DNA from: Acidimicrobiia bacterium
Lineage (GTDB): Bacteria > Actinomycetota > Acidimicrobiia > Spongiisociales > JAHEDJ01
Reading direction: 5' to 3'
NCBI GenBank assembly: GCA_029210695.1
Contig: JARGFH010000016.1
Span: 1-63,316, forward strand
DNA: 63,316 bases
The notes under the pieces are model-generated. The model was not told where the DNA came from. It ran no database searches and saw only the letters and a program-made list of their open reading frames with translations. Below, piece after piece: positions 1-63,316 of this stretch. Made by a program: the position numbers and the translations under genes. The first letter of the stretch is position 1. Each line of letters begins with the position of its first letter.

Positions 1-97
1 CCACGGACCCCGACTCCAACCGCCAGGGTCACTATGTCAGGCCACCCCTCTTACACAGAGGATCTGACACGCCCGGACGGTCCTCAACGCAGTCACC

Positions 98-742
98 TTG
101 CTCGTCGAGGTGGCCTGGCCAATCATGTCGATCCCCCAAGCAATGAGTGTCGACAACGCCTTCGCTCGGACAACACATCCCAACAATCCCTGGACGCTCT
201 GGACCCGGACCTGTCTGTTCTTTGGGGTCGAAGTCGTCGTGTCACCACCCGGAGAGCTCGGCTGGACCAATCACGTTGAAGGCGACAACAACCTGTGGCA
301 GTCCCGCACCATCAACCGTCACTTCTGTCCCGATATCAACGCCGTCCGTGACATCTCCGACACGGCCTGCGACTGGTTCAACACCAAACGCCCCATCCTC
401 GATCCCAACCTCTGTGGCACTCGCTACCCAGCCGAACACATCGCCAACCACCGAGAGGCGCTGCGATGGCCACCCGACACCATCATCGCCGACCACCTCG
501 ATACCAAAGGCAAACTCCACATCCCCCTCGCAGCCGGGAGAGTCACCTTCCTCCGCCGCGTCGACCGAGAAACCGTCACCATTGCGCGGACCCGCTGGCC
601 TACCCCCGGCCTCCCAAACGGTGCGCTTGTCATCGCCTCAATCACCACCAGCGACAAGACGCTCACACTCCGACATCGCGGAGAAGACCTGGCACGCCTG
701 CCCTACCCGATCAACAAGCTGGAAACGATGTACTGGCGGTAA
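98..742 (+). pseudogene. C-terminal fragment of an integrase-core (DDE) transposase
   Basis: The frame opens after a stop at position 65-67 and reads the second half of a retroviral-integrase-fold transposase. A VDN motif near residue 18 fits the second catalytic Asp. The segment GVEVVVSPPGELGW followed by EGDNNLWQ fits the loop and helix carrying the catalytic Glu in IS481-like actinobacterial transposases. The tail, with its FLRRVD strand, resembles the beta-barrel end of that family. The N-terminal HTH and first Asp are absent, so this is a truncated or frameshifted relic; the missing part may lie outside the window. The apparent TTG start at 98 is unlikely to be a real initiation site. 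Confidence 0.6.
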
Positions 743-800
743 ACCGTCAACGATGTCCTGACGGTTCCCCCCTACTGCCTAGAGCTCATTGCCTAAGGCA

Positions 801-955
801 CATGGCCACGGCTCACTGCTCGTGTCCGACGGTTCCATGGCCACGGCCTACGGCTCACTGCTCGTGTCCGACGGTTCCATGGCCACGGCCTACGGCTCAC
901 TGCTCGTGTCCGACGGCTCCATGCCTATGGCCCAAGGCTCATTGCCTAAGGCCCA
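801..955. repeat. Tandem repeat, 42-bp unit, about 3 copies plus degenerate ends
   Basis: Units start with CATGGCCACGG. The first (801-835) lacks 7 bases; the next two (836-877 and 878-919) are 42 bp and differ at one base. A degenerate fourth copy runs into CATGCCTATGG and then GCCTAAGGC-type palindromes. The array fills the gap between the transposase relic and the converging nfeD-like gene. No gene is visible in 743-968. Confidence 0.85.
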
Positions 956-968
956 GGGCCACAGCTCG

Positions 969-2246
969 CTACTCACGATTGCTGTACTTGTCTACCTCGA
1001 GAAACAACCCGTCGATGCCGGTCACCACAATCGCATCACCCTCACCGATCCCCGCCTCTCGCCGGGCGGTCGCCTTCCAGCGAGCCCCATCCACCTGGAC
1101 CTCGCCGTCGGGAACGAGCGCACCAGCAGCCACGCCTGAACGCCCGACCATGTGTTCCCGGCCGATGGTCGGAGTTGAGAACCGCGCCCTGGCAACCGTC
1201 GGCATGGCGAACTGATAGAAGAGCCACACGCCGATGACCGCAAAGACAACACCCCATGCATTGGGAACGATTTGAGGAGATCCGTCGGTGAACGTGAATC
1301 CACCGATTAGCTGGAGAGACGCTCCGAGCACGCTCAAGACCCTGAAGCGGCCCCGTTGGTAGTCGACATTGAAGAGCCATGCACCGAGAAGGACCAGCAG
1401 GATCCCCCACCATCGCAGGGGGAGGTTGACCAGGCCGTATCCCGCCATGAGCAAGGAGGCGGCTGCCACACCGGCGGCCACTCCGGGCCCGATCGCATAG
1501 AACTCGAACGCCGCAATCGCCAAACCGGCGATCAGGAAGAAGAAGGCGGCCTCGGGAGCCAATGCCGTCCGAGCAGTCCGAGTCACAACCCCGGGTTGGC
1601 GGAAGCGGACCGGAACCGTGGTCGTGATGGTCTGGCCGTCAACCTCCACTTCACGAACGGTGGAGAGGGAGATCGTCTCTCCTGCAACGACAAAGGTCGC
1701 TCCATCCAGGGCGGCGACTGCCTGGCTATCGGCGGGTGGTGTGGCGTCTATGAGACCCGCAAGCGGGGAACTGACTTCAAACGTGTCTTTGAGACTCTCG
1801 ATGTCCTCGAGTGTGATGCCGGCATGGATCTCCAATCCCCCGCCGGTACCCGCCACCCTCGGACTCAGATAACCGATCTCGGAGCCGAGCGCCGCCAGCC
1901 TGACCGGAGCCGCGAGAAACAACTGAAGAGCACCGCCGTAGGCGCGTGCGGGCGCAGGGCCGACCCACACCGCCACAGGCAGCGGAGGGTTGCGAACCAG
2001 GTCGATGAGGTCATCGATCTCGTCCGAGAGAGCACCGGGGGAATCTATCTGGATGATCACCGCCAGGGCCCCGTCCTCGGCGGACGCTTCTATCTCATCG
2101 ATGACGTAGCCGATTCCCAGCCCGTCCAGTGGTCCCTTGATCTCGATGATGTCTACCGGTGCATCACCTTCCTGAGCAGCTACAGGCATCGCGACGACAA
2201 GCGCGGCAAGCAGAAGCACCGTGGAGGAGAAGCGGCGAAGCATCAC
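969..2246 (-). CDS. NfeD-like membrane protein with ClpP-type protease domain (probably catalytically altered)
   Basis: Full-length NfeD architecture. There is a signal peptide (about residues 1-24), a ClpP/crotonase-fold domain (about 28-215), several hydrophobic helices (about 235-345) and a C-terminal NfeD OB-fold (about 365-425). Family members pair with stomatin-like proteins and cleave or organise membrane proteins. The segment PAPARAYGGAL aligns with the nucleophile region usually read as PSGARAASAG, and the catalytic serine position appears to be Gly here. The protein may therefore be a non-proteolytic scaffold. No stomatin gene is adjacent. The gene runs alone on the minus strand, with a response-regulator-like gene diverging upstream. 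Confidence 0.85.
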   Translation of the reverse strand: MMLRRFSSTVLLLAALVVAMPVAAQEGDAPVDIIEIKGPLDGLGIGYVIDEIEASAEDGALAVIIQIDSPGALSDEIDDLIDLVRNPPLPVAVWVGPAPARAYGGALQLFLAAPVRLAALGSEIGYLSPRVAGTGGGLEIHAGITLEDIESLKDTFEVSSPLAGLIDATPPADSQAVAALDGATFVVAGETISLSTVREVEVDGQTITTTVPVRFRQPGVVTRTARTALAPEAAFFFLIAGLAIAAFEFYAIGPGVAAGVAAASLLMAGYGLVNLPLRWWGILLVLLGAWLFNVDYQRGRFRVLSVLGASLQLIGGFTFTDGSPQIVPNAWGVVFAVIGVWLFYQFAMPTVARARFSTPTIGREHMVGRSGVAAGALVPDGEVQVDGARWKATARREAGIGEGDAIVVTGIDGLFLEVDKYSNRE

Positions 2247-2345
2247 GACATCGTACTCAGAACGTCGAACCTAGGACTCAACCTGACTATGTCTCGCCAA
2301 TCTCCGATGGTGCTGCCTCACCTCGCTCCGGCTAAAGTTCCCGCT

Positions 2346-2726
2346 ATGTCGAAGGTGCTGCTCGTAGCGGATGCACCCTGGGTTCGAAACCAGGTGGCGG
2401 GCGCCCTCAGCGATTCAGGAACCGAATTGCGCGAGGTCACCGATCCGCGTGCTGCGGTCGATGAGGTCATCGACTTCGATCCCGACGTGATCATCATCGA
2501 TATGCAGATCGGGAGCATGGGCGGCATGGCCGTCGCCAGAGCCGTTCGCGATAGTGCGTATGAGACTCATCTCGCCGACGTTCCGCTTGTGCTGCTACTC
2601 GATCGGGCCGCCGACGCGTTCATCGCCAAGCGGGCTTCGGCTCATGCCTGGCTCACGAAGCCCTTAACCGCCCAGGATCTCCGGGCCACTTTGGAGCAGG
2701 TGCAGGGCGCCGGGGCCATCCGCTGA
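2346..2726 (+). CDS. Stand-alone response-regulator receiver domain protein
   Basis: A 126-residue protein consisting only of a CheY-like receiver fold: SKVLLVAD as strand 1, DPDVIIIDMQIGSMGG carrying the expected phospho-accepting Asp (about residue 54), and WLTKPL carrying the conserved Lys near the end. The acidic pair after strand 1 is reduced to a single Asp. There is no output domain. The open frame extends far upstream, but that part lies antisense to the nfeD-like gene, so the ATG at 2346 is taken as the start. The neighbouring CNNM gene follows after 31 bases on the same strand. No histidine kinase is in the window. Confidence 0.75.
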   Translation: MSKVLLVADAPWVRNQVAGALSDSGTELREVTDPRAAVDEVIDFDPDVIIIDMQIGSMGGMAVARAVRDSAYETHLADVPLVLLLDRAADAFIAKRASAHAWLTKPLTAQDLRATLEQVQGAGAIR

Positions 2727-2757
2727 CGGGGTTCCACCCCGGTGCGACGGCACGACC

Positions 2758-4032
2758 ATGATCCCACTGTTGGCCATATTGACCGTGTGTGTCACTGCTT
2801 CCGGTTTTCTCTCCGGTTCGGAGACCGCGCTCATTGCCATCCCGCGCGAGCGGGTGCACCAACTCGAGGACAAGAGTCGGAGTGGCCGGTATCTCGCCTT
2901 GCTTACAAGTGATCCCGAGCGAACGCTCGGCACATTGCTGGTCGCCAACAACTTCGTGAACATCCTCGGTGCTTCGGTCGCCACCGTCATCGCCATCCAG
3001 CTCATTGAAGGTGGTTTCGGCGAAGAGGCGGGATCGGTTTGGGGCCCGTGGGCGTCGACCCTGCTGTTCACAGCCCTCATCCTCATTGTCGGCGAGATTA
3101 CGCCGAAGACCCTGGCTGCACGGTACCCGGATCAATTCTCGCTGGTGGTTGCCCGACCCATCTGGTTTCTCACCCGAGCGATCAGCCCCATTACCCGCGT
3201 GTTCGTGGGTATTGGCAGAGCCATTCTCCGTCTGTTCGGGGCGACGGACCTATGGGTGAGCCCGATCACGGAAGGGGACATCAAGGCAATGGCCAAGCTC
3301 GGAGAAGCGGCCGGGGAAATCGAATCGGCCGAACGAGCCATCATCGATTCCGTCTTCCGTCTCTCGGACCGGCCGGTGCGCGACGCCATGACCCGTCGGG
3401 TCGACATCGTTCCGTTGATTGCGCCCCTCACCAAGGAGAGCATCCGCTCGGCTGTCATCCGGACGGGGCATTCCCGGTATCCCGTCGTTGCAGAGGACGG
3501 GAACCTGGATCACATCCTGGGCATCTTCTACGCCAAGGATCTCCTGCGATCCGCAGACAATCTTCCACCGCCGCGCCTCATCCGCCTGCTCCGGGAGCCG
3601 CACTACGTGCCGGAGAGCACCCCGGTGCTCGATGTGTTCCAGCAGATGCGTCACCATCGGCTGGGTTTCGCCGTCGTGCTCGACGAGCATGGTGGAGTCG
3701 ACGGCATCGTGACCATCAAGGATCTGGTGGCTGAACTCGTCGGAGAACTCCAGGACGAGTACGACCCGGGTATCCCGGAGGCTGTTCCGATCGGTCACAG
3801 AACGTGGATGGTTGACGGTCGCATGCCTGTGGAAGATCTTGCCGCAGCCATTGCGGAGGAACTGCCCGAAGGCCCCTACGCCACAGTCAGCGGCCTGTTC
3901 CTCTTCTTGTCGGGAGACATCCCGGAGGAGGGGTCGATTGTCGAACACGACGGAACACAATTCGTCGTTGACCGCATGGACAAACTCCGAATCGACCGGA
4001 TTCGCGTGGAGACCGGGTTCGAGCATCCCTGA
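2758..4032 (+). CDS. CNNM/CorC (hemolysin C)-family membrane protein with CBS domains
   Basis: A 424-residue protein with the standard three-part layout. A DUF21/CNNM transmembrane domain covers about residues 1-180 (SGSETAL, GEITPKTLAARYP). A CBS pair covers about 205-330 (RDAMTRRVDIV; VVLDEHGGVDGIVTIKDL). A CorC_HlyC transporter-associated domain covers about 345-420. Members are linked to Mg2+/Co2+ efflux and are often annotated as hemolysins without toxin activity. The length is typical and the motifs are intact. The tRNA-Pro gene follows 28 bases downstream. Confidence 0.9.
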   Translation: MIPLLAILTVCVTASGFLSGSETALIAIPRERVHQLEDKSRSGRYLALLTSDPERTLGTLLVANNFVNILGASVATVIAIQLIEGGFGEEAGSVWGPWASTLLFTALILIVGEITPKTLAARYPDQFSLVVARPIWFLTRAISPITRVFVGIGRAILRLFGATDLWVSPITEGDIKAMAKLGEAAGEIESAERAIIDSVFRLSDRPVRDAMTRRVDIVPLIAPLTKESIRSAVIRTGHSRYPVVAEDGNLDHILGIFYAKDLLRSADNLPPPRLIRLLREPHYVPESTPVLDVFQQMRHHRLGFAVVLDEHGGVDGIVTIKDLVAELVGELQDEYDPGIPEAVPIGHRTWMVDGRMPVEDLAAAIAEELPEGPYATVSGLFLFLSGDIPEEGSIVEHDGTQFVVDRMDKLRIDRIRVETGFEHP

Positions 4033-4060
4033 ACCGAGTATCATGCTGCCCCACACAGAT

Positions 4061-4134
4061 CGGGACGTGGCGCAGCATGGCAGCGCGCAGCGTTCGGGAC
4101 GCTGAGGTCGTGGGTTCAAGTCCCACCGTCCCGA
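4061..4134 (+). tRNA. tRNA-Pro (anticodon CGG)
   Basis: The sequence folds as a cloverleaf. The acceptor stem CGGGACG pairs with CGTCCCG, and the D arm is GCGC/GCGC. The anticodon stem CAGCG/CGCTG encloses the loop TTCGGGA, giving anticodon CGG. The T arm contains GGGTTCAAGTCCC. The 3' end reads A-CTA, so CCA is not encoded. An integrase remnant just downstream marks it as a likely former attachment site. Confidence 0.95.
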
Positions 4135-4144
4135 CTAGAGAAAC

Positions 4145-4183
4145 ACCAGGTGAAGGCCGCCCGCAAGGGCGGCCTCTGGTTTT
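4145..4183 (+). terminator. Rho-independent terminator after tRNA-Pro
   Basis: The stem GGCCGCCC/GGGCGGCC with a GCAA tetraloop is extended by an outer ACCAG/CTGGT pairing and followed by TTTT. It could also serve the converging integrase gene. Confidence 0.85.
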
Positions 4184-4208
4184 GGATGTCGTTTCCATCG
4201 CGCGTCAG

Positions 4209-4220
4209 AGGAGGCCTCGT
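4209..4220. repeat. Target-site duplication, left copy
   Basis: AGGAGGCCTCGT, identical to the copy at the other end of the IS. It lies in the last codons of the interrupted integrase gene. Confidence 0.9.
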
Positions 4221-5228
4221 TGTGTGCAACTGACGGTGACGGGTTACATCGGTGGGCTCCTGCGTCTTCTGTCGTAGTCGTTCGTATGGGGTTTGGCCGT
4301 CGAGGCCGCCGTGGGGTCGGTTGAAGTTGTAGAAGTCCTCCCACTCTTGCAGCTTGTCGTTGAAGAGGGCGGTGTCGTCGATGACCATTCCGTCGAGCAT
4401 CCGGTAGAACTCTTCTTCGTCGATCCGATGCGACCTCTCGACCTTGCCGTTGAGACGGGGTGTGGCTGGTTTGATGTAGACGTGTCTGATGCCTCGGTCC
4501 AAGACGTGGTAGTGGAATTGGGTGCCGAACTCTCCACCGTTGTCGGTTTGGATCACGTCCACCCGGAAGGGCAGTTTGGCCAGCAGGTAGTCGAGGAACT
4601 GGATGGCCGTTTTCTGGTTGCAGCGGGGGTAGACCCTGAGCACTCGCAGTCGGGTGCAGTCGTCGATAGCGGTGAACTGATAGAAGCGTTTCCCGGCTCC
4701 TCCCACCGGGGTGATGAACTTGACGTCGACCTGGACGGCGTGCCCCGGCTTGGGTTTCTCATAGCGCTTCCAGCGTTTCTGATAGGTCTTGTGCTTCTGG
4801 GAGGCCGGCAGCCGGTTCAGCTCAAGACGCTGCAAGATCCGCCACACCCCCGACTTGGAGACTTCGATGTCGTGGTGGCGCTTCAGATACATGGAGATCT
4901 TCCCTGGTCCGAAGTGGTAGTTCTGTCTCAGGTAGATGATCTTGCCCACCACCTCAGCGGAGGTGGCATTAGGACTGTGGTGGGGACGATGGGACTTGTT
5001 ACGGAGCCCTCGAGCCCTTTCTCCTCGTACCTGCGCAGCCACCGGTAGAAGGTTTGGCGGGTAATCCCGTAATACCGGCAGGTCTGGGCCACGTTGCCGG
5101 TCACTTCCTCAGCATGTTGGATGATCGCCAAACGATGATTCACCAGTCGCTGTTGTTCCCTCTCAGTCATCGGTTCTCCTCGTCTAGTTGGAGAACCCTA
5201 CGTGTAACCAATCTCCGTCAGTTCGACA
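4221..5228 (-). mobile_element. IS481-like insertion sequence, 1008 bp
   Basis: The ends match as imperfect terminal inverted repeats. The left end is TGTGTGCAACTGACGG followed by a GGTTACA block; the right end, reverse-complemented, is TGTCGAACTGACGGAG with the same GGTTACA block. Both begin TGT, as IS481 elements do. Identical 12-bp direct repeats lie directly outside both ends. One transposase gene fills the element. Its clean ends indicate a fairly recent insertion. Confidence 0.9.
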
Positions 5229-5240
5229 AGGAGGCCTCGT
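5229..5240. repeat. Target-site duplication, right copy
   Basis: AGGAGGCCTCGT, the second identical 12-bp copy. Removing the IS and one copy restores an integrase ending ...RGRGLL followed by TGA. Confidence 0.9.
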
Positions 5241-5527
5241 CCGCGATCCTGGTCCCGGCGGGGAAGAAATCGGTCGCCGAGACGGTCGGCGGCTTGCCGG
5301 TCGGCTTCGGTGGTGGCCTGGGCGTAGATGCCCAAGGTGAGCCGGGGGTCGGTGTGACCGAGGCGAGTCTGTGCCGTCTTGATATCGACGCCTTCGAGGA
5401 CGAGTCCGGCGGCGAACCGCCCAGGCAGCCGGCGGGGAAGCCTATTGGGAGGCAGGTCGGCCATCGGGGACGGTGGTTCGAGTGGTGCTGCCGGTGGCCG
5501 GCGGTGGCCGCCCCCTGGTCCGCTCAC
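5229..5527 (-). pseudogene. C-terminal remnant of a tyrosine recombinase (integrase)
   Basis: The segment GVDIKTAQTRLGHTDPRLTLGIYAQAT is the conserved end of phage and island integrases. It includes the LGH box and a Tyr in the nucleophile position (GIYAQ). The N-terminal DNA-binding domain and the upstream Arg and His boxes are not readable, and the preceding sequence is Pro/Arg-rich and out of register. The IS481-like element interrupts it one codon before its original TGA. Its position, converging on tRNA-Pro, is typical of integrases that use a tRNA 3' end as the attachment site. It is therefore read as the scar of a lost or decayed island. Confidence 0.75.
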
Positions 5528-5552
5528 CTGATCGCTTTCGGCTCTTCGACAA

Positions 5553-6410
5553 TCAGCCCAGAGCCGCCCGCAGTTCGGTTGAATCCATCACACCTTCAAA
5601 TCGATGGGTGACGACCCCTCTGCCGTCGACGACGAAGACCCATGGCTCCGACGGAAGATTCCATCCCGATGAGGTAACAGCCGGAGCCAGGTGCGCACCA
5701 TCGGGAACGAAGTCGGGATCCGTGAACCCCGTGTAGATCTCCACGTGCACGAAGTTGACGTTGGGGTAGCCAGCGGCGACCTCCTTGGTCTGTTCGAGCA
5801 CCGGACCGCACGTTGCCGTGCGGCAGAAGGCAGGGGTGCTGAACACCACTACGGTGGGCGTCCCCGACCGAACAGCTTCGTCTAGAGACATCCGGTAGAA
5901 ACGTGGATCGGGTTCTGGATCGGTGGTGATGGCGTCGAGGCTTTGGTCCTCCCCGGTCGGTGTTGACACCAGCGGGGCCAAATCGCCAACGTTGGGAGCG
6001 ATGGTCTCTTCATACACGACCACGGTGCTCGGTGCGAGGGGGCGGCCGGCTTCGGGCACAACCGTCACGTTCCAGGGGCCAGGTCGACTGAAGTCGAAAT
6101 CGGCTCGATACAGACCAAAGGCGTCCTCGATGATCCAGGTGAAGACGCCGGTGGTGCGCTGTCGCAACTCGGGCTGATCGGCCGGGGCAACCTCGATGGC
6201 GATGATGTCCTGCGGCGAGCCAAGGCGACCACCGTCGCTTTCCGCCACCGCGACGTTCAAACGGGACGGCCCGACGGCGACGTCCGTACTCGCGATGATG
6301 GAGATGGCTCCATCCGGGAAGCCGCCGGTGTCAGGGCTCGGCTGCTCATTGAGGCCGCCACATGCCGACGCCACCACCACCAGTGTTGCGACGATTGCGA
6401 TGCGTCTCAT
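5553..6410 (-). CDS. Lipoprotein with thioredoxin-like C-terminal domain
   Basis: A 285-residue exported lipoprotein with signal peptide and lipobox VVASAC at residues 12-17. Residues 30-170 form a beta-rich domain with a DFDFSRPGPWNVTV segment. Residues 185-285 resemble a thioredoxin/SCO-like fold with a CRTATCGP motif, a CxxxxC redox pair where SCO proteins have CxxxC. The start ATG overlaps the stop of the preceding lipoprotein gene (ATGA), so the two are translationally coupled. Context with cupredoxins and a thioredoxin suggests extracytoplasmic copper or thiol redox work; the substrate is unknown. Confidence 0.75.
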   Translation of the reverse strand: MRRIAIVATLVVVASACGGLNEQPSPDTGGFPDGAISIIASTDVAVGPSRLNVAVAESDGGRLGSPQDIIAIEVAPADQPELRQRTTGVFTWIIEDAFGLYRADFDFSRPGPWNVTVVPEAGRPLAPSTVVVYEETIAPNVGDLAPLVSTPTGEDQSLDAITTDPEPDPRFYRMSLDEAVRSGTPTVVVFSTPAFCRTATCGPVLEQTKEVAAGYPNVNFVHVEIYTGFTDPDFVPDGAHLAPAVTSSGWNLPSEPWVFVVDGRGVVTHRFEGVMDSTELRAALG

Positions 6411-6772
6411 TCGGAATCCACCACTTCTGTGGCGATCAGCAGGTCGCCTTCTTGGTGGAACTCGACTCGCACTGGTGCTCCGCTGACCAGGTGATCCCGG
6501 ATGTGCGAGAGGGGGCCACCCTCGAAGAGGAGGCCCGGTTGGGGGGTCAGTTCGAGAGTCGAGCCGTCGGCTAGCAGGATCGAGAAGCTGCCGACATCGA
6601 CGAGACCGCCGTCGACGACCACCACTACGCCGGTTTCGTGCTGACTCGAGTGCGGGTCGGTCCCGGCGGGCGAGTCCGCCGGATCAGGTGTCTCCGTCCC
6701 GCCGACCGCCGAGCATCCTGCCAGAAGGCCCAGGGCTAGAAGGAGAAGTCCGCGCGCAGCCCGCAACCTCAT
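6407..6772 (-). CDS. Small lipoprotein
   Basis: A 121-residue protein with a signal peptide and lipobox LLAGC (Cys 20). A Ser/Pro/Asp-rich linker follows, then a compact beta-rich region (VVVDGGLVDVGSFSILLADG) that could form a small barrel. No family is recognised. The gene overlaps its neighbours on both sides by ATGA, so it is the middle gene of a coupled three-gene unit between the cupredoxin protein and the thioredoxin-like lipoprotein. Confidence 0.7.
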   Translation of the reverse strand: MRLRAARGLLLLALGLLAGCSAVGGTETPDPADSPAGTDPHSSQHETGVVVVVDGGLVDVGSFSILLADGSTLELTPQPGLLFEGGPLSHIRDHLVSGAPVRVEFHQEGDLLIATEVVDSE

Positions 6773-8667
6773 GTTCCGTCTGAGTCAGCGGTCGCGGGGA
6801 TTTTGGAATCGCGAGCGATGAGAATGACGAACCCGGCTGCCAACATCAGCAGGAGCAGGGTGGCGATGTTGCCGGCCATCAGGGCGACATTGCTGGTGGA
6901 CGGTGTCGTCGAGGAACCGCGAGAAGGGGTGGCCCCCGATCCGCTCGCACCCGTGGTGAGGTTCTCCGACCCCGTGGTTCCACCCCCATCGACAGGTTGT
7001 GTAGCCGCAACCACAGTCACACGACCGACCATCTCGGGATGGATGATGCAGAAGTACTCGATCACACCCACCTGATCGAACTGCATGGTCCAACTCTCGC
7101 CGGTCATCAGGAATCCTGAATCGAAGCTCTCGTCTCGGGCCGTGACAGTGTGCGGAAGTTCACCGATGTTGCTCCACGTGACGCTGCTTCCCGCCTGCAC
7201 CTCGATGTCCAACGGGTCGTAGGCGTTGTCGACCATGTCGACTACCACCGCCCCCGCGGGGCCGGCGGCGGATCCTCCCCTTTGGTCGACGAGCAATCGA
7301 TCCTGGTCCCCCCCGCCGGTGTCGTCTCCGCTCGTGAGTGGTGCTTCGCCGCTGCTGTCGGTGACGAGGATGGTGCCGGTCATCTCCGGGTGGAGGGTGC
7401 AGAGGTAGTTGAAGGTTCCCGGGCTGATGAAGGTATGGCTCCAGGTGTCGCCGCTCATCATAAAGCCCGAGTCGAACTGGCCGAGGGCGGTGACGGTGTG
7501 CGGCAGTTCGCCTAAATTCACCCAACTGACGGTAGACCCGACGGATATCGTGCGACTGCGTGGTTGATAGTCGTTGTCGACAACGTTGATCGCGCCGCGC
7601 GGTGCCGCCGGCGGATCCGATGGTGGTGGTGGTGGTGGTGTAGTTGGGTCTGCCGGAGGTGGTGCCTCGCCGCTGCTGTCGGTGACGAGGATGGTGCCGG
7701 TCATCTCCGAGTGGAGGGTGCAGAGGTAGTTGAAGGTTCCCGGGCTGGTGAAGGTATGGCTCCAGGTGTCGCCGCTCATCAGTATCCCTGAGTCGAACTG
7801 GCCGGCGGCGGTTGCCGTGTGCGGTAGCGCTCCCGTGTTGGCCCAACTCACGGTCGAGCCGACCGCGACGGTCATCGTGCCCGGCAAGTAGTCGTTGTCG
7901 ATGATCGAGACGTCACCCGTCCCGGGCGGTAGAGGGGGCGGAGGAGGAGGGGGCGGAGGAGGAGGTGGAGGCGGTGGCGGAGGCTCTCCGCCGCTGCCCC
8001 CCACCACAACAGTCCCCACCATGTCCGGATGGATGATGCAGAAATACTCGACGGTGGCAGGATTCGTGAAGGTACGCGAGAAACTCTGGCCCGCATCGAA
8101 GATTCCACTGTCCCAAGACCCATCCCGAGCGGTGACCGTGTGCTGGCGATCCTGATTGACCCAGGTCACCGTTCCGCCGACGCTCACGGTTATGGATCCC
8201 GGCCGAAACGTGTCATCGAGAATCATCACGTCGCCGGTCGGCGGAGGCGGGGGTGGCGGCACTCCTGGGTCACCTGAAGCCGTGGTCACGATGATCGTGC
8301 CGTAGTAGCTCGAGTCGTCTCGATCACGGTCGTCCATATACAGATAGGTGCCTTCGACGTCGAACGTGACTGCGAAGCCCTGACCAGGGTCGAGATTGCC
8401 AGAATCGAAGTCGACCGGTCCAGAGGTCGTCCGCATGCGGTGTCGGGTCTCGTCGTTGTTGCTCCAGGTCACCGTATCTCCGACGTCGATGGTCAGGTCA
8501 CGGGGGGTCAACGTGTCGGTGATTGATACGGTCGACTCTGCCGCAGAGGCGATGGGCGGAAACAGGGCGAGCACCACGAGGCTGGCCACCAAACCTCGGA
8601 GCATCCTGCGCGCAGAATGGCGAGGCTTGCTTGTCGCTCTCGGAGAGCCGGAAACCGATGCACTCAT
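6769..8667 (-). CDS. Exported protein with five tandem cupredoxin (plastocyanin-like) domains
   Basis: A 632-residue protein with an N-terminal signal sequence, five plastocyanin-like repeats of about 80 residues, and a C-terminal membrane helix (about 600-622) with a short cytoplasmic tail. Repeats 2-5 keep the blue-copper ligands: a PHTVTA-type His, then CxxHxxM in CIIHPDM, CTLHSEM, CTLHPEM and CIIHPEM. Repeat 1 has His but YLYMDD replaces the Cys loop, so it probably does not bind copper. Proline runs link the domains; the longest is 17 residues and gives a homopurine tract near 7934-7982 on the plus strand. The likely role is copper binding or electron transfer at the outer face of the membrane. 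Its stop overlaps the next lipoprotein gene. Confidence 0.88.
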   Translation of the reverse strand: MSASVSGSPRATSKPRHSARRMLRGLVASLVVLALFPPIASAAESTVSITDTLTPRDLTIDVGDTVTWSNNDETRHRMRTTSGPVDFDSGNLDPGQGFAVTFDVEGTYLYMDDRDRDDSSYYGTIIVTTASGDPGVPPPPPPPTGDVMILDDTFRPGSITVSVGGTVTWVNQDRQHTVTARDGSWDSGIFDAGQSFSRTFTNPATVEYFCIIHPDMVGTVVVGGSGGEPPPPPPPPPPPPPPPPPLPPGTGDVSIIDNDYLPGTMTVAVGSTVSWANTGALPHTATAAGQFDSGILMSGDTWSHTFTSPGTFNYLCTLHSEMTGTILVTDSSGEAPPPADPTTPPPPPPSDPPAAPRGAINVVDNDYQPRSRTISVGSTVSWVNLGELPHTVTALGQFDSGFMMSGDTWSHTFISPGTFNYLCTLHPEMTGTILVTDSSGEAPLTSGDDTGGGDQDRLLVDQRGGSAAGPAGAVVVDMVDNAYDPLDIEVQAGSSVTWSNIGELPHTVTARDESFDSGFLMTGESWTMQFDQVGVIEYFCIIHPEMVGRVTVVAATQPVDGGGTTGSENLTTGASGSGATPSRGSSTTPSTSNVALMAGNIATLLLLMLAAGFVILIARDSKIPATADSDGT

Positions 8668-8885
8668 CGTGGGGTGACCTCGTTGGTTCGTGTTCGTTCG
8701 TCGGGGGTGCGTGGTTCAACCCCGCGCTCGGGCAGGTGTGAAGCAGCCTGATGCAAACCTGGTTAGTGAGTCCTCCGGCGGTAGTAAGAAAATCGTAAAG
8801 CCGGAGACGGCTCGCACCTGCAAAGCTCGGCTCCATCCGGCACCCTGGTCGCTCGGCGTTCCCGATCGGCCAAACAGCGAGTAGC

Positions 8886-9626
8886 TCACCGCAGGGCCAG
8901 GACTCTCGCCCGGACATCCGGCGGGATGACCGAGTCCGGATCGCGGTGCCCCGCCAGTCCGGTGTGAGCATCGACGAGCGCCGCGTAGAGCGGAGGACAG
9001 GTAGGGCAGACTTCGAGGTGACTCTCGACCATGAGAGCTGTATCCGGCCCGAGCACCCCATCTAGATAGTCGGACACGTGTTTCCGAGCGTCCCAGCACC
9101 GCATCGGTACCTCCTTGAGCATCATCCGACGTTCGTGACCTTCTGCCAGGGCATCCACCAACATCATCCGCCCCCGTCGCAACCGCTGTTTGGCGGCGGG
9201 TAGTGAGACTCCCTGCACCTCGGCGATCTCTCGCACTTTCCACTCTTCAGCATCATGAAGTACAACGGCCGTTCGGTAGGCGAACGGGAGACGGACTAAC
9301 GCGTCCTCCAGTTCCTCACGTGTCTGCACCCGCTCGGCGACGGCCTCGGGATCAACCGTGTAGTCGTTGTCGTGCCACTTCTCTTCGACCTCCTCGACGG
9401 CGACTTCGCGGGCGGATCTCCGCACGCGGTCGATGGCCAGATTGTGCAGAATCCGCCGAAGCCAGCCGCCCAGCGGTGCGTCGCCTCTGAATTGATCACG
9501 CCGCTCGATGGCTCTCACCACCGTGTCGTGTACGAGGTCACCGGCGAGATCCGGATTGCGAGTAATGGCCAAGGCAAAGCGGTACAAGTCGTCGAGATGC
9601 TCGCCTAGCTCAGCAGTCTCGAACAT
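8886..9626 (-). CDS. ECF sigma factor fused to a zf-HC2 anti-sigma domain
   Basis: A 246-residue protein. Residues 1-75 are sigma-70 region 2 (DLYRFALAITRNPDLAGDLVHDTVVRA; WLRRILHNLAIDRVRR). Residues 105-160 are region 4 (LPFAYRTAVVLHDAEEWKVREIAEV). From about residue 175 a zinc-binding anti-sigma motif follows, MRCWDARKHVSDYLDG then HLEVCPTC (HxxxCxxC). Sigma and anti-sigma are usually separate genes, so this is a single-chain version. The start at 9626 overlaps the stop of the thioredoxin gene (TGATG), which favours it over a frame opening 22 codons earlier. It probably controls the adjacent cupredoxin/redox operon; that target is inferred. Confidence 0.85.
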   Translation of the reverse strand: MFETAELGEHLDDLYRFALAITRNPDLAGDLVHDTVVRAIERRDQFRGDAPLGGWLRRILHNLAIDRVRRSAREVAVEEVEEKWHDNDYTVDPEAVAERVQTREELEDALVRLPFAYRTAVVLHDAEEWKVREIAEVQGVSLPAAKQRLRRGRMMLVDALAEGHERRMMLKEVPMRCWDARKHVSDYLDGVLGPDTALMVESHLEVCPTCPPLYAALVDAHTGLAGHRDPDSVIPPDVRARVLALR

Positions 9627-10075
9627 CAGCGTCCTGCCGACCGGATAAGGGCGTATCCGCCAAGGCCGACCCCGATCGCCACGAGGATCCACGAAGGGCC
9701 GGTCAGCAGTCCCACTCCGGTGAGCAGGACCCCGGCGATGCCCGACACCTGCAGATCGGAACGGCTAACGGTCGCCACCGAGCTGGTATCGCCCTGGGCC
9801 ACCGCCTTGAACAGCTCAACGAGTTCTGAGCGTGACCGACGTCCTGTATAGCGAGCGAGCTCGGTGCCGTCCTTCACGGCGATCAGCGTAGGGGTCCCAA
9901 TGACCTTCCACGAGGCCACCTGGTCGGGTTCCTCGGTAGCGTCGATCACGAGCAGATCGACCACGCCCTCGTGTTGGGCGGCCACCGCGTCGAGGTCGGA
10001 CTGCATTGCCCGACACTCGACACAGTGGGGAGTCTTCACCTCGATCAGGGTCGGGTTGTCGTAGTCGGCGAACAT
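9626..10075 (-). CDS. Thioredoxin-fold protein with C-terminal membrane helices
   Basis: A 149-residue protein. Residues 1-95 form a thioredoxin domain with active site TPHCVECRAM (CxxC, Cys 18 and 21) and the cis-Pro segment GTPTL. Residues 107-148 contain one or two hydrophobic helices (GIAGVLLTGVGLLTGPSWILVAIGV). There is no signal peptide, so the redox domain most likely stays cytoplasmic on a membrane anchor. It lies 12 bases after the DUF2892 gene and is coupled to the sigma/anti-sigma fusion, suggesting that redox state feeds into that regulator. Confidence 0.8.
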   Translation of the reverse strand: MFADYDNPTLIEVKTPHCVECRAMQSDLDAVAAQHEGVVDLLVIDATEEPDQVASWKVIGTPTLIAVKDGTELARYTGRRSRSELVELFKAVAQGDTSSVATVSRSDLQVSGIAGVLLTGVGLLTGPSWILVAIGVGLGGYALIRSAGR

Positions 10076-10087
10076 CGCTGATGGTGT

Positions 10088-10300
10088 TCAGACTCGTGCG
10101 GTTTCCCGATTGGTGCGGAACCTGAAGATCGCATACAGCGGGCACCAGCCGACCAGTCCGGTGATGAGCGGGACGAAACCGAAGACTCCGAGAAAGGTGC
10201 CAAGGCCACCATCCACGGTGCCGGAGAAACCTAGGTAGATGAGAACAACACCGAGGACGACCCGAGCGATCCGATCCCAGCTTGCTTCGTTGATGGACAT
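10088..10300 (-). CDS. DUF2892-family small membrane protein
   Basis: A 70-residue protein with the pattern of YgaP-type DUF2892 domains: N-terminal WDRIARVVLGVVLIYLG, a second helix FLGVFGFVPLITGLVGWCPLY, and a short basic tail. Two membrane helices are evident, with the conserved GWCPLY. In other bacteria this domain is often next to or fused with rhodanese and thiol-redox proteins, matching its position here ahead of the membrane thioredoxin. It is the first gene of the minus-strand redox run. Confidence 0.8.
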   Translation of the reverse strand: MSINEASWDRIARVVLGVVLIYLGFSGTVDGGLGTFLGVFGFVPLITGLVGWCPLYAIFRFRTNRETARV

Positions 10301-10538
10301 TGCTGCTCCTTGAGTAGCTTCTTACCCCCCAAAGACGAACGATCCGGCAATTTGGATACAAATGTCGCCGGGACCATCAAGCGGCCCATTCGCTGGGGAG
10401 GGATCGGCCACCGGTCGCCGATCCGGCCTTTCTGCGCGGTTTCGATGCAGAGATTTCGTTAACAGACGCTGGAGGACTCTCAAAGGTCGGCGCCGGCATT
10501 CTGGCTCCAGTATCGATTCAACAGAGGAGACAGGAAGA

Positions 10539-11354
10539 ATGCTCAAGCGCATCACAGCAGTAGTCGCCACACTCATCACGGCCCTCCTGGCGGTAGGGAT
10601 CGTGTCGGCGGCAGTTGGACCATCATCCGACGACTCGACATCGACCACCGCCACCAGCGCACCCACCGCGGCCACCTTGCCTGTCCCTGGTGACTCTGAA
10701 ACCGTCATCTACGAGGTCGGCGATGCCGGCACCGTGACCCTGGCGTCCGACGGTACGGCCTTGTCAATCGTCGCTGCGGAGGCGGCTGAAAGCTGGACGG
10801 CGGAGGTAGAAGCAGCCACCGGCCTCGAGGTGGAAGCCGACTTCCGCAACGGCACCCGCCGTCTCCAGTTCAAAGCCGAATTTGAAGACGGTGAGGTTCG
10901 GGTCGAGGTTCGTGAGCGAGCCGATGACAATGCTGGGGACGACGACTCGACCAGTACCACGGTGACGATGCCGGATGACTCAGGCACCACGCCGACCTCG
11001 TTGCCGGATGATTCGAGCACGACGTCGACTTCGACGCCGGATGATTCGAGCACGACGTCGACTTCGATGCCGGATGGATCGAGCAGCACGTCGACGACCC
11101 TGCCTTCGGCCGGTGGTGACGCGGTAACGGTGACCTACGACGCTGGCGGCGGAGGGACCGTGACAATCGCCAGGAAGGGCTCGAACCTTTCGATCGTTGC
11201 CACCAATCCTGCGGCCGGCTGGTCACATGAGGTCGAGGTCGCCTCAGGCCTCCAGGTGGAGGCCGACTTCCGCAACGGCGGTCGTCGTATCCAGTTCGAT
11301 GCAGAGATCGAAGATGGAGAGGTTCGCATCCGGATTAGAGAGAGCAATGGCTAG
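10539..11354 (+). CDS. Secreted protein with two copies of an unrecognised domain and a Ser/Thr-rich linker
   Basis: A 271-residue protein with a signal peptide (about 1-26). Two homologous segments of about 75 residues follow, one near 50-125 and one near 195-268. Both share the pattern GTVT.A.....LSIVA then GL.VEADFRNG.RR.QF.AE.EDGEVR. They are separated by a linker of repeated PDDSSTTSTS units, encoded by near-identical 33-bp stretches. The linker composition suggests an extracellular location. The family is not recognised; the repeats may bind a ligand or lie in the wall. The start is supported by GAGGAGACAGGAAG upstream, and the ATG at 10539 is followed by a good signal sequence. It is transcribed away from the redox operon. 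Confidence 0.75.
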   Translation: MLKRITAVVATLITALLAVGIVSAAVGPSSDDSTSTTATSAPTAATLPVPGDSETVIYEVGDAGTVTLASDGTALSIVAAEAAESWTAEVEAATGLEVEADFRNGTRRLQFKAEFEDGEVRVEVRERADDNAGDDDSTSTTVTMPDDSGTTPTSLPDDSSTTSTSTPDDSSTTSTSMPDGSSSTSTTLPSAGGDAVTVTYDAGGGGTVTIARKGSNLSIVATNPAAGWSHEVEVASGLQVEADFRNGGRRIQFDAEIEDGEVRIRIRESNG

Positions 11355-11380
11355 GTCGAACTAGCGAGCTTGCGCTCGAA

Positions 11381-11424
11381 CCAACTGCCCGGAGCCGATC
11401 CTCCCCCCGGCTCCGGGCAGTTGG
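11381..11424 (+). terminator. Strong hairpin terminator (no U tract)
   Basis: A perfect 17-bp inverted repeat, CCAACTGCCCGGAGCCG with its complement, separated by a 10-base loop, 27 bases after the secreted protein gene. It lacks a T run, as many actinobacterial terminators do. Confidence 0.8.
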
Positions 11425-11491
11425 TGTCCGGTTCGAATTCCGTGGCAGGGATCGATTTCAAGGCGATCCGGGCTCGGATCGGGCCGGTTGC

Positions 11492-11656
11492 CTCGAAGCA
11501 GCTCAGACGCTGGCGTACGGACATGATCAGCTCGTCACCCTCCAGTTCAACGACGGGCAGTTGCTGCGTTCGCGTACCGGCCCGATCCGCGGACTGCGCA
11601 AAGACCAGCGGGTCAGGGTGAGCGTCGACGAAGCGGTGACTTCCCCAGCGCGGTAG
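11492..11656 (+). pseudogene. Possible relic of an ABC-transporter ATPase TOBE domain
   Basis: A 54-codon open stretch to a TAG reads GHDQLVTLQFNDG followed by LRKDQRVRVSVDEAV. This fits the pattern of the C-terminal TOBE domain of CysA/PotA-type ATPases (GHD..V.L.DG...LR..DRV.VS.D...V). No start codon or ATPase body precedes it. The assignment is weak. The rest of 11425-11816 shows nothing else that looks coding. Confidence 0.35.
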
Positions 11657-11825
11657 AGGGGTTTCTCAGCAACTGGTCTGCCACGCGCCACGCCATTTCG
11701 AGCAACTTTGTCCGGGATCGTCCTAGCTTCCCAAGTCGAGCCGAGCGAGAGCCTGCTCGACCTCCCAATGACGCTGCTCAGCGGGCTGCATCAACATCAC
11801 CGTACGATGTGGGACGGTGGACAGC

Positions 11826-12380
11826 ATGGGTGAGGACCACCGACCTTGGACCTTCCTCACCAGCCATGTACGCGTCCTCATCGTGATCGCACAGCAACCT
11901 GACCTGCGAGTCCGCGACATCGACGCCGTGGCGGACATCACGGAACGGTCTACGCAGCGGATCGTGGCCAATCGCGAAGCCGCCGGCTATCTGAGCCTTG
12001 AGAGGATCGGCCGTCGCAACCACTACCGGGTCCGATCAACCGAGAACTTCCTCCACCCTCATGAGCAGGGCATCGAAATCGGCTTGCTCCTCGGTTTGCC
12101 TGCCGACCTCACAGCGCCGCCGACGAACGGCGCTCACAGACCTGAGCCCTCACCGCCACCGGTCGATCGACACACGGTGCCACGCCCCTCCGCGGGGAGC
12201 GTCAGCTCGGTCCATCGAGGTCGTTGGCCTCGTGCCAGTTCTCCACCGCCTCACGGGCGGCGGCCGTGCCCACGATCAGCGCCGCAGCAGGATCAGCCCA
12301 TACCCCTTCCCCGCCCGCCCATAAGTGCCGGTCCTTCGGAGCCACTGGTCGCACCGCTCTCCGGAAAACCTGCCAGGTAG
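11826..12380 (+). CDS. Winged helix-turn-helix regulator (C-terminus probably altered)
   Basis: The first ~95 residues match a common actinobacterial winged-HTH protein of 100-120 residues: WTFLTSHVRVLIVIAQ, then the HTH VRDIDAVADITERSTQRIVANREAAGYL, then the wing RIGRRNHYRV and a helix ending EIGLLLGL. The remaining ~85 residues are Pro/Arg/Ser-rich and overlap another relic on the opposite strand, so the original stop was probably lost by a frameshift near 12110. A GTG at 11817 is an alternative start. The ligand and targets are unknown. Confidence 0.6.
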   Translation: MGEDHRPWTFLTSHVRVLIVIAQQPDLRVRDIDAVADITERSTQRIVANREAAGYLSLERIGRRNHYRVRSTENFLHPHEQGIEIGLLLGLPADLTAPPTNGAHRPEPSPPPVDRHTVPRPSAGSVSSVHRGRWPRASSPPPHGRRPCPRSAPQQDQPIPLPRPPISAGPSEPLVAPLSGKPAR

Positions 12381-12453
12381 GAACGGCCTGTGCGGAAGCG
12401 GCCAACCATCCATGTGACCTCGGGTCCGCCAACCAAGATTCAGCCAGATCACC
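12202..12453 (-). pseudogene. Possible C-terminal relic of a cation-efflux-type membrane protein
   Basis: The segment GVWADPAAALIVGTAAAREAVENW resembles the last helix of predicted Co/Zn/Cd cation transporters (WADPVAALVI..A..EG.EAW). Upstream sequence in the same frame becomes Arg-rich and unlike a membrane protein. It converges on and overlaps the tail of the winged-HTH frame. The stretch 12454-12736 holds no other convincing gene. Confidence 0.4.
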
Positions 12454-12736
12454 GGTCTGAGCGACAACGCCAACTTCTGAGACCGCACCCGATCGGGGCT
12501 CGAACACGCACCGTTGGGTGTGCGATAACGCGCGGGTGGTGGGCGATCTGTGCGCTGGATCCCTCGCCGGGGACCGTCGGCGCGCTCGGGTTCGAGTCCT
12601 GTGAGGCCACTGCACATTGTCGAACCCAGGATCATCCACCAGAGCATGTATTCCGGGTCTCTTCCTAGCCTGGGAAAGTGTCGTTTCACAAACCTGCCAC
12701 CGGTTGAGGCCTCGCTTCTACTGAGACGACAGGACC

Positions 12737-13903
12737 TCAGCCCTCGAGCTCGGAGTGCATTCGAAGCCGCTCAACGCGACGGTGCTCAATCAGTAGCACC
12801 ACGAACAACACGATGACAACGAGCGTCAACATATTGAGGCCCTCGAGTGAGGCCCCGAGGAAGACGATGGCGGTTATGACGATGGCGCCAACCAGCCGTT
12901 CACGCGCCTGAGCTCGAAAGGCGCGCCATACCGCGAGGAATACCCCGACCAGGAACAAGGAGAGGCCGCCGGCCATCATGGCTCGGAACTCCAGCGGGAT
13001 GGCGTCGCGGGGGTGCAGCGCAATCTCCTCGAGCGCAGCCGCCGCCAGGATGATGCCGGCGACGATGGGAGCATGAGCCCAGGTATATACGTCGCGGACG
13101 TACTGGCCGACTGCTTGGCCGTCGAGCCTGGAGGCAGCGAACTCGAGACCAGGGCTCGGCCGATCGAAATACGCCCACCACAGCAGACCGGCGAATGCGC
13201 CCGAGGCCAGCAGCGCCGAGATGGTGGCCAGGGGCAAGCTGCCGCCCTTCTCCAGAGCGGCGACCACGGGAATCCCGATCGCAACTATCACCTCGCCCAG
13301 AGCGATGATGATGATCAGCCCGTGGCGCTCAGCAAAGTGGCCCGAACGCACCATCCACTCGCCGTCAGAGGCTCTGAACATCGCCCACAGCACAATGGCC
13401 ACCGTGCCCAGCCAGAGGGCCAGCCTGACCGTACCATCAAAGAACGATCCGACGACAAGCACCGCGATGGCGACGACATTTGGAGCGATCCAGGTGTAGA
13501 CAGCAGTGCGGTAGCTGAAGTTCCCGGTGATGCCCAACGTCTGCATACGGAATCCGATGAGCATGATCCCGGTGAGAGCGATGGCGAATGTGGGTCCGCC
13601 CCCGGCGAACGCAGTGGAAGTGGAGGCCGCCATGGGGATGCTGACCACGGTGGCGATGAGGAACAGGGCGCGCACCGGCCGCCCGTTGCCCGATATCGCA
13701 TTGGCCGCCCATGTCAGCTGCTGCCACGGCAGCCACAACAGACCAAACAGCAGGGCAGCCTTCCCCACGCCCGCCCACGTCGGCTCCTCGATGAGCAGGG
13801 CCACCAACTGCGAGAAAGCGAACACATAGGCCAGGTCGAAGAACAGTTCAACGGGGTCTGCCGTGAAGTCCTCAGTCGGCGGTGGAAGTTCGATGCCTTT
13901 CAT
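12737..13903 (-). CDS. Low-temperature requirement A (LtrA) family membrane protein
   Basis: A 388-residue polytopic protein with the family hallmarks: VELFFDLAYVFAFSQL near the N-terminus (residues 18-33), FRMQTLG in the middle and FAERHGLIIIIALGEVIVAIG (about 190-210). About eleven hydrophobic segments can be counted. The family is widespread in actinobacteria, and its biochemical function remains poorly defined despite the cold-growth name from Listeria. The start ATG follows GTACAATCCCCCTCC (read on the opposite strand), giving a GGAGGGGG ribosome site. It stands alone, upstream of an IS110-type element. Confidence 0.88.
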   Translation of the reverse strand: MKGIELPPPTEDFTADPVELFFDLAYVFAFSQLVALLIEEPTWAGVGKAALLFGLLWLPWQQLTWAANAISGNGRPVRALFLIATVVSIPMAASTSTAFAGGGPTFAIALTGIMLIGFRMQTLGITGNFSYRTAVYTWIAPNVVAIAVLVVGSFFDGTVRLALWLGTVAIVLWAMFRASDGEWMVRSGHFAERHGLIIIIALGEVIVAIGIPVVAALEKGGSLPLATISALLASGAFAGLLWWAYFDRPSPGLEFAASRLDGQAVGQYVRDVYTWAHAPIVAGIILAAAALEEIALHPRDAIPLEFRAMMAGGLSLFLVGVFLAVWRAFRAQARERLVGAIVITAIVFLGASLEGLNMLTLVVIVLFVVLLIEHRRVERLRMHSELEG

Positions 13904-14035
13904 GGAGGGGGATTGTACGTGAGCGTATCGCCCGAGCAGAGCAGCAAATATGGGCGATAGCGCCCGCTTCGCTCACCTGTCCGGTATCGCAGCACCACCC
14001 ACATCGTCAATCAGGCATTCATGAGGGAGTGGGCC

Positions 14036-14357
14036 GTGTCAAGGGGTGTTGTTTCGCGTTCTTCATGGTGGGTGGGCGCGTCGAAACTTGCAACAGCGGA
14101 TCGCTTGATCGGATCGGTTGTTCAGGTCAGGAGAATGGGTGGTGCTCCTTGGTTGGTGGGGACACGGTTGTCGCCGGCTCCTACCCCGATGGGGGGCGAG
14201 GCGGTTCGGTGCCTGGGCATTCATCCGCCACGCACAATGTGGTGGGCATGGAGCGGTACGGCCACAGCAACCGCTGGGCTCATTCACATGCGTCGACCCG
14301 CACCAGGGGTGGGGTCATGCCTGATATCGAGCTCGCAGCTGTTGCCGTGTCCGAACC
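14036..14357 (-). other. Non-coding end of the IS110-type element (possible bridge-RNA region)
   Basis: About 320 bases downstream of the recombinase stop contain no convincing protein on either strand. In IS1111-type elements the guide (bridge) RNA is encoded on this side of the recombinase. Whether this stretch folds into the required two-loop structure was not computed. The 84 bases on the other side (15367-15450) also contain hairpins, for example CCCCGATACTTCGGGG. Confidence 0.3.
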
Positions 14358-15366
14358 TCACGCCGCCTCTTTCAGGCAGCGGATCTCACCGTCCCGTATC
14401 CCGTAGTAGACCAGGGTGAGGAGTTTGCGGGCGGCGGCGACTCGGGCGATGTTGGTGCCTCGACGTTCGGCGATCCGTTGGTAGCTGTCCCGGATCGGGG
14501 TTCCGCCCCGCCAGCGGGCCACCGCCTCGACCGCCGCCCATCTGACCAGCGCCGAGCCCTGTTTGGTGATCGACCGGCGGAACACCTTGTCGTCGGATTC
14601 CCGATGCCTTGGCGTCAAACCCACCCAGGAACAGAGCCGTTTCGGGTTGGGGAAACGGTCGATATCGCCGATCTCGGCGACGAACACCCCCGCAAAGACC
14701 CGACCCACCCCCGACAGCTGCTGGACAGTCCGATACCCAGCGTCGTCGCGCAACTGGAGATGGACCCGCCGGTCCAGTTCGGTGATCTCCCGGTCATAGC
14801 GGCCGATCAGGTCCCGTAGCGAGTCGATCCGATGCTCGTAGGCTTCACCGAGCGGTGTCTCTTCGAGGAACCGGGCCCCATGCGGACCCCACAGCGTCGT
14901 CAACGACGGTATCACCCCTTCTTTGCCCAACACCGAATGCACCTGGGACTTCAACCCGGTGCGAAGCTGCGACAACTTGTGGCGATACCGCACCAACTCC
15001 CGCAGCTGGCGCAGCGACCGAGGAGCGATCCACGACTCAGGCAGACTCCCCACCCGCAACAAGTCCGCCAACAAAGTGGCATCCCGATCGTCGTTCTTGA
15101 CCCGACGGTTCTCGAACCCCTTCACCCCCAACGGATGTGCCAAATGAACTCGGCCACCAGCCTCCTCAATCACATCAGCCGCCCAATACCATCCCCACGT
15201 AGCCTCCAGGACAACCTCGGGTTCGGGGCCGGCTTCCCCGAACCGCCGCCGCCAACGCCATCGGCGAGTTCTCGATCCTCCGCGACGACACCTTTCTGCC
15301 ATCCGGATCCATGATCACCACCACCGACCGGCGCCTATGCAAGTCAATACCCACGTAACGTGACAC
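14358..15366 (-). pseudogene. IS110-family transposase with a one-base frameshift
   Basis: From GTG at 15366 the protein begins MSRYVGIDLHRRRSVVVIMD, carrying the first RuvC-like Asp. It continues in a second frame with VVLEATWGWYW, VKNDDRDATLLADLL and the C-terminal Tnp domain LSGVGRVFAGVFVAEIGD, ending near ITKQGSALVRW with the catalytic Ser. The frames join perfectly (MALAAAVREAGPEP) if one base is removed from the four-C run at 15236-15239. All catalytic residues are otherwise present, so this is either a very recent knock-out or a sequencing error in a homopolymer. Confidence 0.85.
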
Positions 15367-15459
15367 AACGGGCCTCCCTTCTCGAGGCGGACATTGACAC
15401 CCCGAAGTATCGGGGAACCGTCAACGGGGAGCGGAGGCCCGCTCCCTCATCGCATCACA

Positions 15460-15792
15460 TCACGAGCGGTCGGATTTGCGCTGAATCGCCCTCGCCGTTT
15501 CCGCGGTCCTTGCCCTGAGATCGGTGAGCTGATTGTTGGCGGAGAGCACATCCGCAGCCTCGACGTCGTGTCCGTTGGCCGGATGGATCAGCAGGTCGGA
15601 CAGGCTACCCATGCCGCCGAAAGCCGTCAGCAGGTGATCAACTCCGTATTGATCTCCGGCTCTGATCCGCTCTACGTCTCGCTCGACCCATTGAGCCCAC
15701 ACGTCTTCGCCAAACGATCGAAGCAACCCGGCCAGCTCAGTCGCAGCTTCGATGAGTTGGTCGGGTGAGCCGGCGGCCTTTGAATCGTTCAT
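15460..15792 (-). CDS. Small hypothetical protein
   Basis: A 110-residue protein starting at MNDSKAAG. The recognisable core is LIEAATELAGLLRSFGEDVWAQWVERDVERIRAGD followed by GVDHLLTAFGGMGSLSDLLIHPANGH. It resembles short uncharacterised proteins (DUF6966-like) found in many bacteria, usually of about 100 residues. It looks soluble and helical, with no signal or membrane segment. The frame is open further upstream (to 15867), but that stretch is Arg-rich and overlaps the terC-like gene. It ends 10 bases from the IS110-type right repeat. Confidence 0.6.
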   Translation of the reverse strand: MNDSKAAGSPDQLIEAATELAGLLRSFGEDVWAQWVERDVERIRAGDQYGVDHLLTAFGGMGSLSDLLIHPANGHDVEAADVLSANNQLTDLRARTAETARAIQRKSDRS

Positions 15793-15856
15793 TTCTTCAT
15801 GATGGCGTCTCCGCCGGGGCATGTCTCGCCTCCGGTTGGACACCTGTGGCTCGCCG

Positions 15857-16801
15857 TCATCCCTCATGGCCTTCGTGGGTCACCGTTTCGACCGGGAGAA
15901 AGCGCTTGGCGCGCCTCATGCTGAACACGATGGCGGCAACCAGCATGGTCACGATGATCGCCAATGACAGATAGGTGTTCATGTGAAACCAGTGCGAGAT
16001 CGCCATCTTGATGCCGACAAAGATCAAGATTCCGCCGAGCGCGTGCGACAGGAAGTGGAAACGGTCCTTGGCGTTGGCCAGCAGGAAGTACATAGCCCGC
16101 AGGCCGAGGATGGCGAACGCGTTCGAGGCGAACACCAGGTAGGGCTCATTGGAGACGGCCAGGATGGCGGGGACCGAGTCGACGGCGAAAATGACGTCGG
16201 TGATCTCGACCACGAACAAAGCGGACAGCAACGGAGTGGCAGCTCGCCTCCCGTTGAGTCTGGTGAAAAACTTCTGTCCGTCGAGCTGGTCGGTGACGGG
16301 CATGATCTTGTGCAACAACCCGAGGCCGCGAGTGGCTTCTTTGGCGCCCTCGTCGGCCCGATGGCGAATGACCTTTACGCCGGTGTAGACGAGGAATACC
16401 CCGAATACGAGCAACAGCCACCAGAACCGGCTGATGAGAGCGGTCCCCAACAGGATGAAGATCGCTCGCAGAGCGAGAGCTCCAAAAATGCCCCAGAAGA
16501 GAACCCGATGTTGATATCTCAAGGGGATCGCCAGGGTGGAGAACAACATCGACCAGACAAAGACATTGTCGACACTGAGGGACTTTTCGATCAAGTACCC
16601 ACTGATGTACTCACCAAAGGCGTCGTAGCCGAAGGTGACGGCAATGAAGACCGAGAACGCCAGCCCGCATGCCACCCACACAAGCGACTCGTACAGCGCC
16701 TCTTTGGGAGAGGGGGCGTGTGCGTCACGGTGCCGGTACAGATCTATCGCCAGCAGAGCGACGATGATCACGAGCAGGGCGGACCAGGCCCACGCGGGCA
16801 C
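15857..16801 (-). CDS. TerC/Alx-family membrane protein
   Basis: A polytopic protein with the conserved TerC core: YLIEKSLSVDNVFVWSMLFS, QHRVLFWGIFGALALRAIFI, ALFVVEITDVIFAVDSVPAI and GLRAMYFLLA. The acidic residues in EKSLSVDN and EITDVIFAVDS are thought to bind metal; Alx-type relatives are tied to manganese export and TerC to tellurite resistance. The first in-frame ATG (16939) adds a non-homologous hydrophilic leader. A GTG at 16801, just before PAWAWSALL, gives the usual family N-terminus but has no clear ribosome site, so the start is uncertain. Confidence 0.85.
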   Translation of the reverse strand: MPAWAWSALLVIIVALLAIDLYRHRDAHAPSPKEALYESLVWVACGLAFSVFIAVTFGYDAFGEYISGYLIEKSLSVDNVFVWSMLFSTLAIPLRYQHRVLFWGIFGALALRAIFILLGTALISRFWWLLLVFGVFLVYTGVKVIRHRADEGAKEATRGLGLLHKIMPVTDQLDGQKFFTRLNGRRAATPLLSALFVVEITDVIFAVDSVPAILAVSNEPYLVFASNAFAILGLRAMYFLLANAKDRFHFLSHALGGILIFVGIKMAISHWFHMNTYLSLAIIVTMLVAAIVFSMRRAKRFLPVETVTHEGHEG

Positions 16802-17077
16802 ATCGAGATCGACAAAACTCGAACGGTCGCCTTCAGCCGCGGCCAGTATCAATTGAGCATCCTTTCGACTATCACCAGACGGACAGTCGAAGGTCTCGCT
16901 CTCACCGGGACGGGTGAGCCGGGGAACCGGGCAGCGCACTGCCGGACTGACGGCCGATCCCGGGGGCTACTCGCCCTCGACGACCGTATTCTGGCCTGCG
17001 TAACAGACCGCCGCAAGGCCGTCCTTCACCGCGGCAGCGTCGTCTCGCGCCTAGAAGCCGTGCTCTATGCTCGGCCC

Positions 17078-18052
17078 ATGGAGAAAGTGGTTGACCGTCT
17101 CCGCAGGTGGAACGATTCGGCGGTGCGGTATCACACCCGGCTCGTGTTGGACGGGGCTGAGCCGGACACCGCCGAGATGCGGACCAGGGCCGACGAGGTA
17201 CGCGCGAGTCCAGACTGCGGTGCGGTAATCGATGGCAGTTTTGTGGACCCACGCCACGCCTACCGCAAGTGGCAGGGCGCTCACTGGGCACTGGTGCAGC
17301 TAGCCGAACGGGGCCATCCCGGTGGAGACCCACGCCTCGAACAGGTACAGGAGGTCGTGTTCGCATGGATCCTGTCGCCGGCGTTTCTGAAACCGAACTG
17401 GACCCGGCACATCGAAGGACAGTCCGATCGGGTGCGACGTTGTGCCTCGATGGAGGGCAACGTTCTCTGGGCAAGCCTGCAGCTGGGCCTGATGGACGAG
17501 CGGTTGCAGGTGCTTGCGGATCGGCTCGGGACAATGCAATGGCCCGATGGGGGCTGGAATTGCGATGTGCGCCCTCAAGCGCGCCGGTCATCCTTCGTAG
17601 AGACCGTGCTGGGACTGCGGGGCCTGGCGGCTTGGGTGGAGGCGACAGGCGACAGGACCGCCAATGGCACGCTCGAAAGAGGTATCGAGCTTCTGTTGGA
17701 ACACCACCTGCTCTTTCACCGCAGTGGCGCCCTGATGGTACCCAACTGGGGGCCCCGACCCGACAAGATTGGATTCCCGATCCGTTTCTTCGATGTTCTT
17801 CTTGTTCTGGAGCTCATGGCCGACATCGGCTGCCTCGACGACCCGCGCTGCAATCGGGCCCTCGACCTACTCCTTTCCAAACGCACCGCGGACGGTGGAT
17901 TTCCGATGGAGGTGAGACGGGCCCGCACCGCAACCGAGATCTGTAGCAATTGCACGTTCGCCGAGTGGGGGCCCGGTGGGAAGACCCAGACAAACCCCTG
18001 GGTGACCATCCGCGCCCTTCGGGTGCTCGGAGCCACCGGCCGCCAGCAGTGA
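17078..18052 (+). CDS. Terpene-cyclase/prenyltransferase-fold (alpha-toroid) protein
   Basis: A 324-residue protein with repeats typical of the squalene-cyclase/prenyltransferase toroid: TMQWPDGGWNCDVRP (about 145-165) and KRTADGGFPME (about 275), the QW-like DGG(W/F) boxes. Helical repeats such as SFVETVLGLRGLAAW and TNPWVTIRALRVLGATG follow the fold. The DxDD acid motif of cyclases is not seen, so it is probably not a hopene cyclase. Single-domain proteins of this kind are often annotated as hypothetical. The frame is open far upstream, but that part lies opposite the terC-like gene; ATG at 17078 gives a sensible start. Confidence 0.7.
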   Translation: MEKVVDRLRRWNDSAVRYHTRLVLDGAEPDTAEMRTRADEVRASPDCGAVIDGSFVDPRHAYRKWQGAHWALVQLAERGHPGGDPRLEQVQEVVFAWILSPAFLKPNWTRHIEGQSDRVRRCASMEGNVLWASLQLGLMDERLQVLADRLGTMQWPDGGWNCDVRPQARRSSFVETVLGLRGLAAWVEATGDRTANGTLERGIELLLEHHLLFHRSGALMVPNWGPRPDKIGFPIRFFDVLLVLELMADIGCLDDPRCNRALDLLLSKRTADGGFPMEVRRARTATEICSNCTFAEWGPGGKTQTNPWVTIRALRVLGATGRQQ

Positions 18053-18132
18053 TCTGCCTCGTGCATTTGACGTCGTAGTAACCGGCCGCAGAGTCGGAGG
18101 GTGGGCCGAAAGAGGTGGCGATGCTTCTGGGG

Positions 18133-18954
18133 CTACGGCGCGCCGGGCGAATCCACCGGCAAGTCGAACCGAATGACTGCATAGGCCAGCAACGCCGAGC
18201 CACCGGCGGGGAGTTCGCCTGGAAGGCCATCGCGACGAAAGGCGCCGAGCCGCTCGGCGAAAAAGCCCTGCGCACGCTCATGGGAACGCTCGACAGCCTC
18301 CCCAACCACGGAACCTGCCTCGTCGAGTTGCCCGGCCCTGACTAGATATTCGATGAGGCTCAGCTCTGTCACGTGGCCAATCAGGGAGGTGGGATTGGGG
18401 AGGCCACCATCGAGGAGGCGCCGCATGGATTCGATCCACGGCAAGGCTGCACCCTCGATCGTTTCGACGATGTCGGCGGTGGCATCCGGTCGGATGGTGG
18501 AGTCCACCAGGTTCCACTCGAGCCACCGGGGAGGGTCGAGCAGATGCCCCAGATGACGTCGTGCCACTTCGTCCCCGGTCGCCAGGGGTTGCCCGATCTC
18601 CTTCCGCCACTTGCCGATCGTGCGGTCGCCGAGGTGGATTTGAACCCAGAGGCCGACGAGTTCTCCCGCTACGTTCAGCCGGTTTGACACGAACTCCACC
18701 CTGGCGGAGATGTCACCATCCCGACGGCTCAAGTGAGGCCCGCTCCTGGCGTAGCGCCAACCCGATCCGGAGAAATGGCCTGCTACCGCGTCGACCACCG
18801 ACATGAACACGGCTCTCGGGGTCTCGACCCCGGGCCGACGGGGCGCAAACCGGCCGATGGCCTTGTCCTGGGCGATCTGCCGGATCAGCTCGTCGGTCGT
18901 CTCCGCCGTCCGGCGACCAGCGTTACCCGGTTTGCGCTTTCCCGGCCATGGCAT
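18133..18954 (-). CDS. Hypothetical protein with a DUF4304-like N-terminal region
   Basis: A 273-residue soluble protein. Residues 30-115 read as a DUF4304-like alpha/beta domain (VVDAVAGHFSGSGWRYARSGPHLSRRDGD, then FVSNRLNVAGELVGLWVQIHLGD). The C-terminal half is helical (LSLIEYLVRAGQLDEAGSVVGEAVERSHERAQGFF), like immunity or scaffold proteins. The start at MPWPGKRK is preceded closely by GGGAG. The function is unknown. It is divergent from the transaldolase-like gene. Confidence 0.55.
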   Translation of the reverse strand: MPWPGKRKPGNAGRRTAETTDELIRQIAQDKAIGRFAPRRPGVETPRAVFMSVVDAVAGHFSGSGWRYARSGPHLSRRDGDISARVEFVSNRLNVAGELVGLWVQIHLGDRTIGKWRKEIGQPLATGDEVARRHLGHLLDPPRWLEWNLVDSTIRPDATADIVETIEGAALPWIESMRRLLDGGLPNPTSLIGHVTELSLIEYLVRAGQLDEAGSVVGEAVERSHERAQGFFAERLGAFRRDGLPGELPAGGSALLAYAVIRFDLPVDSPGAP

Positions 18955-19113
18955 CTCCCAAGCATAGGAAACGCGCCGGATTCCGACGGTCGCCCTGTCG
19001 AGGCACGGTCGTTTAGCTCTCGCGACCGGAGGCAGTCGTAGCGTTCCACGGAGCATCGCCTGACAGGTCGCTTCGATACGCGGTTGGACCTATTCTGTTG
19101 CGAGGGAGGAATC

Positions 19114-20208
19114 GTGACTTTCCAGACAGAATTCAAGAGCCCGCTGCATCAGACCGTCTCTACGACGAAGACCGACTTCTGGAACGACTCCTGTTCGATC
19201 TCCGAACTCACCTACGCGATCGAGCACGGGGCAGTAGGTGCGACGAGCAACCCGACGATCGTCGAGCAGGTGCTCCGGCTGGAACGGGACCTTTGGAACG
19301 ACCGAATCCACCACGTGATTGCCGAGAATCCTTCGTGGACCGATGAAGACGTGATGTGGAAGATCTTCGAGGAGATCGGCGTCAAAGGCGCCGAACTGCT
19401 CCTTCCGGTTTTCGAATGGGAAGAAGGCAAGAAGGGCCGATTGTCGATTCAGACCAATCCGTCCAACTATCGGAACGTCGATCGAATGGTCGAACAGGCA
19501 GTTCACTTCGCCTCGCTTGCCCCCAATGTCCAGGTGAAGCTGCCGGTGACGAGCCAGGGTATCGTCGCGATCGAGGAAGCGACCTACCGGGGCGTGAACG
19601 TCAATGCGACGGTCAGTTTCACGGTACCGCAGGCAATCGCGGTCGGTGAAGCTGTGGATCGGGGCCTGGCGCGTCGCCAAGCAGAGGGTCTGCCCACAAA
19701 CGACATGACTCCCGTGTGCACGATCATGGTGGGACGAACCGACGACTGGATGCAGGTCGTGACCAAGCGGGACGGCATCATCGTGAACCCTTCGTATCTT
19801 CCCTGGGCAGGGGTGGCGGTCTTCAAAAAGGCCTACGGCATCTTCCAGCAGCGCGGGTTTGGGGCCCGGTTGCTGGCCGCCGCCTACCGGCACCACCTGC
19901 ACTGGTCCGAGTTCATAGGAGCCGATGCAATTCTGACGATTCCTTCGGGATGGCAAAAGCTGTTCAACGCTTCGCAGGTCGAAGTTCGTGAGCGGATGCA
20001 GATACCCGTGGATCCGAAGATCGTTGCCGAACTGAGCGATCGGATCCCGGACTTCCGCAGGGCATACGAGCCGGATGGCATGACCGAGATCGAATTCGAC
20101 ACTTATGGAGCCACGGTCAGAACACTGCGCGGCTTCATCGCTTCGTACCACGAGTTGATCAGAGTGATTCGTGAGGACTACATGCTCCCGAATCCGGATG
20201 TGAAGTAG
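19114..20208 (+). CDS. Transaldolase-family protein
   Basis: A 364-residue TIM-barrel protein with transaldolase signatures: GAVGATSNPTIVEQ (family GxTSNPTI), GRLSIQTNP, and VKLPVTSQGIVAIEEATYRGVNVNATVSF, whose Lys is in the Schiff-base position of transaldolases (KxP.T..G). It differs from classical TalA/TalB in the residues after the Lys, and a region with WMQVVTKRDGIIVNPSYLPW is unusual. It may act on another sugar-type substrate. The start is GTG at 19114, set by GAGGGAGGA six bases upstream. A terminator follows, so it is monocistronic. It borders the catabolic territory. Confidence 0.75.
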   Translation: MTFQTEFKSPLHQTVSTTKTDFWNDSCSISELTYAIEHGAVGATSNPTIVEQVLRLERDLWNDRIHHVIAENPSWTDEDVMWKIFEEIGVKGAELLLPVFEWEEGKKGRLSIQTNPSNYRNVDRMVEQAVHFASLAPNVQVKLPVTSQGIVAIEEATYRGVNVNATVSFTVPQAIAVGEAVDRGLARRQAEGLPTNDMTPVCTIMVGRTDDWMQVVTKRDGIIVNPSYLPWAGVAVFKKAYGIFQQRGFGARLLAAAYRHHLHWSEFIGADAILTIPSGWQKLFNASQVEVRERMQIPVDPKIVAELSDRIPDFRRAYEPDGMTEIEFDTYGATVRTLRGFIASYHELIRVIREDYMLPNPDVK

Positions 20209-20222
20209 ACCCGGGAGGCCGG

Positions 20223-20251
20223 CGCCGATCCCAGCAGGCGGATCGGCGTTT
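20223..20251 (+). terminator. Terminator after the transaldolase-like gene
   Basis: CGCCGATCC pairs with GGATCGGCG across an 8-base loop, followed by TTT, 14 bases beyond the stop codon. Confidence 0.75.
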
Positions 20252-20333
20252 CGAAGTCTCGGTGCAGCCGCGATCGAGCACGAACCGCCGCGAAAAGACC
20301 TGGTTCCGGCAAGCCAAACCAACTTCACGTCGT

Positions 20334-20347
20334 TGCAATCGATTGCC
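20334..20347. promoter_or_regulatory. LacI-type operator (site A)
   Basis: TGCAATCGATTGCC contains the perfect 12-bp palindrome GCAATCGATTGC with the central CG typical of LacI/GalR operators. It lies 48 bases upstream of the alpha/beta hydrolase start and matches six other sites in the window. Confidence 0.75.
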
Positions 20348-20395
20348 GGACTAGCCTCTCGATGGCAGATTCACCAAGCCCGGAGGAACGCCCGC

Positions 20396-21550
20396 ATGAC
20401 AAACGAGCTCGGCTTCGCCCCGTCGGAAGACCCATTCGTCGTCCAGCACGGCGGCTTCTACCGGCGCTGGCTATCGATGATCGACGACCTCGACGAGTTG
20501 CAGACCACGGTGGCAACGCTCAAAGGCACCACCCAGGATCTCTGGGTACCGGTGTGGCGGGAGGCCGGCCTCAGACACGAACAAGAGGGCGACCGGCAGG
20601 AACTCCTCGGTGACTACCAACGAGCGCGCAAGGAGTTCCTCCAGGCCAAGACCTACTACGCGATCGGGAGGTTTCCCGCAGAGATAACAGACGTCAAACG
20701 AACAATCAGCGATGACTGTGCCCGCGCATATCGCAAGGCCTGTGCCCATCTCGACCCGCCACTCGAGGTAGTGGAGGTGCCCCATCAGGGCGCGACAATC
20801 CGATCGCACTTTCGGGCTCCCGCCGAAGCCTCCGGCAACCAGCCGGTGCCGGCCGTGCTAATCATGTGTGGAGCAGACGTATTCAAGGAGGACCGCGGCT
20901 GGGCCGGCGACATGGCTCTCGACCAGGGCATGGCCTCACTGGTTATGGATGCGCCGGGAACCGGCGAGAACCCCTTCCCGTGGGCCCCCGAGTCGGTGTC
21001 TGCCTGGGAAGCAGCGCTGGACTGGCTGGCGGATCGGCCCGAAGTGGACGCAGATCGCATCGGGGCCTTCGGTATCTCACGCGGCGGATATTCGGTGATG
21101 CAGTTGGCCGGAGTTGCACCAACCAAGGTCAAAGCCGTGGCGGCCAACGCTGGTCACCCTTTCGGGTATCGCATGAGCGACGAGGAACTTGATGTGTTCG
21201 TCGACCACGCCAATCAGCGTGCTTCATGGCAATTCGGTGAGCCCGGGGGTCCCGGATTCTTCCCCTCCACCTCGCGCGAAGAAGAACGGGAGAAGTTCGC
21301 CACATGGGCCCTGTCGGAGCAAGGCATCCTCGAGAACATAACTATGCCCGTGCTCATGATCAACGGCAAGCATGATCACCTGGCGCCGATCGGCAACATC
21401 TACTTCATGTTCGAGAACGGCCCCGTGACGGGCAAGGAGGCTCGCATCTACGCTGACGCCGGCCACTGCGCCTTCAAGTACTTCGACGATTGGGCGCCGG
21501 CCACCTTCCGGTGGCTGGCCGACAAGCTCGGGGGCGGGCAGCCTTCTTGA
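20396..21550 (+). CDS. Alpha/beta hydrolase, FrsA / dihydropseudooxynicotine-hydrolase-like
   Basis: A 384-residue protein. The N-terminal ~130 residues are a helical cap (YYAIGRFPAEITDVKRT). A hydrolase core follows with the nucleophile elbow GISRGGYS (Ser about residue 223), an Asp in INGKHDHLAP and a His in DAGHCAFKYF. This arrangement is found in enzymes that break C-C bonds in 1,3-diketone-like substrates, such as dihydropseudooxynicotine hydrolase. The substrate here is unknown; the LacI-type operator upstream ties it to the cluster. The start is supported by CGGAGGA eight bases before the ATG. Confidence 0.8.
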   Translation: MTNELGFAPSEDPFVVQHGGFYRRWLSMIDDLDELQTTVATLKGTTQDLWVPVWREAGLRHEQEGDRQELLGDYQRARKEFLQAKTYYAIGRFPAEITDVKRTISDDCARAYRKACAHLDPPLEVVEVPHQGATIRSHFRAPAEASGNQPVPAVLIMCGADVFKEDRGWAGDMALDQGMASLVMDAPGTGENPFPWAPESVSAWEAALDWLADRPEVDADRIGAFGISRGGYSVMQLAGVAPTKVKAVAANAGHPFGYRMSDEELDVFVDHANQRASWQFGEPGGPGFFPSTSREEEREKFATWALSEQGILENITMPVLMINGKHDHLAPIGNIYFMFENGPVTGKEARIYADAGHCAFKYFDDWAPATFRWLADKLGGGQPS

Positions 21551-21671
21551 CATCGCCGCCGATAGCACCGTCATCGGTGCGTCTATTGGCGCAACCGCTT
21601 TGATGGCCGGTGTGGTGCTGGTCGTCTCCGGCGTCGCGCTGACCGCCGGTCAGTCACCCGTCTTCCGTTAA
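21549..21671 (+). pseudogene. Possible relic of the last helices of a DMT (EamA) transporter
   Basis: In the frame that overlaps the hydrolase stop, 40 codons to a TAA read STVIGASIGATALMAGVVLVV followed by a short hydrophobic segment. This looks like the final membrane helix of EamA-family transporters. There is no body or start, and the stop touches the end of the opposing LLM gene. It may be coincidence. Confidence 0.3.
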
Positions 21672-22528
21672 TCAGCCAACACTTCTGCAACAGACGGCGG
21701 CAATGAGGAATCCGGCGGAGGACTGAAACTGATCAGGATGTGGTCGGCACCTGCCGCCCGGTAGGCCGCCACGCGCTCAACCGTTTCAGAAAGGTCGCCG
21801 GAGAATCTGAACTGCACCGACACTTCGATCTCGCCCGGGTCGCGCCCGATCTCCGCGCACGATTCGACGAGCAAGGCTTTCCGGTTCCGGAAGAGGTCCA
21901 GATCGTTGGTGTAGTCGGGGAAATTCCATTGGTCGGCCCATTTGGCCGCCAGCGGGATGGTCCGGCGGGGGCCTGTCCCCCCTATCACAAAGGGCGGGCG
22001 CGGGGTTTGGATCGGTTTGGGCTCGAAGACCGCCCCGGTGATCGTTCGATAGGTTCCCTCGAAACTGAACACCTCCTCGGTCATCAGGCCATGCAGAATC
22101 GCGAACGTTTCGTCGAGCAGTTCGAAGCGCTCCGATATTGGAGGGAGGTCAATTCCAAACGCCCGATGCTCCCCTTCGTGCCAACCGGCGCCCACGCCGA
22201 TCTCGACCCTGCCGCCGGACATGCGGTCCAGGGTCACCGCTTGCTTGGCGAGAACTGCTGGATGGCGGAACGTATTGGCGCTCAACATCGCTCCGAAGCG
22301 AATTCGCTGTGTGACCGCCGCCAATCCGCCGAAAAGGGTCCACGAGTCCATGATCGGTGAAGCCGGGTCAGATTTGGGCGGATGCAGATGATCGTTGAGC
22401 CACACTGCGTCCCAGAATCCGCCCTGATCCGCTTCGACCCAGACGTCACGGAGCTGCGCCCAATCTGCATCCTGCGACCAGACTTTGAACGAGTACCGCA
22501 CCCTAGGACCCGCTTCCTCACGTTCCAT
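21668..22528 (-). CDS. LLM-class flavin/F420-dependent oxidoreductase
   Basis: A 286-residue luciferase-like monooxygenase fold. Motifs: DAVWLNDHLHPP, SANTFRHPAVLAKQAVTLDRMSGGRVEIGVGAGWHEGEHRAFGI, and FVIGGTGPRRTIPLAAKWADQWNFP. In actinobacteria such proteins use FMNH2 or F420; the cofactor cannot be told from sequence here. The frame continues upstream, but MEREEAGPRVRYSFKVWS at 22528 is the natural N-terminus, 14 bases after the preceding hydrolase gene. It probably forms an operon with that gene and perhaps with the Gfo/Idh/MocA dehydrogenase. Confidence 0.82.
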   Translation of the reverse strand: MEREEAGPRVRYSFKVWSQDADWAQLRDVWVEADQGGFWDAVWLNDHLHPPKSDPASPIMDSWTLFGGLAAVTQRIRFGAMLSANTFRHPAVLAKQAVTLDRMSGGRVEIGVGAGWHEGEHRAFGIDLPPISERFELLDETFAILHGLMTEEVFSFEGTYRTITGAVFEPKPIQTPRPPFVIGGTGPRRTIPLAAKWADQWNFPDYTNDLDLFRNRKALLVESCAEIGRDPGEIEVSVQFRFSGDLSETVERVAAYRAAGADHILISFSPPPDSSLPPSVAEVLAD

Positions 22529-22542
22529 CGGACGGATTCCCG

Positions 22543-23439
22543 CTACTTCAGGTACCGATCCAGGTAGCCCAGCACATGGGTAATGGCTTCGTGCTGGACG
22601 TCGTTGACTTCGTAATCGCCGCCGGCGCCGCGCTTTGGATAGACGTAGCCATGGAGGTCGTGGTCGTACGAAACCCAATCGACCTCTTTGCCGGCCTCGA
22701 CAAGCAGGTCGTAGTTGAGACGGAATATCCCTTGCAGTTCGTCCGTCTCACGCCCCATCACAAGAATGGGGGTTTGGATACCTGAGATCCGCTCCATAGC
22801 AAGTGGATAATCGATCCTGCGACGTACCTTCTCGACCTCCGTCATCATCATCGACTCAATGTTCCGCAGCTGCGTGTCCTCATTGACGAACGCCGTGTCG
22901 TCGGGAGTCAGGGCCAGATACTCATGCGACGCGGGCTCGCTGGCGACGGCCACCGCCGCTCCGTGGTACTCGGAAGCGAGCTTCATCACCATCTCGCCCC
23001 CATGGCTCATGCCGATCAGCCCCACCCGGTCCGGGTCGACATAGGGAAGAGTCTTGACGTATTCGATGATGGCGATCTCGTCCTCATATTCGAGCGGTGA
23101 GCGATTGAACAGCTCCCGACCCTGCCGCATGTCGCGAATCAGTGGTCCACCGTTGTGGTAGCCGAGCTCGACTTCAGTCCGATACCGCAGCCACGCGCAG
23201 GCGTAACCGGCCTCAACCAGCCGATCCATGATGTAGCCCCGGTTGGCTATTGCGTCGCGGATCCAAGGCATCCCCTCTCCACCGTTGCCGGATGCCAGTA
23301 GAACGACGGGAAATGGTCCATCGCCGTCGGGCCTTCGCATGCCGATCGGCGCATAGAGGCCGTCCCAGACCTCGATGTACATCAGATCGCATTCGGCGCC
23401 GGCGATCGTCTCGGTTACAACCACGCGTTCAGAATCCAC
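22543..23439 (-). CDS. Alpha/beta hydrolase (dienelactone hydrolase / prolyl-oligopeptidase type)
   Basis: A 298-residue protein. The nucleophile elbow is GMSHGGEM (Ser about 143). An acidic residue is likely in the MGRETDELQG stretch, and the final His in DHDLHGYVYP. The early segment PFPVVLLASGNGGEG gives the oxyanion-hole strand. The family cleaves esters, lactones or peptides. The start is GTG, set by AGAAGGAGAA upstream. It sits between the MocA-type dehydrogenase and the LLM enzyme on the same strand, so a lactone produced by sugar oxidation is one possible substrate; this is inference. Confidence 0.75.
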   Translation of the reverse strand: MDSERVVVTETIAGAECDLMYIEVWDGLYAPIGMRRPDGDGPFPVVLLASGNGGEGMPWIRDAIANRGYIMDRLVEAGYACAWLRYRTEVELGYHNGGPLIRDMRQGRELFNRSPLEYEDEIAIIEYVKTLPYVDPDRVGLIGMSHGGEMVMKLASEYHGAAVAVASEPASHEYLALTPDDTAFVNEDTQLRNIESMMMTEVEKVRRRIDYPLAMERISGIQTPILVMGRETDELQGIFRLNYDLLVEAGKEVDWVSYDHDLHGYVYPKRGAGGDYEVNDVQHEAITHVLGYLDRYLK

Positions 23440-23544
23440 CAGATTCTCCTTCTTGCCTATCGACTACCGGGACGCCATGAGACTCCCGGTCGGGCTTTGC
23501 GAGCTTACCGGCGAGGACAGATCCGAGCACCCGCCCCGGCCCAA

Positions 23545-24606
23545 TCATCCCGACGAAACCCCAACTGAGTCGAGGAAGGGTCGCACCTCGACGGCTTTGC
23601 CGTTGAGTCGACTCGACTCGATGGCAGTGTGGACGATGGCGAGTGCTCGAATGGCGTCGTCCACCTGTACCTCGACGATTGCCTGTCCCCGGGCTGCGCG
23701 TGCGAACTCCTCGAGTTGCTCGCGGAACATGTCGGTTGCGGGAAGGTCGACCGGAGTGCGTTCCTGCTGCCCGTATGCCTGCGAAACCAGACTCGACCAG
23801 GCATCCGCCTCGTGAGCATCATCCCAATGCGAGAAGTCGAGGTCATACATCAGGTTCTGCCGGCTCCCCTGCAACCGGATCTGATAGATCCCGGGAGAGG
23901 CCCAACCGCAACCTAGATAGCCGAGAGCTCCAGACTCGAACTCCAGGATCGCCATCGTGGTGTCCGGCACCTCGGCACTGGTGTACAACTTCCGCGTGTG
24001 GGCAGACACAGCCGCAACCGGGCCGAGCAAGTACTGGAGGTTGTCGGCGTGATGAACTCCCAGTTGGATCAGCGGGCCCCCAGGTGTCTTCGACAGGTAC
24101 CAACGCCAGGTCTCCGGCGTGAGTTCGAGCCCGCGTTCGTTGGAGAAGTTCGCCTCGACCATCGAAACGCCACCGACCGTGCCGTCTTCGATCCACCGTT
24201 TCATAACCCGACTACCGGCCAGGCGTCGAGCACTGTGCCCGACCGCGAAGACGCCACCGGTTTGATCAACGACCTTCTTGATGGCCAGGGCATCTTCGAG
24301 CGTCTGGGCGATCGGTTTGTCGGTATATACGGCTTTGCCCGCTTCGAGTGCCCTGATGATCAGGTCCTTGTGAGTGTCATTGGGAGTCGTGATGACAACG
24401 CCCTCGACGTCGGGGTCGCTCAACAGCTCCTCGTAGGAGGCGGCCGACTTGGGTACACCGTATTCTTCCTGAAAGGCGGTACGGCTGTCCTTGGATCGCG
24501 AGAAGCACGAATACAGCTCGACTAAATCGCCTCGTTGGGCACCGCGCGCCAGCACCCTGGCCCAACGACCAAGACCAACGGATGCAAGCCGAACCTTGTC
24601 ACTCAT
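23545..24606 (-). CDS. Gfo/Idh/MocA-family NAD(P)-dependent dehydrogenase
   Basis: A 353-residue protein. The Rossmann start is VRLASVGLGRWARVLARG. The segment AGKAVYTDKPIAQT holds the catalytic-Lys motif (EKP in most members, DKP here), and GVHHADNLQYLLG carries the substrate-proximal His and Asp. The family includes inositol 2-dehydrogenase and many sugar dehydrogenases. Given the IolM/N/O-like trio later in the window it is a candidate for the first oxidation step, but nothing in the sequence fixes the substrate. TATGGAGGAACG precedes the ATG. It is divergent from the peptide-type ABC operon, with a perfect LacI operator between them. Confidence 0.85.
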   Translation of the reverse strand: MSDKVRLASVGLGRWARVLARGAQRGDLVELYSCFSRSKDSRTAFQEEYGVPKSAASYEELLSDPDVEGVVITTPNDTHKDLIIRALEAGKAVYTDKPIAQTLEDALAIKKVVDQTGGVFAVGHSARRLAGSRVMKRWIEDGTVGGVSMVEANFSNERGLELTPETWRWYLSKTPGGPLIQLGVHHADNLQYLLGPVAAVSAHTRKLYTSAEVPDTTMAILEFESGALGYLGCGWASPGIYQIRLQGSRQNLMYDLDFSHWDDAHEADAWSSLVSQAYGQQERTPVDLPATDMFREQLEEFARAARGQAIVEVQVDDAIRALAIVHTAIESSRLNGKAVEVRPFLDSVGVSSG

Positions 24607-24720
24607 CGTTCCTCCATATCCGCTTCGGATCTCGAGATCGTCACAAACACCCGTTCCTCGATCGTCGATACGAACCCCAATATCACTTGACGCCGCAATT
24701 TCCCCCATTATGGTCATTTC

Positions 24721-24736
24721 GTGCAATCGATTGCAC
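24721..24736. promoter_or_regulatory. LacI-type operator (site B), perfect palindrome
   Basis: GTGCAATCGATTGCAC is a perfect 16-bp palindrome in the 175-bp divergent gap between the dehydrogenase and the transporter operon, able to govern both. It is the best match to the shared motif. Confidence 0.85.
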
Positions 24737-24781
24737 ACCGTCAGGCGTAGCCAAACGATCTACGCCCGCTGAGGAGGAAGA

Positions 24782-26515
24782 ATGCCCACTCGCAACCGTG
24801 GCTCCCGCAAAGCTCGAGGATGGTTCGCGCTACTCATCGTCTTTGCGTTGGTCGTAGCCGCCTGTTCATCGAGCGACGACAGCTCGGACACGACAACACC
24901 CGGCGCAACGGATACAACTGCCGCTGGAGGAGGAGACCCCTCCGATGTCCAGAACCCCGGTGTATTCGTTCATGCTGCCGATGATGAGCCAACTACGCTC
25001 GATCCGGCTCAGGTCGAACCGGGCGAAGGCGGGGAGACGATGATCCTCCAGGTTTACGAGCGACTCCTCGAGATTGCTCCGGTCGGACCGGACCTCGTCC
25101 CGTCGATATCTACGGAAGTACCGACGCTGGACAACGGCCTCATCTCGGCAGACGGTCTGACGTTCACCTTCCCAATCCGACAGGACGTTGTCTTTCACGA
25201 CGGCAGCCCGCTCACGGCCCAAGATGTCAAGTACTCGTGGGATCGGGTCATGACGATGGACCTTCCCGAGTCGGCCGCCGACTTGCTCAACGACACCGTC
25301 GTTGAGACGAGAGTCGTTGACGAGTTCACCTTCGAGGTGGTTCTCCAAGAACGGAGTGCTTCATTCCTGCGTGCCGTCGTGACATCAATGGTCGCCTCGG
25401 TCGTCAGCGAGGACGCGGTCGAGGCCAACGGCGGGATCGTGGCGGGCGAACCGAACGAGTTCATGTCCACGAACATGGTCGGAACCGGACCCTACAAGTT
25501 CGTCGTATGGAACCGGAACGAAAACCTCCAGTTCGAGATCTTCGAGGATTATTGGGGCACACCGGCCAACCTCGACTTGCGGGTTGAGATCGGATCTGAT
25601 CCGGATGTGCGGGTTCTCGGCTTGCGCGCCGGCAACTTCGACATGATCGAGACCGACCCCTCGTTCATCGGCGACCTGGAGGGCGCCGACGGTGTTGTCA
25701 TCTACAGCGGAGGCCTTCTGCTCGAGCCGATTCACATCGGTTTCAATCTCAACATGCCGGAGGATGAGCTTCCGGACGAGGACACGATCTCCGGTGACTT
25801 CTTCAACGATCCGAGGATTCGTCAAGCGTTCAACTATGCCTACGACTACAACGCCTTCCTAGAGGGAGCTCTTGGCGGATTCGGGGACTTCAACCCCCAC
25901 TACATTCCAATCGGCGTGTTCGGATATGACCCGACGGCACCGTTGTACGACAAGCAGGATCTGGCCAAGGCCGAGGAACTCTTCCGCGCTGCGGGAGTGT
26001 GGGACGAAGGCTTCACGGTTTCGGTCATTACCGAGGAGGCCAACCTCTTCGAGACTGCTGCCCTGGTGCTGAAGGACTCCATCGAGGGCCTCAATCCGAA
26101 CTTCACGATCCGGGTACTGGCCGTCGCAGAAGCCCAATTCGACGATGCCCACGCATCCGACCCCGTGCCCTACGCAATGTGGGTCAAGAACGCCGACCCG
26201 TTCGCTGATCCAGATGCCTACCTGCAGGCGTACGCTCACCCGGATGGCGAGTGGGGTGTGGTTCACGGCTTCCGCAATGGCTACCAGGACCCTGATCGGA
26301 TCGCCGAACTCATCGACGAAGGCGCCCAGGAACTCGACGCTGACCGGCGAGCGGAAATCTACGCCGAGCTCCAGAGACTCCTCTACGAGGACCCGATGTG
26401 GCTCATCACTGCCCAAGAGGGTATTGCGAACGCTCATCGAGATTGGGTGGAAGGATTCGTCCTCAACCCGCTCTGGCCGCGTCCAAACGTCAAGTTCGCG
26501 CTTTTCGACAAGTAG
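24782..26515 (+). CDS. ABC transporter substrate-binding lipoprotein (family 5, peptide/opine type)
   Basis: A 577-residue protein with signal peptide and lipobox VVAAC (Cys about 28), then a Ser/Asp/Thr linker. A family-5 solute-binding fold follows, with DEPTTLDPAQVEPGEG and VFHDGSPLTAQDVKYSWDRVM as the conserved opening. Later segments such as DPRIRQAFNYAYDYNAF and YDKQDLAKAEELFRAAG are typical. The family binds peptides, nickel, opines or oligosaccharides; the ligand is unknown. It is the first gene of a complete five-gene transporter. The start is supported by GAGGAGGAAGA just before the ATG. Confidence 0.92.
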   Translation: MPTRNRGSRKARGWFALLIVFALVVAACSSSDDSSDTTTPGATDTTAAGGGDPSDVQNPGVFVHAADDEPTTLDPAQVEPGEGGETMILQVYERLLEIAPVGPDLVPSISTEVPTLDNGLISADGLTFTFPIRQDVVFHDGSPLTAQDVKYSWDRVMTMDLPESAADLLNDTVVETRVVDEFTFEVVLQERSASFLRAVVTSMVASVVSEDAVEANGGIVAGEPNEFMSTNMVGTGPYKFVVWNRNENLQFEIFEDYWGTPANLDLRVEIGSDPDVRVLGLRAGNFDMIETDPSFIGDLEGADGVVIYSGGLLLEPIHIGFNLNMPEDELPDEDTISGDFFNDPRIRQAFNYAYDYNAFLEGALGGFGDFNPHYIPIGVFGYDPTAPLYDKQDLAKAEELFRAAGVWDEGFTVSVITEEANLFETAALVLKDSIEGLNPNFTIRVLAVAEAQFDDAHASDPVPYAMWVKNADPFADPDAYLQAYAHPDGEWGVVHGFRNGYQDPDRIAELIDEGAQELDADRRAEIYAELQRLLYEDPMWLITAQEGIANAHRDWVEGFVLNPLWPRPNVKFALFDK

Positions 26516-26528
26516 ACGAGGAAAAAGA

Positions 26529-26558
26529 GGGGACGCCGGCCGTGCGGCCGGCGTCCCC
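26529..26558 (+). terminator. Hairpin between binding-protein and permease genes
   Basis: A perfect 13-bp stem GGGGACGCCGGCC with its complement around GTGC, with no T run. It probably reduces read-through so that the binding protein is made in excess. Confidence 0.8.
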
Positions 26559-26626
26559 CAACAAACAGCCTGCTCCTGAATAGATCGACGTTGCCTGCAA
26601 ACGACCTCCACAAGGACTGAAGACTC

Positions 26627-27640
26627 ATGCAGATCAAGGACTACGTTCTCAGGAGGTTGATGATCCTCCCGATCCTCGTAATCGGCACTTCGATCATCGT
26701 CTTCACTCTCACCCGGGTCGGCGGCTCTCCAATCGGGATCTACCTCTCTCATGAGATGAGTCCCGCCGAGGTGGTGGAAATCGAGGAACGATTCCATCTC
26801 GACGAGCCACTCCCGGTGCAGTACGTCTATTGGGCACGAGGCGTCTTAGCCGGCGACCTGGGATGGTCCGGAGTCGCGGCGGCACCCGTCACACAGGTTT
26901 TCCCACAGAAGCTGGCCGCTTCGATGGAACTGGCGATCGCCTCGGCCATCGTGGCGGTGACACTGGGAATTGGCCTCGGGACATTCGCCGGGGCCAGGCG
27001 AAATCGGCTTCCCGATCACGTCACCCGTGTTGTATCTATCAGCGGCGCCAGCATGCCCTTGTTCTGGTTCGCCATCCTGTTGCTGATCGTATTCTGGGTG
27101 TACCTCGGTTGGTTCCCGATTGGGCGCAGTGACCCCGATATCTTCGGCCGCATTCAGCACCCCACCGGGCTGTACACGGTAGATGCGATCATCGCCGGTG
27201 ACTTTGGCGCTCTGCGTGATGCGGTCTGGCACCTCGTGCTGCCCGCCATCTCGATCGGCTACGGGGCGACGGCGATCATCGCCCGGATGATGCGCTCGTC
27301 ACTCATAGAAGAGCTTCAGGAGGATTACGTGGACGCAGCTCGGGCGAAGGGACTCCCCGAGCGCCTAGTCCTGCGGCGTCACGCTCGCCGGAATGCTCTG
27401 ATCCCGACTGTGACCGTGATCGGACTCAGCTTCGGTTTCCTACTGCAGGGCACAGTGGTCGCCGAGATCATTTTCCGCTGGCCCGGCCTGGGGCGTTGGA
27501 TGGCAGACGCGGTTCTTCGTGGGGACCAGGCCACGATCATGGCGTATGTCATGTTCACCAGCATCCTCTTCTTGTTCGTGAATCTCATAGTGGACGTTGT
27601 CTACGCATATCTCGACCGCCGAGTGGTATTGGGGGCCTGA
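26627..27640 (+). CDS. ABC transporter permease, DppB type
   Basis: A 337-residue membrane protein. N-terminal helix RRLMILPILVIGTSIIVFTLTRV, then an extracytoplasmic loop with EERFHLDEPLPVQYVYW and about five further helices. The cytoplasmic EAA loop is EDYVDAARAKGLPERLVLRRHARRNALIPTV, where it contacts the ATPase. The C-terminal ETVF-like end LIVDVVYAYLDRRV is standard. AAGGACTGAAG precedes the ATG. Its partner permease starts two bases after its stop. Confidence 0.92.
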   Translation: MQIKDYVLRRLMILPILVIGTSIIVFTLTRVGGSPIGIYLSHEMSPAEVVEIEERFHLDEPLPVQYVYWARGVLAGDLGWSGVAAAPVTQVFPQKLAASMELAIASAIVAVTLGIGLGTFAGARRNRLPDHVTRVVSISGASMPLFWFAILLLIVFWVYLGWFPIGRSDPDIFGRIQHPTGLYTVDAIIAGDFGALRDAVWHLVLPAISIGYGATAIIARMMRSSLIEELQEDYVDAARAKGLPERLVLRRHARRNALIPTVTVIGLSFGFLLQGTVVAEIIFRWPGLGRWMADAVLRGDQATIMAYVMFTSILFLFVNLIVDVVYAYLDRRVVLGA

Positions 27641-27642
27641 CC

Positions 27643-28566
27643 ATGGTTGATATTTCAACTCCAGCGCCCGCCGTGGTGACCGAGTCAGCGGCCAGGGCTC
27701 GACTTCGTCGGGCCGGCGAGATCGCCAAGAACGTCGTGTCGAACCCGACCACCGTGGCCGGAATCATCATGATCGTGGCAATGTTATCGATGGCACTGCT
27801 GGCGCCGCTGATCACCGAACCGAACACCCCCGACGCGTATCAAATGCCCCGCGACTGGAGCGCCCTGAACGCGCCACCCGGCACCCCCGGCCATCCCCTG
27901 GGCACAACGAACACTGGAGGAGATGTCTATTACGGAATCGTATGGGGAGCGAGAACCTCGCTGCGCCTGTCCATCATCGTTGTGGCTATCACTGCCGCGG
28001 TAGGCGTCACCGTCGGAAGCATCGCCGGTTTCCGCGGGGGTCGTTTCGACGAGGTCCTCATGAGGATCGTCGATGTGTTTCTCTCCATTCCGGAACTCAT
28101 CTTCGCCCTTGCCATCGCCGCGGTGCTTGGACCCTCGTTCCGCAACATCATCCTCGCCCTGGCCGTCGTGTTCTGGGTGAAGTACGCCCGGATCATGCGC
28201 GCCCAAGTCATTCATGTGAAACAGAACGAGTATGTAGACGCGGCACGCGTCATCGGCGACTCACGACTGCGCATCTATTTCAAAGACGTCTTTCCAAACT
28301 CAATTACCCCGGTGATAGTGCAGGCCACACTCGACATGGGCCACATCGTGCTGGTCGGGGCAACCCTCAGCTTCATCGGCTTGGCCGAAGCCGGGCTCGC
28401 CGAATGGGGTGTTCTCGTCTCGGAGGGGCAAGTGGGTATATCGGCCGGGCGCTGGTGGGCTTCGACCTTTCCCGGCCTGATGGTGTTCATTTGGGCATTG
28501 GCCTTCAACCTCGTGGGCGATGGCCTACGCGACGTGCTTGATCCGCGAACGGAGACGAGCCGATGA
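27643..28566 (+). CDS. ABC transporter permease, DppC type
   Basis: A 307-residue protein with a hydrophilic N-terminal ~30 residues, a first helix VAGIIMIVAMLSMALLAPLI and a periplasmic loop with HPLGTTNTGGDVYYGIVWGARTSL. The EAA loop is NEYVDAARVIGDSRLRIYFKDVFPN. The GTTNTGGD motif is the family GTDxxGRD site, slightly varied. ATG at 27643 follows the DppB-type stop directly. The stop overlaps the first ATPase start (ATGA). Confidence 0.92.
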   Translation: MVDISTPAPAVVTESAARARLRRAGEIAKNVVSNPTTVAGIIMIVAMLSMALLAPLITEPNTPDAYQMPRDWSALNAPPGTPGHPLGTTNTGGDVYYGIVWGARTSLRLSIIVVAITAAVGVTVGSIAGFRGGRFDEVLMRIVDVFLSIPELIFALAIAAVLGPSFRNIILALAVVFWVKYARIMRAQVIHVKQNEYVDAARVIGDSRLRIYFKDVFPNSITPVIVQATLDMGHIVLVGATLSFIGLAEAGLAEWGVLVSEGQVGISAGRWWASTFPGLMVFIWALAFNLVGDGLRDVLDPRTETSR

Positions 28567-29882
28567 CCATGGCCGAATCGAATGAGCAAACGGTGGCGGT
28601 ACGGCACCCCAACGCCGTCGCCTCTGTCGAGGATCTACGCGTCCACTTCCGCTCGAAGGCCGGGACGGTGCACGCCGTCGACGGCGTTTCATTCGACATC
28701 CTCGATGGAGAGACCCTGGGCCTGGTCGGCGAAACCGGCTGCGGGAAGTCCGTGACGGCCCGCTCCTTCCTCCGTCTCGTGCCGATGCCACCCGGCATGC
28801 ACGTCGGGGGATTCGTTCTCTTCCACCCGAAGGAACCCTGCGAGGCTTGCGCCGGTCACGGGTGTGACGTTTGTGACCAATCCGGGAGAACGCCCGTTGC
28901 CTGCCCGAATTGCGCCGGGGCGGGCTGCGGCTTGTGTGAAGGAAGTGGCCGCGAAACCCTCGACCTCATGTCGATCCCGGAAGACCGCCTGCGCGAAATC
29001 CGCGGCAACCGGATCGCAATGATCTTCCAAGATCCGGCCAAAGCTCTCAACCCGGCACTCTCGATAGGCGACCAGATCGCCGAGGTGTTCTACGAGCATC
29101 GCCCTGCCGAGATTCTCGATCTCGCCGGATTCGATCAGACGGCGACGGGACCACTGCTTCAACGTAGCGCCAAATACAGATCGCGGATGCCAGAGCGAAT
29201 CGCCCTTGGGCTGCCACCACTTCGTGGCAAACGCAACCGCATCCGCCGGGCCGTCGGCGAGATGGTGGCCGAAGCACTCGCCGAAACACAGATCGCCAAT
29301 CCGTTGAAGGTCATGGAGCGCTACCCGCACGAACTCTCTGGAGGAATGCGACAGCGGGTCATGATCGCCCAAGCGCTGGCCTGCAACCCGGACCTGCTCA
29401 TCGCCGACGAGCCCACTACGGCTCTCGACGTGACCGTCCAGGCACGAATTCTCGAACTCGTGCGCGAACTCCAGCAACGGCGCCGCGCCGCGGTCCTTTA
29501 CATCAGTCACGACCTCGCACTGGTCAAGCGGGTGAGCGATCGGGTCGCCGTCATGTACGCCGGGCGGATCGTCGAGGTCGGCCCAACCGAGCAGATCTTC
29601 CGGGATCCGCTGCATCCCTATACCCGAGGTCTCCTCAACGCCATTCCGTCGGTCGATCATGAGCGCGGCCGATTGGTCGTGATCGAGGGCACCGTTCCAG
29701 AGCTCATCGACCCGGAGCCGGCCTGTCGATTTGCCGGTAGATGTCCACACGCAGCCGAGGTGTGTCTGGCTCAGGATCCACGGTTGTCAGATGTCGACGT
29801 TTCGCATCCGGTCGCCTGCTTCGTCCATCACCAGCCGTCTGGTGTGGCCCTCGCGATGCCATCTTTCTCTAAGGACAATTGA
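28563..29882 (+). CDS. ABC transporter ATPase, DppD type, with a DnaJ-like cysteine-rich insert
   Basis: A 439-residue ATPase. Walker A is GETGCGKS (about 58-65), Q-loop [11 protein letters not shown], signature LSGGMRQRV and Walker [13 protein letters not shown]. The oligopeptide C-terminal domain has the Cys motif [14 protein letters not shown]. Unusually, between Walker A and the Q-loop it carries eight cysteines in DnaJ-type repeats: [12 protein letters not shown] then [12 protein letters not shown], with Gly after each pair, about residues 86-122. A second extra segment ([14 protein letters not shown] to [13 protein letters not shown]) follows the Q-loop. The total is about 100 residues longer than usual DppD. 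It is coupled by overlap to both neighbours. Confidence 0.9.
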
Positions 29883-31246
29883 TGACAATCTCCACTCGAA
29901 CTGCAGGACCAATCGAAGCTTCGACACCTGGTGAGATCGTTCTCGGTGTCCGCAACCTCCAGAAACACTTCCCAATCAAGGAGGGCGCCCTCCAGCGGGT
30001 CGTCGGAAGCGTCAAGGCGGTGGATGGGATCAACTTCGATCTTCGCAGGGGCGAGACGCTCGGCCTGGTGGGTGAGAGCGGTTGTGGCAAGACCACCCTC
30101 GGACGCTGCGTGGCCGGTCTGACAGATCCAACGGGAGGCGGTGTCTACTTCGACCTGACTGAGAACGAACGCGACCGGATCAACGCGCTTATGGCAGTCA
30201 CAGAAGATCGCCAAACCGACGAACAGCGGGCCGAACTGGAGGAGATAGCCAGAGTGCATCGCGTCGACCGTCTGGACGGCGACAACTGGAAACGCTACCG
30301 ACGCAACTGTCAGGTCGTGTTCCAAGACTCTTTCTCGTCGCTCAACCCGCGCCAATTCGTCAAAGACATCGTCGGCCGACCACTCAAAGTCCACCGCGAG
30401 GCATCCGGGCGCGACTTGACCGACCGTGTCGTTGCCCTGCTCGAGCAGGTCGGCCTCGGAAGCCAGCACCTCTACCGATATCCGCACCAGTTCTCGGGTG
30501 GTCAGCGGCAGCGCATATCTATTGCTCGTGCGCTGGCCCTCGATCCGGCACTCCTGATCCTCGACGAACCGACGAGCGCCCTCGACGTTTCGGTACAGGC
30601 TCAGATCCTCAATCTGCTGCACGAACTCCAACAGAAGCTCGGACTCACCTACTTGTTCATAACTCACGACCTGTCTGTGGTCCGTCACATGGCCGACCGG
30701 ATCGTGGTCATGTATCTGGGGAAGGAAGCCGAGGCCGCTAACACCAGCGACCTGTTCGAGCACCCGAACCACCCGTACACGGCGGCGTTGTTGGCGGCCA
30801 GCCCGGATGTCAATCAAGCCACCGACATACCAATGCGCCCGCTGGAAGGTTCAGTTCCAGATCCGGCGCGCCCACCGCAGGGGTGCCGGTTCCACACCAG
30901 GTGCCCGGTTGCCACTCCGGTTTGCGGGTGGGAACTCGACGATGTCGTACGCTGGCTCCAGGATGAGGAAGGCATGTTCGATCGCCTTCAAGGGGTTGAG
31001 CGACTCGACGAGTTCGGCGGATCATTCGAGTTCGAAGACGACAAGTCGGCGACTGCACTGGCAGACGGCCTGCGCTCCGATCGGGTCCCGGCTGCCCTGA
31101 CGGCCGCACTCGAGCACCTGGAAGTGGACGAGCGCTTCGTTCGGCTCCGCTTCAGCCCGGTAGAGGAGGTCGTTCTCACGCGGCGCGGGCCGGGCCATGA
31201 GGCCGCTTGTGTCTTCGACGCCTTGCCCGACGAGATCAAGGGTTGA
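29882..31246 (+). CDS. ABC transporter ATPase, DppF type, with extra segments
   Basis: A 454-residue ATPase with Walker A GESGCGKT, Q-loop VFQDSFSSLNPRQ, signature FSGGQRQRI, Walker B LLILDEPTSALD and H-loop ITHD. There are two extras. One is an acidic insert before the Q-loop (TENERDRINALMAVTED to HRVDRLDGDNWKRY). The other is about 80 residues placed inside the oligopeptide C-terminal domain, between CRFHTRCPVATPVC and the final GPGHEAACVF. Both ATPases of this transporter therefore carry insertions near the same face, which may be linked. The start ATG at 29882 shares a base with the preceding TGA. Confidence 0.9.
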   Translation: MTISTRTAGPIEASTPGEIVLGVRNLQKHFPIKEGALQRVVGSVKAVDGINFDLRRGETLGLVGESGCGKTTLGRCVAGLTDPTGGGVYFDLTENERDRINALMAVTEDRQTDEQRAELEEIARVHRVDRLDGDNWKRYRRNCQVVFQDSFSSLNPRQFVKDIVGRPLKVHREASGRDLTDRVVALLEQVGLGSQHLYRYPHQFSGGQRQRISIARALALDPALLILDEPTSALDVSVQAQILNLLHELQQKLGLTYLFITHDLSVVRHMADRIVVMYLGKEAEAANTSDLFEHPNHPYTAALLAASPDVNQATDIPMRPLEGSVPDPARPPQGCRFHTRCPVATPVCGWELDDVVRWLQDEEGMFDRLQGVERLDEFGGSFEFEDDKSATALADGLRSDRVPAALTAALEHLEVDERFVRLRFSPVEEVVLTRRGPGHEAACVFDALPDEIKG

Positions 31247-31292
31247 ATCCCGCGGTCGGAACCGCTGAATCGGGAGCGGAGCCGGGTCAACC

Positions 31293-32555
31293 GTGAAGAG
31301 GAGTCGCTACAGCTCGTTCACCCGACTCCTGGCCGACGTGACCCCACTCCGGCAGTCCCCCAGGTTCCGATGGTTGTACGCCGGACTATCACTGGCGTGG
31401 CTCGGCCGACAGTTGACAGTTGTGGCCGTTCCGTACCAGGTCTATCAGCTCACCGGCTCGACACTCCTGGTAGGCGCGCTGGGAATCGCTCAGCTGGTGC
31501 CGCTGCTCTTGACCTCAATCGTTGGAGGAGCGATCGTAGATTCGGTCGATCGCCGCCGGCTGCTGGTGATCGCTCAGGTGGCGCTGATGGCGACCGCCGT
31601 CGGGCTCGCTTTGAACGCCTCACTCTCCGAGCCGAGAGTCTGGTTGATCTTCGTGCTGAGCGGGCTCAACGCAGGCATTTCCGCCATCGATAGTCCGGCC
31701 AGGACTGCCTCAGTTCCGGCACTGGTGGGACGCGACCTGTTGCCGGCGGCCCTGGCACTCACTCAGATCCTCGGCAATGTCGCCAAGACGGTTGGACCGG
31801 CCATCGGAGGACTGCTGATCGCTCGCACCAGCTTGAGCCTCACCTACAGCCTCGAGGCGGTCGCGTTCGGCGTCGGAACGGTGCTCATGTTCAAGATCGG
31901 TTCACTGAAACCCGAGGGAGGCGGCCAGCGGTTCGGGTGGACGTCGATCAAGGAAGGGTATTCGTTCCTGCGGGAGCGACGCCTCCTCCAGGCCAACTTC
32001 GCAATCGACCTCAACGCAATGATCTTCGGCATGCCCCAGGCCCTGTTCCCGGCAATCGGCCTAACGATGCTGGGCGGAGACGCCTCCACGGTGGGACTGC
32101 TGTATGCCGCCCCCGGTGCCGGTGCCCTCATCGCCGCGGTGACCTCTGGATGGGTTGGCTCCATCGTCAGGCAAGGTCGGGCAGTTGTAATAGCGGTCAT
32201 CGCCTGGGGAGCCGCCATCGTCGGATTCGGGCTGGCCAAGTCGGTGGTTGTTGCGGTGATCTTCCTGGCCATCGCAGGCGGCGCCGATGTGATTTCTGCG
32301 GTCTTCCGGAACACGATCCTGCAGCTGGCAGTGCCGGATCGTCTACGCGGCCGGTTGTCGTCCATCCACATCGCCGTGGTCAGCGGCGGTCCACGCCTCG
32401 GCGACTTCGAGGCAGGTGCCGTCGCCTCGGCAACGACCCCACAGATCTCAGTCGTTTCGGGAGGCCTCGCCTGCATCATCGGCGCCTTCATCATCGCCAG
32501 GAAAATGCCTCAGCTCAACGCCTACCGGGCCGGTGACGAAGCAGAGCTCCGATAG
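31293..32555 (+). CDS. MFS transporter (EntS-like exporter subfamily)
   Basis: A 420-residue protein with about 12 hydrophobic helices. N-terminal pattern FRWLYAGLSLAWLGRQLTVVAVPYQVYQLTGSTLLVGALGI, the inter-helix motif GGAIVDSVDRRRLL (motif A-like), and LNAGISAIDSPARTASVPALVGRDLLPAALAL. These are characteristic of the enterobactin-exporter-like MFS group. The substrate is unknown. It lies 46 bases after the ABC operon on the same strand and may be co-transcribed as an efflux partner. It converges on the hydratase/cupin/dehydrogenase operon. Confidence 0.88.
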   Translation: MKRSRYSSFTRLLADVTPLRQSPRFRWLYAGLSLAWLGRQLTVVAVPYQVYQLTGSTLLVGALGIAQLVPLLLTSIVGGAIVDSVDRRRLLVIAQVALMATAVGLALNASLSEPRVWLIFVLSGLNAGISAIDSPARTASVPALVGRDLLPAALALTQILGNVAKTVGPAIGGLLIARTSLSLTYSLEAVAFGVGTVLMFKIGSLKPEGGGQRFGWTSIKEGYSFLRERRLLQANFAIDLNAMIFGMPQALFPAIGLTMLGGDASTVGLLYAAPGAGALIAAVTSGWVGSIVRQGRAVVIAVIAWGAAIVGFGLAKSVVVAVIFLAIAGGADVISAVFRNTILQLAVPDRLRGRLSSIHIAVVSGGPRLGDFEAGAVASATTPQISVVSGGLACIIGAFIIARKMPQLNAYRAGDEAELR

Positions 32556-32579
32556 GCCGAGTCGGATCCGGGGCGGCAA

Positions 32580-33299
32580 TCAACCCCGAGATCGGTCTAT
32601 CTCGACCGAAATCGGGTCGAACGGGTCAAGTGCGAACGTGAATTCGGTGCTCTCGGTGACGTGGATGGGCTGGAAGATCGAACCGGTGATGATCACGTCT
32701 CCGGCCCGGAGCATCTCGCCGCCGGCGCTCAGGGTGTTAGCGACAGTGGCAACGGCCGTTGTATGGGAGCCGGCGATTGTCTGAAGGTCGCGCGTGGTGA
32801 ATCGCTCCTGGCCGTCGATCAGGACCCGGGCCACCAGATCGGTGATATCCAACCCTGCCCGGTTCTCATCCGGGTCGCCGAGGATCACTCCCTTGTGGAA
32901 GATATTTCTAGCTAGGATTGCCTCAATACCTGCAGCCTCCACGGGGAGGTCGACGTCGGCCAGTTCGATGGCGGGCCCCAGTGCGGATATCGCCGATCGA
33001 ATGTCCTCCTCGCCGGCTCCGGCATCCAGGTCCGCTCCGATGTAGACGGCCACTTCGAACTCGACCATCGCCTGCTTCCAGCCGGTAACCGCGATTTGCG
33101 CCCCGGACTCGAATTTCGTTGAGCTGGTCAGATAGCCGACCAGAGGGCTCGTGATCTGCATCAGCTCGTGGGCCGATGGAGAGCCGAACCCGACCTTCCA
33201 GCCTATCGCCGTCGCTCCCCGGCTCAGCGTCCGCCGGCGCGTTGCCAGCTGCCGGTTCATTCCGGTGGCAACGCGCGGATTCCCCTGGGCCCGGCTCAC
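32580..33299 (-). CDS. 2-keto-4-pentenoate hydratase / 4-oxalocrotonate decarboxylase-family protein
   Basis: A 239-residue member of the FAH-related hydratase family: GATAIGWKVGFGSP near the N-terminus, FEVAVYIGADLD (metal-binding Glu), GPAIELADVDLP, and the C-terminal pattern SHTTAVATVANTLSAGGEMLRAGDVIITGSIF. Relatives hydrate 2-hydroxypentadienoate or decarboxylate oxalocrotonate, acting on 2-keto acids. The GTG start at 33299 overlaps the cupin stop (GTGA) and is preferred over an open upstream extension. It is the last gene of a three-gene coupled operon. Confidence 0.82.
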   Translation of the reverse strand: MSRAQGNPRVATGMNRQLATRRRTLSRGATAIGWKVGFGSPSAHELMQITSPLVGYLTSSTKFESGAQIAVTGWKQAMVEFEVAVYIGADLDAGAGEEDIRSAISALGPAIELADVDLPVEAAGIEAILARNIFHKGVILGDPDENRAGLDITDLVARVLIDGQERFTTRDLQTIAGSHTTAVATVANTLSAGGEMLRAGDVIITGSIFQPIHVTESTEFTFALDPFDPISVEIDRSRG

Positions 33300-33703
33300 C
33301 CGACTTCCTCTTCGTCGACTTCGTATCCGGAATCCTCCAGCGAACCGGAGCCACTCCAACCCCACACCAGTACAACCTCTCCGTCGCCGGTGTTGTCGAA
33401 TCCGTGGAAGCGGCCACGCGGCGTCCAGATCACGTCGCCAACACCGGCCGGCTCGGTGCCGAGGTCGGTGTAGATCCGACCTGACCCTTTGAGGACGATG
33501 AAGAACTCGTCGGCGTTGCGGTGTAGGTGCCGGTCGTGACGAGCGCCGGGTGGGAGAACGGTCCAGCCGAGCAAAAAGTCGTCGCTTCCTACCGTGGCCT
33601 TGTCAATGAGGAATTGGACCTGCATATTGATCCAACCTTCGTCCTCCCGCAGTCCCCCAACGTGGGGCACCCTGGAGAGGTTGGTGTGGAATCGCTCGGT
33701 CAT
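33296..33703 (-). CDS. Cupin-domain protein
   Basis: A 135-residue single-domain cupin. The first motif contains HDRHLHRNADEFFIVLKGSGRIY (His, His and Glu metal ligands), and the second is WTPRGRFHGFDNTGDGEVVLVW with the last His. The fold may bind a metal and a small acid or sugar, acting as an isomerase or sensor. It overlaps the dehydrogenase upstream (ATGA) and the hydratase downstream (GTGA). A second, different cupin occurs in the AOR operon. Confidence 0.85.
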   Translation of the reverse strand: MTERFHTNLSRVPHVGGLREDEGWINMQVQFLIDKATVGSDDFLLGWTVLPPGARHDRHLHRNADEFFIVLKGSGRIYTDLGTEPAGVGDVIWTPRGRFHGFDNTGDGEVVLVWGWSGSGSLEDSGYEVDEEEVG

Positions 33704-34575
33704 CGTCCACCCGACAACATGTGATAGACATCGAAGACCGTTACGAAGTCACGGTGATCGATTCCGAGACCGCGACAGGCGTTGAGTAGCTCGTTGGCAA
33801 CTGCGGCGAGTGGTGCCGGTGAACCCTGACGTCGGGCTACCTCCAGGGCCAGCAACATGTCTTTTTGTTGGAGCGTGACGTCGGCGAGTGGCTTCTCCGG
33901 CATCTCGAGAATGAACGGACCCCGATAACCCATCACCGGCGAGGCCACCACACTCTTGAGCATGGCGTCGACCGCCACCGCCCGGTCTACTCCGCCTTTC
34001 TCGGCCAGGGCGACCGACTCGCAGAACACGACCATCTCCACGATCAGAGTCAGGTTGATCGCCACCTTCATCTGGACGGCAGTACCGGACGGGCCGATGT
34101 AGCTGACCTTCGACCCGATGTCGAGCAACACCGGCTCGACCCTGGCGTAGGCCTGCCGGTCACCACCCACCATGATCGAGGCGGAGCCTTGACGAATAGT
34201 CACCGGACTACCCGACAACGGAGCATCAAGCATGACGAGCCCTCTTTCGGAGAAGGCGGCAGCCACCGTCCGGCTAACGTCGGGGTCGATCGTGCTCATG
34301 TCGAGATATACCGCTCCTTCCGGCAATCCGGCAATGACGCCATCGTCGCCAAGTGCAACTGCGGATACCGCGTCTGCGTCCGTGACCATTGAGAAGACGA
34401 GGTCCGACGCCGCCGCCGCCTGGCGGGGAGTGTCTGCCCATCTCATGCCCTGTTCGAGGAGCTGATCGGCTTTCGAAGGCGTTCGGTTCCACCCGGTAAC
34501 TGGGTGACCGGCACCCAGGAGGCGGGGGATGATCACCTGCCCCATATCGCCGAGTCCGATCCATCCCACTTTCAA
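33700..34575 (-). CDS. NAD(P)-dependent beta-hydroxyacid dehydrogenase
   Basis: A 291-residue member of the 3-hydroxyisobutyrate/tartronate-semialdehyde reductase family. The Rossmann motif is VGWIGLGDMGQVII, the substrate-binding loop is LDAPLSGSPVTIRQGSASIMVGG, and the catalytic-Lys region is GTAVQMKVAINL with Lys in the expected position. The start is taken as TTG at 34575, with CAGGAGG upstream. An ATG further upstream would add a non-family leader reaching into the divergent gene. It heads the dehydrogenase-cupin-hydratase operon; the substrate is presumably a 3-hydroxyacid. Confidence 0.85.
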   Translation of the reverse strand: MKVGWIGLGDMGQVIIPRLLGAGHPVTGWNRTPSKADQLLEQGMRWADTPRQAAAASDLVFSMVTDADAVSAVALGDDGVIAGLPEGAVYLDMSTIDPDVSRTVAAAFSERGLVMLDAPLSGSPVTIRQGSASIMVGGDRQAYARVEPVLLDIGSKVSYIGPSGTAVQMKVAINLTLIVEMVVFCESVALAEKGGVDRAVAVDAMLKSVVASPVMGYRGPFILEMPEKPLADVTLQQKDMLLALEVARRQGSPAPLAAVANELLNACRGLGIDHRDFVTVFDVYHMLSGGR

Positions 34576-34699
34576 GAGCAGACCTCCTGTTCTGGTGTCC
34601 TTTCCAACTACGGTAGACGGAGACAAGCGGGGGATGCTGAGCGGAGAGATTCCGGGTAGACCGACCGGTGTGAGGCGCCGGCTGATTCGAGGAGTTGAC

Positions 34700-35857
34700 A
34701 TGACACGGCCGGCCGACTCGAGCGGGTTTCAGCAGGTTGGGCACTCGAATCTCAACGGCTACGGGGACGGGATGCAGGTGATCCGGGACGCCGATGCCCT
34801 CTACGTTGGGCACTTCGGTGTCAGCGGGATGGGTACCAGCGTCCTCGACGTTGGCGACGTGAACAGCCCGACGGTGGTCAAACAATGGAAATCCCCACCG
34901 GGAAGTCATACCCACAAGGTCCAGGTCGCCGACCGGCTACTGCTTGTAAACCAGGAACAGTTTCGCGGAGGCGACCCATATTCGGCAGGCATGGCGATCT
35001 ACAGCTTGGATGATCCTTTTGACCCGCACCAGATCGGGTTCTTTGCGTCCGGCGGCCGGGGCGTGCATCGAATCTGGTGGACGGGCGGGCGGTATGCCTA
35101 CGTATCGGCCATACCGGAGGGATTCGAGGGCCGCATCCTGGTCATCGTCGACATGAGCGATCCCGAGCACCCGGTGGAAGCCGGTCGGTGGTGGACGCGG
35201 CGGGATGGAATCCCTGGAGCGCCGGAACCGGCCACGGCTCGTCCGATTCATCACGCTCTAGTCGACGGCAACCGTGCCTACGTCGGAATGTGGGACCGGG
35301 GGATGACGATCCTCGACATCTCGGACGTCTCTCGCCCTGAGATCGTGTCGACGCTGGACTGGTCGCCTGGTGGCGAGAGCCACACCTGTTTGCCCTTGCG
35401 GGGCCGCGCTCTGGTGGTGACTACCGACGAAGAGACCAAGAATCGTTGCGAGGGTGACCCCCGCATGGCGAGGGTGGTCGACGTGTCTGATGAACGGAAT
35501 CCACAGGTGATTTCCACCTTGCCGGTGCCTGAAGGCGATTTCTGCGAACGGGGCCTACGGTTCGGTGCACACTGTCTTCACGAGAACCGGCCTGGAAGCT
35601 ACATCAGTGAAGAGGTCTTCTTCCTGACCTACTTCAATGCAGGATTGCGGGTGTACGACCTCGCCGACCCTTATCACCCGATAGAGATCGCCCACTGGAT
35701 TCCCGAAACGCCACCTGATCAGGAGGACGTACAGATCAACGACGTGTTCGTTGACGAAGACGGCCTGGTCTATGCCACCGATCGGGTGCTGGGCGGGGTC
35801 TACATTCTGGCGCCCGACGCGCAACTGGCTACCCGAATGCTCGAAGCCTCTTTCTAA
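34700..35857 (+). CDS. LVIVD-repeat beta-propeller protein
   Basis: A 385-residue protein built from LVIVD-type repeats, each a short strand followed by a VxDVSDPxxP-like turn: DVGDVNSPTVVKQW, DMSDPEHPVEAGRW, DISDVSRPEIVSTL, DVSDERNPQVISTL and DLADPYHPIEIAHW. The protein should form a propeller. There is no signal peptide, so it may be cytoplasmic, unlike many relatives. A His-rich region (GSHTHKV, PIHHALVDG) could bind metal. Such proteins are seen near hydroxyacid and selenium/aromatic pathways, but no activity is established. CGAGGAG precedes the ATG. It is divergent from the beta-hydroxyacid dehydrogenase operon. Confidence 0.8.
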   Translation: MTRPADSSGFQQVGHSNLNGYGDGMQVIRDADALYVGHFGVSGMGTSVLDVGDVNSPTVVKQWKSPPGSHTHKVQVADRLLLVNQEQFRGGDPYSAGMAIYSLDDPFDPHQIGFFASGGRGVHRIWWTGGRYAYVSAIPEGFEGRILVIVDMSDPEHPVEAGRWWTRRDGIPGAPEPATARPIHHALVDGNRAYVGMWDRGMTILDISDVSRPEIVSTLDWSPGGESHTCLPLRGRALVVTTDEETKNRCEGDPRMARVVDVSDERNPQVISTLPVPEGDFCERGLRFGAHCLHENRPGSYISEEVFFLTYFNAGLRVYDLADPYHPIEIAHWIPETPPDQEDVQINDVFVDEDGLVYATDRVLGGVYILAPDAQLATRMLEASF

Positions 35858-35940
35858 TCACCTAGGGTGCGCAATCTGTCTCCTCGCCCGACTGGTGCCC
35901 GGCTGCACGACGGGGCTCAAGGCGGGAGATCTCGTTGTTC

Positions 35941-35954
35941 TGCAAACGATTGCC
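35941..35954. promoter_or_regulatory. LacI-type operator (site C)
   Basis: TGCAAACGATTGCC, the shared motif with central CG, ends 38 bases before the GTG start of the AOR-containing operon, where a bound repressor would block initiation. Confidence 0.75.
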
Positions 35955-35991
35955 GGTTTAGACTCCGATGATTCGATTAGGAGTGGTCGCA

Positions 35992-36951
35992 GTGCCTCAA
36001 CGTGTAGCAATCCTCGGCACTCGCTACCCGGATTTGTCAGTCGAACAGAAGATCCTCGGGGGTCTTGACGTAGAAATCGTCACCGGCGACGGGGCCGACG
36101 GTGCTCAGATCGTCGAAGTCGCCGGGACCGCGACAGTGATCCTGGCCGGCTCCCGGCCCCGGTTCACGGCCCAGGTGCTGGAACGTCTTTCGTGCCGGGC
36201 CATCGTCCGATACGGCGTCGGGGTCGACTCGGTCGATATCGCGGCGGCGAGACGGTTGGGCATCCTGGTGGCCAGCGTTCCCGACTACGGGACTGAGGCC
36301 GTCGCCGTGCATACGGTGGCACTCATCCTGGCGGCCATCCGCAAGCTCCCCCAGGCCGACCACCATGCCAAGTCGGGCCGGTGGGGCTTTGCCGATCTCC
36401 GTCCGCTCCACCTGCCGTCTGAACTCACGGTCGGCGTGGTCGGATTCGGCCGGATCGGACAGGCCGTGGCGAGAATGCTCCGAGGCATCGGTTTTGATCT
36501 AATTGTGCATGATCACCTGGTATCAGCCGGAGACCTCAGTACGGCCGAGTCACTCGAAGAGCTGCTTGAAGTCAGCGACGTCATCACGCTGCACACTCCC
36601 GGTGCCCCGGACCGGACACCGTTGCTCGATCGCAACGCCCTCCTGCTTCTTCGACCGGGCAGCATTGTCGTCAACACGGCCCGCGGCTCCCTTGTGGACC
36701 TCAAAGCACTCGTCGAGGGCTTGCGGGCCGGCAGGCCGACCGTGGCCTGTCTCGACGTGTTTCCCGAGGAACCTCCCGATCTCTCGCAGTTCTCACCCGT
36801 CATCGACCGTGTGATCCTGACGCCCCACGTGGCGTGGTACACAGAGGAGTCACAGCTCGACCTCCGCCGCAAGGGCGCCGAGGAAGCCGCGCGAGTTCTG
36901 AGGGGTGAGGAATTGAGGAATCCGGTCCCGCATCAAGGAGAAACCACGTGA
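35992..36951 (+). CDS. D-isomer-specific 2-hydroxyacid dehydrogenase
   Basis: A 319-residue protein with the family's full set: nucleotide-binding VGVVGFGRIGQAVAR, catalytic Arg in NTARGSLVD, Glu in FPEEPPD and His in LTPHVAWYTEES. It is closest in style to phosphoglycerate/glycerate dehydrogenases without the ACT tail. TTAGGAGT precedes GTG at 35992, preferred over an ATG eight codons earlier that would lie closer to the operator. Its stop overlaps the creatininase-family gene (GTGA). It may reduce or oxidise a 2-keto/2-hydroxy acid in the same pathway. Confidence 0.86.
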   Translation: MPQRVAILGTRYPDLSVEQKILGGLDVEIVTGDGADGAQIVEVAGTATVILAGSRPRFTAQVLERLSCRAIVRYGVGVDSVDIAAARRLGILVASVPDYGTEAVAVHTVALILAAIRKLPQADHHAKSGRWGFADLRPLHLPSELTVGVVGFGRIGQAVARMLRGIGFDLIVHDHLVSAGDLSTAESLEELLEVSDVITLHTPGAPDRTPLLDRNALLLLRPGSIVVNTARGSLVDLKALVEGLRAGRPTVACLDVFPEEPPDLSQFSPVIDRVILTPHVAWYTEESQLDLRRKGAEEAARVLRGEELRNPVPHQGETT

Positions 36952-37697
36952 CGCGCTCAATCTACGAGCTGACCAGCCCCGAGGTAGCGCAAGTCATCGC
37001 AGATTCACCGATGGCTGTTCTTCCCTTCGGGAGCACGGAACAGCACGGACCACACCTGCCGTGTGGGACCGATACGATGGCGGCAGAGCTGATCGCGGCA
37101 GAAATCGCGGAGAGAACCCGGGGCCTCTACGTTCCGTTCGGCCCCTACGGTGTTACCCCTATTCATGCCGGCCATCCCGGCACGATCTCGTTGAGCAGAG
37201 CAACCTTCGAGGGCCTGCTCAAGGATGTCTGCACCGAGTTGATCGACATGGGGGTATCGACCTTCGTGTTCGTCAACTGGCATGAGGGCAACATCGCTTC
37301 GCTCGACGGAGTCGCCACCGACCTCCAATCCACCCGAGACGCCACTTTCATCGTCGCCCACGCCTGCTACACGGCCCAACGGGTCTACGAGGACAAGGGC
37401 GGAGAACTCACTCACGGGGGAGGAATCGAAGCGCTGGCCGTCCTCGCCTACGACCCGTTATTGGCCAAAGTGGACCTGGCCGGTGAGCCAACCCGACCTC
37501 CCAAGGCTCATGCACTCGATGAGATGCGGCGGTCGAAAGAGGTATATGGGTTCATCACGGATGTGACCGAAATCGATGCTGAAGGATGGTACGGGAGCCC
37601 ACAATGGGCGACCGACGAGCGGGCCGCCGGCTTCGTACAGACGGTATCCGGGGCAATCATGGATCGACTCAGCGGCATCCTCGCCCTCCGATCATGA
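36948..37697 (+). CDS. Creatininase-family hydrolase (amidase/lactonase-like)
   Basis: A 249-residue protein with GSTEQHGPHLPCGTDT (metal ligands Glu, His, Asp), GHPGTISL, FVNWHEGN (His) and LTHGGGIEALAVLA (Glu), the conserved two-metal site. Family members open cyclic amides or act on cyclic ketones and lactones. A GTG start overlaps the dehydrogenase stop, and its own stop overlaps the cupin start. It is a different subfamily from the IolN-like protein at 41.5 kb, being shorter and with different loops. Confidence 0.87.
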   Translation: MTRSIYELTSPEVAQVIADSPMAVLPFGSTEQHGPHLPCGTDTMAAELIAAEIAERTRGLYVPFGPYGVTPIHAGHPGTISLSRATFEGLLKDVCTELIDMGVSTFVFVNWHEGNIASLDGVATDLQSTRDATFIVAHACYTAQRVYEDKGGELTHGGGIEALAVLAYDPLLAKVDLAGEPTRPPKAHALDEMRRSKEVYGFITDVTEIDAEGWYGSPQWATDERAAGFVQTVSGAIMDRLSGILALRS

Positions 37698-38077
37698 CCG
37701 TCGTTCATTCCTCCGATCTCAGTTTCAGGGATCTTCCCGGTCGAAGTTCTGCCGACCCATTCCACGACCTCGACCCGGGACCCCTGGCCGTGCGCGTCGT
37801 GATCATCGAGGAACACACCGGGCGAACACCACATCTCCACCCCCACAGCCCCGAGATCATCTACGTGGCCGAGGGCCGAGGAACAGCCTGGCAAGAGCGG
37901 GCGGAGACACATGTGGCCGCCGGCGACATAATTAGGATTCCGCAGAACGTTGCTCACGCGACAATCCCGGAAGCCGGATCGCGACTCAAGTTGATCTGCT
38001 TCTTCCCGCGTGGAGATCTCAGCACGAATCTCGTGGAGCTCGAAGGGACCATTTCGATCGATGAGGAGAGAAGATGA
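37694..38077 (+). CDS. Small cupin protein
   Basis: A 127-residue cupin: TPHLHPHSPEIIYVAEGRGTAW (three His/Glu ligands) and IPQNVAHATIPEAG (fourth His). The frame is open earlier, but the ATG at 37694 overlaps the creatininase stop (ATGA). The protein ends overlapping the AOR start (ATGA). It could be an isomerase or ligand sensor for the operon. Confidence 0.82.
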   Translation: MTVVHSSDLSFRDLPGRSSADPFHDLDPGPLAVRVVIIEEHTGRTPHLHPHSPEIIYVAEGRGTAWQERAETHVAAGDIIRIPQNVAHATIPEAGSRLKLICFFPRGDLSTNLVELEGTISIDEERR

Positions 38078-39900
38078 CGAACGGGCCGCGAGCGGCTACC
38101 GACTACTCGGTGAGTCGCTACCACATTGATCTGACCAACGGGACCGTCCGCTGGGAGCGAACACCCTGTGAAGACCTCGAGGATGCGCTCGGCGGGATTG
38201 CCCGGGCCGCCAAGATACTCGGGGACCAGGCGGTGACCGACGCCTACTCTCCCGACGCGCCGCTCATCATGAATCTCGGCCTGCTCAGCGGAACCCGGGT
38301 CATGACCGGACTGCGGACCTATTTCCACGGATACTCGCCACTCAAAAGTTCACTGAGCGGAAGTCCCGGCCTGATGTGGACGGCTGGAAGCGGCCACTTC
38401 GGCACCAAGCTGGCCGGTCTGGGCATCGACGAGATGGTGTTCACCGGCCGCTCCCCTCGTCCAACCTTGCTGCACCTCACCGCCGGAGACGACCCCGAAG
38501 GTCCGGGCGGGCCCGCCAGGGTCGAGTTCCTCGACGCGACAGACCTGACCGGACGCCTAATAAACGATCGCATCCAGGACCTTCACAGGAGATACCCGGA
38601 GGCCCACTTCGCAGTGATCGGCCCGGCGGGCGAGCACTACGAGTCGGTTCGCTTTGCCTCGATCGCACTGTCCAGCGACAACCAACTGAAGACCGGTGAT
38701 CCTAAACCCCGATTCTGCGGACGGGGCGGCTACGGCGGAGTGATGGGTTCGAAGAACCTCTTCGCCATCGCCGCCGATGGCCCGAACCCGACTGTCTCAG
38801 GAAGGGGCCTCAAGGACATCAACCGTGAGATCAACCTCGGCGAAGGCAGCAAGCCGTACCGGGACGACGGCGCCGGCGGAACCTGGCGCCATGTGAAAGC
38901 TCAGCACGAAATTGGCGGCCTACCGGAGTTCAATTTCAATCCACCCGGAACCGAAGACGCGGTCGCCCTGCGACGGGCTTCCGTCGAAGCTGGCCCCTTC
39001 ACCGTCAAGGCGGAGAGCTGCTACCTGTGCGGCATCAAATGCCACAAAAACGTCTACGACAAACGGAGCGACGGTGAGGCGGGCCCGTTCCGCGCCAAGG
39101 TGGACTACGAACCCTGGGCCCTTCTCTCGTCCAATCTCGGGCTGTACGACCAGGACACGGCGTTGGACCGCGTCGAACTCGTAGATCAGCTGGGCATGGA
39201 TTCGATCTCGCTCGGAGTGACACTTGGATTCGTCATGGAACACAACCGCCGTCACCCCGACCAGGCCATCGCAGGTGGGCTGTCCTACGGTGACGCGGCA
39301 GCCGCCGAGGAGGCCATCCTTGCTGTTGGCGAAGGCCGGCTGCCCGACATCGGCGAAGGCTCGCTTCGTCTGGCCCGGCGACTCGAGGCTCTGGAATACG
39401 CTATGCAGTCGAAAGGCGTTGAGTACCCCGCCTACCTGCCGCATACGAACCCGGGATACCCCTGGTCGCTGGCCGGTGGCCACATGGGGATGCGCACCTT
39501 CCTCCTGGCGATGATCGAACGTGAGACGGGCCTCGATTACTGGGTCGACGCCATCACCAACCGGGGGCCGATGATCATGCTCGACGACATCACCGGGCTT
39601 TGTAAGTTCGCAGCCCTCGATCCAGAGACCGAGGCCGAAGCCCTCCACCTGGCGGCCGGCCTCGAAGTGACGGGCGACGATCTGCGGGCGGTGGTGGGCC
39701 GCACCTATTTGCGGGGCTATGCCAGCGAACGGCGGCAGGGCTTCACCGAGTCCGACTACGTCGTTCCGGATGAAGCGCACATGCCCGCCGAGCACAGCAC
39801 CCTGCCCCGATTCAACACGCCCGACTTCTTCGCGCAATTGCAGGAACGGGTCCTGGCGGTCTTCGACGCCCGCGCTCGAGAAGAGGGTTATCTGGCATAA
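38074..39900 (+). CDS. Tungsten-type aldehyde:ferredoxin oxidoreductase (AOR family)
   Basis: A 608-residue protein with typical AOR length and order. The N-terminal domain (YFHGYSPLKSSLSGS; GSGHFGTKLAGLGIDEMVFTG) binds the bis-pterin cofactor. The 4Fe-4S cluster is held by Cys 316, 319 and 323 (SCYLCGIKCHKN) and Cys 510 (GLCKF). Pterin-loop features such as RFCGRGGYGGVMGSKNLFAIAA are present. AORs oxidise aldehydes to acids with ferredoxin and need W (or Mo) and low potential; they are best known from anaerobes. No ferredoxin or cofactor-insertion gene is adjacent. It is the last gene of a four-gene overlapping operon. Confidence 0.9.
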   Translation: MTNGPRAATDYSVSRYHIDLTNGTVRWERTPCEDLEDALGGIARAAKILGDQAVTDAYSPDAPLIMNLGLLSGTRVMTGLRTYFHGYSPLKSSLSGSPGLMWTAGSGHFGTKLAGLGIDEMVFTGRSPRPTLLHLTAGDDPEGPGGPARVEFLDATDLTGRLINDRIQDLHRRYPEAHFAVIGPAGEHYESVRFASIALSSDNQLKTGDPKPRFCGRGGYGGVMGSKNLFAIAADGPNPTVSGRGLKDINREINLGEGSKPYRDDGAGGTWRHVKAQHEIGGLPEFNFNPPGTEDAVALRRASVEAGPFTVKAESCYLCGIKCHKNVYDKRSDGEAGPFRAKVDYEPWALLSSNLGLYDQDTALDRVELVDQLGMDSISLGVTLGFVMEHNRRHPDQAIAGGLSYGDAAAAEEAILAVGEGRLPDIGEGSLRLARRLEALEYAMQSKGVEYPAYLPHTNPGYPWSLAGGHMGMRTFLLAMIERETGLDYWVDAITNRGPMIMLDDITGLCKFAALDPETEAEALHLAAGLEVTGDDLRAVVGRTYLRGYASERRQGFTESDYVVPDEAHMPAEHSTLPRFNTPDFFAQLQERVLAVFDARAREEGYLA

Positions 39901-39930
39901 CGAGAGCTCCCGAGGAGCCGCGGAGCCCGC

Positions 39931-40233
39931 CTACTTGAGGGGGCGCCTGAAGGCAACAGCCGCGACATCGAAATACTCCAGCTCGAGTTGGTTGTGCAAG
40001 GTATTTTCGACGAAGTCACGGAATCTCTCTGACGCGAAGCGCGCCTCGGCCGAAGCCCGATCCTCGAAGTGGTAGACCGAGCACATTCTGCCGGTCTCCT
40101 CGTTCATACCCCAGGTCTTGTCGATCAGGCCGGGCACATCGGTCTCGAAGGCGGACACCATCGCCTCGCAGCGCTCTGCAGTCTGATCAAACGTGGGCAG
40201 GTATGCCGGATAGAGCAGGACTACTACGACCAT
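39931..40233 (-). CDS. Small ferredoxin-like-fold (monooxygenase/EthD-like) protein
   Basis: A 100-residue protein, VVVVLLYPAYLPTFDQTAERCEAMVSAFET then WGMNEETGRMCSVYHFEDRASAEARFASERFRDFV. The pattern is that of dimeric alpha+beta barrel proteins (YdhR/EthD/ABM type). The start ATG at 40233 is preceded by GGAGGCAG, and the upstream extension is rejected. It may be an isomerase or a heme-free oxygenase. It converges on the AOR operon and is divergent from the IolM-like gene. Confidence 0.7.
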   Translation of the reverse strand: MVVVVLLYPAYLPTFDQTAERCEAMVSAFETDVPGLIDKTWGMNEETGRMCSVYHFEDRASAEARFASERFRDFVENTLHNQLELEYFDVAAVAFRRPLK

Positions 40234-40425
40234 GATTCTGCCTCCGTAGGGCACCCAAGCATATTGGGAGCAGGCCACCATCCGGACACAAACGTCGGAA
40301 TGAGCCACCCGGGTTGGGACCTTCGACCCTGCCGATCGGCAACCAGATCCGTAGGGTAGGCGTGACAGAGAAGGGGTGCGGCCGTGTCCGGATGTCCGGC
40401 TCGGCCGGCCGGAGAAGGAGAACAG

Positions 40426-41499
40426 ATGCCCGATCAGTCGATGGATGCACTCGTCCTATTGGGTCCCAACGAGTTCGAGATTCAGAGCACCGGGATCCCG
40501 ACTCCTGCCCGGCACGAGGTGCTCTGCAAGGTGCACTCGGTAGCGATCTGCGGAACCGACAAGGAGATCATCTCGGGAAACTTCCTGAAGCGCGGTTGGC
40601 CGCCCGGCTATCCCTACACACCGGGTCACGAGTGGTCGGGCGAAGTCGTTGCCCTCGGAGACGAGGCAGAGGGGTTTGGTTTTTCCGTCGGTGATCGGGT
40701 GGCAGGGACGGCGCATTCGGGCTGCGGGTACTGCCGGATGTGCACCATCGGCCGCTACACCCTTTGCGAGAACTACGGACACGAGGAGCGCAACCACCGG
40801 CACTACGGCCACTACAGCACCGGCGCCCTCCGCCAGTTCCACAACAGTTCGATCAAGTCGGTCTTCCACATTCCCGACTCGATGACCCTGGAGCAAGCCG
40901 CCCTGGTGGATGCCAGTTCCATCGCCCTCCATGCAGTCAAGCGCGGCAAGGTGATGCCGGGCGATACTGTGGCAATCGTCGGACCGGGAGCCCAGGGTTT
41001 GCTGGCGGCCCAGTGCGCCGCTCAGTTGGGCGCGGCGCGGGTGATCGTGGTTGGCCGAGGGTCGCGACTCGAGACCGCCGCCGCCCTCGGCGCGGAAGTT
41101 GTCGACAACAGTCAAGTAGATGGCCCCCAGGCCGTACGCGATCTCACCGGCGGCCGGGGCGCCCACATGACGGTCGACACCGCCGCCCGGGGTACGTCGA
41201 CCCGCGACGCGATCGAGATGACGAGGAAGGGGGGGCGAGTCGCACTGATCGGCGTTCCCCTGGAGGCTGCCGAACTCCCGCTCAGCCGGATCGTCATCGA
41301 GGAGATGGATCTCTACGGCGTCCGGGCCAATCCCGGGGAGTGCGCGGAGATCATCCCGCTCATCGCGGCCGGCAAGATCGACGTCGACATCGTCACCACG
41401 CACAGGTTCCCGCTGAAGGACTTCGGCCAGGCCTACGAGACATTCACCAAGCGCATCGACGGGGCTATCAAGGTCCTGGTGCAGCCCAACGCGGAGTAA
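40426..41499 (+). CDS. Zinc-dependent dehydrogenase, IolM (scyllo-inosose 3-dehydrogenase)-like
   Basis: A 357-residue medium-chain dehydrogenase. Catalytic zinc ligands are in VAICGTDKE (Cys) and TPGHEWSGEV (His, Glu), and the structural-zinc lobe is CGYCRMCTIGRYTLC. The NAD-binding motif is VAIVGPGAQGLLAA. Sequence alone would give only a sugar dehydrogenase. The two following genes match Thermotoga IolN and IolO, which makes the IolM role likely: oxidation of 2-keto-myo-inositol (scyllo-inosose) at C3. GGAGAAGGAG precedes the ATG at 40426, favoured over an earlier in-frame start. Confidence 0.82.
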   Translation: MPDQSMDALVLLGPNEFEIQSTGIPTPARHEVLCKVHSVAICGTDKEIISGNFLKRGWPPGYPYTPGHEWSGEVVALGDEAEGFGFSVGDRVAGTAHSGCGYCRMCTIGRYTLCENYGHEERNHRHYGHYSTGALRQFHNSSIKSVFHIPDSMTLEQAALVDASSIALHAVKRGKVMPGDTVAIVGPGAQGLLAAQCAAQLGAARVIVVGRGSRLETAAALGAEVVDNSQVDGPQAVRDLTGGRGAHMTVDTAARGTSTRDAIEMTRKGGRVALIGVPLEAAELPLSRIVIEEMDLYGVRANPGECAEIIPLIAAGKIDVDIVTTHRFPLKDFGQAYETFTKRIDGAIKVLVQPNAE

Positions 41500-41528
41500 T
41501 TGCTCGGCAAACAAGGAGGACAGTGGTC

Positions 41529-42506
41529 ATGAGTAAGTGGCAGATCCCCCCGGATGGCGGCCACATGGAACGCCCATCGGGCATCTACTACCAGACCATG
41601 ACGGGGAAGCAGATCGAAGATCGGCTGAAAGAGAACGATCTGATCATCATCCCCATCGGGAGCAGCGAGAATCACGGTCTGGCTCAGAATCCAGGCGAGG
41701 ACACATTCCTCGTCACCCGGCAGGCAGAGCAGATCGCGGCCAAGACCGGGTGCACAGTGGCAGAACCCATCTGGTACGGGTCCCATCCCTTCCATCACCT
41801 GGGCATGCCCGGCAACATCGTCATCCCTGAGGAGACCTTCAATGCCTACCTGCGAGCGGTCATCGCCGGGTTCTGGAATGCCGGTTTTCGCAAACAGATT
41901 CTCCTGAACGGCCACGGCCAGGACTACGTGATCCCGGCCGCAATGCACCAGTTCGGCAAGAAGTATCAGGTGCCCTGCATTCTGGTCAACGTCAACTGGT
42001 GGTTCGTGATCCCGGAGCACCTCCGCGACAAAGAACACGGAGGACCGTTCGAGACTCCGTTCATCCACGGCGACGAGTGCGAAGCTTCGTTTGCGATGGC
42101 TCTCTTCCCTGAGTTCATCGACATCAAACACGCGCAGAAGACGTCGTTCACTCCGTTGCTGCCTCCCGGACACATCAACAAGTCGGGTTCGGCTCTTCCC
42201 CTGGCGGAGGCGCCGCTGCCGTTCTGGCAGCAGGTTGGTGGTTCACCGCTCGAGGTGGTAGCCACTCCGGAGGGCACCGTTGGTGACGCCACCCTGGCCG
42301 ATCCGGAGAAGGCGAGGGGTGGCGTGAATGCGATCCTCGACTATCTCGAGCGACTGGTCAATGACATCATGGAGATGTATCCGCCCGGGAAGCTGCCGCC
42401 GATCGAACAGGTGAGTATGCGGCCCCGGGAGGACGTTGAAGCGGTGCTCAAGGGCCCACTGGAGCCGGGCGGCCGGCATCTTTACACGTTCGCCTATCCG
42501 CCGTAA
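41529..42506 (+). CDS. Creatininase-superfamily ring-opening hydrolase, IolN (3-dehydro-scyllo-inosose hydrolase)-like
   Basis: A 325-residue protein with PIGSSENHG and GEDTFLVTR as metal-binding loops, WYGSHPFHHLGMPG, FRKQILLNGHGQDYVIP, NWWFVIPEHLRDKEHGG and HGDECEAS carrying the late Glu. It closes with the PPGKLPPIE and LYTFAYPP tail. These segments, recalled from the Thermotoga maritima family, distinguish it from ordinary 250-residue creatininases. The expected reaction opens the diketo-inositol ring to 5-keto-L-gluconate. AAGGAGGACA lies 8 bases before the ATG. It follows the IolM-like gene by 29 bases. Confidence 0.83.
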   Translation: MSKWQIPPDGGHMERPSGIYYQTMTGKQIEDRLKENDLIIIPIGSSENHGLAQNPGEDTFLVTRQAEQIAAKTGCTVAEPIWYGSHPFHHLGMPGNIVIPEETFNAYLRAVIAGFWNAGFRKQILLNGHGQDYVIPAAMHQFGKKYQVPCILVNVNWWFVIPEHLRDKEHGGPFETPFIHGDECEASFAMALFPEFIDIKHAQKTSFTPLLPPGHINKSGSALPLAEAPLPFWQQVGGSPLEVVATPEGTVGDATLADPEKARGGVNAILDYLERLVNDIMEMYPPGKLPPIEQVSMRPREDVEAVLKGPLEPGGRHLYTFAYPP

Positions 42507-42544
42507 GTCGGGGTCGCCGGCGGATCAGGAATAGATTGAGGTTC

Positions 42545-43354
42545 ATGTTCAGAACCAGCATGGCAATCTCGCCCACCCCGGCCGAGTTTGCCCCGCTGCT
42601 CTTCGCCGGGGATTGGAAAGGGGCGCTCGATGCCGCCGCCGATCTTGGGTACGACGCAATCGAGATGAGCGTCCGCGACCCGGCCGATCCGGCGGTTGTG
42701 TCATGTGATGCCGAAGCCCGCCGGCGGGACATTCGAGTCTCGGCGATAGCGACAGGACAATCCTTCTACTCGGACGGGTGGTCGCTGACCGCCGACGATC
42801 CGGGGATTCAAACATTGCTCGAGCAACGGATGCGCCGCATCATCGACCTGGCTGCCCCCTGGGAGGCACTCGTTGTAATCGGCGGCGTCCGCGGGACGCT
42901 GTCCGGATCAGATGGCGAACGAGTCGATCAGTATCGCCGGGCACTGGAAGCCGTCCGACGCTATGCCGAGTATGCACTCACACTCAACGTCTCTCTGGCG
43001 GTTGAACCCATCAACCGATACGAAACCAATTACCTAAACACAATCAGGGAAACCCTGCAGTTCGTTGGCAATGTCGGTCTAAGCAACGTAGGCATTCTGC
43101 CCGACACCTTCCACATGAATATCGAAGAGGTTTCATTGGCCGAGTCGTTGCGATCGGCCGGGAAGCTGATCCTGCACACGCAGTTCACCGACAGCAACCG
43201 GCTGGCGGCGGGGCAAGGTCACGTTGACTTCCGGGTTCTGGCAGGGGTGCTGCGGGAGCTCGACTATTCCGGCTACCTCTCAGCCGAGATATTGCCTCAT
43301 CCCGACAGCCGAACCGCCGCCCAACAGGCGATCGAATTCTTCAGAAACCTATGA
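42545..43354 (+). CDS. Sugar epimerase (xylose-isomerase-like TIM barrel), IolO (5-keto-L-gluconate epimerase)-like
   Basis: A 269-residue TIM barrel with VVIGGVRGTLSG, AVEPINRYETNYLNTIRETL (metal Glu), VGILPDTFHMNIEEVSLAESLR (Asp, His), FTDSNRLAAGQGHVDFR and YLSAEILPHP (Glu). These match the diagnostic segments of the Thermotoga IolO group, notably the Asn-Arg-Tyr-Glu-Thr and Asp-Thr-Phe-His-Met-Asn stretches. The expected product is D-tagaturonate, which would go on to KDG. ATG at 42545 follows GATTGAGG; a TTG three codons earlier is possible. It is the last gene of the IolMNO-like run. Confidence 0.83.
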   Translation: MFRTSMAISPTPAEFAPLLFAGDWKGALDAAADLGYDAIEMSVRDPADPAVVSCDAEARRRDIRVSAIATGQSFYSDGWSLTADDPGIQTLLEQRMRRIIDLAAPWEALVVIGGVRGTLSGSDGERVDQYRRALEAVRRYAEYALTLNVSLAVEPINRYETNYLNTIRETLQFVGNVGLSNVGILPDTFHMNIEEVSLAESLRSAGKLILHTQFTDSNRLAAGQGHVDFRVLAGVLRELDYSGYLSAEILPHPDSRTAAQQAIEFFRNL

Positions 43355-43500
43355 CGCTCCACCAGGAACGACGCCTTAGATCGAAGACGTAGCCCTCTTC
43401 TCTCAGGCTGAAATCGAGGAACATCTCAGGAACCCCGGTGAGCCGGGATATCTGAATCCCTACCGCGCCTGACGACCGTTCGAGTGAGCCGGCCGGCTCC

Positions 43501-44340
43501 CTACCGCTCGATGGGATATCCGACGATCGATCCCCACTCGGTCCACGAACCGTCGTATACGCGAACGCGGTCTCGTCCGAGCAAGCGGGTGAGCACAAAC
43601 CATCCGAGAGAGGCCCGATGACTCAAGCGACAAGAGGTGACAACCTCGTGTTCGTCTGAGACCCCGACCTTCCGGAATTCGGCCCACAATTCGTCGGGTG
43701 CTTTGAACGTTCCCTCTTCAGTGAGGAGTTGTTCCCGGGGAAGGTGGCGAGCTCCGGGTATGTGGCCACGGCGCTCCGCGCCGTGATCGAAGGGGGCCGT
43801 GAGGGGCGCCACTCGCTCCCCGGAGAACTCCTCAGCCGAGCGCAGGTCGATGAGCACCCGGCGCGGATCTTCGAGACCGGCCAATACACCTTGGCGTCCT
43901 ATCCGACAGGTATCGTCAGCCCGACCAGGCGTGACTGTCCGCGGCGCGACCACCGGGCGATCATCAGTCTGAGGGAACCCACGCGTTGCCCAGATCTCGT
44001 GTCCACCATCCAGCACGGCCGTTCGTTCTTCGAATCCAGCCATGGCCAGCACCCAATAGGCGTAGGTAGCAAACTGGATTGGATCACCTACCAGCACCAG
44101 GGTCGTGTCATCCCCCACTCCGAACGCTCCGAGGCGTTCCGCCAACACCGCCGGGCTGGCGAACTCCCGATCTAGTTCATGCCAGAGCAGGTCTTTCCAA
44201 TAGACGTAGTGAGCTCCGTCGATATGGCCGGAGAAGTAGGCGGCCTTGTCGGGTTGGTAGAAAGACACTTCCAGCACCGCCACGTCGGGACCCCCGACCC
44301 GATCGAGCAACCACTCGGGCGAAACCAGCGGGTCGACCAT
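43501..44340 (-). CDS. Sulfurtransferase (thiosulfate / 3-mercaptopyruvate type)
   Basis: A 279-residue tandem rhodanese. The inactive first domain covers HIDGAHYVYWKDL to GGHEIWATRG. The second covers LIDLRSAEEFSGE, HIPGARHLPRE and VVTSCRLSHRASLGWFVL, where the Cys starts the active loop (CRLSHR). The length is typical. ATG at 44340 is preferred over a TTG six codons earlier. The 146 bases between its stop and the epimerase gene show nothing coding. Its place at the end of the GH88/SDR/OYE run may hint at a sulfur-containing substrate, or may be incidental. Confidence 0.86.
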   Translation of the reverse strand: MVDPLVSPEWLLDRVGGPDVAVLEVSFYQPDKAAYFSGHIDGAHYVYWKDLLWHELDREFASPAVLAERLGAFGVGDDTTLVLVGDPIQFATYAYWVLAMAGFEERTAVLDGGHEIWATRGFPQTDDRPVVAPRTVTPGRADDTCRIGRQGVLAGLEDPRRVLIDLRSAEEFSGERVAPLTAPFDHGAERRGHIPGARHLPREQLLTEEGTFKAPDELWAEFRKVGVSDEHEVVTSCRLSHRASLGWFVLTRLLGRDRVRVYDGSWTEWGSIVGYPIER

Positions 44341-44428
44341 CAGAGGGTTATCCCACAACGGCCGGACTGCCGTGTCCGGGTCGAAACGGCTGGTTCTTTG
44401 CGAGCTGCGGCCATGTCGGTGACCCTCC

Positions 44429-44896
44429 TCACCCGTAGAAAGCCAGGAGGATTGAGCCTCCCACTATGAACATACCTCCGAGCCAGATGCGCGGAGTAAC
44501 CCGCTCGAGGTGCTGACCAACCACGATCGGGGACAAGATCAAGACGACGATCACCGCCAACCTCCCGATCGACAAGACGGCAGCCACGGTAATCAGGCTC
44601 AAGGCAATCCAGTTGGCCGCGATCGAGAACCCGGTAAGAAGGCCGACAACAAACTGCAATCCCAGATCGCCCCGATTCGCGGTGGCCAGGCCTAGCTTGC
44701 CGCGCCGAATCCACACCACCGGCAAATACGCCAGCATGCTGGCGGTCATACCGATCGCCACACCCACTACCGGAAAAGGGACCTCGTCCAGTCCGCGCCG
44801 CACAAACACCGGACTGAGCGACCAACACAACGCGGTGAGCAACCCAAACAGAGTGCCACCCGCCCATCGGGTCAGGGCTCCGCCCGATTCATCCAT
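44429..44896 (-). CDS. EamA (DMT) transporter, second half-protein
   Basis: A 155-residue protein with five hydrophobic helices: LFGLLTALCWSLSPVFVRRGLDEVPFPVVGVAIGM at the start and LSIGRLAVIVVLILSPIVVGQHLERVTPRIWLGG at the end, one EamA repeat. It overlaps the stop of the other half by 8 bases. Together they equal one normal ten-helix transporter, so they may act as a heterodimer or represent a split gene. Confidence 0.78.
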   Translation of the reverse strand: MDESGGALTRWAGGTLFGLLTALCWSLSPVFVRRGLDEVPFPVVGVAIGMTASMLAYLPVVWIRRGKLGLATANRGDLGLQFVVGLLTGFSIAANWIALSLITVAAVLSIGRLAVIVVLILSPIVVGQHLERVTPRIWLGGMFIVGGSILLAFYG

Positions 44897-45311
44897 TGGA
44901 TATCAAGAAGACGCCGATCACTACGAGCGCCACCCCCATCATTGCCGGGAAGCTCAAAACCTCACCCAACGCAACGGCTGCGATCACCGTCCCGAAGAGA
45001 GGACTAGTACCGATCAGCGCCCCAGTTCGAGCTGCGCCAATCCGCCGCTGGCTGAAGGTGAGGAAGGTCCAACCGAGTGAGAAGTGGATAACGCCGGCGA
45101 GAGAGAAGTTCACGAACGCCATCAGCGGGGCATCACCCAACACATCCAGGTCGCCCATGACTGCGACCGCACCAAAGAGCACCAGTGCGCTGACCGTCAA
45201 CAAAATGAAGGTAGCCAGGAAGCGGTCGACTCCGCGACCGGCTCGCCGGTGCAAGGTCTGGAAGACGCCGAAACCAATCCCCGCCGCGGTTGCCCAGTAG
45301 ATGCCGCTCAT
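44889..45311 (-). CDS. EamA (DMT) transporter, first half-protein
   Basis: A 140-residue five-helix protein, SGIYWATAAGIGFGVFQTLHRRA to GALIGTSPLFGTVIAAVALGEVLSF with a final helix GVALVVIGVFLISNG. This is a single EamA domain. The start at 45311 (MSGIYW) is favoured over an in-frame start 16 codons earlier, which adds a hydrophilic leader. It lies within the minus-strand run from the OYE gene to the sulfurtransferase, so it may export or import a pathway intermediate. Confidence 0.78.
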   Translation of the reverse strand: MSGIYWATAAGIGFGVFQTLHRRAGRGVDRFLATFILLTVSALVLFGAVAVMGDLDVLGDAPLMAFVNFSLAGVIHFSLGWTFLTFSQRRIGAARTGALIGTSPLFGTVIAAVALGEVLSFPAMMGVALVVIGVFLISNG

Positions 45312-45441
45312 CGGCAGGTCCAAGTCCAGAGAGAACTGTCGGTCTGGCCATCCAGGCAAAGCCGGGCCAGTTCGGGATCACCGAACAACTGCGTCACGGA
45401 CCGCTCGCGAAACTCCCATCCGGGTTCCAACACGGATCCTC

Positions 45442-46212
45442 TCAGAGTCTCGAGACGGTCAGCCCGCCGTCGATAGTCAAGATCTGGCCGGTCGCGTACG
45501 GCAGGTCGCCGCCCACCAGCGTCGCGACCGCCGCAGCCACGTCCTCTGGCGTCCCGAAGCGCCGATCCAACGTGAGCCCGGCTTCGATCAACGCCTCATA
45601 TTTCCCGGCAACGGGAGCGGTCATATCGGTTTCGATGACCCCGGGCCGCACTTCGTAGACCTCGATCCCGTGGTCGGCGAGCCGAGTAGCCCACAGTAAC
45701 GTCGTCATCGAGAGGCCCGCCTTGCTGATGCAATACTCACCTCGGTTGGGCGAAACAACTGCTGCGCTGATCGAAGTGATGTTCACGATCCGTCCGCGGA
45801 ACGACGAGTCGGCCTCATGCTCTTGAATCATGTGTCTCGCCAGGGATTGGGTGAGCAGGAACGGTCCCTTGAGGTTGACGGCGAGCACCGTATCAAGGTC
45901 TTCCTCCGAAACCTCCAGGAGGTCCTTGCGTCCCGGCGATGTGATCCCCGCATTGTTGACCAGCACATCGAGGCGTCCGACAGCCTTCAGCGTCTCGGCA
46001 ACGAGGTGGCTGCGCCCATCCGCCATTCCAACATCAGCTGCCACGTAGGCAGCCTCCCCGAAGCGTGACAGTTCCTCGAGCGTTTCGGCGATAGCTTCCA
46101 CGGCACGCAGACCATTGATAACCACCTGGTAGCCGTCGGTGAGGAGTCTCCTGGCGATACCGAGCCCGATGCCGCGGGAACCACCGGTCACGAGGGCAGT
46201 GCGGGGGGTCAC
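45442..46212 (-). CDS. Short-chain dehydrogenase/reductase (KduD/FabG-like)
   Basis: A 256-residue SDR: cofactor motif TGGSRGIGLGIA, LVNNAG, catalytic Ser in ITSISAAVV, YCISK (Tyr and Lys) and the C-terminal PYATGQILTIDGG. Its GTG start overlaps the stop of the GH88-like gene, so the two proteins are made together. A GH88-type hydrolase releases unsaturated uronates that become 5-keto-4-deoxyuronate. A KduD-type reduction toward KDG is therefore a reasonable reading, not proven. Confidence 0.84.
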   Translation of the reverse strand: MTPRTALVTGGSRGIGLGIARRLLTDGYQVVINGLRAVEAIAETLEELSRFGEAAYVAADVGMADGRSHLVAETLKAVGRLDVLVNNAGITSPGRKDLLEVSEEDLDTVLAVNLKGPFLLTQSLARHMIQEHEADSSFRGRIVNITSISAAVVSPNRGEYCISKAGLSMTTLLWATRLADHGIEVYEVRPGVIETDMTAPVAGKYEALIEAGLTLDRRFGTPEDVAAAVATLVGGDLPYATGQILTIDGGLTVSRL

Positions 46213-47600
46213 GAGATCCCCTCGATCGGACCGAAGAAGGTGAGGTAGGGATCACCTTCGATGAGTCGTTGCACGTAGAGGGCTGCCTCCATGAGGTGGT
46301 AATCACCCCACAGCACCGATTCGCCGGATGGAACGTGGGTGTCGTCCGGAGCGTGGTCCCAGCCGTTCGGTCGGTGGTACACGCCGTGGAGGAGCAAGCC
46401 TTCATGCTCGGGATCGAGACTCAAGTAACCGTCGGAGAGTAGGGTCCGCATGACCGTCAGGCCCGCCTTCGTGTACCGGACTCCCGAGGAAGCTCCGGCG
46501 GCGGTGAGATAGTTGCCGAGCCTCAGCAAACCCTGGGCGGCGATGGCCCCCGCCGAACTGTCGACCGGTTCATGTGGGTTGTGCGGTTCGGCCGGCCGGT
46601 CGAGGTAGGCGCCCATCGACGCCAGGCCGGGTGCTCCTGTATCCCAGTAAGGCACACCGTCGATCGGGGTGTGCTCGATGTAGAAGTCACAGGAAGCGGT
46701 GGCCGCGGCGATCATCATCGAACGAACTGCTTCCCTCCCGCCGACCGGTTCCAGCTCCGCGTCTGCGACGGTGTCGAGGAACTCGAGCAGTTCGGGGTAT
46801 CCGGACATGACCCAAGCGAGGCCGCGAGTCCACGTAGTAAAGGGCGAATATCCCTGTTGGGTGCTGGGGGCCCGATAGTTGCCGTCGTTGACGTTGAACA
46901 GCGTCTCATGGGCCACCCGACCCCGGACGTCGAAAGTATCGCGACCTTCACCGTAGAACACGTTGTATCTGGCCGTGGTGGCCGCATGCTGGATCCCGCG
47001 CTCGAGCAGCGAAATGGACTCGTCGTTCTCGCCCAGCAGGCGGTGCCCCAGGCGGTGGGCCAAAACAAGGGAACGAATCGAGCGGATCGTGTCACAGAAC
47101 AGGGAGTGGGGGCCGTTGAACGAGTGAATGAAGCCACCGCCCTCGGCAGTTCTGGTCCAGCGCATCGCCTGCACGGCTCCGCTCACTCGCAGCGCATCCT
47201 CGTAGAACGCCAACTCCCACGCGTCAAAGGGAGTCCGATCCTCGAGCATCAGCCGCCTGAGGTTCCCGTAGGTGCTGACGTTGTTGAAGCCGTGGTCGTG
47301 GACGCCTGCATGCGTCAGGTGCGGGGCCATATGGTCACGGGTGAGGCGCCGGCCGAGATCAAGAGCTTCTTGGTCGCCGGTCGCATCGAACTGCAGGATG
47401 GCTTCACCGTAGAGAAAACCTTGGGTCCACTCGGTCCAACCTCTGGCGGTGTATCGACCTTCAACTGTGTACACCGGCGTTGCGTTGTCAGGTGAATCCC
47501 GGCGGCACAGCCGCTTGACCTTGGGACCGGCCATGTCCCACAATCTCTTGAGATCCGGGCCGACCGACGCCGGTTCGATGGCGGTGTCAATCTTGATCAA
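46209..47600 (-). CDS. GH88-like unsaturated glucuronyl/galacturonyl hydrolase
   Basis: A 463-residue alpha/alpha-barrel protein. Typical GH88 segments are TTWTRGLAWVMSGYPELLEF, GVPYWDTGAPG, DSSAGAIAAQGLLRL and VLWGDYHLMEALY at the end, with a Trp-rich sugar cleft (WTEWTQGFLYGEAIL). GH88 hydrates and splits the double bond of 4,5-unsaturated uronic residues made by polysaccharide lyases. No lyase is visible in the window. There is no signal peptide, so the substrate would have to be imported. The stop overlaps the SDR start. Confidence 0.8.
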   Translation of the reverse strand: MIKIDTAIEPASVGPDLKRLWDMAGPKVKRLCRRDSPDNATPVYTVEGRYTARGWTEWTQGFLYGEAILQFDATGDQEALDLGRRLTRDHMAPHLTHAGVHDHGFNNVSTYGNLRRLMLEDRTPFDAWELAFYEDALRVSGAVQAMRWTRTAEGGGFIHSFNGPHSLFCDTIRSIRSLVLAHRLGHRLLGENDESISLLERGIQHAATTARYNVFYGEGRDTFDVRGRVAHETLFNVNDGNYRAPSTQQGYSPFTTWTRGLAWVMSGYPELLEFLDTVADAELEPVGGREAVRSMMIAAATASCDFYIEHTPIDGVPYWDTGAPGLASMGAYLDRPAEPHNPHEPVDSSAGAIAAQGLLRLGNYLTAAGASSGVRYTKAGLTVMRTLLSDGYLSLDPEHEGLLLHGVYHRPNGWDHAPDDTHVPSGESVLWGDYHLMEAALYVQRLIEGDPYLTFFGPIEGIS

Positions 47601-47685
47601 AACGCACTCCGAATCTCAACGGCCACCCGCTTCTGGTGCGAAGCTAGCACTCCGGCTCGGGGCGATTGGTGGAGAGGCACGTGAA

Positions 47686-49122
47686 TCAACCGGTCTTGGC
47701 TCGCTTGGTTTTCTTGGCGGCTGCGATTACGACCCGGGCTTCGCTCTTCTTGTAGTGATCGTCGAGCGGGTAGCACCCTGAGGCCAACCCGATGCGAGGT
47801 CCGGTCGTGCAATCGCTAAAGGTTCGGCAAATGAGTTTTGGTTCCAGTTCGTGCCCGGCCAAGACATCAGCGGGGAGGTGCGGGTAGCTGAGAGCCATCC
47901 TGCCCAAGCCCACCAAGCCGACTCCTCCGGTTCGCACCTGGTATTGAGCCGCGTGGGGGAGCAGTTCCTGCAGGTAGCTGTATCCACTGCCCACCAACAC
48001 CAGATCGGGGTGCGCCCTCGCCAAAGCAGCAGTGGTTTCGACGTGATAGGCAACCTCGGCGAGCGGCTCGCGGGGCGGCAGGTAGCCATCGAGCGCCGGG
48101 TGGTAGGCAGGTCTGATGACATGCGGGTTGTAGTAGGGACTTCCGATCGTGACGCAAACCATCGCCACCCCGAGCTCGGCGCAGAGGTCGAGGAACTGAT
48201 GAGTTTCGCCTAGCGGATTCCCGTCTTCGTCGGGACCGAAGACGAATCCGGGCTCGTCGAGCGGCTGCGGGAAACCGACTCCATCGGGACCCTCGATGTA
48301 TGGCCCTGGGTCGACTGCGCTCAGCCTGACTGCGATGGTGAGGTTCGGCCGTTGGGCTCTCAGCTGTTTCACGACAGAGCGTAGGACCCTGGTGCGTCCT
48401 TCGAATGACCCGCCGTATCTACCGGATCTGGTTCTGGCGCTGAGCAGTTCGTGGAGGAGATATCCGTGGCAGTGCTTGATGTCCACGAAATCAAAGCCGG
48501 CGTCGGCGGCCAGGACTCCCGCCTGGACGTAGACGCCGACCAACTCATCCAATTCGCCATCGCTGAGGACAGAGGCATCGGAAACGGGGACTCGTCCATC
48601 GAGTTGAGTCTGCCGGTAGGCGATCCGCGGAAGGGGCTCACCGAACGGGCGAGACCATCTACCGCTATGGGTCAGCTGCAAGCCGGTGACGAGGTCCGCT
48701 CCATCAAAGTCCCGGGCACGTGCGGCGGCCATCCGGCTGCGCAGTCTGCCCAGGGACTCGGCCGTCCTCTCATTGATCATCAGCTGGTTTGGATTCGCCC
48801 GGCCCTCAGGAACAACGGAGGTGGCTTCACCCCACACCAGGCCCGCCCCGGAGGCGCCGAAGCGCAGCCAGCGGCGCTCGAGATCGGGGGTCGTCATCCC
48901 GTCGGTTGTGGCGTCCCAACCCTCCATCGGGAGGATTGCGAATCGGTTGTCGGCCCGCAGCCGTTGCCCGATGGCCATCGGCTTTGCCAGTGGCCCGTTC
49001 GGGGCGGGTTCCACTGTGGTGTCCAGCTGAAGATCGATGTCTCGTTCCGCCAGATACTCACTCATTGCTTCAGGCGTACCGATCTTCTTCACCTGAGTGA
49101 ACCGTCTCCGCGAGGTCGCCAT
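47686..49122 (-). CDS. NADH:flavin oxidoreductase / old yellow enzyme family
   Basis: A 478-residue flavin TIM barrel: NRFAILPMEGWD, LQLTHSGRWSRP, FDFVDIKHCHGYLLHELLSARTRSGRYGGSFEGRTR, and GLVGLGRMALSYPHLP with the phosphate-binding end. It has the OYE barrel but no Cys cluster for Fe-S and no second FAD domain, so it is a simple FMN enzyme. The Lys/Arg-rich C-terminus (AAAKKTKRAKTG) is unusual. It starts the minus-strand run and faces the LIV-type transporter, with two LacI-type sites between them. Confidence 0.8.
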   Translation of the reverse strand: MATSRRRFTQVKKIGTPEAMSEYLAERDIDLQLDTTVEPAPNGPLAKPMAIGQRLRADNRFAILPMEGWDATTDGMTTPDLERRWLRFGASGAGLVWGEATSVVPEGRANPNQLMINERTAESLGRLRSRMAAARARDFDGADLVTGLQLTHSGRWSRPFGEPLPRIAYRQTQLDGRVPVSDASVLSDGELDELVGVYVQAGVLAADAGFDFVDIKHCHGYLLHELLSARTRSGRYGGSFEGRTRVLRSVVKQLRAQRPNLTIAVRLSAVDPGPYIEGPDGVGFPQPLDEPGFVFGPDEDGNPLGETHQFLDLCAELGVAMVCVTIGSPYYNPHVIRPAYHPALDGYLPPREPLAEVAYHVETTAALARAHPDLVLVGSGYSYLQELLPHAAQYQVRTGGVGLVGLGRMALSYPHLPADVLAGHELEPKLICRTFSDCTTGPRIGLASGCYPLDDHYKKSEARVVIAAAKKTKRAKTG

Positions 49123-49242
49123 TTCACGTCGCTTTCTTGAGGAGCCGCCTTCTCAACCCGGCCGGCTGCAATCCCGGGGAAGAGTAGCTCTCGTCCACGA
49201 CTGCCGACTGGCGGGCGAGAACCCGGGTCCCACTTCTGCCCT

Positions 49243-49256
49243 TGCAATCGTTTGTC
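49243..49256. promoter_or_regulatory. LacI-type operator (site D)
   Basis: TGCAATCGTTTGTC fits the shared motif. It is 120 bases upstream of the OYE gene start and 106 bases upstream of the LIV-type binding-protein start, so it can act on both. Confidence 0.7.
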
Positions 49257-49287
49257 GACTGCGATCGTAGGGGGCGATTCTGGGTAG

Positions 49288-49301
49288 ATCAATCGTTTGC
49301 A
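49288..49301. promoter_or_regulatory. LacI-type operator (site E)
   Basis: ATCAATCGTTTGCA is a second copy of the motif. It is 45 bases centre-to-centre from site D, about four helical turns, a spacing that suits looping or cooperative binding. Confidence 0.65.
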
Positions 49302-49361
49302 TTTGGTGTGGGCGATCCGTAGCCTACCTGCAGTCATACCCGCTCATTGTGGAGGTAGCGC

Positions 49362-50735
49362 ATGGTTCGACGCACGAGATTCCTGACCGTCTTGATGGTG
49401 ATGGCAATGGTGGTTGCTGCCTGCGGGAGCAGCGAAGACACGACCACGACGACCACGGCCGGCACCGCCACGGATACCACGGCCGGCACCGCCACGGATA
49501 CCACGGCCGGCACCGCTCCTTCGGAAGATCCGATCGTGTTCGCCGCCTCGTTGCCGCTTACCGGCGACTTCGCCATCCCGGGCAGCAAGCATGCCGACGG
49601 CTACAAGTACTGCGTTGAGGAAATCAATGCACGCGGCGGGCTTCTCGGACGAGAGGTCGAGCTGATCGTCGAGGACAATCGATCCGACCCAGAAATAGCC
49701 GTTTCGCAGGTGCAGCGTCACATCGACGTCGAGAACGCCGATGCGTTGCTCGGAACGTTCTCCAGCTTGCTCACCTTCCCAGCTTCAACCGTCGCTAATC
49801 AGGCCAACATGGTGTACCCGATCCCATCGGGTGGCGCTCTTCGAATCTGGGAGCGAGGATTCCAAAACATCTTCTACTTCCAGCAGAACGCCGCCGAGTT
49901 GATCGGCTACTCGCCGGTCTCGATGATCGAGTACTACACCGACCAGGGCATCATCGATCCGAAGCCCACTACCGTTGCCATCGTCCACGCCGATGACTTC
50001 TTCGCAGACGCGATTGTCAAGGGGCTGGTTGGTGGTGAGGTCGCCATTCCTGACTCGGATGTCGTTGTGCAGGTCGAAGGTTACCTGGAGCCGGCCGGCA
50101 TCGAGGCCGTATTCGTTGAGCAGTGGCCGGTTCCGTTCACCGATTGGCTGACTCTGGCCAACTCCATGAAGAACAGCGGAGCGGACATGGTGTTCGCAGC
50201 CACCGCGTCGCCGGACGAAGCCATTTCGCTCGTCGATGCTCTCAAGACGGTGCAGTACAACCCGCAGCTGATCTGGATGTCCCAGGGCGCGCAATCCGAG
50301 TTCATTGAGACTCTCGGAGATTCGGCCCAGGGCGTGACCATTCACGCTTCCTGGCACCCGCTCGCCAACTGGGAAGGGATCATCGGCGGAGAGACCTTCA
50401 CCAACCAGGACTTCATCGAAGGTTTCACCGCATCGTTTGGGCGAGCCCCGGACGAGGATGAGGCCATTCCGTTCGCGCTCTGCCAGGGCATCGAACAGGC
50501 CATCATCGGAGTCGGATCGACCGACAACGTCGCGATGGCTGAATGGATGCACGCCCGAACGGCGAGCGATCCGGTCCGAACCGTTCTCGGCGACTTCGTG
50601 TGGGACGAGCGCGGCCTGCCGGTTGACCGCTCACTGATCATGGTGCAGTGGCAGGGCGGCGACCTCAAGTTCGTCTTCCCGGTGGGTGAGTTCGAGGGCA
50701 CAGTTGATCTCATCTACCCGAAGCCGGCTTTCTAG
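49362..50735 (+). CDS. ABC transporter substrate-binding lipoprotein (LivK / HAAT type)
   Basis: A 457-residue protein with a lipobox VVAAC and a linker of three near-exact TTAGTATD-type repeats, encoded by 24-bp repeated units. A type-I periplasmic binding fold follows: IVFAASLPLTGDFAIPGSKHADGYK, GREVELIVEDNRSDPEIAVSQVQRHI and IPSGGALRIW. HAAT-family proteins bind amino acids but also aromatic or alicyclic acids, urea and others. The ligand here is unknown. GGAGGTAGCGC precedes the ATG. A strong hairpin separates it from the ATPase gene. Confidence 0.9.
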   Translation: MVRRTRFLTVLMVMAMVVAACGSSEDTTTTTTAGTATDTTAGTATDTTAGTAPSEDPIVFAASLPLTGDFAIPGSKHADGYKYCVEEINARGGLLGREVELIVEDNRSDPEIAVSQVQRHIDVENADALLGTFSSLLTFPASTVANQANMVYPIPSGGALRIWERGFQNIFYFQQNAAELIGYSPVSMIEYYTDQGIIDPKPTTVAIVHADDFFADAIVKGLVGGEVAIPDSDVVVQVEGYLEPAGIEAVFVEQWPVPFTDWLTLANSMKNSGADMVFAATASPDEAISLVDALKTVQYNPQLIWMSQGAQSEFIETLGDSAQGVTIHASWHPLANWEGIIGGETFTNQDFIEGFTASFGRAPDEDEAIPFALCQGIEQAIIGVGSTDNVAMAEWMHARTASDPVRTVLGDFVWDERGLPVDRSLIMVQWQGGDLKFVFPVGEFEGTVDLIYPKPAF

Positions 50736-50757
50736 GCCGGCATTGACAAATGACGCA

Positions 50758-50790
50758 GGATGGGGCATCGGCCCAGCCGGTGCCCCATCC
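50758..50790 (+). terminator. Hairpin between LIV-type binding-protein and ATPase genes
   Basis: A 15-bp stem GGATGGGGCATCGGC/GCCGGTGCCCCATCC with one wobble pair and a 3-base loop. No T run. Same position as the hairpin in the peptide-type operon. Confidence 0.78.
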
Positions 50791-50897
50791 CCAACTCTTC
50801 GAAGAGGCCATGGGGACCCATCTCTCGAGGAATCTGGAGGTTCACGCGTGAGCGCGTGTCAAGGCAAGACGAGTGTCGGAGGACATTCGTGGGTGTG

Positions 50898-51626
50898 ATG
50901 CTTCAAGCACGAGGTTTGGACAAGAGTTTCGGCGGCATTCGAGCCGTCAACGACTGCAGCTTCGACATTGAAGAAGGCACGATAACCTCCCTGATCGGAC
51001 CGAACGGCGCTGGCAAAACCACCACGTTCAACCTCATCAACAACGTCATCAAAGCTGATTCCGGCTCGGTGAAGTTCGAAGGCGCCAACATCACCAACAA
51101 GATGCCTCACAAGCTCACCCGGCTGGGCATTGGTCGGACGTTCCAGGTCACCAGAGCCCTCGATGACATGACGGTGCTCGAAAACATGGTCGTCGGGTCT
51201 TCGACCGACAATCTGCGGGGGATCATCGGTTCGCGGATGCTGGATTCCGAGATCGAACGAGCCCTCAGCCTGCTCGAATTCGTTGGGATTGAGCAATACG
51301 CCTACTCGCGAGCGGAGTTGCTGTCGTACGGACAGCGCAAACTGCTCGAATTCTCAGCAGTTCTCATGTCCAACCCGCGCCTCGTCATGCTGGACGAGCC
51401 GGCCGGAGGAGTGAATCCGGCTCTATTGGAGAGAATGGTGGACCGAGTCCGCCAATTGAACGGGCAGGGTCTGACCTTCTTCATTGTGGAGCACAACATG
51501 GACCTCGTCATGGATCTGAGCGACTCTGTGATCGTGATGGCCCATGGAGAGGTCCTGATCCATGGGACACCCGAAGAAGTGCAGAATGACGGCCGGGTGC
51601 TCGACGCCTATTTAGGGATGGCGTGA
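50898..51626 (+). CDS. ABC transporter ATPase, LivG type
   Basis: A 242-residue ATPase: LDKSFGGIRAVNDCSFDIEEG, Walker A GPNGAGKT, TRLGIGRTFQ (Q-loop), signature-like LLSYGQRKLLE, Walker B LVMLDEPAGGVNP and H-loop VEHNM. The LivG-specific region before the signature is present. The start is placed at ATG 50898 after GTCGGAGGA; GTG codons at 50889 and 50895 are alternatives. The LivF-type partner follows after one base. Confidence 0.9.
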   Translation: MLQARGLDKSFGGIRAVNDCSFDIEEGTITSLIGPNGAGKTTTFNLINNVIKADSGSVKFEGANITNKMPHKLTRLGIGRTFQVTRALDDMTVLENMVVGSSTDNLRGIIGSRMLDSEIERALSLLEFVGIEQYAYSRAELLSYGQRKLLEFSAVLMSNPRLVMLDEPAGGVNPALLERMVDRVRQLNGQGLTFFIVEHNMDLVMDLSDSVIVMAHGEVLIHGTPEEVQNDGRVLDAYLGMA

Positions 51627-51627
51627 C

Positions 51628-52368
51628 ATGCCACCCATTCTCGAGATCACGAACGTCGATGCCGGCTACGGAGCCGGACCGAACATCCTTCAGGGTCTGT
51701 CGCTCAAAGTCGAAGAAGCGAAGTCGTATTGCATCATCGGCCCAAACGGTGCCGGCAAATCAACGCTGCTCAAGGTGATCGCCGGTCTGCTTCCCCCGCG
51801 GTCGGGCGACGTCGTTTTTCGGGGCGAATCGCTGGCAAGGCGAAGGCCTGATCAAATTCTGGCCACCGGAGTGTGCTTCGTCCCCCAGGATCAGGCGCTA
51901 TTCCCCGAGATGACTGTGCGCGAGAACCTGATAATGGGCGGCTATCTGGTCAAAGACCGGGCTCTCATTCGACAGCGGATGAAGCGGGTGTTCGAGATGT
52001 TCTCTATTCTCGAGGAACGAGCGGGCCAGGACGCCGGCAAGCTCTCCGGCGGGCAGCAGCAGATGCTGGCAATGGGCCGAGCCCTCATGATCGACCCCAT
52101 CCTCCTGATGCTCGACGAACCTACTCTCGGGCTGGCACCCCAGGTGGTTGAGCAGATCTTCGCTCAAGTCAGAGAGTTGGAGAGCCTGGGAATCACCGTG
52201 GTGATCGTCGAGCAAAACGCCCAGCGCGGGCTCGAACTCGCCGATTGGGGTGTAGTTCTCGACCTGGGCATCGTCCGCTTCGAAGGCCCGGCAGAAGGGA
52301 TTCTCGAGGACCCCCGGATCCGAGAGCTATACCTCGGAAAAGCAGCGGGCGCCGGAGAAGCGAAATGA
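51628..52368 (+). CDS. ABC transporter ATPase, LivF type
   Basis: A 246-residue ATPase with Walker A GPNGAGKS, Q-loop FVPQDQALFPEMTVRENL, signature LSGGQQQMLAMG, Walker B LLMLDEPTLGLAP and H-loop VEQNA. All segments are standard. Its stop overlaps the LivH-type permease start (ATGA). Confidence 0.92.
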   Translation: MPPILEITNVDAGYGAGPNILQGLSLKVEEAKSYCIIGPNGAGKSTLLKVIAGLLPPRSGDVVFRGESLARRRPDQILATGVCFVPQDQALFPEMTVRENLIMGGYLVKDRALIRQRMKRVFEMFSILEERAGQDAGKLSGGQQQMLAMGRALMIDPILLMLDEPTLGLAPQVVEQIFAQVRELESLGITVVIVEQNAQRGLELADWGVVLDLGIVRFEGPAEGILEDPRIRELYLGKAAGAGEAK

Positions 52369-53264
52369 CGCATGTGATTCAGGTTGCGATCCTCGGGCTA
52401 CTGCTGGGCGGTGTCTACGCCCTCATGGCGGCCGGTCTGACTCTCGCCTTTGGCGTAATGCGGATCGTCAACCTCGCCCACGCCGTGTTCATCATCGGCG
52501 CCGCCTACATCTCATTCTTCGCCTGGGAGCAGCTCGGCATCGATCCACTTGTATCTGTTTTGTTCGTCATACCTGTGATGTTCCTATTCGGCGTAGCCGT
52601 CTATCAGGTCCTGTTCAGGAGGATCGAAGGAACGGCCAGATATACCGAAATGACCGTGTTACTCACCTTTGGTATTGCACTCACCATCGAAGGCCTCCTC
52701 GGGTTTGCCTTTACCGGTATCTATCGCAAAGCGAGCCCCGGGTACGCCACCGATTCGTTCATCGTCGACGGCTTGTTCTTGCCGGATGGTGACATCCTCT
52801 TCATCCCGAAGGGCCAGCTCTATGCATTGATGACGAGCCTCGTCTTGCTGATCGGGCTGTGGGCATTTCTGCGCTACAGCCAGACGGGCTATGCCATTCG
52901 CGCCACGATGCAGAACCGGGCCGCCGCCCAGATCGTTGGCGTAAACGTGCGCCGGGTGTCTGCGATCTCCTTTGGCTTGTCGGCCGCCCTCGGAGGAGGC
53001 TCCGGAGCCCTGATGAGCTACCTCTTCCCGTTCTTCCCCTTCCGTCATTGGCAATGGGTGGCGGTCCTGTTGGCGCTGGTTGTACTGGGTGGCATGGGGA
53101 GCATCAAGGGAGCCGTCATTGGAGCTCTGGGACTCGGCGTGGCCAGTTCATTCGTAGTTGATCAGATCGGTGCTACCTGGGGTCCGATGACCTTTTATCT
53201 GGCGCTGTTCCTGATTCTGCTCGTCCGGCCGCGCGGATTGTTCGGCAAGGAGTTGGCGGTATGA
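52365..53264 (+). CDS. ABC transporter permease, LivH type
   Basis: A 299-residue permease: LGGVYALMAAGLTLAFGVMRIVNLAHAVF at the N-terminus, the EAA-like cytoplasmic loop around IRATMQNRAAAQIVGVNVRRVSAISFGLSAAL, and VVLGGMGSIKGAVIGAL. About eight helices. The ATG overlaps the LivF-type stop, and its own stop overlaps the LivM-type start. Confidence 0.92.
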   Translation: MTHVIQVAILGLLLGGVYALMAAGLTLAFGVMRIVNLAHAVFIIGAAYISFFAWEQLGIDPLVSVLFVIPVMFLFGVAVYQVLFRRIEGTARYTEMTVLLTFGIALTIEGLLGFAFTGIYRKASPGYATDSFIVDGLFLPDGDILFIPKGQLYALMTSLVLLIGLWAFLRYSQTGYAIRATMQNRAAAQIVGVNVRRVSAISFGLSAALGGGSGALMSYLFPFFPFRHWQWVAVLLALVVLGGMGSIKGAVIGALGLGVASSFVVDQIGATWGPMTFYLALFLILLVRPRGLFGKELAV

Positions 53265-54298
53265 TCGAAGACCGGGCTGCAGCAAGTCCAGAAGACCCAG
53301 TTCCCGAGCCCGGGAGAGTTCAGCCCCCGCCGGGTCCGGCCCGCTATCGCTGGTACGTGTTGGCGGGGCTGCTCATCGCCCTGTTCGCCTTGCCGTTGTT
53401 CCGCCCGATGATCAGCTCTTACAGCTACATCATGACACTTGGCGCGTTGGTCTTCATGTGGGTGGCAATGGCGTCGAGTTGGAACATACTCGGCGGGTTC
53501 GCCGGATACATCTCTCTGGGCCACAGCGTGTTCATGGGCGTGGGCGGCTACGTAGCCGGCGTCTTGCTCTACTACCACAACATCAGCCCGTTCCTGACTG
53601 CAGCCCTCGGAGGTCTGACGGCAGTGGCGCTCGGCTTCCTTGCCGGATTCATCACCTTGAGGACCCGTGGCCCGGCCTTCATCATCTCTACCATCGCGCT
53701 GTTGTTCATGTTCCTTCTCTTGTTTGACAACATCGAATACCTGGGCGGCACAGCCGGCCTCCCTCTGCCCTCTCCGCCCTTCTCTCAGGAATGGCTGCGC
53801 ACCCCGTTCTACTATGCGATGCTCGTAGCCGCGATGGGGTCGGTGTGGCTGTCCTATCGAGTGGCGCACTCGAAGTTCGGCATGGGTCTGCGGGCGATCG
53901 CCGAGGACGAGGTCAAAGCCGAGGTCGCCGGGGTTCCCACCCGTAGCTACAAGATCTCAGCGTTCGCCATCAGCGCGTTCTGGGTAGGAGTCGTCGGGGC
54001 GATCTATGGATACTCGATCGCATTCGTGCGGCCGACCGTGTTCTTCACGGTGGCGATCTCAGCGCAGATGGTTCTGATGGCCATCATTGGCGGAAAGGGC
54101 ACGATCGCCGGGCCTGTGGTCGGTGCGGTCCTCATCTACGCCATCAATGAGCTCTCGCTCATTGTCTTCGGAGCCACTGAGCTCAATATCGTAATTCAAG
54201 GTGGCCTGCTGGTGGCCGTCTTGTTGTTCTTCCCGCTCGGCATCGTGGGAACGCTTCGCAAGAGGAGCTGGCTACCGGCATTTCTCGACTGGGATTGA
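53261..54298 (+). CDS. ABC transporter permease, LivM type
   Basis: A 345-residue permease with a hydrophilic ~35-residue N-terminus, then ASSWNILGGFAGYISLGHSVFMGVGGYVA (the family N-[IL]-x-G-x-x-G-x-[IL]-S-x-G-H region), the loop LRAIAEDEVKAEVAGVPTRSYKISAF, and IIGGKGTIAGPVVGAVL. It completes the five-gene importer. It ends 24 bases from the converging KDG kinase gene. Confidence 0.92.
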   Translation: MIEDRAAASPEDPVPEPGRVQPPPGPARYRWYVLAGLLIALFALPLFRPMISSYSYIMTLGALVFMWVAMASSWNILGGFAGYISLGHSVFMGVGGYVAGVLLYYHNISPFLTAALGGLTAVALGFLAGFITLRTRGPAFIISTIALLFMFLLLFDNIEYLGGTAGLPLPSPPFSQEWLRTPFYYAMLVAAMGSVWLSYRVAHSKFGMGLRAIAEDEVKAEVAGVPTRSYKISAFAISAFWVGVVGAIYGYSIAFVRPTVFFTVAISAQMVLMAIIGGKGTIAGPVVGAVLIYAINELSLIVFGATELNIVIQGGLLVAVLLFFPLGIVGTLRKRSWLPAFLDWD

Positions 54299-54322
54299 TG
54301 GTTCCGGCCGGGATTCAATCGG

Positions 54323-55423
54323 TCAACGGATCACCCGTGCCCCGGAGGCCCCAATAGCTCGTTCGACTTCAGCCAGGGTGACCATCGACGTGTCTCCCGG
54401 GGTCGTCATTGCGAGGGCTCCGTGGGTGGCTCCGTAGTCGACCGCTTCCGCAGGAGTCTTGCCGGCCAGAAACGCGAACGCCATGCCGGACGCAAACCCG
54501 TCACCCCCGCCGACCCGGTCGTAGATCTCCAGGTTCTCGCGTTGACGTGCGACATGAAGCTCGCCATCGGCGTAGAGCACTGCGGACCAGTCGTTGAGCG
54601 TGGCGGTCTTGGCATTGCGCAGAGTGGTGGCGACCACCTTGAAGTTGGGGTATTGGTCAACCACCGACGCAATCATCCGACCGAAGGCAGTGGGGTCGAG
54701 TTTTGAAAGTGATCCGTCGACGCCCTCAACGGCGAATCCGAGCGAGGCGGTGAAGTCCTCCTCGTTGCCAATCATCACGTCGACCATCGGAGCGATGGCT
54801 CGATTGACCTCGATGGCCCGGTCGCTTCCGCCGTGTGACTCCCACAACGAAGGCCGGTAGTTGAGATCGTACGAAACCACCGTCCCATGTTGCTTGGCCG
54901 CCGTGATCGCCTCGATGACAACTTCGGGGGTCGAGGCAGACAACGCCGCGAAGATCCCGCCGGTGTGAAACCACCGCACCCCTTCCTGACCGAACAGCCG
55001 GTTCCAGTCGATATCCCCCGGTTGCAGTTGTGAGGCGGCGGTGTGCCCGCGATCCGAGGTCCCGAGGGCAGGCCTGATCCCATAACCCCTTTCGGTGAAG
55101 TTGAGACCAACCCGTGACGTACGACCGAGCCCGTCGTAGGGCACCCATTTCAGATGCGAAACGTCCACTCCGCCGGTGAGGATGAGATCCTCCACCAGAT
55201 GCCCGACCTCGTTGTCCACCAGGGCGCTGACCAGAGCAGTGCGGAGGCCAAAGCACTTGCGCAACGCGCGCGCCACGTTGTACTCGCCTCCCCCTTCCCA
55301 GACGCTGAACGACCGGGCGGTCCGCACCCTTCCCGAACCAGGGTCGAATCGCAACATGACCTCACCGAGCGCGGCGGCATCCCAGCGGCACTCATCCCGA
55401 CCTTTCAACTCCAGTGCTGGCAT
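54323..55423 (-). CDS. kdgK: 2-keto-3-deoxygluconate kinase (PfkB/ribokinase family)
   Basis: A 366-residue PfkB sugar kinase. GGGEYNVARALRKCFGLRTALVSAL is the N-terminal substrate motif and DLNYRPSLW the mid motif typical of KDG kinases. DRVGGGDGFASGMAFAFL is the catalytic DTxGAGD-like motif, with Val-Gly for Thr-Gly-Ala. KDPG aldolase follows immediately, so phosphorylation of KDG to KDPG is the likely step. AGGAGAGAA precedes the ATG. It is the last gene of the long minus-strand run beginning near 60.2 kb, or an operon with kdgA. Confidence 0.85.
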   Translation of the reverse strand: MPALELKGRDECRWDAAALGEVMLRFDPGSGRVRTARSFSVWEGGGEYNVARALRKCFGLRTALVSALVDNEVGHLVEDLILTGGVDVSHLKWVPYDGLGRTSRVGLNFTERGYGIRPALGTSDRGHTAASQLQPGDIDWNRLFGQEGVRWFHTGGIFAALSASTPEVVIEAITAAKQHGTVVSYDLNYRPSLWESHGGSDRAIEVNRAIAPMVDVMIGNEEDFTASLGFAVEGVDGSLSKLDPTAFGRMIASVVDQYPNFKVVATTLRNAKTATLNDWSAVLYADGELHVARQRENLEIYDRVGGGDGFASGMAFAFLAGKTPAEAVDYGATHGALAMTTPGDTSMVTLAEVERAIGASGARVIR

Positions 55424-55467
55424 GGGTTCTCTCCTACTCCCGGTGGCCCCAATTCTCCCGATCCGGT

Positions 55468-56136
55468 CTAACGGAGACTCGAAATCGTTGCGATGACATC
55501 GGTGGTTCGCTGTTCAAGAGCGCTCCAATCGCCTGCCTCAACGAGGTCCTTGCTGACCAGTTTGGAGCCTATGCCTACACACGGGACCCCCGCACCGAAC
55601 CACGCGGCTAGTGACTCTTCCGTGACGTCGACGCCGCCCGTGGGCATGAGGAGAGCCCATGGACAAGGTGCGAGGACCGCCTTGACGAAAGCGGGGCCTC
55701 CCACCAAGCCGCCGGGGAATATCTTCACGATTTCACAACCGAGTTCGTGAGCGAGGGCGATTTCGGTCGGCGATGCGCACCCCGGTGAGTAGGCAACCTT
55801 CCGCCGGTTGCACACCTCCGCCACGCGACGGTCGAGGATCGGGCCAACCACGAAGCTGGCCCCAAGGTTGACGTACATTCCGGCGGTCACGTCATCGACC
55901 ACCGAACCAACGCCGAGGATGACCTGCGGATGCTGCTCGGCGCAATGTCGCTCCAGCTCAGAGAACACTTCGAAAGCGTGATCGCCCCGATTCGTGAACT
56001 CGATAAGCCGGGCACCACCGCGGCTCAATGCGTCGACGATCGACCGAGCCGTGTCGATGTCTCCGTGGTTGAATACGGGTACTAGCCCAACCTCGATCAT
56101 CGTGTTGAGCACCGTGAGCCTCGAGAATCTCGCCAT
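55468..56136 (-). CDS. kdgA: KDPG/KHG aldolase
   Basis: A 222-residue class I aldolase barrel. LIEFTNRG holds the catalytic Glu and CEIVKIFPGGLVGG holds the Schiff-base Lys; PGCASPTEI and LLMPTGGVDV complete the site. It splits 2-keto-3-deoxy-6-phosphogluconate to pyruvate and glyceraldehyde 3-phosphate. The start at 56136 (MARFSR) has GGAG at the right distance; the ATG five codons earlier is less well placed. With the kinase it forms the exit to central metabolism. Confidence 0.9.
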   Translation of the reverse strand: MARFSRLTVLNTMIEVGLVPVFNHGDIDTARSIVDALSRGGARLIEFTNRGDHAFEVFSELERHCAEQHPQVILGVGSVVDDVTAGMYVNLGASFVVGPILDRRVAEVCNRRKVAYSPGCASPTEIALAHELGCEIVKIFPGGLVGGPAFVKAVLAPCPWALLMPTGGVDVTEESLAAWFGAGVPCVGIGSKLVSKDLVEAGDWSALEQRTTDVIATISSLR

Positions 56137-56247
56137 CTTGTCTCCGACCATCCTGATTGATGAATGCCCACCCCGGGCGGGACACGCTGACCTTAGCGAG
56201 GTGGGCTAGATCAAATCCAACACCGAAACGCTCTCTGCTGCCTTCAA

Positions 56248-57099
56248 CTATGCCGGTTGCGAGAGGGGTCCGGAGGTCAGGGCCGCGCGCATAATCGGAC
56301 CAGAGCCCGACACCCCGGTCCAGCGCGCAAAGGCTATCTCGGCCTGAGCAACGAGCATCCCCAATCCGTTGGAGGCCGACAACCCACGAGCCCGGGCCCG
56401 GCGCAGCAGTTCAGATTCCGGCGGGTTGTAGACGAGATCGAACACCACTGCCGCACCGGGGAGTGCCGCCACGTCGAAGGCAACTCCGGGTTCGATCATC
56501 CCGACCGTTGTCGCGTGCACTGCCAGATCTACCTGACCGAGTGCGTCCTCGAATTCGCCGCCGATACCTACAGCTTGCACCGTGTCCCCGTAGGCTGCGG
56601 CGAGGTCGGTGGCTCTCGAAGCGACGAGATCGCAGATGACCACCGAGTCGATACCCGCCGTCACCAACGCATTTACCACTGCCCTGGCCGCACCCCCAGC
56701 ACCGGCCACTGCCGCCCGGAGACCTGAGAACTGAATCTCGAGGGCCGACTCGGCCGCTTGCTGGAAACCAGGGGCGTCGGTATTGAACCCAACCAAAGTG
56801 CCGTCTTCTCGACGGAGGACGCTGTTGACGGCGCCAATCTGCCGGGCGCCTTCCTCGATCGTGTCGAGGTGTTCCATCACCAACCGCTTGTAGGGAGCGG
56901 TTACCTGAAACCCGAACCAGGCGTCGCCGCGTGTCTCTTCGACGAAGCCCGGCACTTCACCGGGCTCTATTTCGCGCAGCTCATACCTGGCATCGATTGA
57001 ATAATGCTGGAAAGCCGCGTTGTGCATGATCTCGGAGTGGCGCCGTTTGAGTGGATGTCCGATCAGAGCAACTAACCGTGTCACGCGATCACTCCTCAT
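56248..57099 (-). CDS. Shikimate-dehydrogenase-like protein (AroE family, non-canonical)
   Basis: A 283-residue AroE fold: IGHPLKRRHSEIMHNAAF, QVTAPYK (catalytic Lys), IGAVNSVL, GFNTDAPGF (Asp), AGAGGAARAVVNAL (NAD(P) motif) and NGLGMLVAQAEIAF. The usual SxS pair that binds the shikimate carboxylate (HSxSP) is HSEIM here, so one Ser is lost, and the NVTxPxK box reads QVTAPYK. Its place in a CoA-type degradative operon argues for a catabolic role on a quinate/shikimate-like or related cyclic acid rather than aromatic biosynthesis. The start overlaps the enoyl-CoA hydratase stop. Confidence 0.82.
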   Translation of the reverse strand: MRSDRVTRLVALIGHPLKRRHSEIMHNAAFQHYSIDARYELREIEPGEVPGFVEETRGDAWFGFQVTAPYKRLVMEHLDTIEEGARQIGAVNSVLRREDGTLVGFNTDAPGFQQAAESALEIQFSGLRAAVAGAGGAARAVVNALVTAGIDSVVICDLVASRATDLAAAYGDTVQAVGIGGEFEDALGQVDLAVHATTVGMIEPGVAFDVAALPGAAVVFDLVYNPPESELLRRARARGLSASNGLGMLVAQAEIAFARWTGVSGSGPIMRAALTSGPLSQPA

Positions 57100-57872
57100 C
57101 GGTTCCTGAACTCGGCCGGCCGCTTCTCGATGAACGCGGCCGCCCCTTCCAACATATCCTCGGAGGAGAAGACCCGTTCACTGGCCGCCAGTTCTATCGC
57201 CTGACCCTCAGCAAGTGATCCGTCGAGGGTGGTATTGAGCGCTGCCTTGGCTTCGCGGACTGCCACCGGGCCGCGGGCAGCCATCGTCTCGGCGAGTTCT
57301 CGTGCAACGGCTTCGGCTTGACCGTCCGGCACCACCCGATTGACCAACCCGAACTCGAGCGCAGTATCGGCGTCGATAATTTCACCGAGCAGGATCAGTT
57401 CCTTGGCGCGCGCCAATCCGATGAGTCGCGGTAGTCGCTGGGTCCCGCCGGAGCCCGGCATCACCCCAAGCCTGACCTCCGGCATGCCGAGAAGTGCCGC
57501 TCTCGAGGCCACCCGCAGATCACAGCACAGAGCCAGCTCGAGTCCGCCCCCAAGCGCATTGCCTTCGATAGCTGCGACCGTTGGCACCGGCAGATCGGCC
57601 AGTTGGTTGTAGACGGCGTTCTCCTCGATCAACTTCCCTTCGCCGACACGACCCTGGAGCGACGGGAACTCCTTCACGTCGGAACCAGCCGAGAAGGCTC
57701 GATCACCGGTGCCGGCCAGTACAACTGCCCGGACTTTGCCGTCGGCTGCGATGCGGTGCAGGGCGTCGCTGAGTGCCGCAGTGACTTCCTTGGAAACGAG
57801 GTTGAGCGGTGGGTTGTTCAACCAGATGGTGCCAATGACCCCGGGCTCAACGACGATCAGATCTTCGGTCAC
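57096..57872 (-). CDS. Enoyl-CoA hydratase/isomerase family protein
   Basis: A 258-residue crotonase-fold protein: AFSAGSDVKEF and IEGNALGGGLELALCCDLRVAS form the oxyanion hole, MPEVRLGVMPGSGGTQRLPRLIG the second-Glu region, and KRPAEFRNR the C-terminal pattern. The catalytic-acid positions include Glu in MPEVRLG; the first Glu position (GGLELAL) differs slightly from rat hydratase. The GTG start overlaps the CoA-transferase stop, and the stop overlaps the AroE-like start. Confidence 0.88.
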   Translation of the reverse strand: MTEDLIVVEPGVIGTIWLNNPPLNLVSKEVTAALSDALHRIAADGKVRAVVLAGTGDRAFSAGSDVKEFPSLQGRVGEGKLIEENAVYNQLADLPVPTVAAIEGNALGGGLELALCCDLRVASRAALLGMPEVRLGVMPGSGGTQRLPRLIGLARAKELILLGEIIDADTALEFGLVNRVVPDGQAEAVARELAETMAARGPVAVREAKAALNTTLDGSLAEGQAIELAASERVFSSEDMLEGAAAFIEKRPAEFRNR

Positions 57873-59431
57873 TGGTTCTCCCCGGTGAGGCGCTGAAACA
57901 AACCCATCGTACCGGCGGCGAAAACTGCCGGATCGATGTGGCTCAGAGTGGGTGAGATTGCCGGGCGGAAACCCATGTGGGCGATGACATCCGACTCCGG
58001 ATCGATGCCCTCTGCGATCTCAATCAATGTCACTGTGCCGTCGAGGAGGGCGAAGACCGCCCGTTCCGTGATGTAACGGACCTCTTGACCGCGTTCGGAC
58101 GCGGCCGGACCGCTGAAGCTGATCTCCTGAACCCGATCGACGAACCGTTGGACGGTGCCTTCGGCCGAAATCTCGATCCGGCCGTCTTCCACCTCCGCCT
58201 TCATCCCTCCGGTCGTGAGTGTTCCAACGAAGCACACCTTGCGGGCGCCTTGACTGATGTTGGGGAAACCACCCGGTCCGCGTAACCGCTCGCCAAAGGC
58301 GTGTACGTTGACGTTCCCGGCGGCGTCGACCTCAGCGAACGAAAGGCTGGCGACGTCGATTCCGCCGCCATCGTAGAAGTCGAACATGTACGGTTGGTCG
58401 ATCAACGCTTGATAGTTGAACCCGGCCCCACCGTCATTTCCGGATGCCGGGACACCACCAAAGACTCCCTGCTCAACGGTCAACACCAGCAGATCGGCGA
58501 CCTTCTCTTCCTGAGCGATTGCGCCGATGTTCTGGCTGATTCCGAACCCGAGGTTCACCACCTGACCCTTCCCGAACTCGAGAAGAGATCGTCGAGCAAT
58601 GACCTTGCGTACGTCGAGGGGTACCGGTCGCTGGTCGGAAACCTGATCCCGGCGGGCGCCTCCTGCGAAATATGGGGAGTAGTCGGTGAGATATGTCTGG
58701 GTTTGATCCGGATCGAGGAAGGCGTAGTCGACTAGCGCGCCCGGAATCTGCACGCGACGCGGAATAAGGGTCCCGCCCGGCACGATTTCCTGCGCCTGGG
58801 CGATGACTATGCCCCGCGAGTTGTGGGCCGCCATCGCCATGGGGAGCATCTCTCCATTGATGGCTTCCTTGTCGAGGGTGAGATTTCCATCCTCGTCAAT
58901 GGTGGATCCCCTGATCACCGCGACATCAATCGGAAACGAGCGGAAGAGGAGCCACTCCTCCCCCGCAAGCTCGACGACCTCGACTAGATCTTCGTAAGCC
59001 GAACCCTGTTTGCCGCCGGTCTGGCGAGGGTCGACGTATGTGTGGAGCCCGATCTTGGTCACGAGGCCGGGTCGTCCGGCGGCAATGTCGCGACACAGCT
59101 GTGATAGGACGCCTTGTGGGAACGAGTACCCCTCTATTGCCCCCGCGGCCACCAGCTCGGCGAGTCGGGGTTCGTTGCCGATATTCGATCCGATGGTGCG
59201 GCGCATGAGGCCCGGAATGGCGAGCTGTGAGAACCCGCGCTCGGCGAAATCGCCGATGCCGACCACCCTGACGGTGGTGAGGTCTCTCGGCCTACCCTCG
59301 GCGCGGTAGACGGTCTCCAATGCATCAATGAACCGCTGCGGAACTGCGTGTCCCGCTCCCGAACCGCCGACGATCACGGTGGCGCCGTCGGGAATGAGCC
59401 GGGCGGCCTCCTCGGCTGTGACGAGCTTCAA
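57869..59431 (-). CDS. Acyl-CoA:carboxylate CoA-transferase (fused class I)
   Basis: A 520-residue protein with alpha and beta subunits in one chain. N-terminal LIPDGATVIVGGSGAGHAVP; middle ARRSLLEFGKGQVVNLGFGISQNIGAIA; and VEQGVFGGVPASG, whose Glu is the CoA-thioester-forming nucleophile. It resembles YdiF/propionate CoA-transferase. It would activate an imported acid using acetyl-CoA or another acyl-CoA. The TTG start at 59431 lies 13 bases after the SDR stop. Coupled to the hydratase. Confidence 0.88.
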   Translation of the reverse strand: MKLVTAEEAARLIPDGATVIVGGSGAGHAVPQRFIDALETVYRAEGRPRDLTTVRVVGIGDFAERGFSQLAIPGLMRRTIGSNIGNEPRLAELVAAGAIEGYSFPQGVLSQLCRDIAAGRPGLVTKIGLHTYVDPRQTGGKQGSAYEDLVEVVELAGEEWLLFRSFPIDVAVIRGSTIDEDGNLTLDKEAINGEMLPMAMAAHNSRGIVIAQAQEIVPGGTLIPRRVQIPGALVDYAFLDPDQTQTYLTDYSPYFAGGARRDQVSDQRPVPLDVRKVIARRSLLEFGKGQVVNLGFGISQNIGAIAQEEKVADLLVLTVEQGVFGGVPASGNDGGAGFNYQALIDQPYMFDFYDGGGIDVASLSFAEVDAAGNVNVHAFGERLRGPGGFPNISQGARKVCFVGTLTTGGMKAEVEDGRIEISAEGTVQRFVDRVQEISFSGPAASERGQEVRYITERAVFALLDGTVTLIEIAEGIDPESDVIAHMGFRPAISPTLSHIDPAVFAAGTMGLFQRLTGENQ

Positions 59432-59444
59432 GTCGCAGTCCTGA

Positions 59445-60230
59445 TCACTGCATGAACCCGCCGCCGTTGGGGTTCAGCGCTTGCCCGTGAAACAGGGCAG
59501 CCGCGTCGGAGAGCAGAAACAGCACAGCCGCCGCCACGTCTTCAGGCTCCGGAAACCGGCGCGAAGGAAGCTCGGCGAGGCGGCGACGCCCTGATTCGGT
59601 ATCAACCAGGTCGCGGGTCATGTCGGTGATGGTGAACCCGGGGGCGACGGCATTAACCCGGATACCTTGCGGACCGAACTCCCTGGCCATCGACTTGGTC
59701 AGGCCCAGGAGTCCGGCCTTGGCCGCCGAGTAGTGGGCGAGTTCCGGCCAGCCCATTTGGCCGAGCCGCGAGGAGATCATGACGATCGAACCGCTTCCAC
59801 GTTGCACCATGCCGGGCAGCGCGGCGCGGGAGCAGTAGAACGGGCCAAACAGGTTGGTCCGCAGAACAGAATCCCATTCCTCGTCGCTCATCTCGAGGAG
59901 GGGACTCGAAGGCATGATGCCGGCGTTGTTGACGAGCCCATCGATCCTCCCGAACGAGTCTTCGACTTCGGCGATCATCCGTTTCGATTCGGAAGGGTCT
60001 GAGACATCGGCCTGGAAGGCTGCCGCGTTGCGACCCATCTCCTGGATACTCTCCACCACCGCGGCGGCCGCGTCGGCAAGCTCTCGGTAGCCGATGGCAA
60101 CGTCGGCGCCGGCGCCGGCGGCCCCCCGGGCGATAGCGGCACCGATGCCGCGACTGCTACCTGTCACCAGCACAACCTTTCCGGTCAGACTGTGAATTCC
60201 CGGCAGATGGTTGCTGGTTCGCTCGCTCAC
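59445..60230 (-). CDS. Short-chain dehydrogenase/reductase (FabG-like)
   Basis: A 261-residue SDR: TGSSRGIGAAIARG, LVNNAG, Ser in IVMISSRLGQMG, YSAAK (Tyr/Lys), and NAVAPGFTITDM. The C-terminus ends NPNGGGFMQ. The GTG at 60230 is chosen; a TTG six codons earlier is possible. It heads the CoA operon (SDR, CoA-transferase, hydratase, AroE-like). Confidence 0.84.
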   Translation of the reverse strand: MSERTSNHLPGIHSLTGKVVLVTGSSRGIGAAIARGAAGAGADVAIGYRELADAAAAVVESIQEMGRNAAAFQADVSDPSESKRMIAEVEDSFGRIDGLVNNAGIMPSSPLLEMSDEEWDSVLRTNLFGPFYCSRAALPGMVQRGSGSIVMISSRLGQMGWPELAHYSAAKAGLLGLTKSMAREFGPQGIRVNAVAPGFTITDMTRDLVDTESGRRRLAELPSRRFPEPEDVAAAVLFLLSDAAALFHGQALNPNGGGFMQ

Positions 60231-60289
60231 GCCTGTTGGATTGTACAAGGTCCCGTCTGATCAATCCGCTGATCGGTCCGAAATCTGCC

Positions 60290-60530
60290 AGATCCGAACG
60301 TGTCCGAGCCGTCCAGTCGATATGCCCGGCGCTCGCAGGCGGTAGGAACCAGCGTCTGGTGCTTTCCCAGGATCGAGCCATCTGGTTCTATGAGAGAGGG
60401 TGTTGTACAAGTGCCGAAGGTCCCCGGAGGCTTCTCGCACCATCCCGTCACAACGTAGACCTCAGCCTCCTTTGCAGCAGCGCAGAGAGCGTCGACCTCG
60501 CGGCCCGGTATCTGCCAGGTTCTGGACTCA
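60290..60530 (-). pseudogene. Nitrilase-family relic
   Basis: The fragment REVDALCAAAKEAEVYVVTG then EPDGSILGKHQTLVPTACER is recognisable as the middle of an aliphatic nitrilase (GKHRKL.PT..E, where the Glu and Lys are catalytic). The LYNT stretch that should sit between lies in another frame, so at least two shifts have occurred, and both ends are gone. Nothing else convincing lies in 60231-60623. Confidence 0.55.
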
Positions 60531-60623
60531 CTCGACGCTGAGTCCTGTGGTATAAGCATCCGTGCCTGATGAGAGCGAAACCGATCGGGTGCGCGCACTA
60601 TTGGGATTTGGTCGTCACGCAGG

Positions 60624-61652
60624 CTACGTCGAAATCCTGGCCGTCGAGGCACGCTCGACGAGAGTGGGCGTGAGTCGGAGGGACTGCCCTCCCACATCAC
60701 GTTCGGCAATCAACCCCAGTGCCAGCTCGGCAGAGCGCACACCAATCATGTAGTGCGGAATGTGGATCGTGGTGAGTGGGGGGTTCAGCTTGTCCGAGAA
60801 GGGCATGTCGTTGTATCCGATCACGGAGACATCGTCCGGCACCCGCATGCCCCGCTCGCCCAGAACGTCGTAGCATCCAATTGCCAGCAAATCGTTGGCG
60901 GCCACGATCGCCGTGAACTCAATCCCTCGGTCGAGCAATTCGACGGTAGCTACAGCTCCTGGGGCTTGGTGAAACCATTCCGAGAACACGATCAACCGGG
61001 GATCTGCTTCCAAACCCTCGCTTTGCATCCAGCTGACGAAACTCTGGTAGCGCGCCAGGCCGGTTGAGATGTCTTGAGGGCCGCCGACATGAGCGATCTT
61101 CCGATGTCCGAGCGAAGCCAGATGCCGGACCGCCAACCCGATCCCGGCGTGATCGTCGCCCGATACAGAGGGCAGCCCAGAGTGATCGCTCGAGCGGTTG
61201 ACCAGCACCACCGGCAACCCGCTCTCTCCCAGCTCGGCAAGATGCGACGCCGACCGGCGGGCACTGGCCACGATCAACGCGTCGACGCGCCGGTTGAGCA
61301 TCGTTCCGAGGATTGCTACCTCTTTGTCCGTGTCGTTGTCGGTGTTGCCGAGAATGACGGTGTAGTCGGCTGCACCGAGCGTGTCCTCCACCCCCCTAAC
61401 GATCGGCGGAAACAAGGGGTTGGTGAGGTCGGGCAGAAGCATTCCCACTGTGAAGGTTTGGTTGGTTTTGAGACCCCTGGCGAGCGCGTTTGGTCGATAT
61501 CCCAGAACACGCGCGGCTTCCAGCACCCGGACGACGGTTTGATCGTTGACCAGGGTACGTGACCGTGCATTGAGCGCTCGAGAGGCCGTGGACGGATGAA
61601 CCCCGGCCTTCTCGGCCACGTCGCGCAGCGTCACAGTTTGAGCGAGAGTCAT
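60624..61652 (-). CDS. LacI/GalR-family transcriptional regulator
   Basis: A 342-residue regulator. The HTH is VTLRDVAEKAGVHPSTASRALN, the hinge helix is YRPNALARGLKTNQT, and the ligand domain is of the periplasmic-binding type (VGMLLPDLTNPLFPPIVRGVEDTLG; VIGYNDMPFSDKLNPPLTTIHIP). The start at 61652 matches the family length; the open frame upstream runs through the acyl-CoA dehydrogenase promoter region. A motif of the same type as its presumed operators overlaps the start codon, suggesting autoregulation. It is probably the regulator of the dispersed sites described here. Confidence 0.9.
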   Translation of the reverse strand: MTLAQTVTLRDVAEKAGVHPSTASRALNARSRTLVNDQTVVRVLEAARVLGYRPNALARGLKTNQTFTVGMLLPDLTNPLFPPIVRGVEDTLGAADYTVILGNTDNDTDKEVAILGTMLNRRVDALIVASARRSASHLAELGESGLPVVLVNRSSDHSGLPSVSGDDHAGIGLAVRHLASLGHRKIAHVGGPQDISTGLARYQSFVSWMQSEGLEADPRLIVFSEWFHQAPGAVATVELLDRGIEFTAIVAANDLLAIGCYDVLGERGMRVPDDVSVIGYNDMPFSDKLNPPLTTIHIPHYMIGVRSAELALGLIAERDVGGQSLRLTPTLVERASTARIST

Positions 61653-61665
61653 GCAAACCATTGTA
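61652..61665. promoter_or_regulatory. LacI-type operator (site G) overlapping the lacI start
   Basis: TGCAAACCATTGTA deviates at two or three positions from TGCAAWCGWTTGCA but lies exactly at the regulator's start codon. Confidence 0.5.
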
Positions 61666-61742
61666 GCCAGGAGAACAACCCGGAACAGACCAGATTTCCA
61701 GGCCATTCGGCGCCGCGCCGACCCCCTCCCGGCTACCTTTGT

Positions 61743-61756
61743 GCCAAACGATTGTT
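61743..61756. promoter_or_regulatory. LacI-type operator (site F) upstream of the acyl-CoA dehydrogenase
   Basis: GCCAAACGATTGTT keeps the AAACGATTG core. It is in the 261-bp divergent gap, 157 bases before the acyl-CoA dehydrogenase start. Confidence 0.55.
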
Positions 61757-61913
61757 GGGTATCCGTGCCTTTCGCTCCGCGCCTAGAGACAAGCCTGAGT
61801 TCCGATCTGAACCTGCCGCCCGCAGGCTTCTGGAGGTCACCACCTTCCGACCGCCGGCTCTGGAGCACACCAAACCGTTTGACCGGACGACCACGACCCT
61901 GAAGGAGTTGGAC

Positions 61914-63158
61914 ATGAGCATGACCTTGGAAACGCTGGATCTTTCAATGGAACAGCGACTCATGCAGCAGACGAGCCGCGACTACGTCGATCGGATCGTG
62001 ATTCCGTTCATTCGCGGCAACCGGGAGCGCGAGTGGCTCTTCGATCCGGAGGCGAGGCTCCCGAAGGAGATCCTCGAAGAAGCAGACGCGGCCGGACTCC
62101 GCTCCCTGGGCGTTCCGGCTAGGTACGGAGGTGTCGACCTCGAAGCCGGTACGGAGGCACAGACGTTCGCTCTCATCGCCACGGAGATCGGGCGAGGAGA
62201 TGCAGGCCTGGCCGACAAACTAGCTCAGAACTGGAAGGTCTCGGTTTTGCTGCGGAACATCGCTCCCGAACACCTTCAAGACGAGTGGTTCCCCCGCTAC
62301 ATGGACGATCCGGCGTTCCTCATGGCCCACTGCCTGACGGAGCCAAAAGGCGCATCCGATCGCTGGCTGCCGTACAACGTGCCTGAAGCGAACATGGATA
62401 CACGGGCAACACTCGAGGATGGTTCCTGGACCATCAACGGCCGCAAGCACTACATCAGCAACGGGTACGACGCATCGCTCTACGTCGTGTACGCCAACAC
62501 CAACCCGACCGTCGGCATGCAGCAGGGCACGAGCAGCTTCCTCGTGCCGAGGGATACGCCGGGGTTGATCGTGACTCGCTGCAACGAGACGATCGGTGGC
62601 CGCTACATGAACAACGGGGAGATCGTCTTCGAGGATTGCCGGGTGCCGGAGGATCACCTGCTCGTCCGCGACGACGCCCTCGGCAAGGCCGGCGTGTACT
62701 TCCGGCCCGGCAAGATCCTGCAGGCTGCCAAGAACCTCGGTACAGGCGTTGCCGCGTTCGAGGACACCGCCACCTTCGTTCAACAACATGTCCAGGGTGG
62801 GAAGGTCCTCATCAAGCACCAGGCCGTTGCCGTCAGGCTCGCCCAGATGGCAATCAAATTGGATGCCGTCAAGGCGCTGCTTCGGCATGCGGCGCGAGCG
62901 GTCGATCTGAGTACACCGGACGCCGACCGACTCTGCAACGAGGTAAAGGTGTTTGCCTCGGAAGAAGTCTTCGAGGTGTGCAAGCAAGCTCTGGAGATCC
63001 ACGGTGGTCATGGAGCGATGATCGAACTCGGCATCGAGAAGTACTTCCGCGACGCGGCGGTCTTCCTGCACATGGATGCCACCGTTGACGTTTCGGCCTT
63101 CAAGATCATCAAGATGATGTTTCCAGAAACGGCAGGAGCCTACGCGGGCCCCGAATGA
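61914..63158 (+). CDS. Acyl-CoA dehydrogenase family protein
   Basis: A 414-residue flavoprotein: AHCLTEPKGASDRW (FAD-proximal), TINGRKHYISNGYDASLYVVYA, FEDCRVPEDHLL, and CKQALEIHGGHGAMIELGIEKYFRDAAVFLHMDATVDVSAFKI at the end. The usual catalytic Glu (in YEGTxEI) is Asp in this alignment (HMDATVD), which may mean an atypical member or a different base position. GAAGGAGTTGGAC sets the ATG at 61914. It is divergent from lacI, with LacI-type sites between. It should act on acyl-CoAs made by the neighbouring CoA-transferase. Confidence 0.85.
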   Translation: MSMTLETLDLSMEQRLMQQTSRDYVDRIVIPFIRGNREREWLFDPEARLPKEILEEADAAGLRSLGVPARYGGVDLEAGTEAQTFALIATEIGRGDAGLADKLAQNWKVSVLLRNIAPEHLQDEWFPRYMDDPAFLMAHCLTEPKGASDRWLPYNVPEANMDTRATLEDGSWTINGRKHYISNGYDASLYVVYANTNPTVGMQQGTSSFLVPRDTPGLIVTRCNETIGGRYMNNGEIVFEDCRVPEDHLLVRDDALGKAGVYFRPGKILQAAKNLGTGVAAFEDTATFVQQHVQGGKVLIKHQAVAVRLAQMAIKLDAVKALLRHAARAVDLSTPDADRLCNEVKVFASEEVFEVCKQALEIHGGHGAMIELGIEKYFRDAAVFLHMDATVDVSAFKIIKMMFPETAGAYAGPE

Positions 63159-63177
63159 GGGTCGCCGACGAAATCTA

Positions 63178-63229
63178 CGTTCTGGCGTCAGAAACCCGCC
63201 AGAATTGCGCGCTTTCTGACGCCAGAACG
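63178..63229. repeat. Perfect 17-bp inverted repeat after the acyl-CoA dehydrogenase
   Basis: CGTTCTGGCGTCAGAAA and its complement flank an 18-base centre that itself contains CGCCAGAATTGCGCG. The following bases are GGAGTTTT. It could be a terminator or a dispersed palindromic (REP-like) element. The remaining bases to 63316 show no recognisable gene. Confidence 0.75.
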
Positions 63230-63316
63230 GGAGTTTTCGGGCTCATCGGATTTCAGCGGGGTGTGATGGTGGCGAGTAGATTCCAGTTGGGTTTTCCGGC
63301 GTAGAGGAGGGCTCTG

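Follow-up and report, generated by a model that had tools for sequence, protein, structure and literature searches.

To our knowledge, only a few routes for the breakdown of inositol are known. The classic iol route comprises IolG, IolE, IolD, IolB, IolC, an aldolase and IolA, and Thermotoga maritima reportedly uses an IolG-IolM-IolN-IolO pathway, said to have been described by Rodionova et al. in 2013 (cited in PMC12632266 and PMC3750489). An epimerase similar to IolO takes part in the degradation of L-glucose and L-galactose by Luteolibacter LG18, in which LguG, found by its similarity to IolO, acts as a 5-keto-L-gluconate 4-epimerase producing D-tagaturonate, and a tagaturonate reductase (annotated as D-altronate oxidoreductase), an altronate dehydratase, KDG kinase and KDPG aldolase perform the next steps (PMC12632266). 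In sulfoquinovose degraders, either a transaldolase or a transketolase splits 6-deoxy-6-sulfofructose (PMC11659671).

We analysed a 63-kb contig of 63,316 nucleotides (the window) from a 3.9-Mb draft genome of an Acidimicrobiia bacterium with a completeness of 97.85%. Three same-strand genes at 40426-43354 (+), encoding a zinc dehydrogenase, a creatininase-superfamily hydrolase and a TIM-barrel epimerase, were found exactly at the place and in the order given by the original prediction, with intergenic gaps of 29 and 38 bp and a Shine-Dalgarno-like stretch before the start of each of the first two genes (Table 1). Naming was based on curated NCBI models, with TM0416 of T. maritima and a Cloacimonadota locus (L038) as references. 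The homology of the trio is far beyond chance (E = 1.6e-152 for the IolN model and E = 7.7e-51 for TM0416), and the Pfam E-values were 1.4e-43 for the hydrolase (Creatininase) and 1.1e-34 for the epimerase (AP_endonuc_2). The motifs on which the prediction had drawn (NRYETN, DTFHMNIEE, NGHGQDYVIP and FAYPP) were present in the translations, and NRYET and DTFHMNIEE were common to TM0416.

Table 1. Features of the window considered in this analysis
Feature	Position	Strand	Basis or remark
Divergent transaldolase-family protein, proposed cleaver of the IolO product	19114..20208	+	PF00923 (TAL_FSA); GTG start at 19114
Gfo/Idh/MocA dehydrogenase, candidate for the first oxidation	23545..24738	-	TIGR04380 (IolG), ~121-122 bits vs cut-off of 355
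Beta-hydroxyacid dehydrogenase, nearest to tartronate-semialdehyde reductase	33700..34701	-	TIGR01505, 197 bits vs 340.75; a lead only
Tungsten-type aldehyde:ferredoxin oxidoreductase family (AOR)	38074..39900	+	AFOR_N and AFOR_C; upstream of the trio
Zinc-dependent medium-chain dehydrogenase, trio gene 1	40426..41499	+	Pfam ADH_N/ADH_zinc_N
IolN, 3-dehydro-scyllo-inosose (diketo-inositol) hydrolase family, creatininase superfamily, 325 aa	41529..42506	+	NF041098, Pfam Creatininase
IolO-like 5-keto-hexonate epimerase, TIM barrel, 269 aa	42545..43354	+	NF041099, TM0416, Pfam AP_endonuc_2
SDR of uronate block	45442..46212		
GH88-like gene of uronate block	46209..47600		
ABC transporter, branched-chain amino acid type, possible importer	49362..54298	+	Binding protein, two ATPases, permeases
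PfkB kinase, KDG-kinase-like; candidate, role in route uncertain	54323..55423	-	84% identical on IolN contig of G133
KDPG/KHG aldolase; candidate, role in route uncertain	55468..56151	-	NF005499, 312 bits vs 275

The hydrolase scored 507 bits against the curated IolN model NF041098 (cut-off, 245) and 149.5 bits on the creatininase model PF02633, and on this sequence evidence the original assignment to the IolN family is firm. Residues E47/H49, D58, H129 and D182/E183, which are predicted metal ligands, were invariant in an alignment of 14 sequences; a search for an experimentally solved IolN structure gave no result. A scan of bacterial genomes with an IolN alignment detected 18 loci in five phyla, with an IolN 69-98% identical to the window copy throughout, the hosts being Acidimicrobiia-type actinobacteria, Chloroflexota (including the isolate Pelolinea submarina), Cloacimonadota, Spirochaetales and Coprothermobacterota, and a search of plasmids gave no IolN match. 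The nearest loci (82-98% identical) came from Actinomycetes or Acidimicrobiia metagenome genomes, two of them belonging to the order of the window genome, and the proposed actinobacterial setting of these genes is thus borne out. In the Cloacimonadota locus, an IolN with 74% identity to the window copy was separated by 4-5 kb from IolO and from a true IolM scoring 530 bits (IolM cut-off, 450), and these three genes lay together with some transporter genes within 8 kb; as this locus combines IolN, IolO and a true IolM, it ties the window IolN clade to the Thermotoga-type pathway. Of 396 genomes sampled across the class that includes Pelolinea, 102 carried IolN-family genes, which belong to several clades, and many of the more distant ones adjoined IolM-type and IolG-type genes.

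The epimerase reached 260 bits on the IolO model NF041099, which is below the cut-off of 300, and 110 bits on the next-best family. Its nearest relative in the PDB was TM0416 (176 bits; ~38% identity), followed by a sequence with 93 bits, and the IolO of L038 was 30% identical to TM0416. The predicted IolO-like identity was therefore retained on the strength of the closest kin, although the protein is under the curated cut-off, and the kinship to IolO is strong. The start of the gene is most likely at 42545, since the alignment with TM0416 begins there.

The zinc dehydrogenase had been named as an IolM, and this call could not be sustained. The protein scored 171.6 bits on the IolM model NF041097 (cut-off, 450), hardly above its score for threonine dehydrogenase, and a tree placed it apart from the IolM clade, with support of 100/100 for both groups. 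The possibility of a diverged IolM was not supported by this score and tree position, and "IolM-like" holds at the level of the superfamily only. Window-type zinc dehydrogenases were found beside IolN in several Acidimicrobiia-type loci (73-94% identical), and the single IolN clade was accompanied by three types of dehydrogenase (IolM, a Chloroflexota type and the window type), which shared ~25-30% identity with one another. Because these types form separate clades, IolM is the wrong name for the window gene, whose product may perform the same chemistry as IolM.

As the dehydrogenase differs from IolM, the substrate of the trio could be another cyclitol in place of myo-inositol, or myo-inositol could be attacked at a different carbon. 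The association of three dehydrogenase clades with one IolN clade would fit such a reading, as would the lack of IolG at the Chloroflexota transaldolase-type loci described below; none was found at any of the non-actinobacterial loci of this type. Against this, the conservation of IolN at 69% identity or more over five phyla, despite the exchange of the dehydrogenase, suggested one shared diketo intermediate, and a different substrate or carbon is considered rather unlikely. In the window genome, no IolG above the TIGR04380 cut-off of 355 was detected and the best match was the 23.5-kb Gfo/Idh/MocA gene. This gene lay where the original prediction had placed it, and its suggested role in the first oxidation was upheld in part: it was co-located in the clusters of two related genomes, G002 (87%) and G010 (66%), but is far below the IolG cut-off.

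The lower part of the Thermotoga route was examined by searching the window genome for families one at a time. There was no member of the mannitol dehydrogenase family PF08125, which includes the tagaturonate and fructuronate reductases (E of 0.01), or of the mannonate dehydratase family PF03786, both of which were detected in a T. maritima control; altronate dehydratase (PF04295) was likewise absent from the genome, and for this family the T. maritima control was not positive either. No match was obtained for IolD (TIGR04377) and IolC (TIGR04382) at E of 1e-100 and 1e-50, respectively. As UxaB/UxuB, UxaA, UxuA, IolD and IolC were not found by these family searches in a 97.85%-complete genome, there was no recognisable form of the Thermotoga lower route or of the classic iol pathway. 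The predicted Thermotoga-type ending, for which UxaA and UxaB were to be sought beyond the window, was thus left with no known hexulosonate-processing enzyme in the genome, none of PF08125, PF04295 and PF03786 being represented. PF08125 was also missing from 12 of the 15 other IolN genomes, Pelolinea among them, and a tagaturonate reductase may come from another family.

A Thermotoga-like ending would then require reduction and dehydration of the 5-keto-hexonate to KDG by unrecognised families, followed by the kinase and aldolase at 54-56 kb, both of which were located as predicted. This pair shares a contig with IolN in the window and is found again close to IolN in two further genomes, namely, in G133 (L074), with an aldolase 74% and a kinase 84% identical, and more distantly in a Chloroflexota locus (L179); several SDRs and other dehydrogenases also lie nearby. 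Weighed against these points, PF08125, PF04295 and PF03786 are absent from the genome, the pair was missing from the other IolN loci scanned, and the two enzymes could equally serve the neighbouring uronate block formed by the GH88-like gene and an SDR. An ending through KDG is therefore judged improbable. The predicted structure of the GH88-like protein was too poor for use (pLDDT, 41.5).

A different partner was suggested by comparison of IolN loci. The protein encoded at 19.1 kb scored 134 bits on PF00923 (threshold, 27), its putative Schiff-base lysine K141 was invariant in nine sequences, and its AlphaFold model (pLDDT, 80) matched the solved transaldolases of Neisseria and Corynebacterium (7oey/7bbx) with a TM-score of ~0.7. 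By score, modelled fold and Schiff-base lysine, this protein is thus assigned to the transaldolase superfamily. An orthologue from one of the Chloroflexota and Spirochaetota loci (L050) failed the curated model for the housekeeping enzyme, EC 2.2.1.2 (109 vs a cut-off of 367), and the window genome holds a second, more typical transaldolase with 269 bits on PF00923. The transaldolase and the aldehyde oxidoreductase, the partners best supported by comparison, had not featured in the original prediction. A literature search combining transaldolase with inositol or with tagaturonate/fructuronate returned nothing relevant, as judged by titles.

Orthologues of this transaldolase were present in 8 of the 14 non-actinobacterial IolN loci detected by the IolN scan (56-68% identical to the window copy). 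At five loci of Chloroflexota and Spirochaetota (L041, L042, L047, L049 and L050), the gene starts 2-92 bp behind IolO, and the window protein was 61-68% identical to most of the copies in this position; in three of these IolO-transaldolase operons, a CoA-acylating aldehyde dehydrogenase follows. A close relative (G001) has the transaldolase, aldehyde oxidoreductase, zinc dehydrogenase, IolN and IolO within 9.2 kb, and in a member of another family ~0.3 kb separates the transaldolase from a second-clade IolN. Co-location therefore extends across phyla. Among 198 relatives, 21 carried the transaldolase family, and IolD or IolN occurred in 16 of these and in 43 of the 177 others (Fisher P of ~4e-6, uncorrected for kinship). 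The transaldolase shared a contig with IolD in nine genomes, in iol operons that also hold IolG, IolE, IolB, IolA and an inositol-monophosphatase-like gene, and a 45% identical copy closes the iol gene set of the Clavibacter plasmid pCI3. The IolN and the iol settings would both be explained by a single enzyme class active on 5-keto-hexonates, since a 5-keto-hexonate is formed in either route.

A role as a general substitute for IolC and the aldolase was rejected, because IolC was present in most transaldolase genomes with IolD and a Cgl0159-type aldolase coexisted with the transaldolase at two loci (L092 and L095) and in Clavibacter. The transaldolase might serve inositol gene sets in another way, by balancing sugar phosphates or handling a side product, and its occurrence in complete iol operons already equipped with IolC and the Cgl0159-type aldolase points in this direction. 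In several operons, however, it follows IolO after only a few bases, and next to IolO it alternates with transketolase, which makes a purpose other than the IolO product quite unlikely.

This alternation was observed at three loci outside the Actinobacteria (L046, L051 and L143), where a split transketolase and a type II GAPDH were encoded beside IolO, with PGK in L046, and no transaldolase was present in the stretch read. Similarly, the IolN contig of an Acidimicrobiia-type genome with an IolN 94% identical to that of the window (G047, locus L183) encoded GAPDH-II, PGK and the two halves of transketolase, and no copy of the divergent transaldolase family was found in this genome. By analogy with the sulfoquinovose degraders, IolO would yield an acidic open-chain ketose that serves as the donor for a transaldolase or a transketolase.

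The aldehyde oxidoreductase was found at the same place upstream of the trio in G001 and G002 (84-93% identical). AOR-family genes also lay 74-3802 bp from IolN and on the same strand in 14 of the Chloroflexota loci read; these were only ~25-29% identical to the window protein. The link between AOR and IolN, seen in two phyla, would fit the oxidation of a short aldehyde acid. In G002, a genome of the same genus, many of the window genes from 19 to 49 kb recurred on one contig, including those for the Gfo/Idh/MocA dehydrogenase (87% identity), the tartronate-semialdehyde-reductase-like protein (87%), AOR (84%), the zinc dehydrogenase (89%) and IolO (77%), and the position of IolN was held by a second-clade IolN with ~40% identity to the window protein. 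The 33.7-kb beta-hydroxyacid dehydrogenase was kept in the clusters of G001, G002 and G010 (85-88% identical), and genes of the same ABC transporter adjoined IolN at four loci (L036, L037, L074 and L075).

We propose that the trio supplies the ring-opening core of a cyclitol pathway, with inositol as the most likely substrate, and that this core is followed by transaldolase cleavage; this is the best explanation of the whole, and we hold it with evenly divided confidence. A pair of dehydrogenases, consisting of the zinc dehydrogenase and perhaps the Gfo/Idh/MocA protein, would generate a diketo-cyclitol, the carbon presumed to be oxidised by the former being part of the proposal. Ring hydrolysis by IolN would give a 5-keto-hexonate, in which the IolO-like enzyme would invert the carbon adjoining the ketone. 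The reactions after IolO, all of which are putative, would depart from the Thermotoga scheme: the 19.1-kb transaldolase would cut the keto-acid between carbons 3 and 4, and the dihydroxyacetone unit would be passed to a sugar-phosphate acceptor or released. The remaining three-carbon aldehyde acid would be tartronate semialdehyde, which could be reduced by the 33.7-kb dehydrogenase or oxidised by the aldehyde oxidoreductase.

Transaldolase cleavage is the best-supported alternative to the Thermotoga lower route, with the chances about even. Several observations count against it. In the window, 21 kb separate the transaldolase from the trio, with an oligopeptide-type transporter in between; the non-actinobacterial loci of the transaldolase type yielded no IolG; no copy of the transaldolase was found in five of the nine IolN genomes among the relatives, some of which are only 77-81% complete; and in Clavibacter pCI3 and some Acidimicrobiia-type operons the transaldolase coexists with IolC and a dedicated aldolase. 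Furthermore, transaldolases usually act on donors with a 3S,4R pattern, which D-tagaturonate does not have, and therefore the stereochemistry of the keto-acid or of the enzyme would have to differ. More broadly, a transaldolase family splitting non-phosphorylated 5-keto-hexonates, together with the transketolase alternative, could be the carboxylate counterpart of sulfo-TAL/sulfo-TK, draining inositol-derived keto-acids in several phyla and delivering the aldehyde acid to AOR or a CoA-acylating aldehyde dehydrogenase; this generalisation is put forward tentatively. That the transaldolase family proposed for these substrates is undescribed is, similarly, a suggestion made with some reserve.

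If correct, ring opening by IolN that apparently avoids KDG would be an added carbon route for mostly uncultured groups, in a module conserved in Acidimicrobiia-type bacteria, Chloroflexota, Spirochaetota and others, and a transaldolase for a sugar acid would be a directly testable enzyme. The parallel with sulfoglycolysis raises the prospect that cleavage by group transfer is a general way of dealing with acidic ketoses.

The window locus resembles the T. maritima system in its IolN, as defined by the curated model, and in an IolO relative with ~38% identity to TM0416, but its dehydrogenase is not IolM, its genome is without a recognised hexulosonate reductase or dehydratase, and the partners of its route would be a transaldolase and an aldehyde oxidoreductase. 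An IolO-similar epimerase is likewise shared with Luteolibacter LG18, whereas the tagaturonate reductase and altronate dehydratase of that pathway have no recognised equivalents in the window genome. In comparison with the classic iol route, IolD and IolC were not found in this genome, and some iol operons include a member of the transaldolase family. The same alternatives of transaldolase and transketolase as in sulfo-TAL and sulfo-TK (PMC11659671) are encountered here beside IolN and IolO, in the company of ring-opening cyclitol genes and probably acting on a carboxylate instead of a sulfonate.

Several genes were found to be kept together with the IolN cluster in the compared genomes, among them G002, a same-genus genome which shares much of the window's 19-49 kb island. 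The group that includes the GH88-like protein could perhaps serve to hydrolyse a glycoside of uronic acid or inositol type.

Conserved neighbours of the IolN cluster in the window
Feature	Position in window	Conservation
SDR, GH88-like protein, flavin-oxidoreductase-like protein	45442-49122	kept beside IolN cluster in G002, G123, G133
Second creatininase-family protein, short	36948-37697	G002, G010
D-2-hydroxyacid dehydrogenase (adjoins the short creatininase-family protein)	35968-36951	G002, G010

The IolN position itself was occupied by a member of another IolN clade, ~40% identical, in the same-genus genome (L079, 5382-6491), with the surrounding island otherwise conserved.

At L183, an Acidimicrobiia-type locus, and at L046, L051 and L143, from outside the Actinobacteria, the transaldolase was not found (for the latter three, within the region examined) and IolN and IolO were accompanied by a split transketolase and a type II GAPDH, with PGK additionally present in L046 and L183. 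In some Chloroflexota IolN operons, DUF6282 proteins and an additional TIM-barrel epimerase were encoded (L039, 12255-13088 and 13116-14114), and aldehyde oxidoreductase family genes adjoined IolN in 14 Chloroflexota loci (within L144-L172).

A CoA-acylating aldehyde dehydrogenase gene followed the transaldolase gene in L041, L047 and L050. As the L050 enzyme scored slightly below the cut-off for the sulfoacetaldehyde dehydrogenase SauS (594 versus 600 bits), there is a small chance that the substrate at this locus is sulfonated. In Acidimicrobiia-type genomes (L082-L096), the iol genes were detected in operons with inositol-monophosphatase-like, glycerophosphodiesterase and phosphoesterase genes, which suggests the use of phosphoinositol or glycerophosphoinositol.
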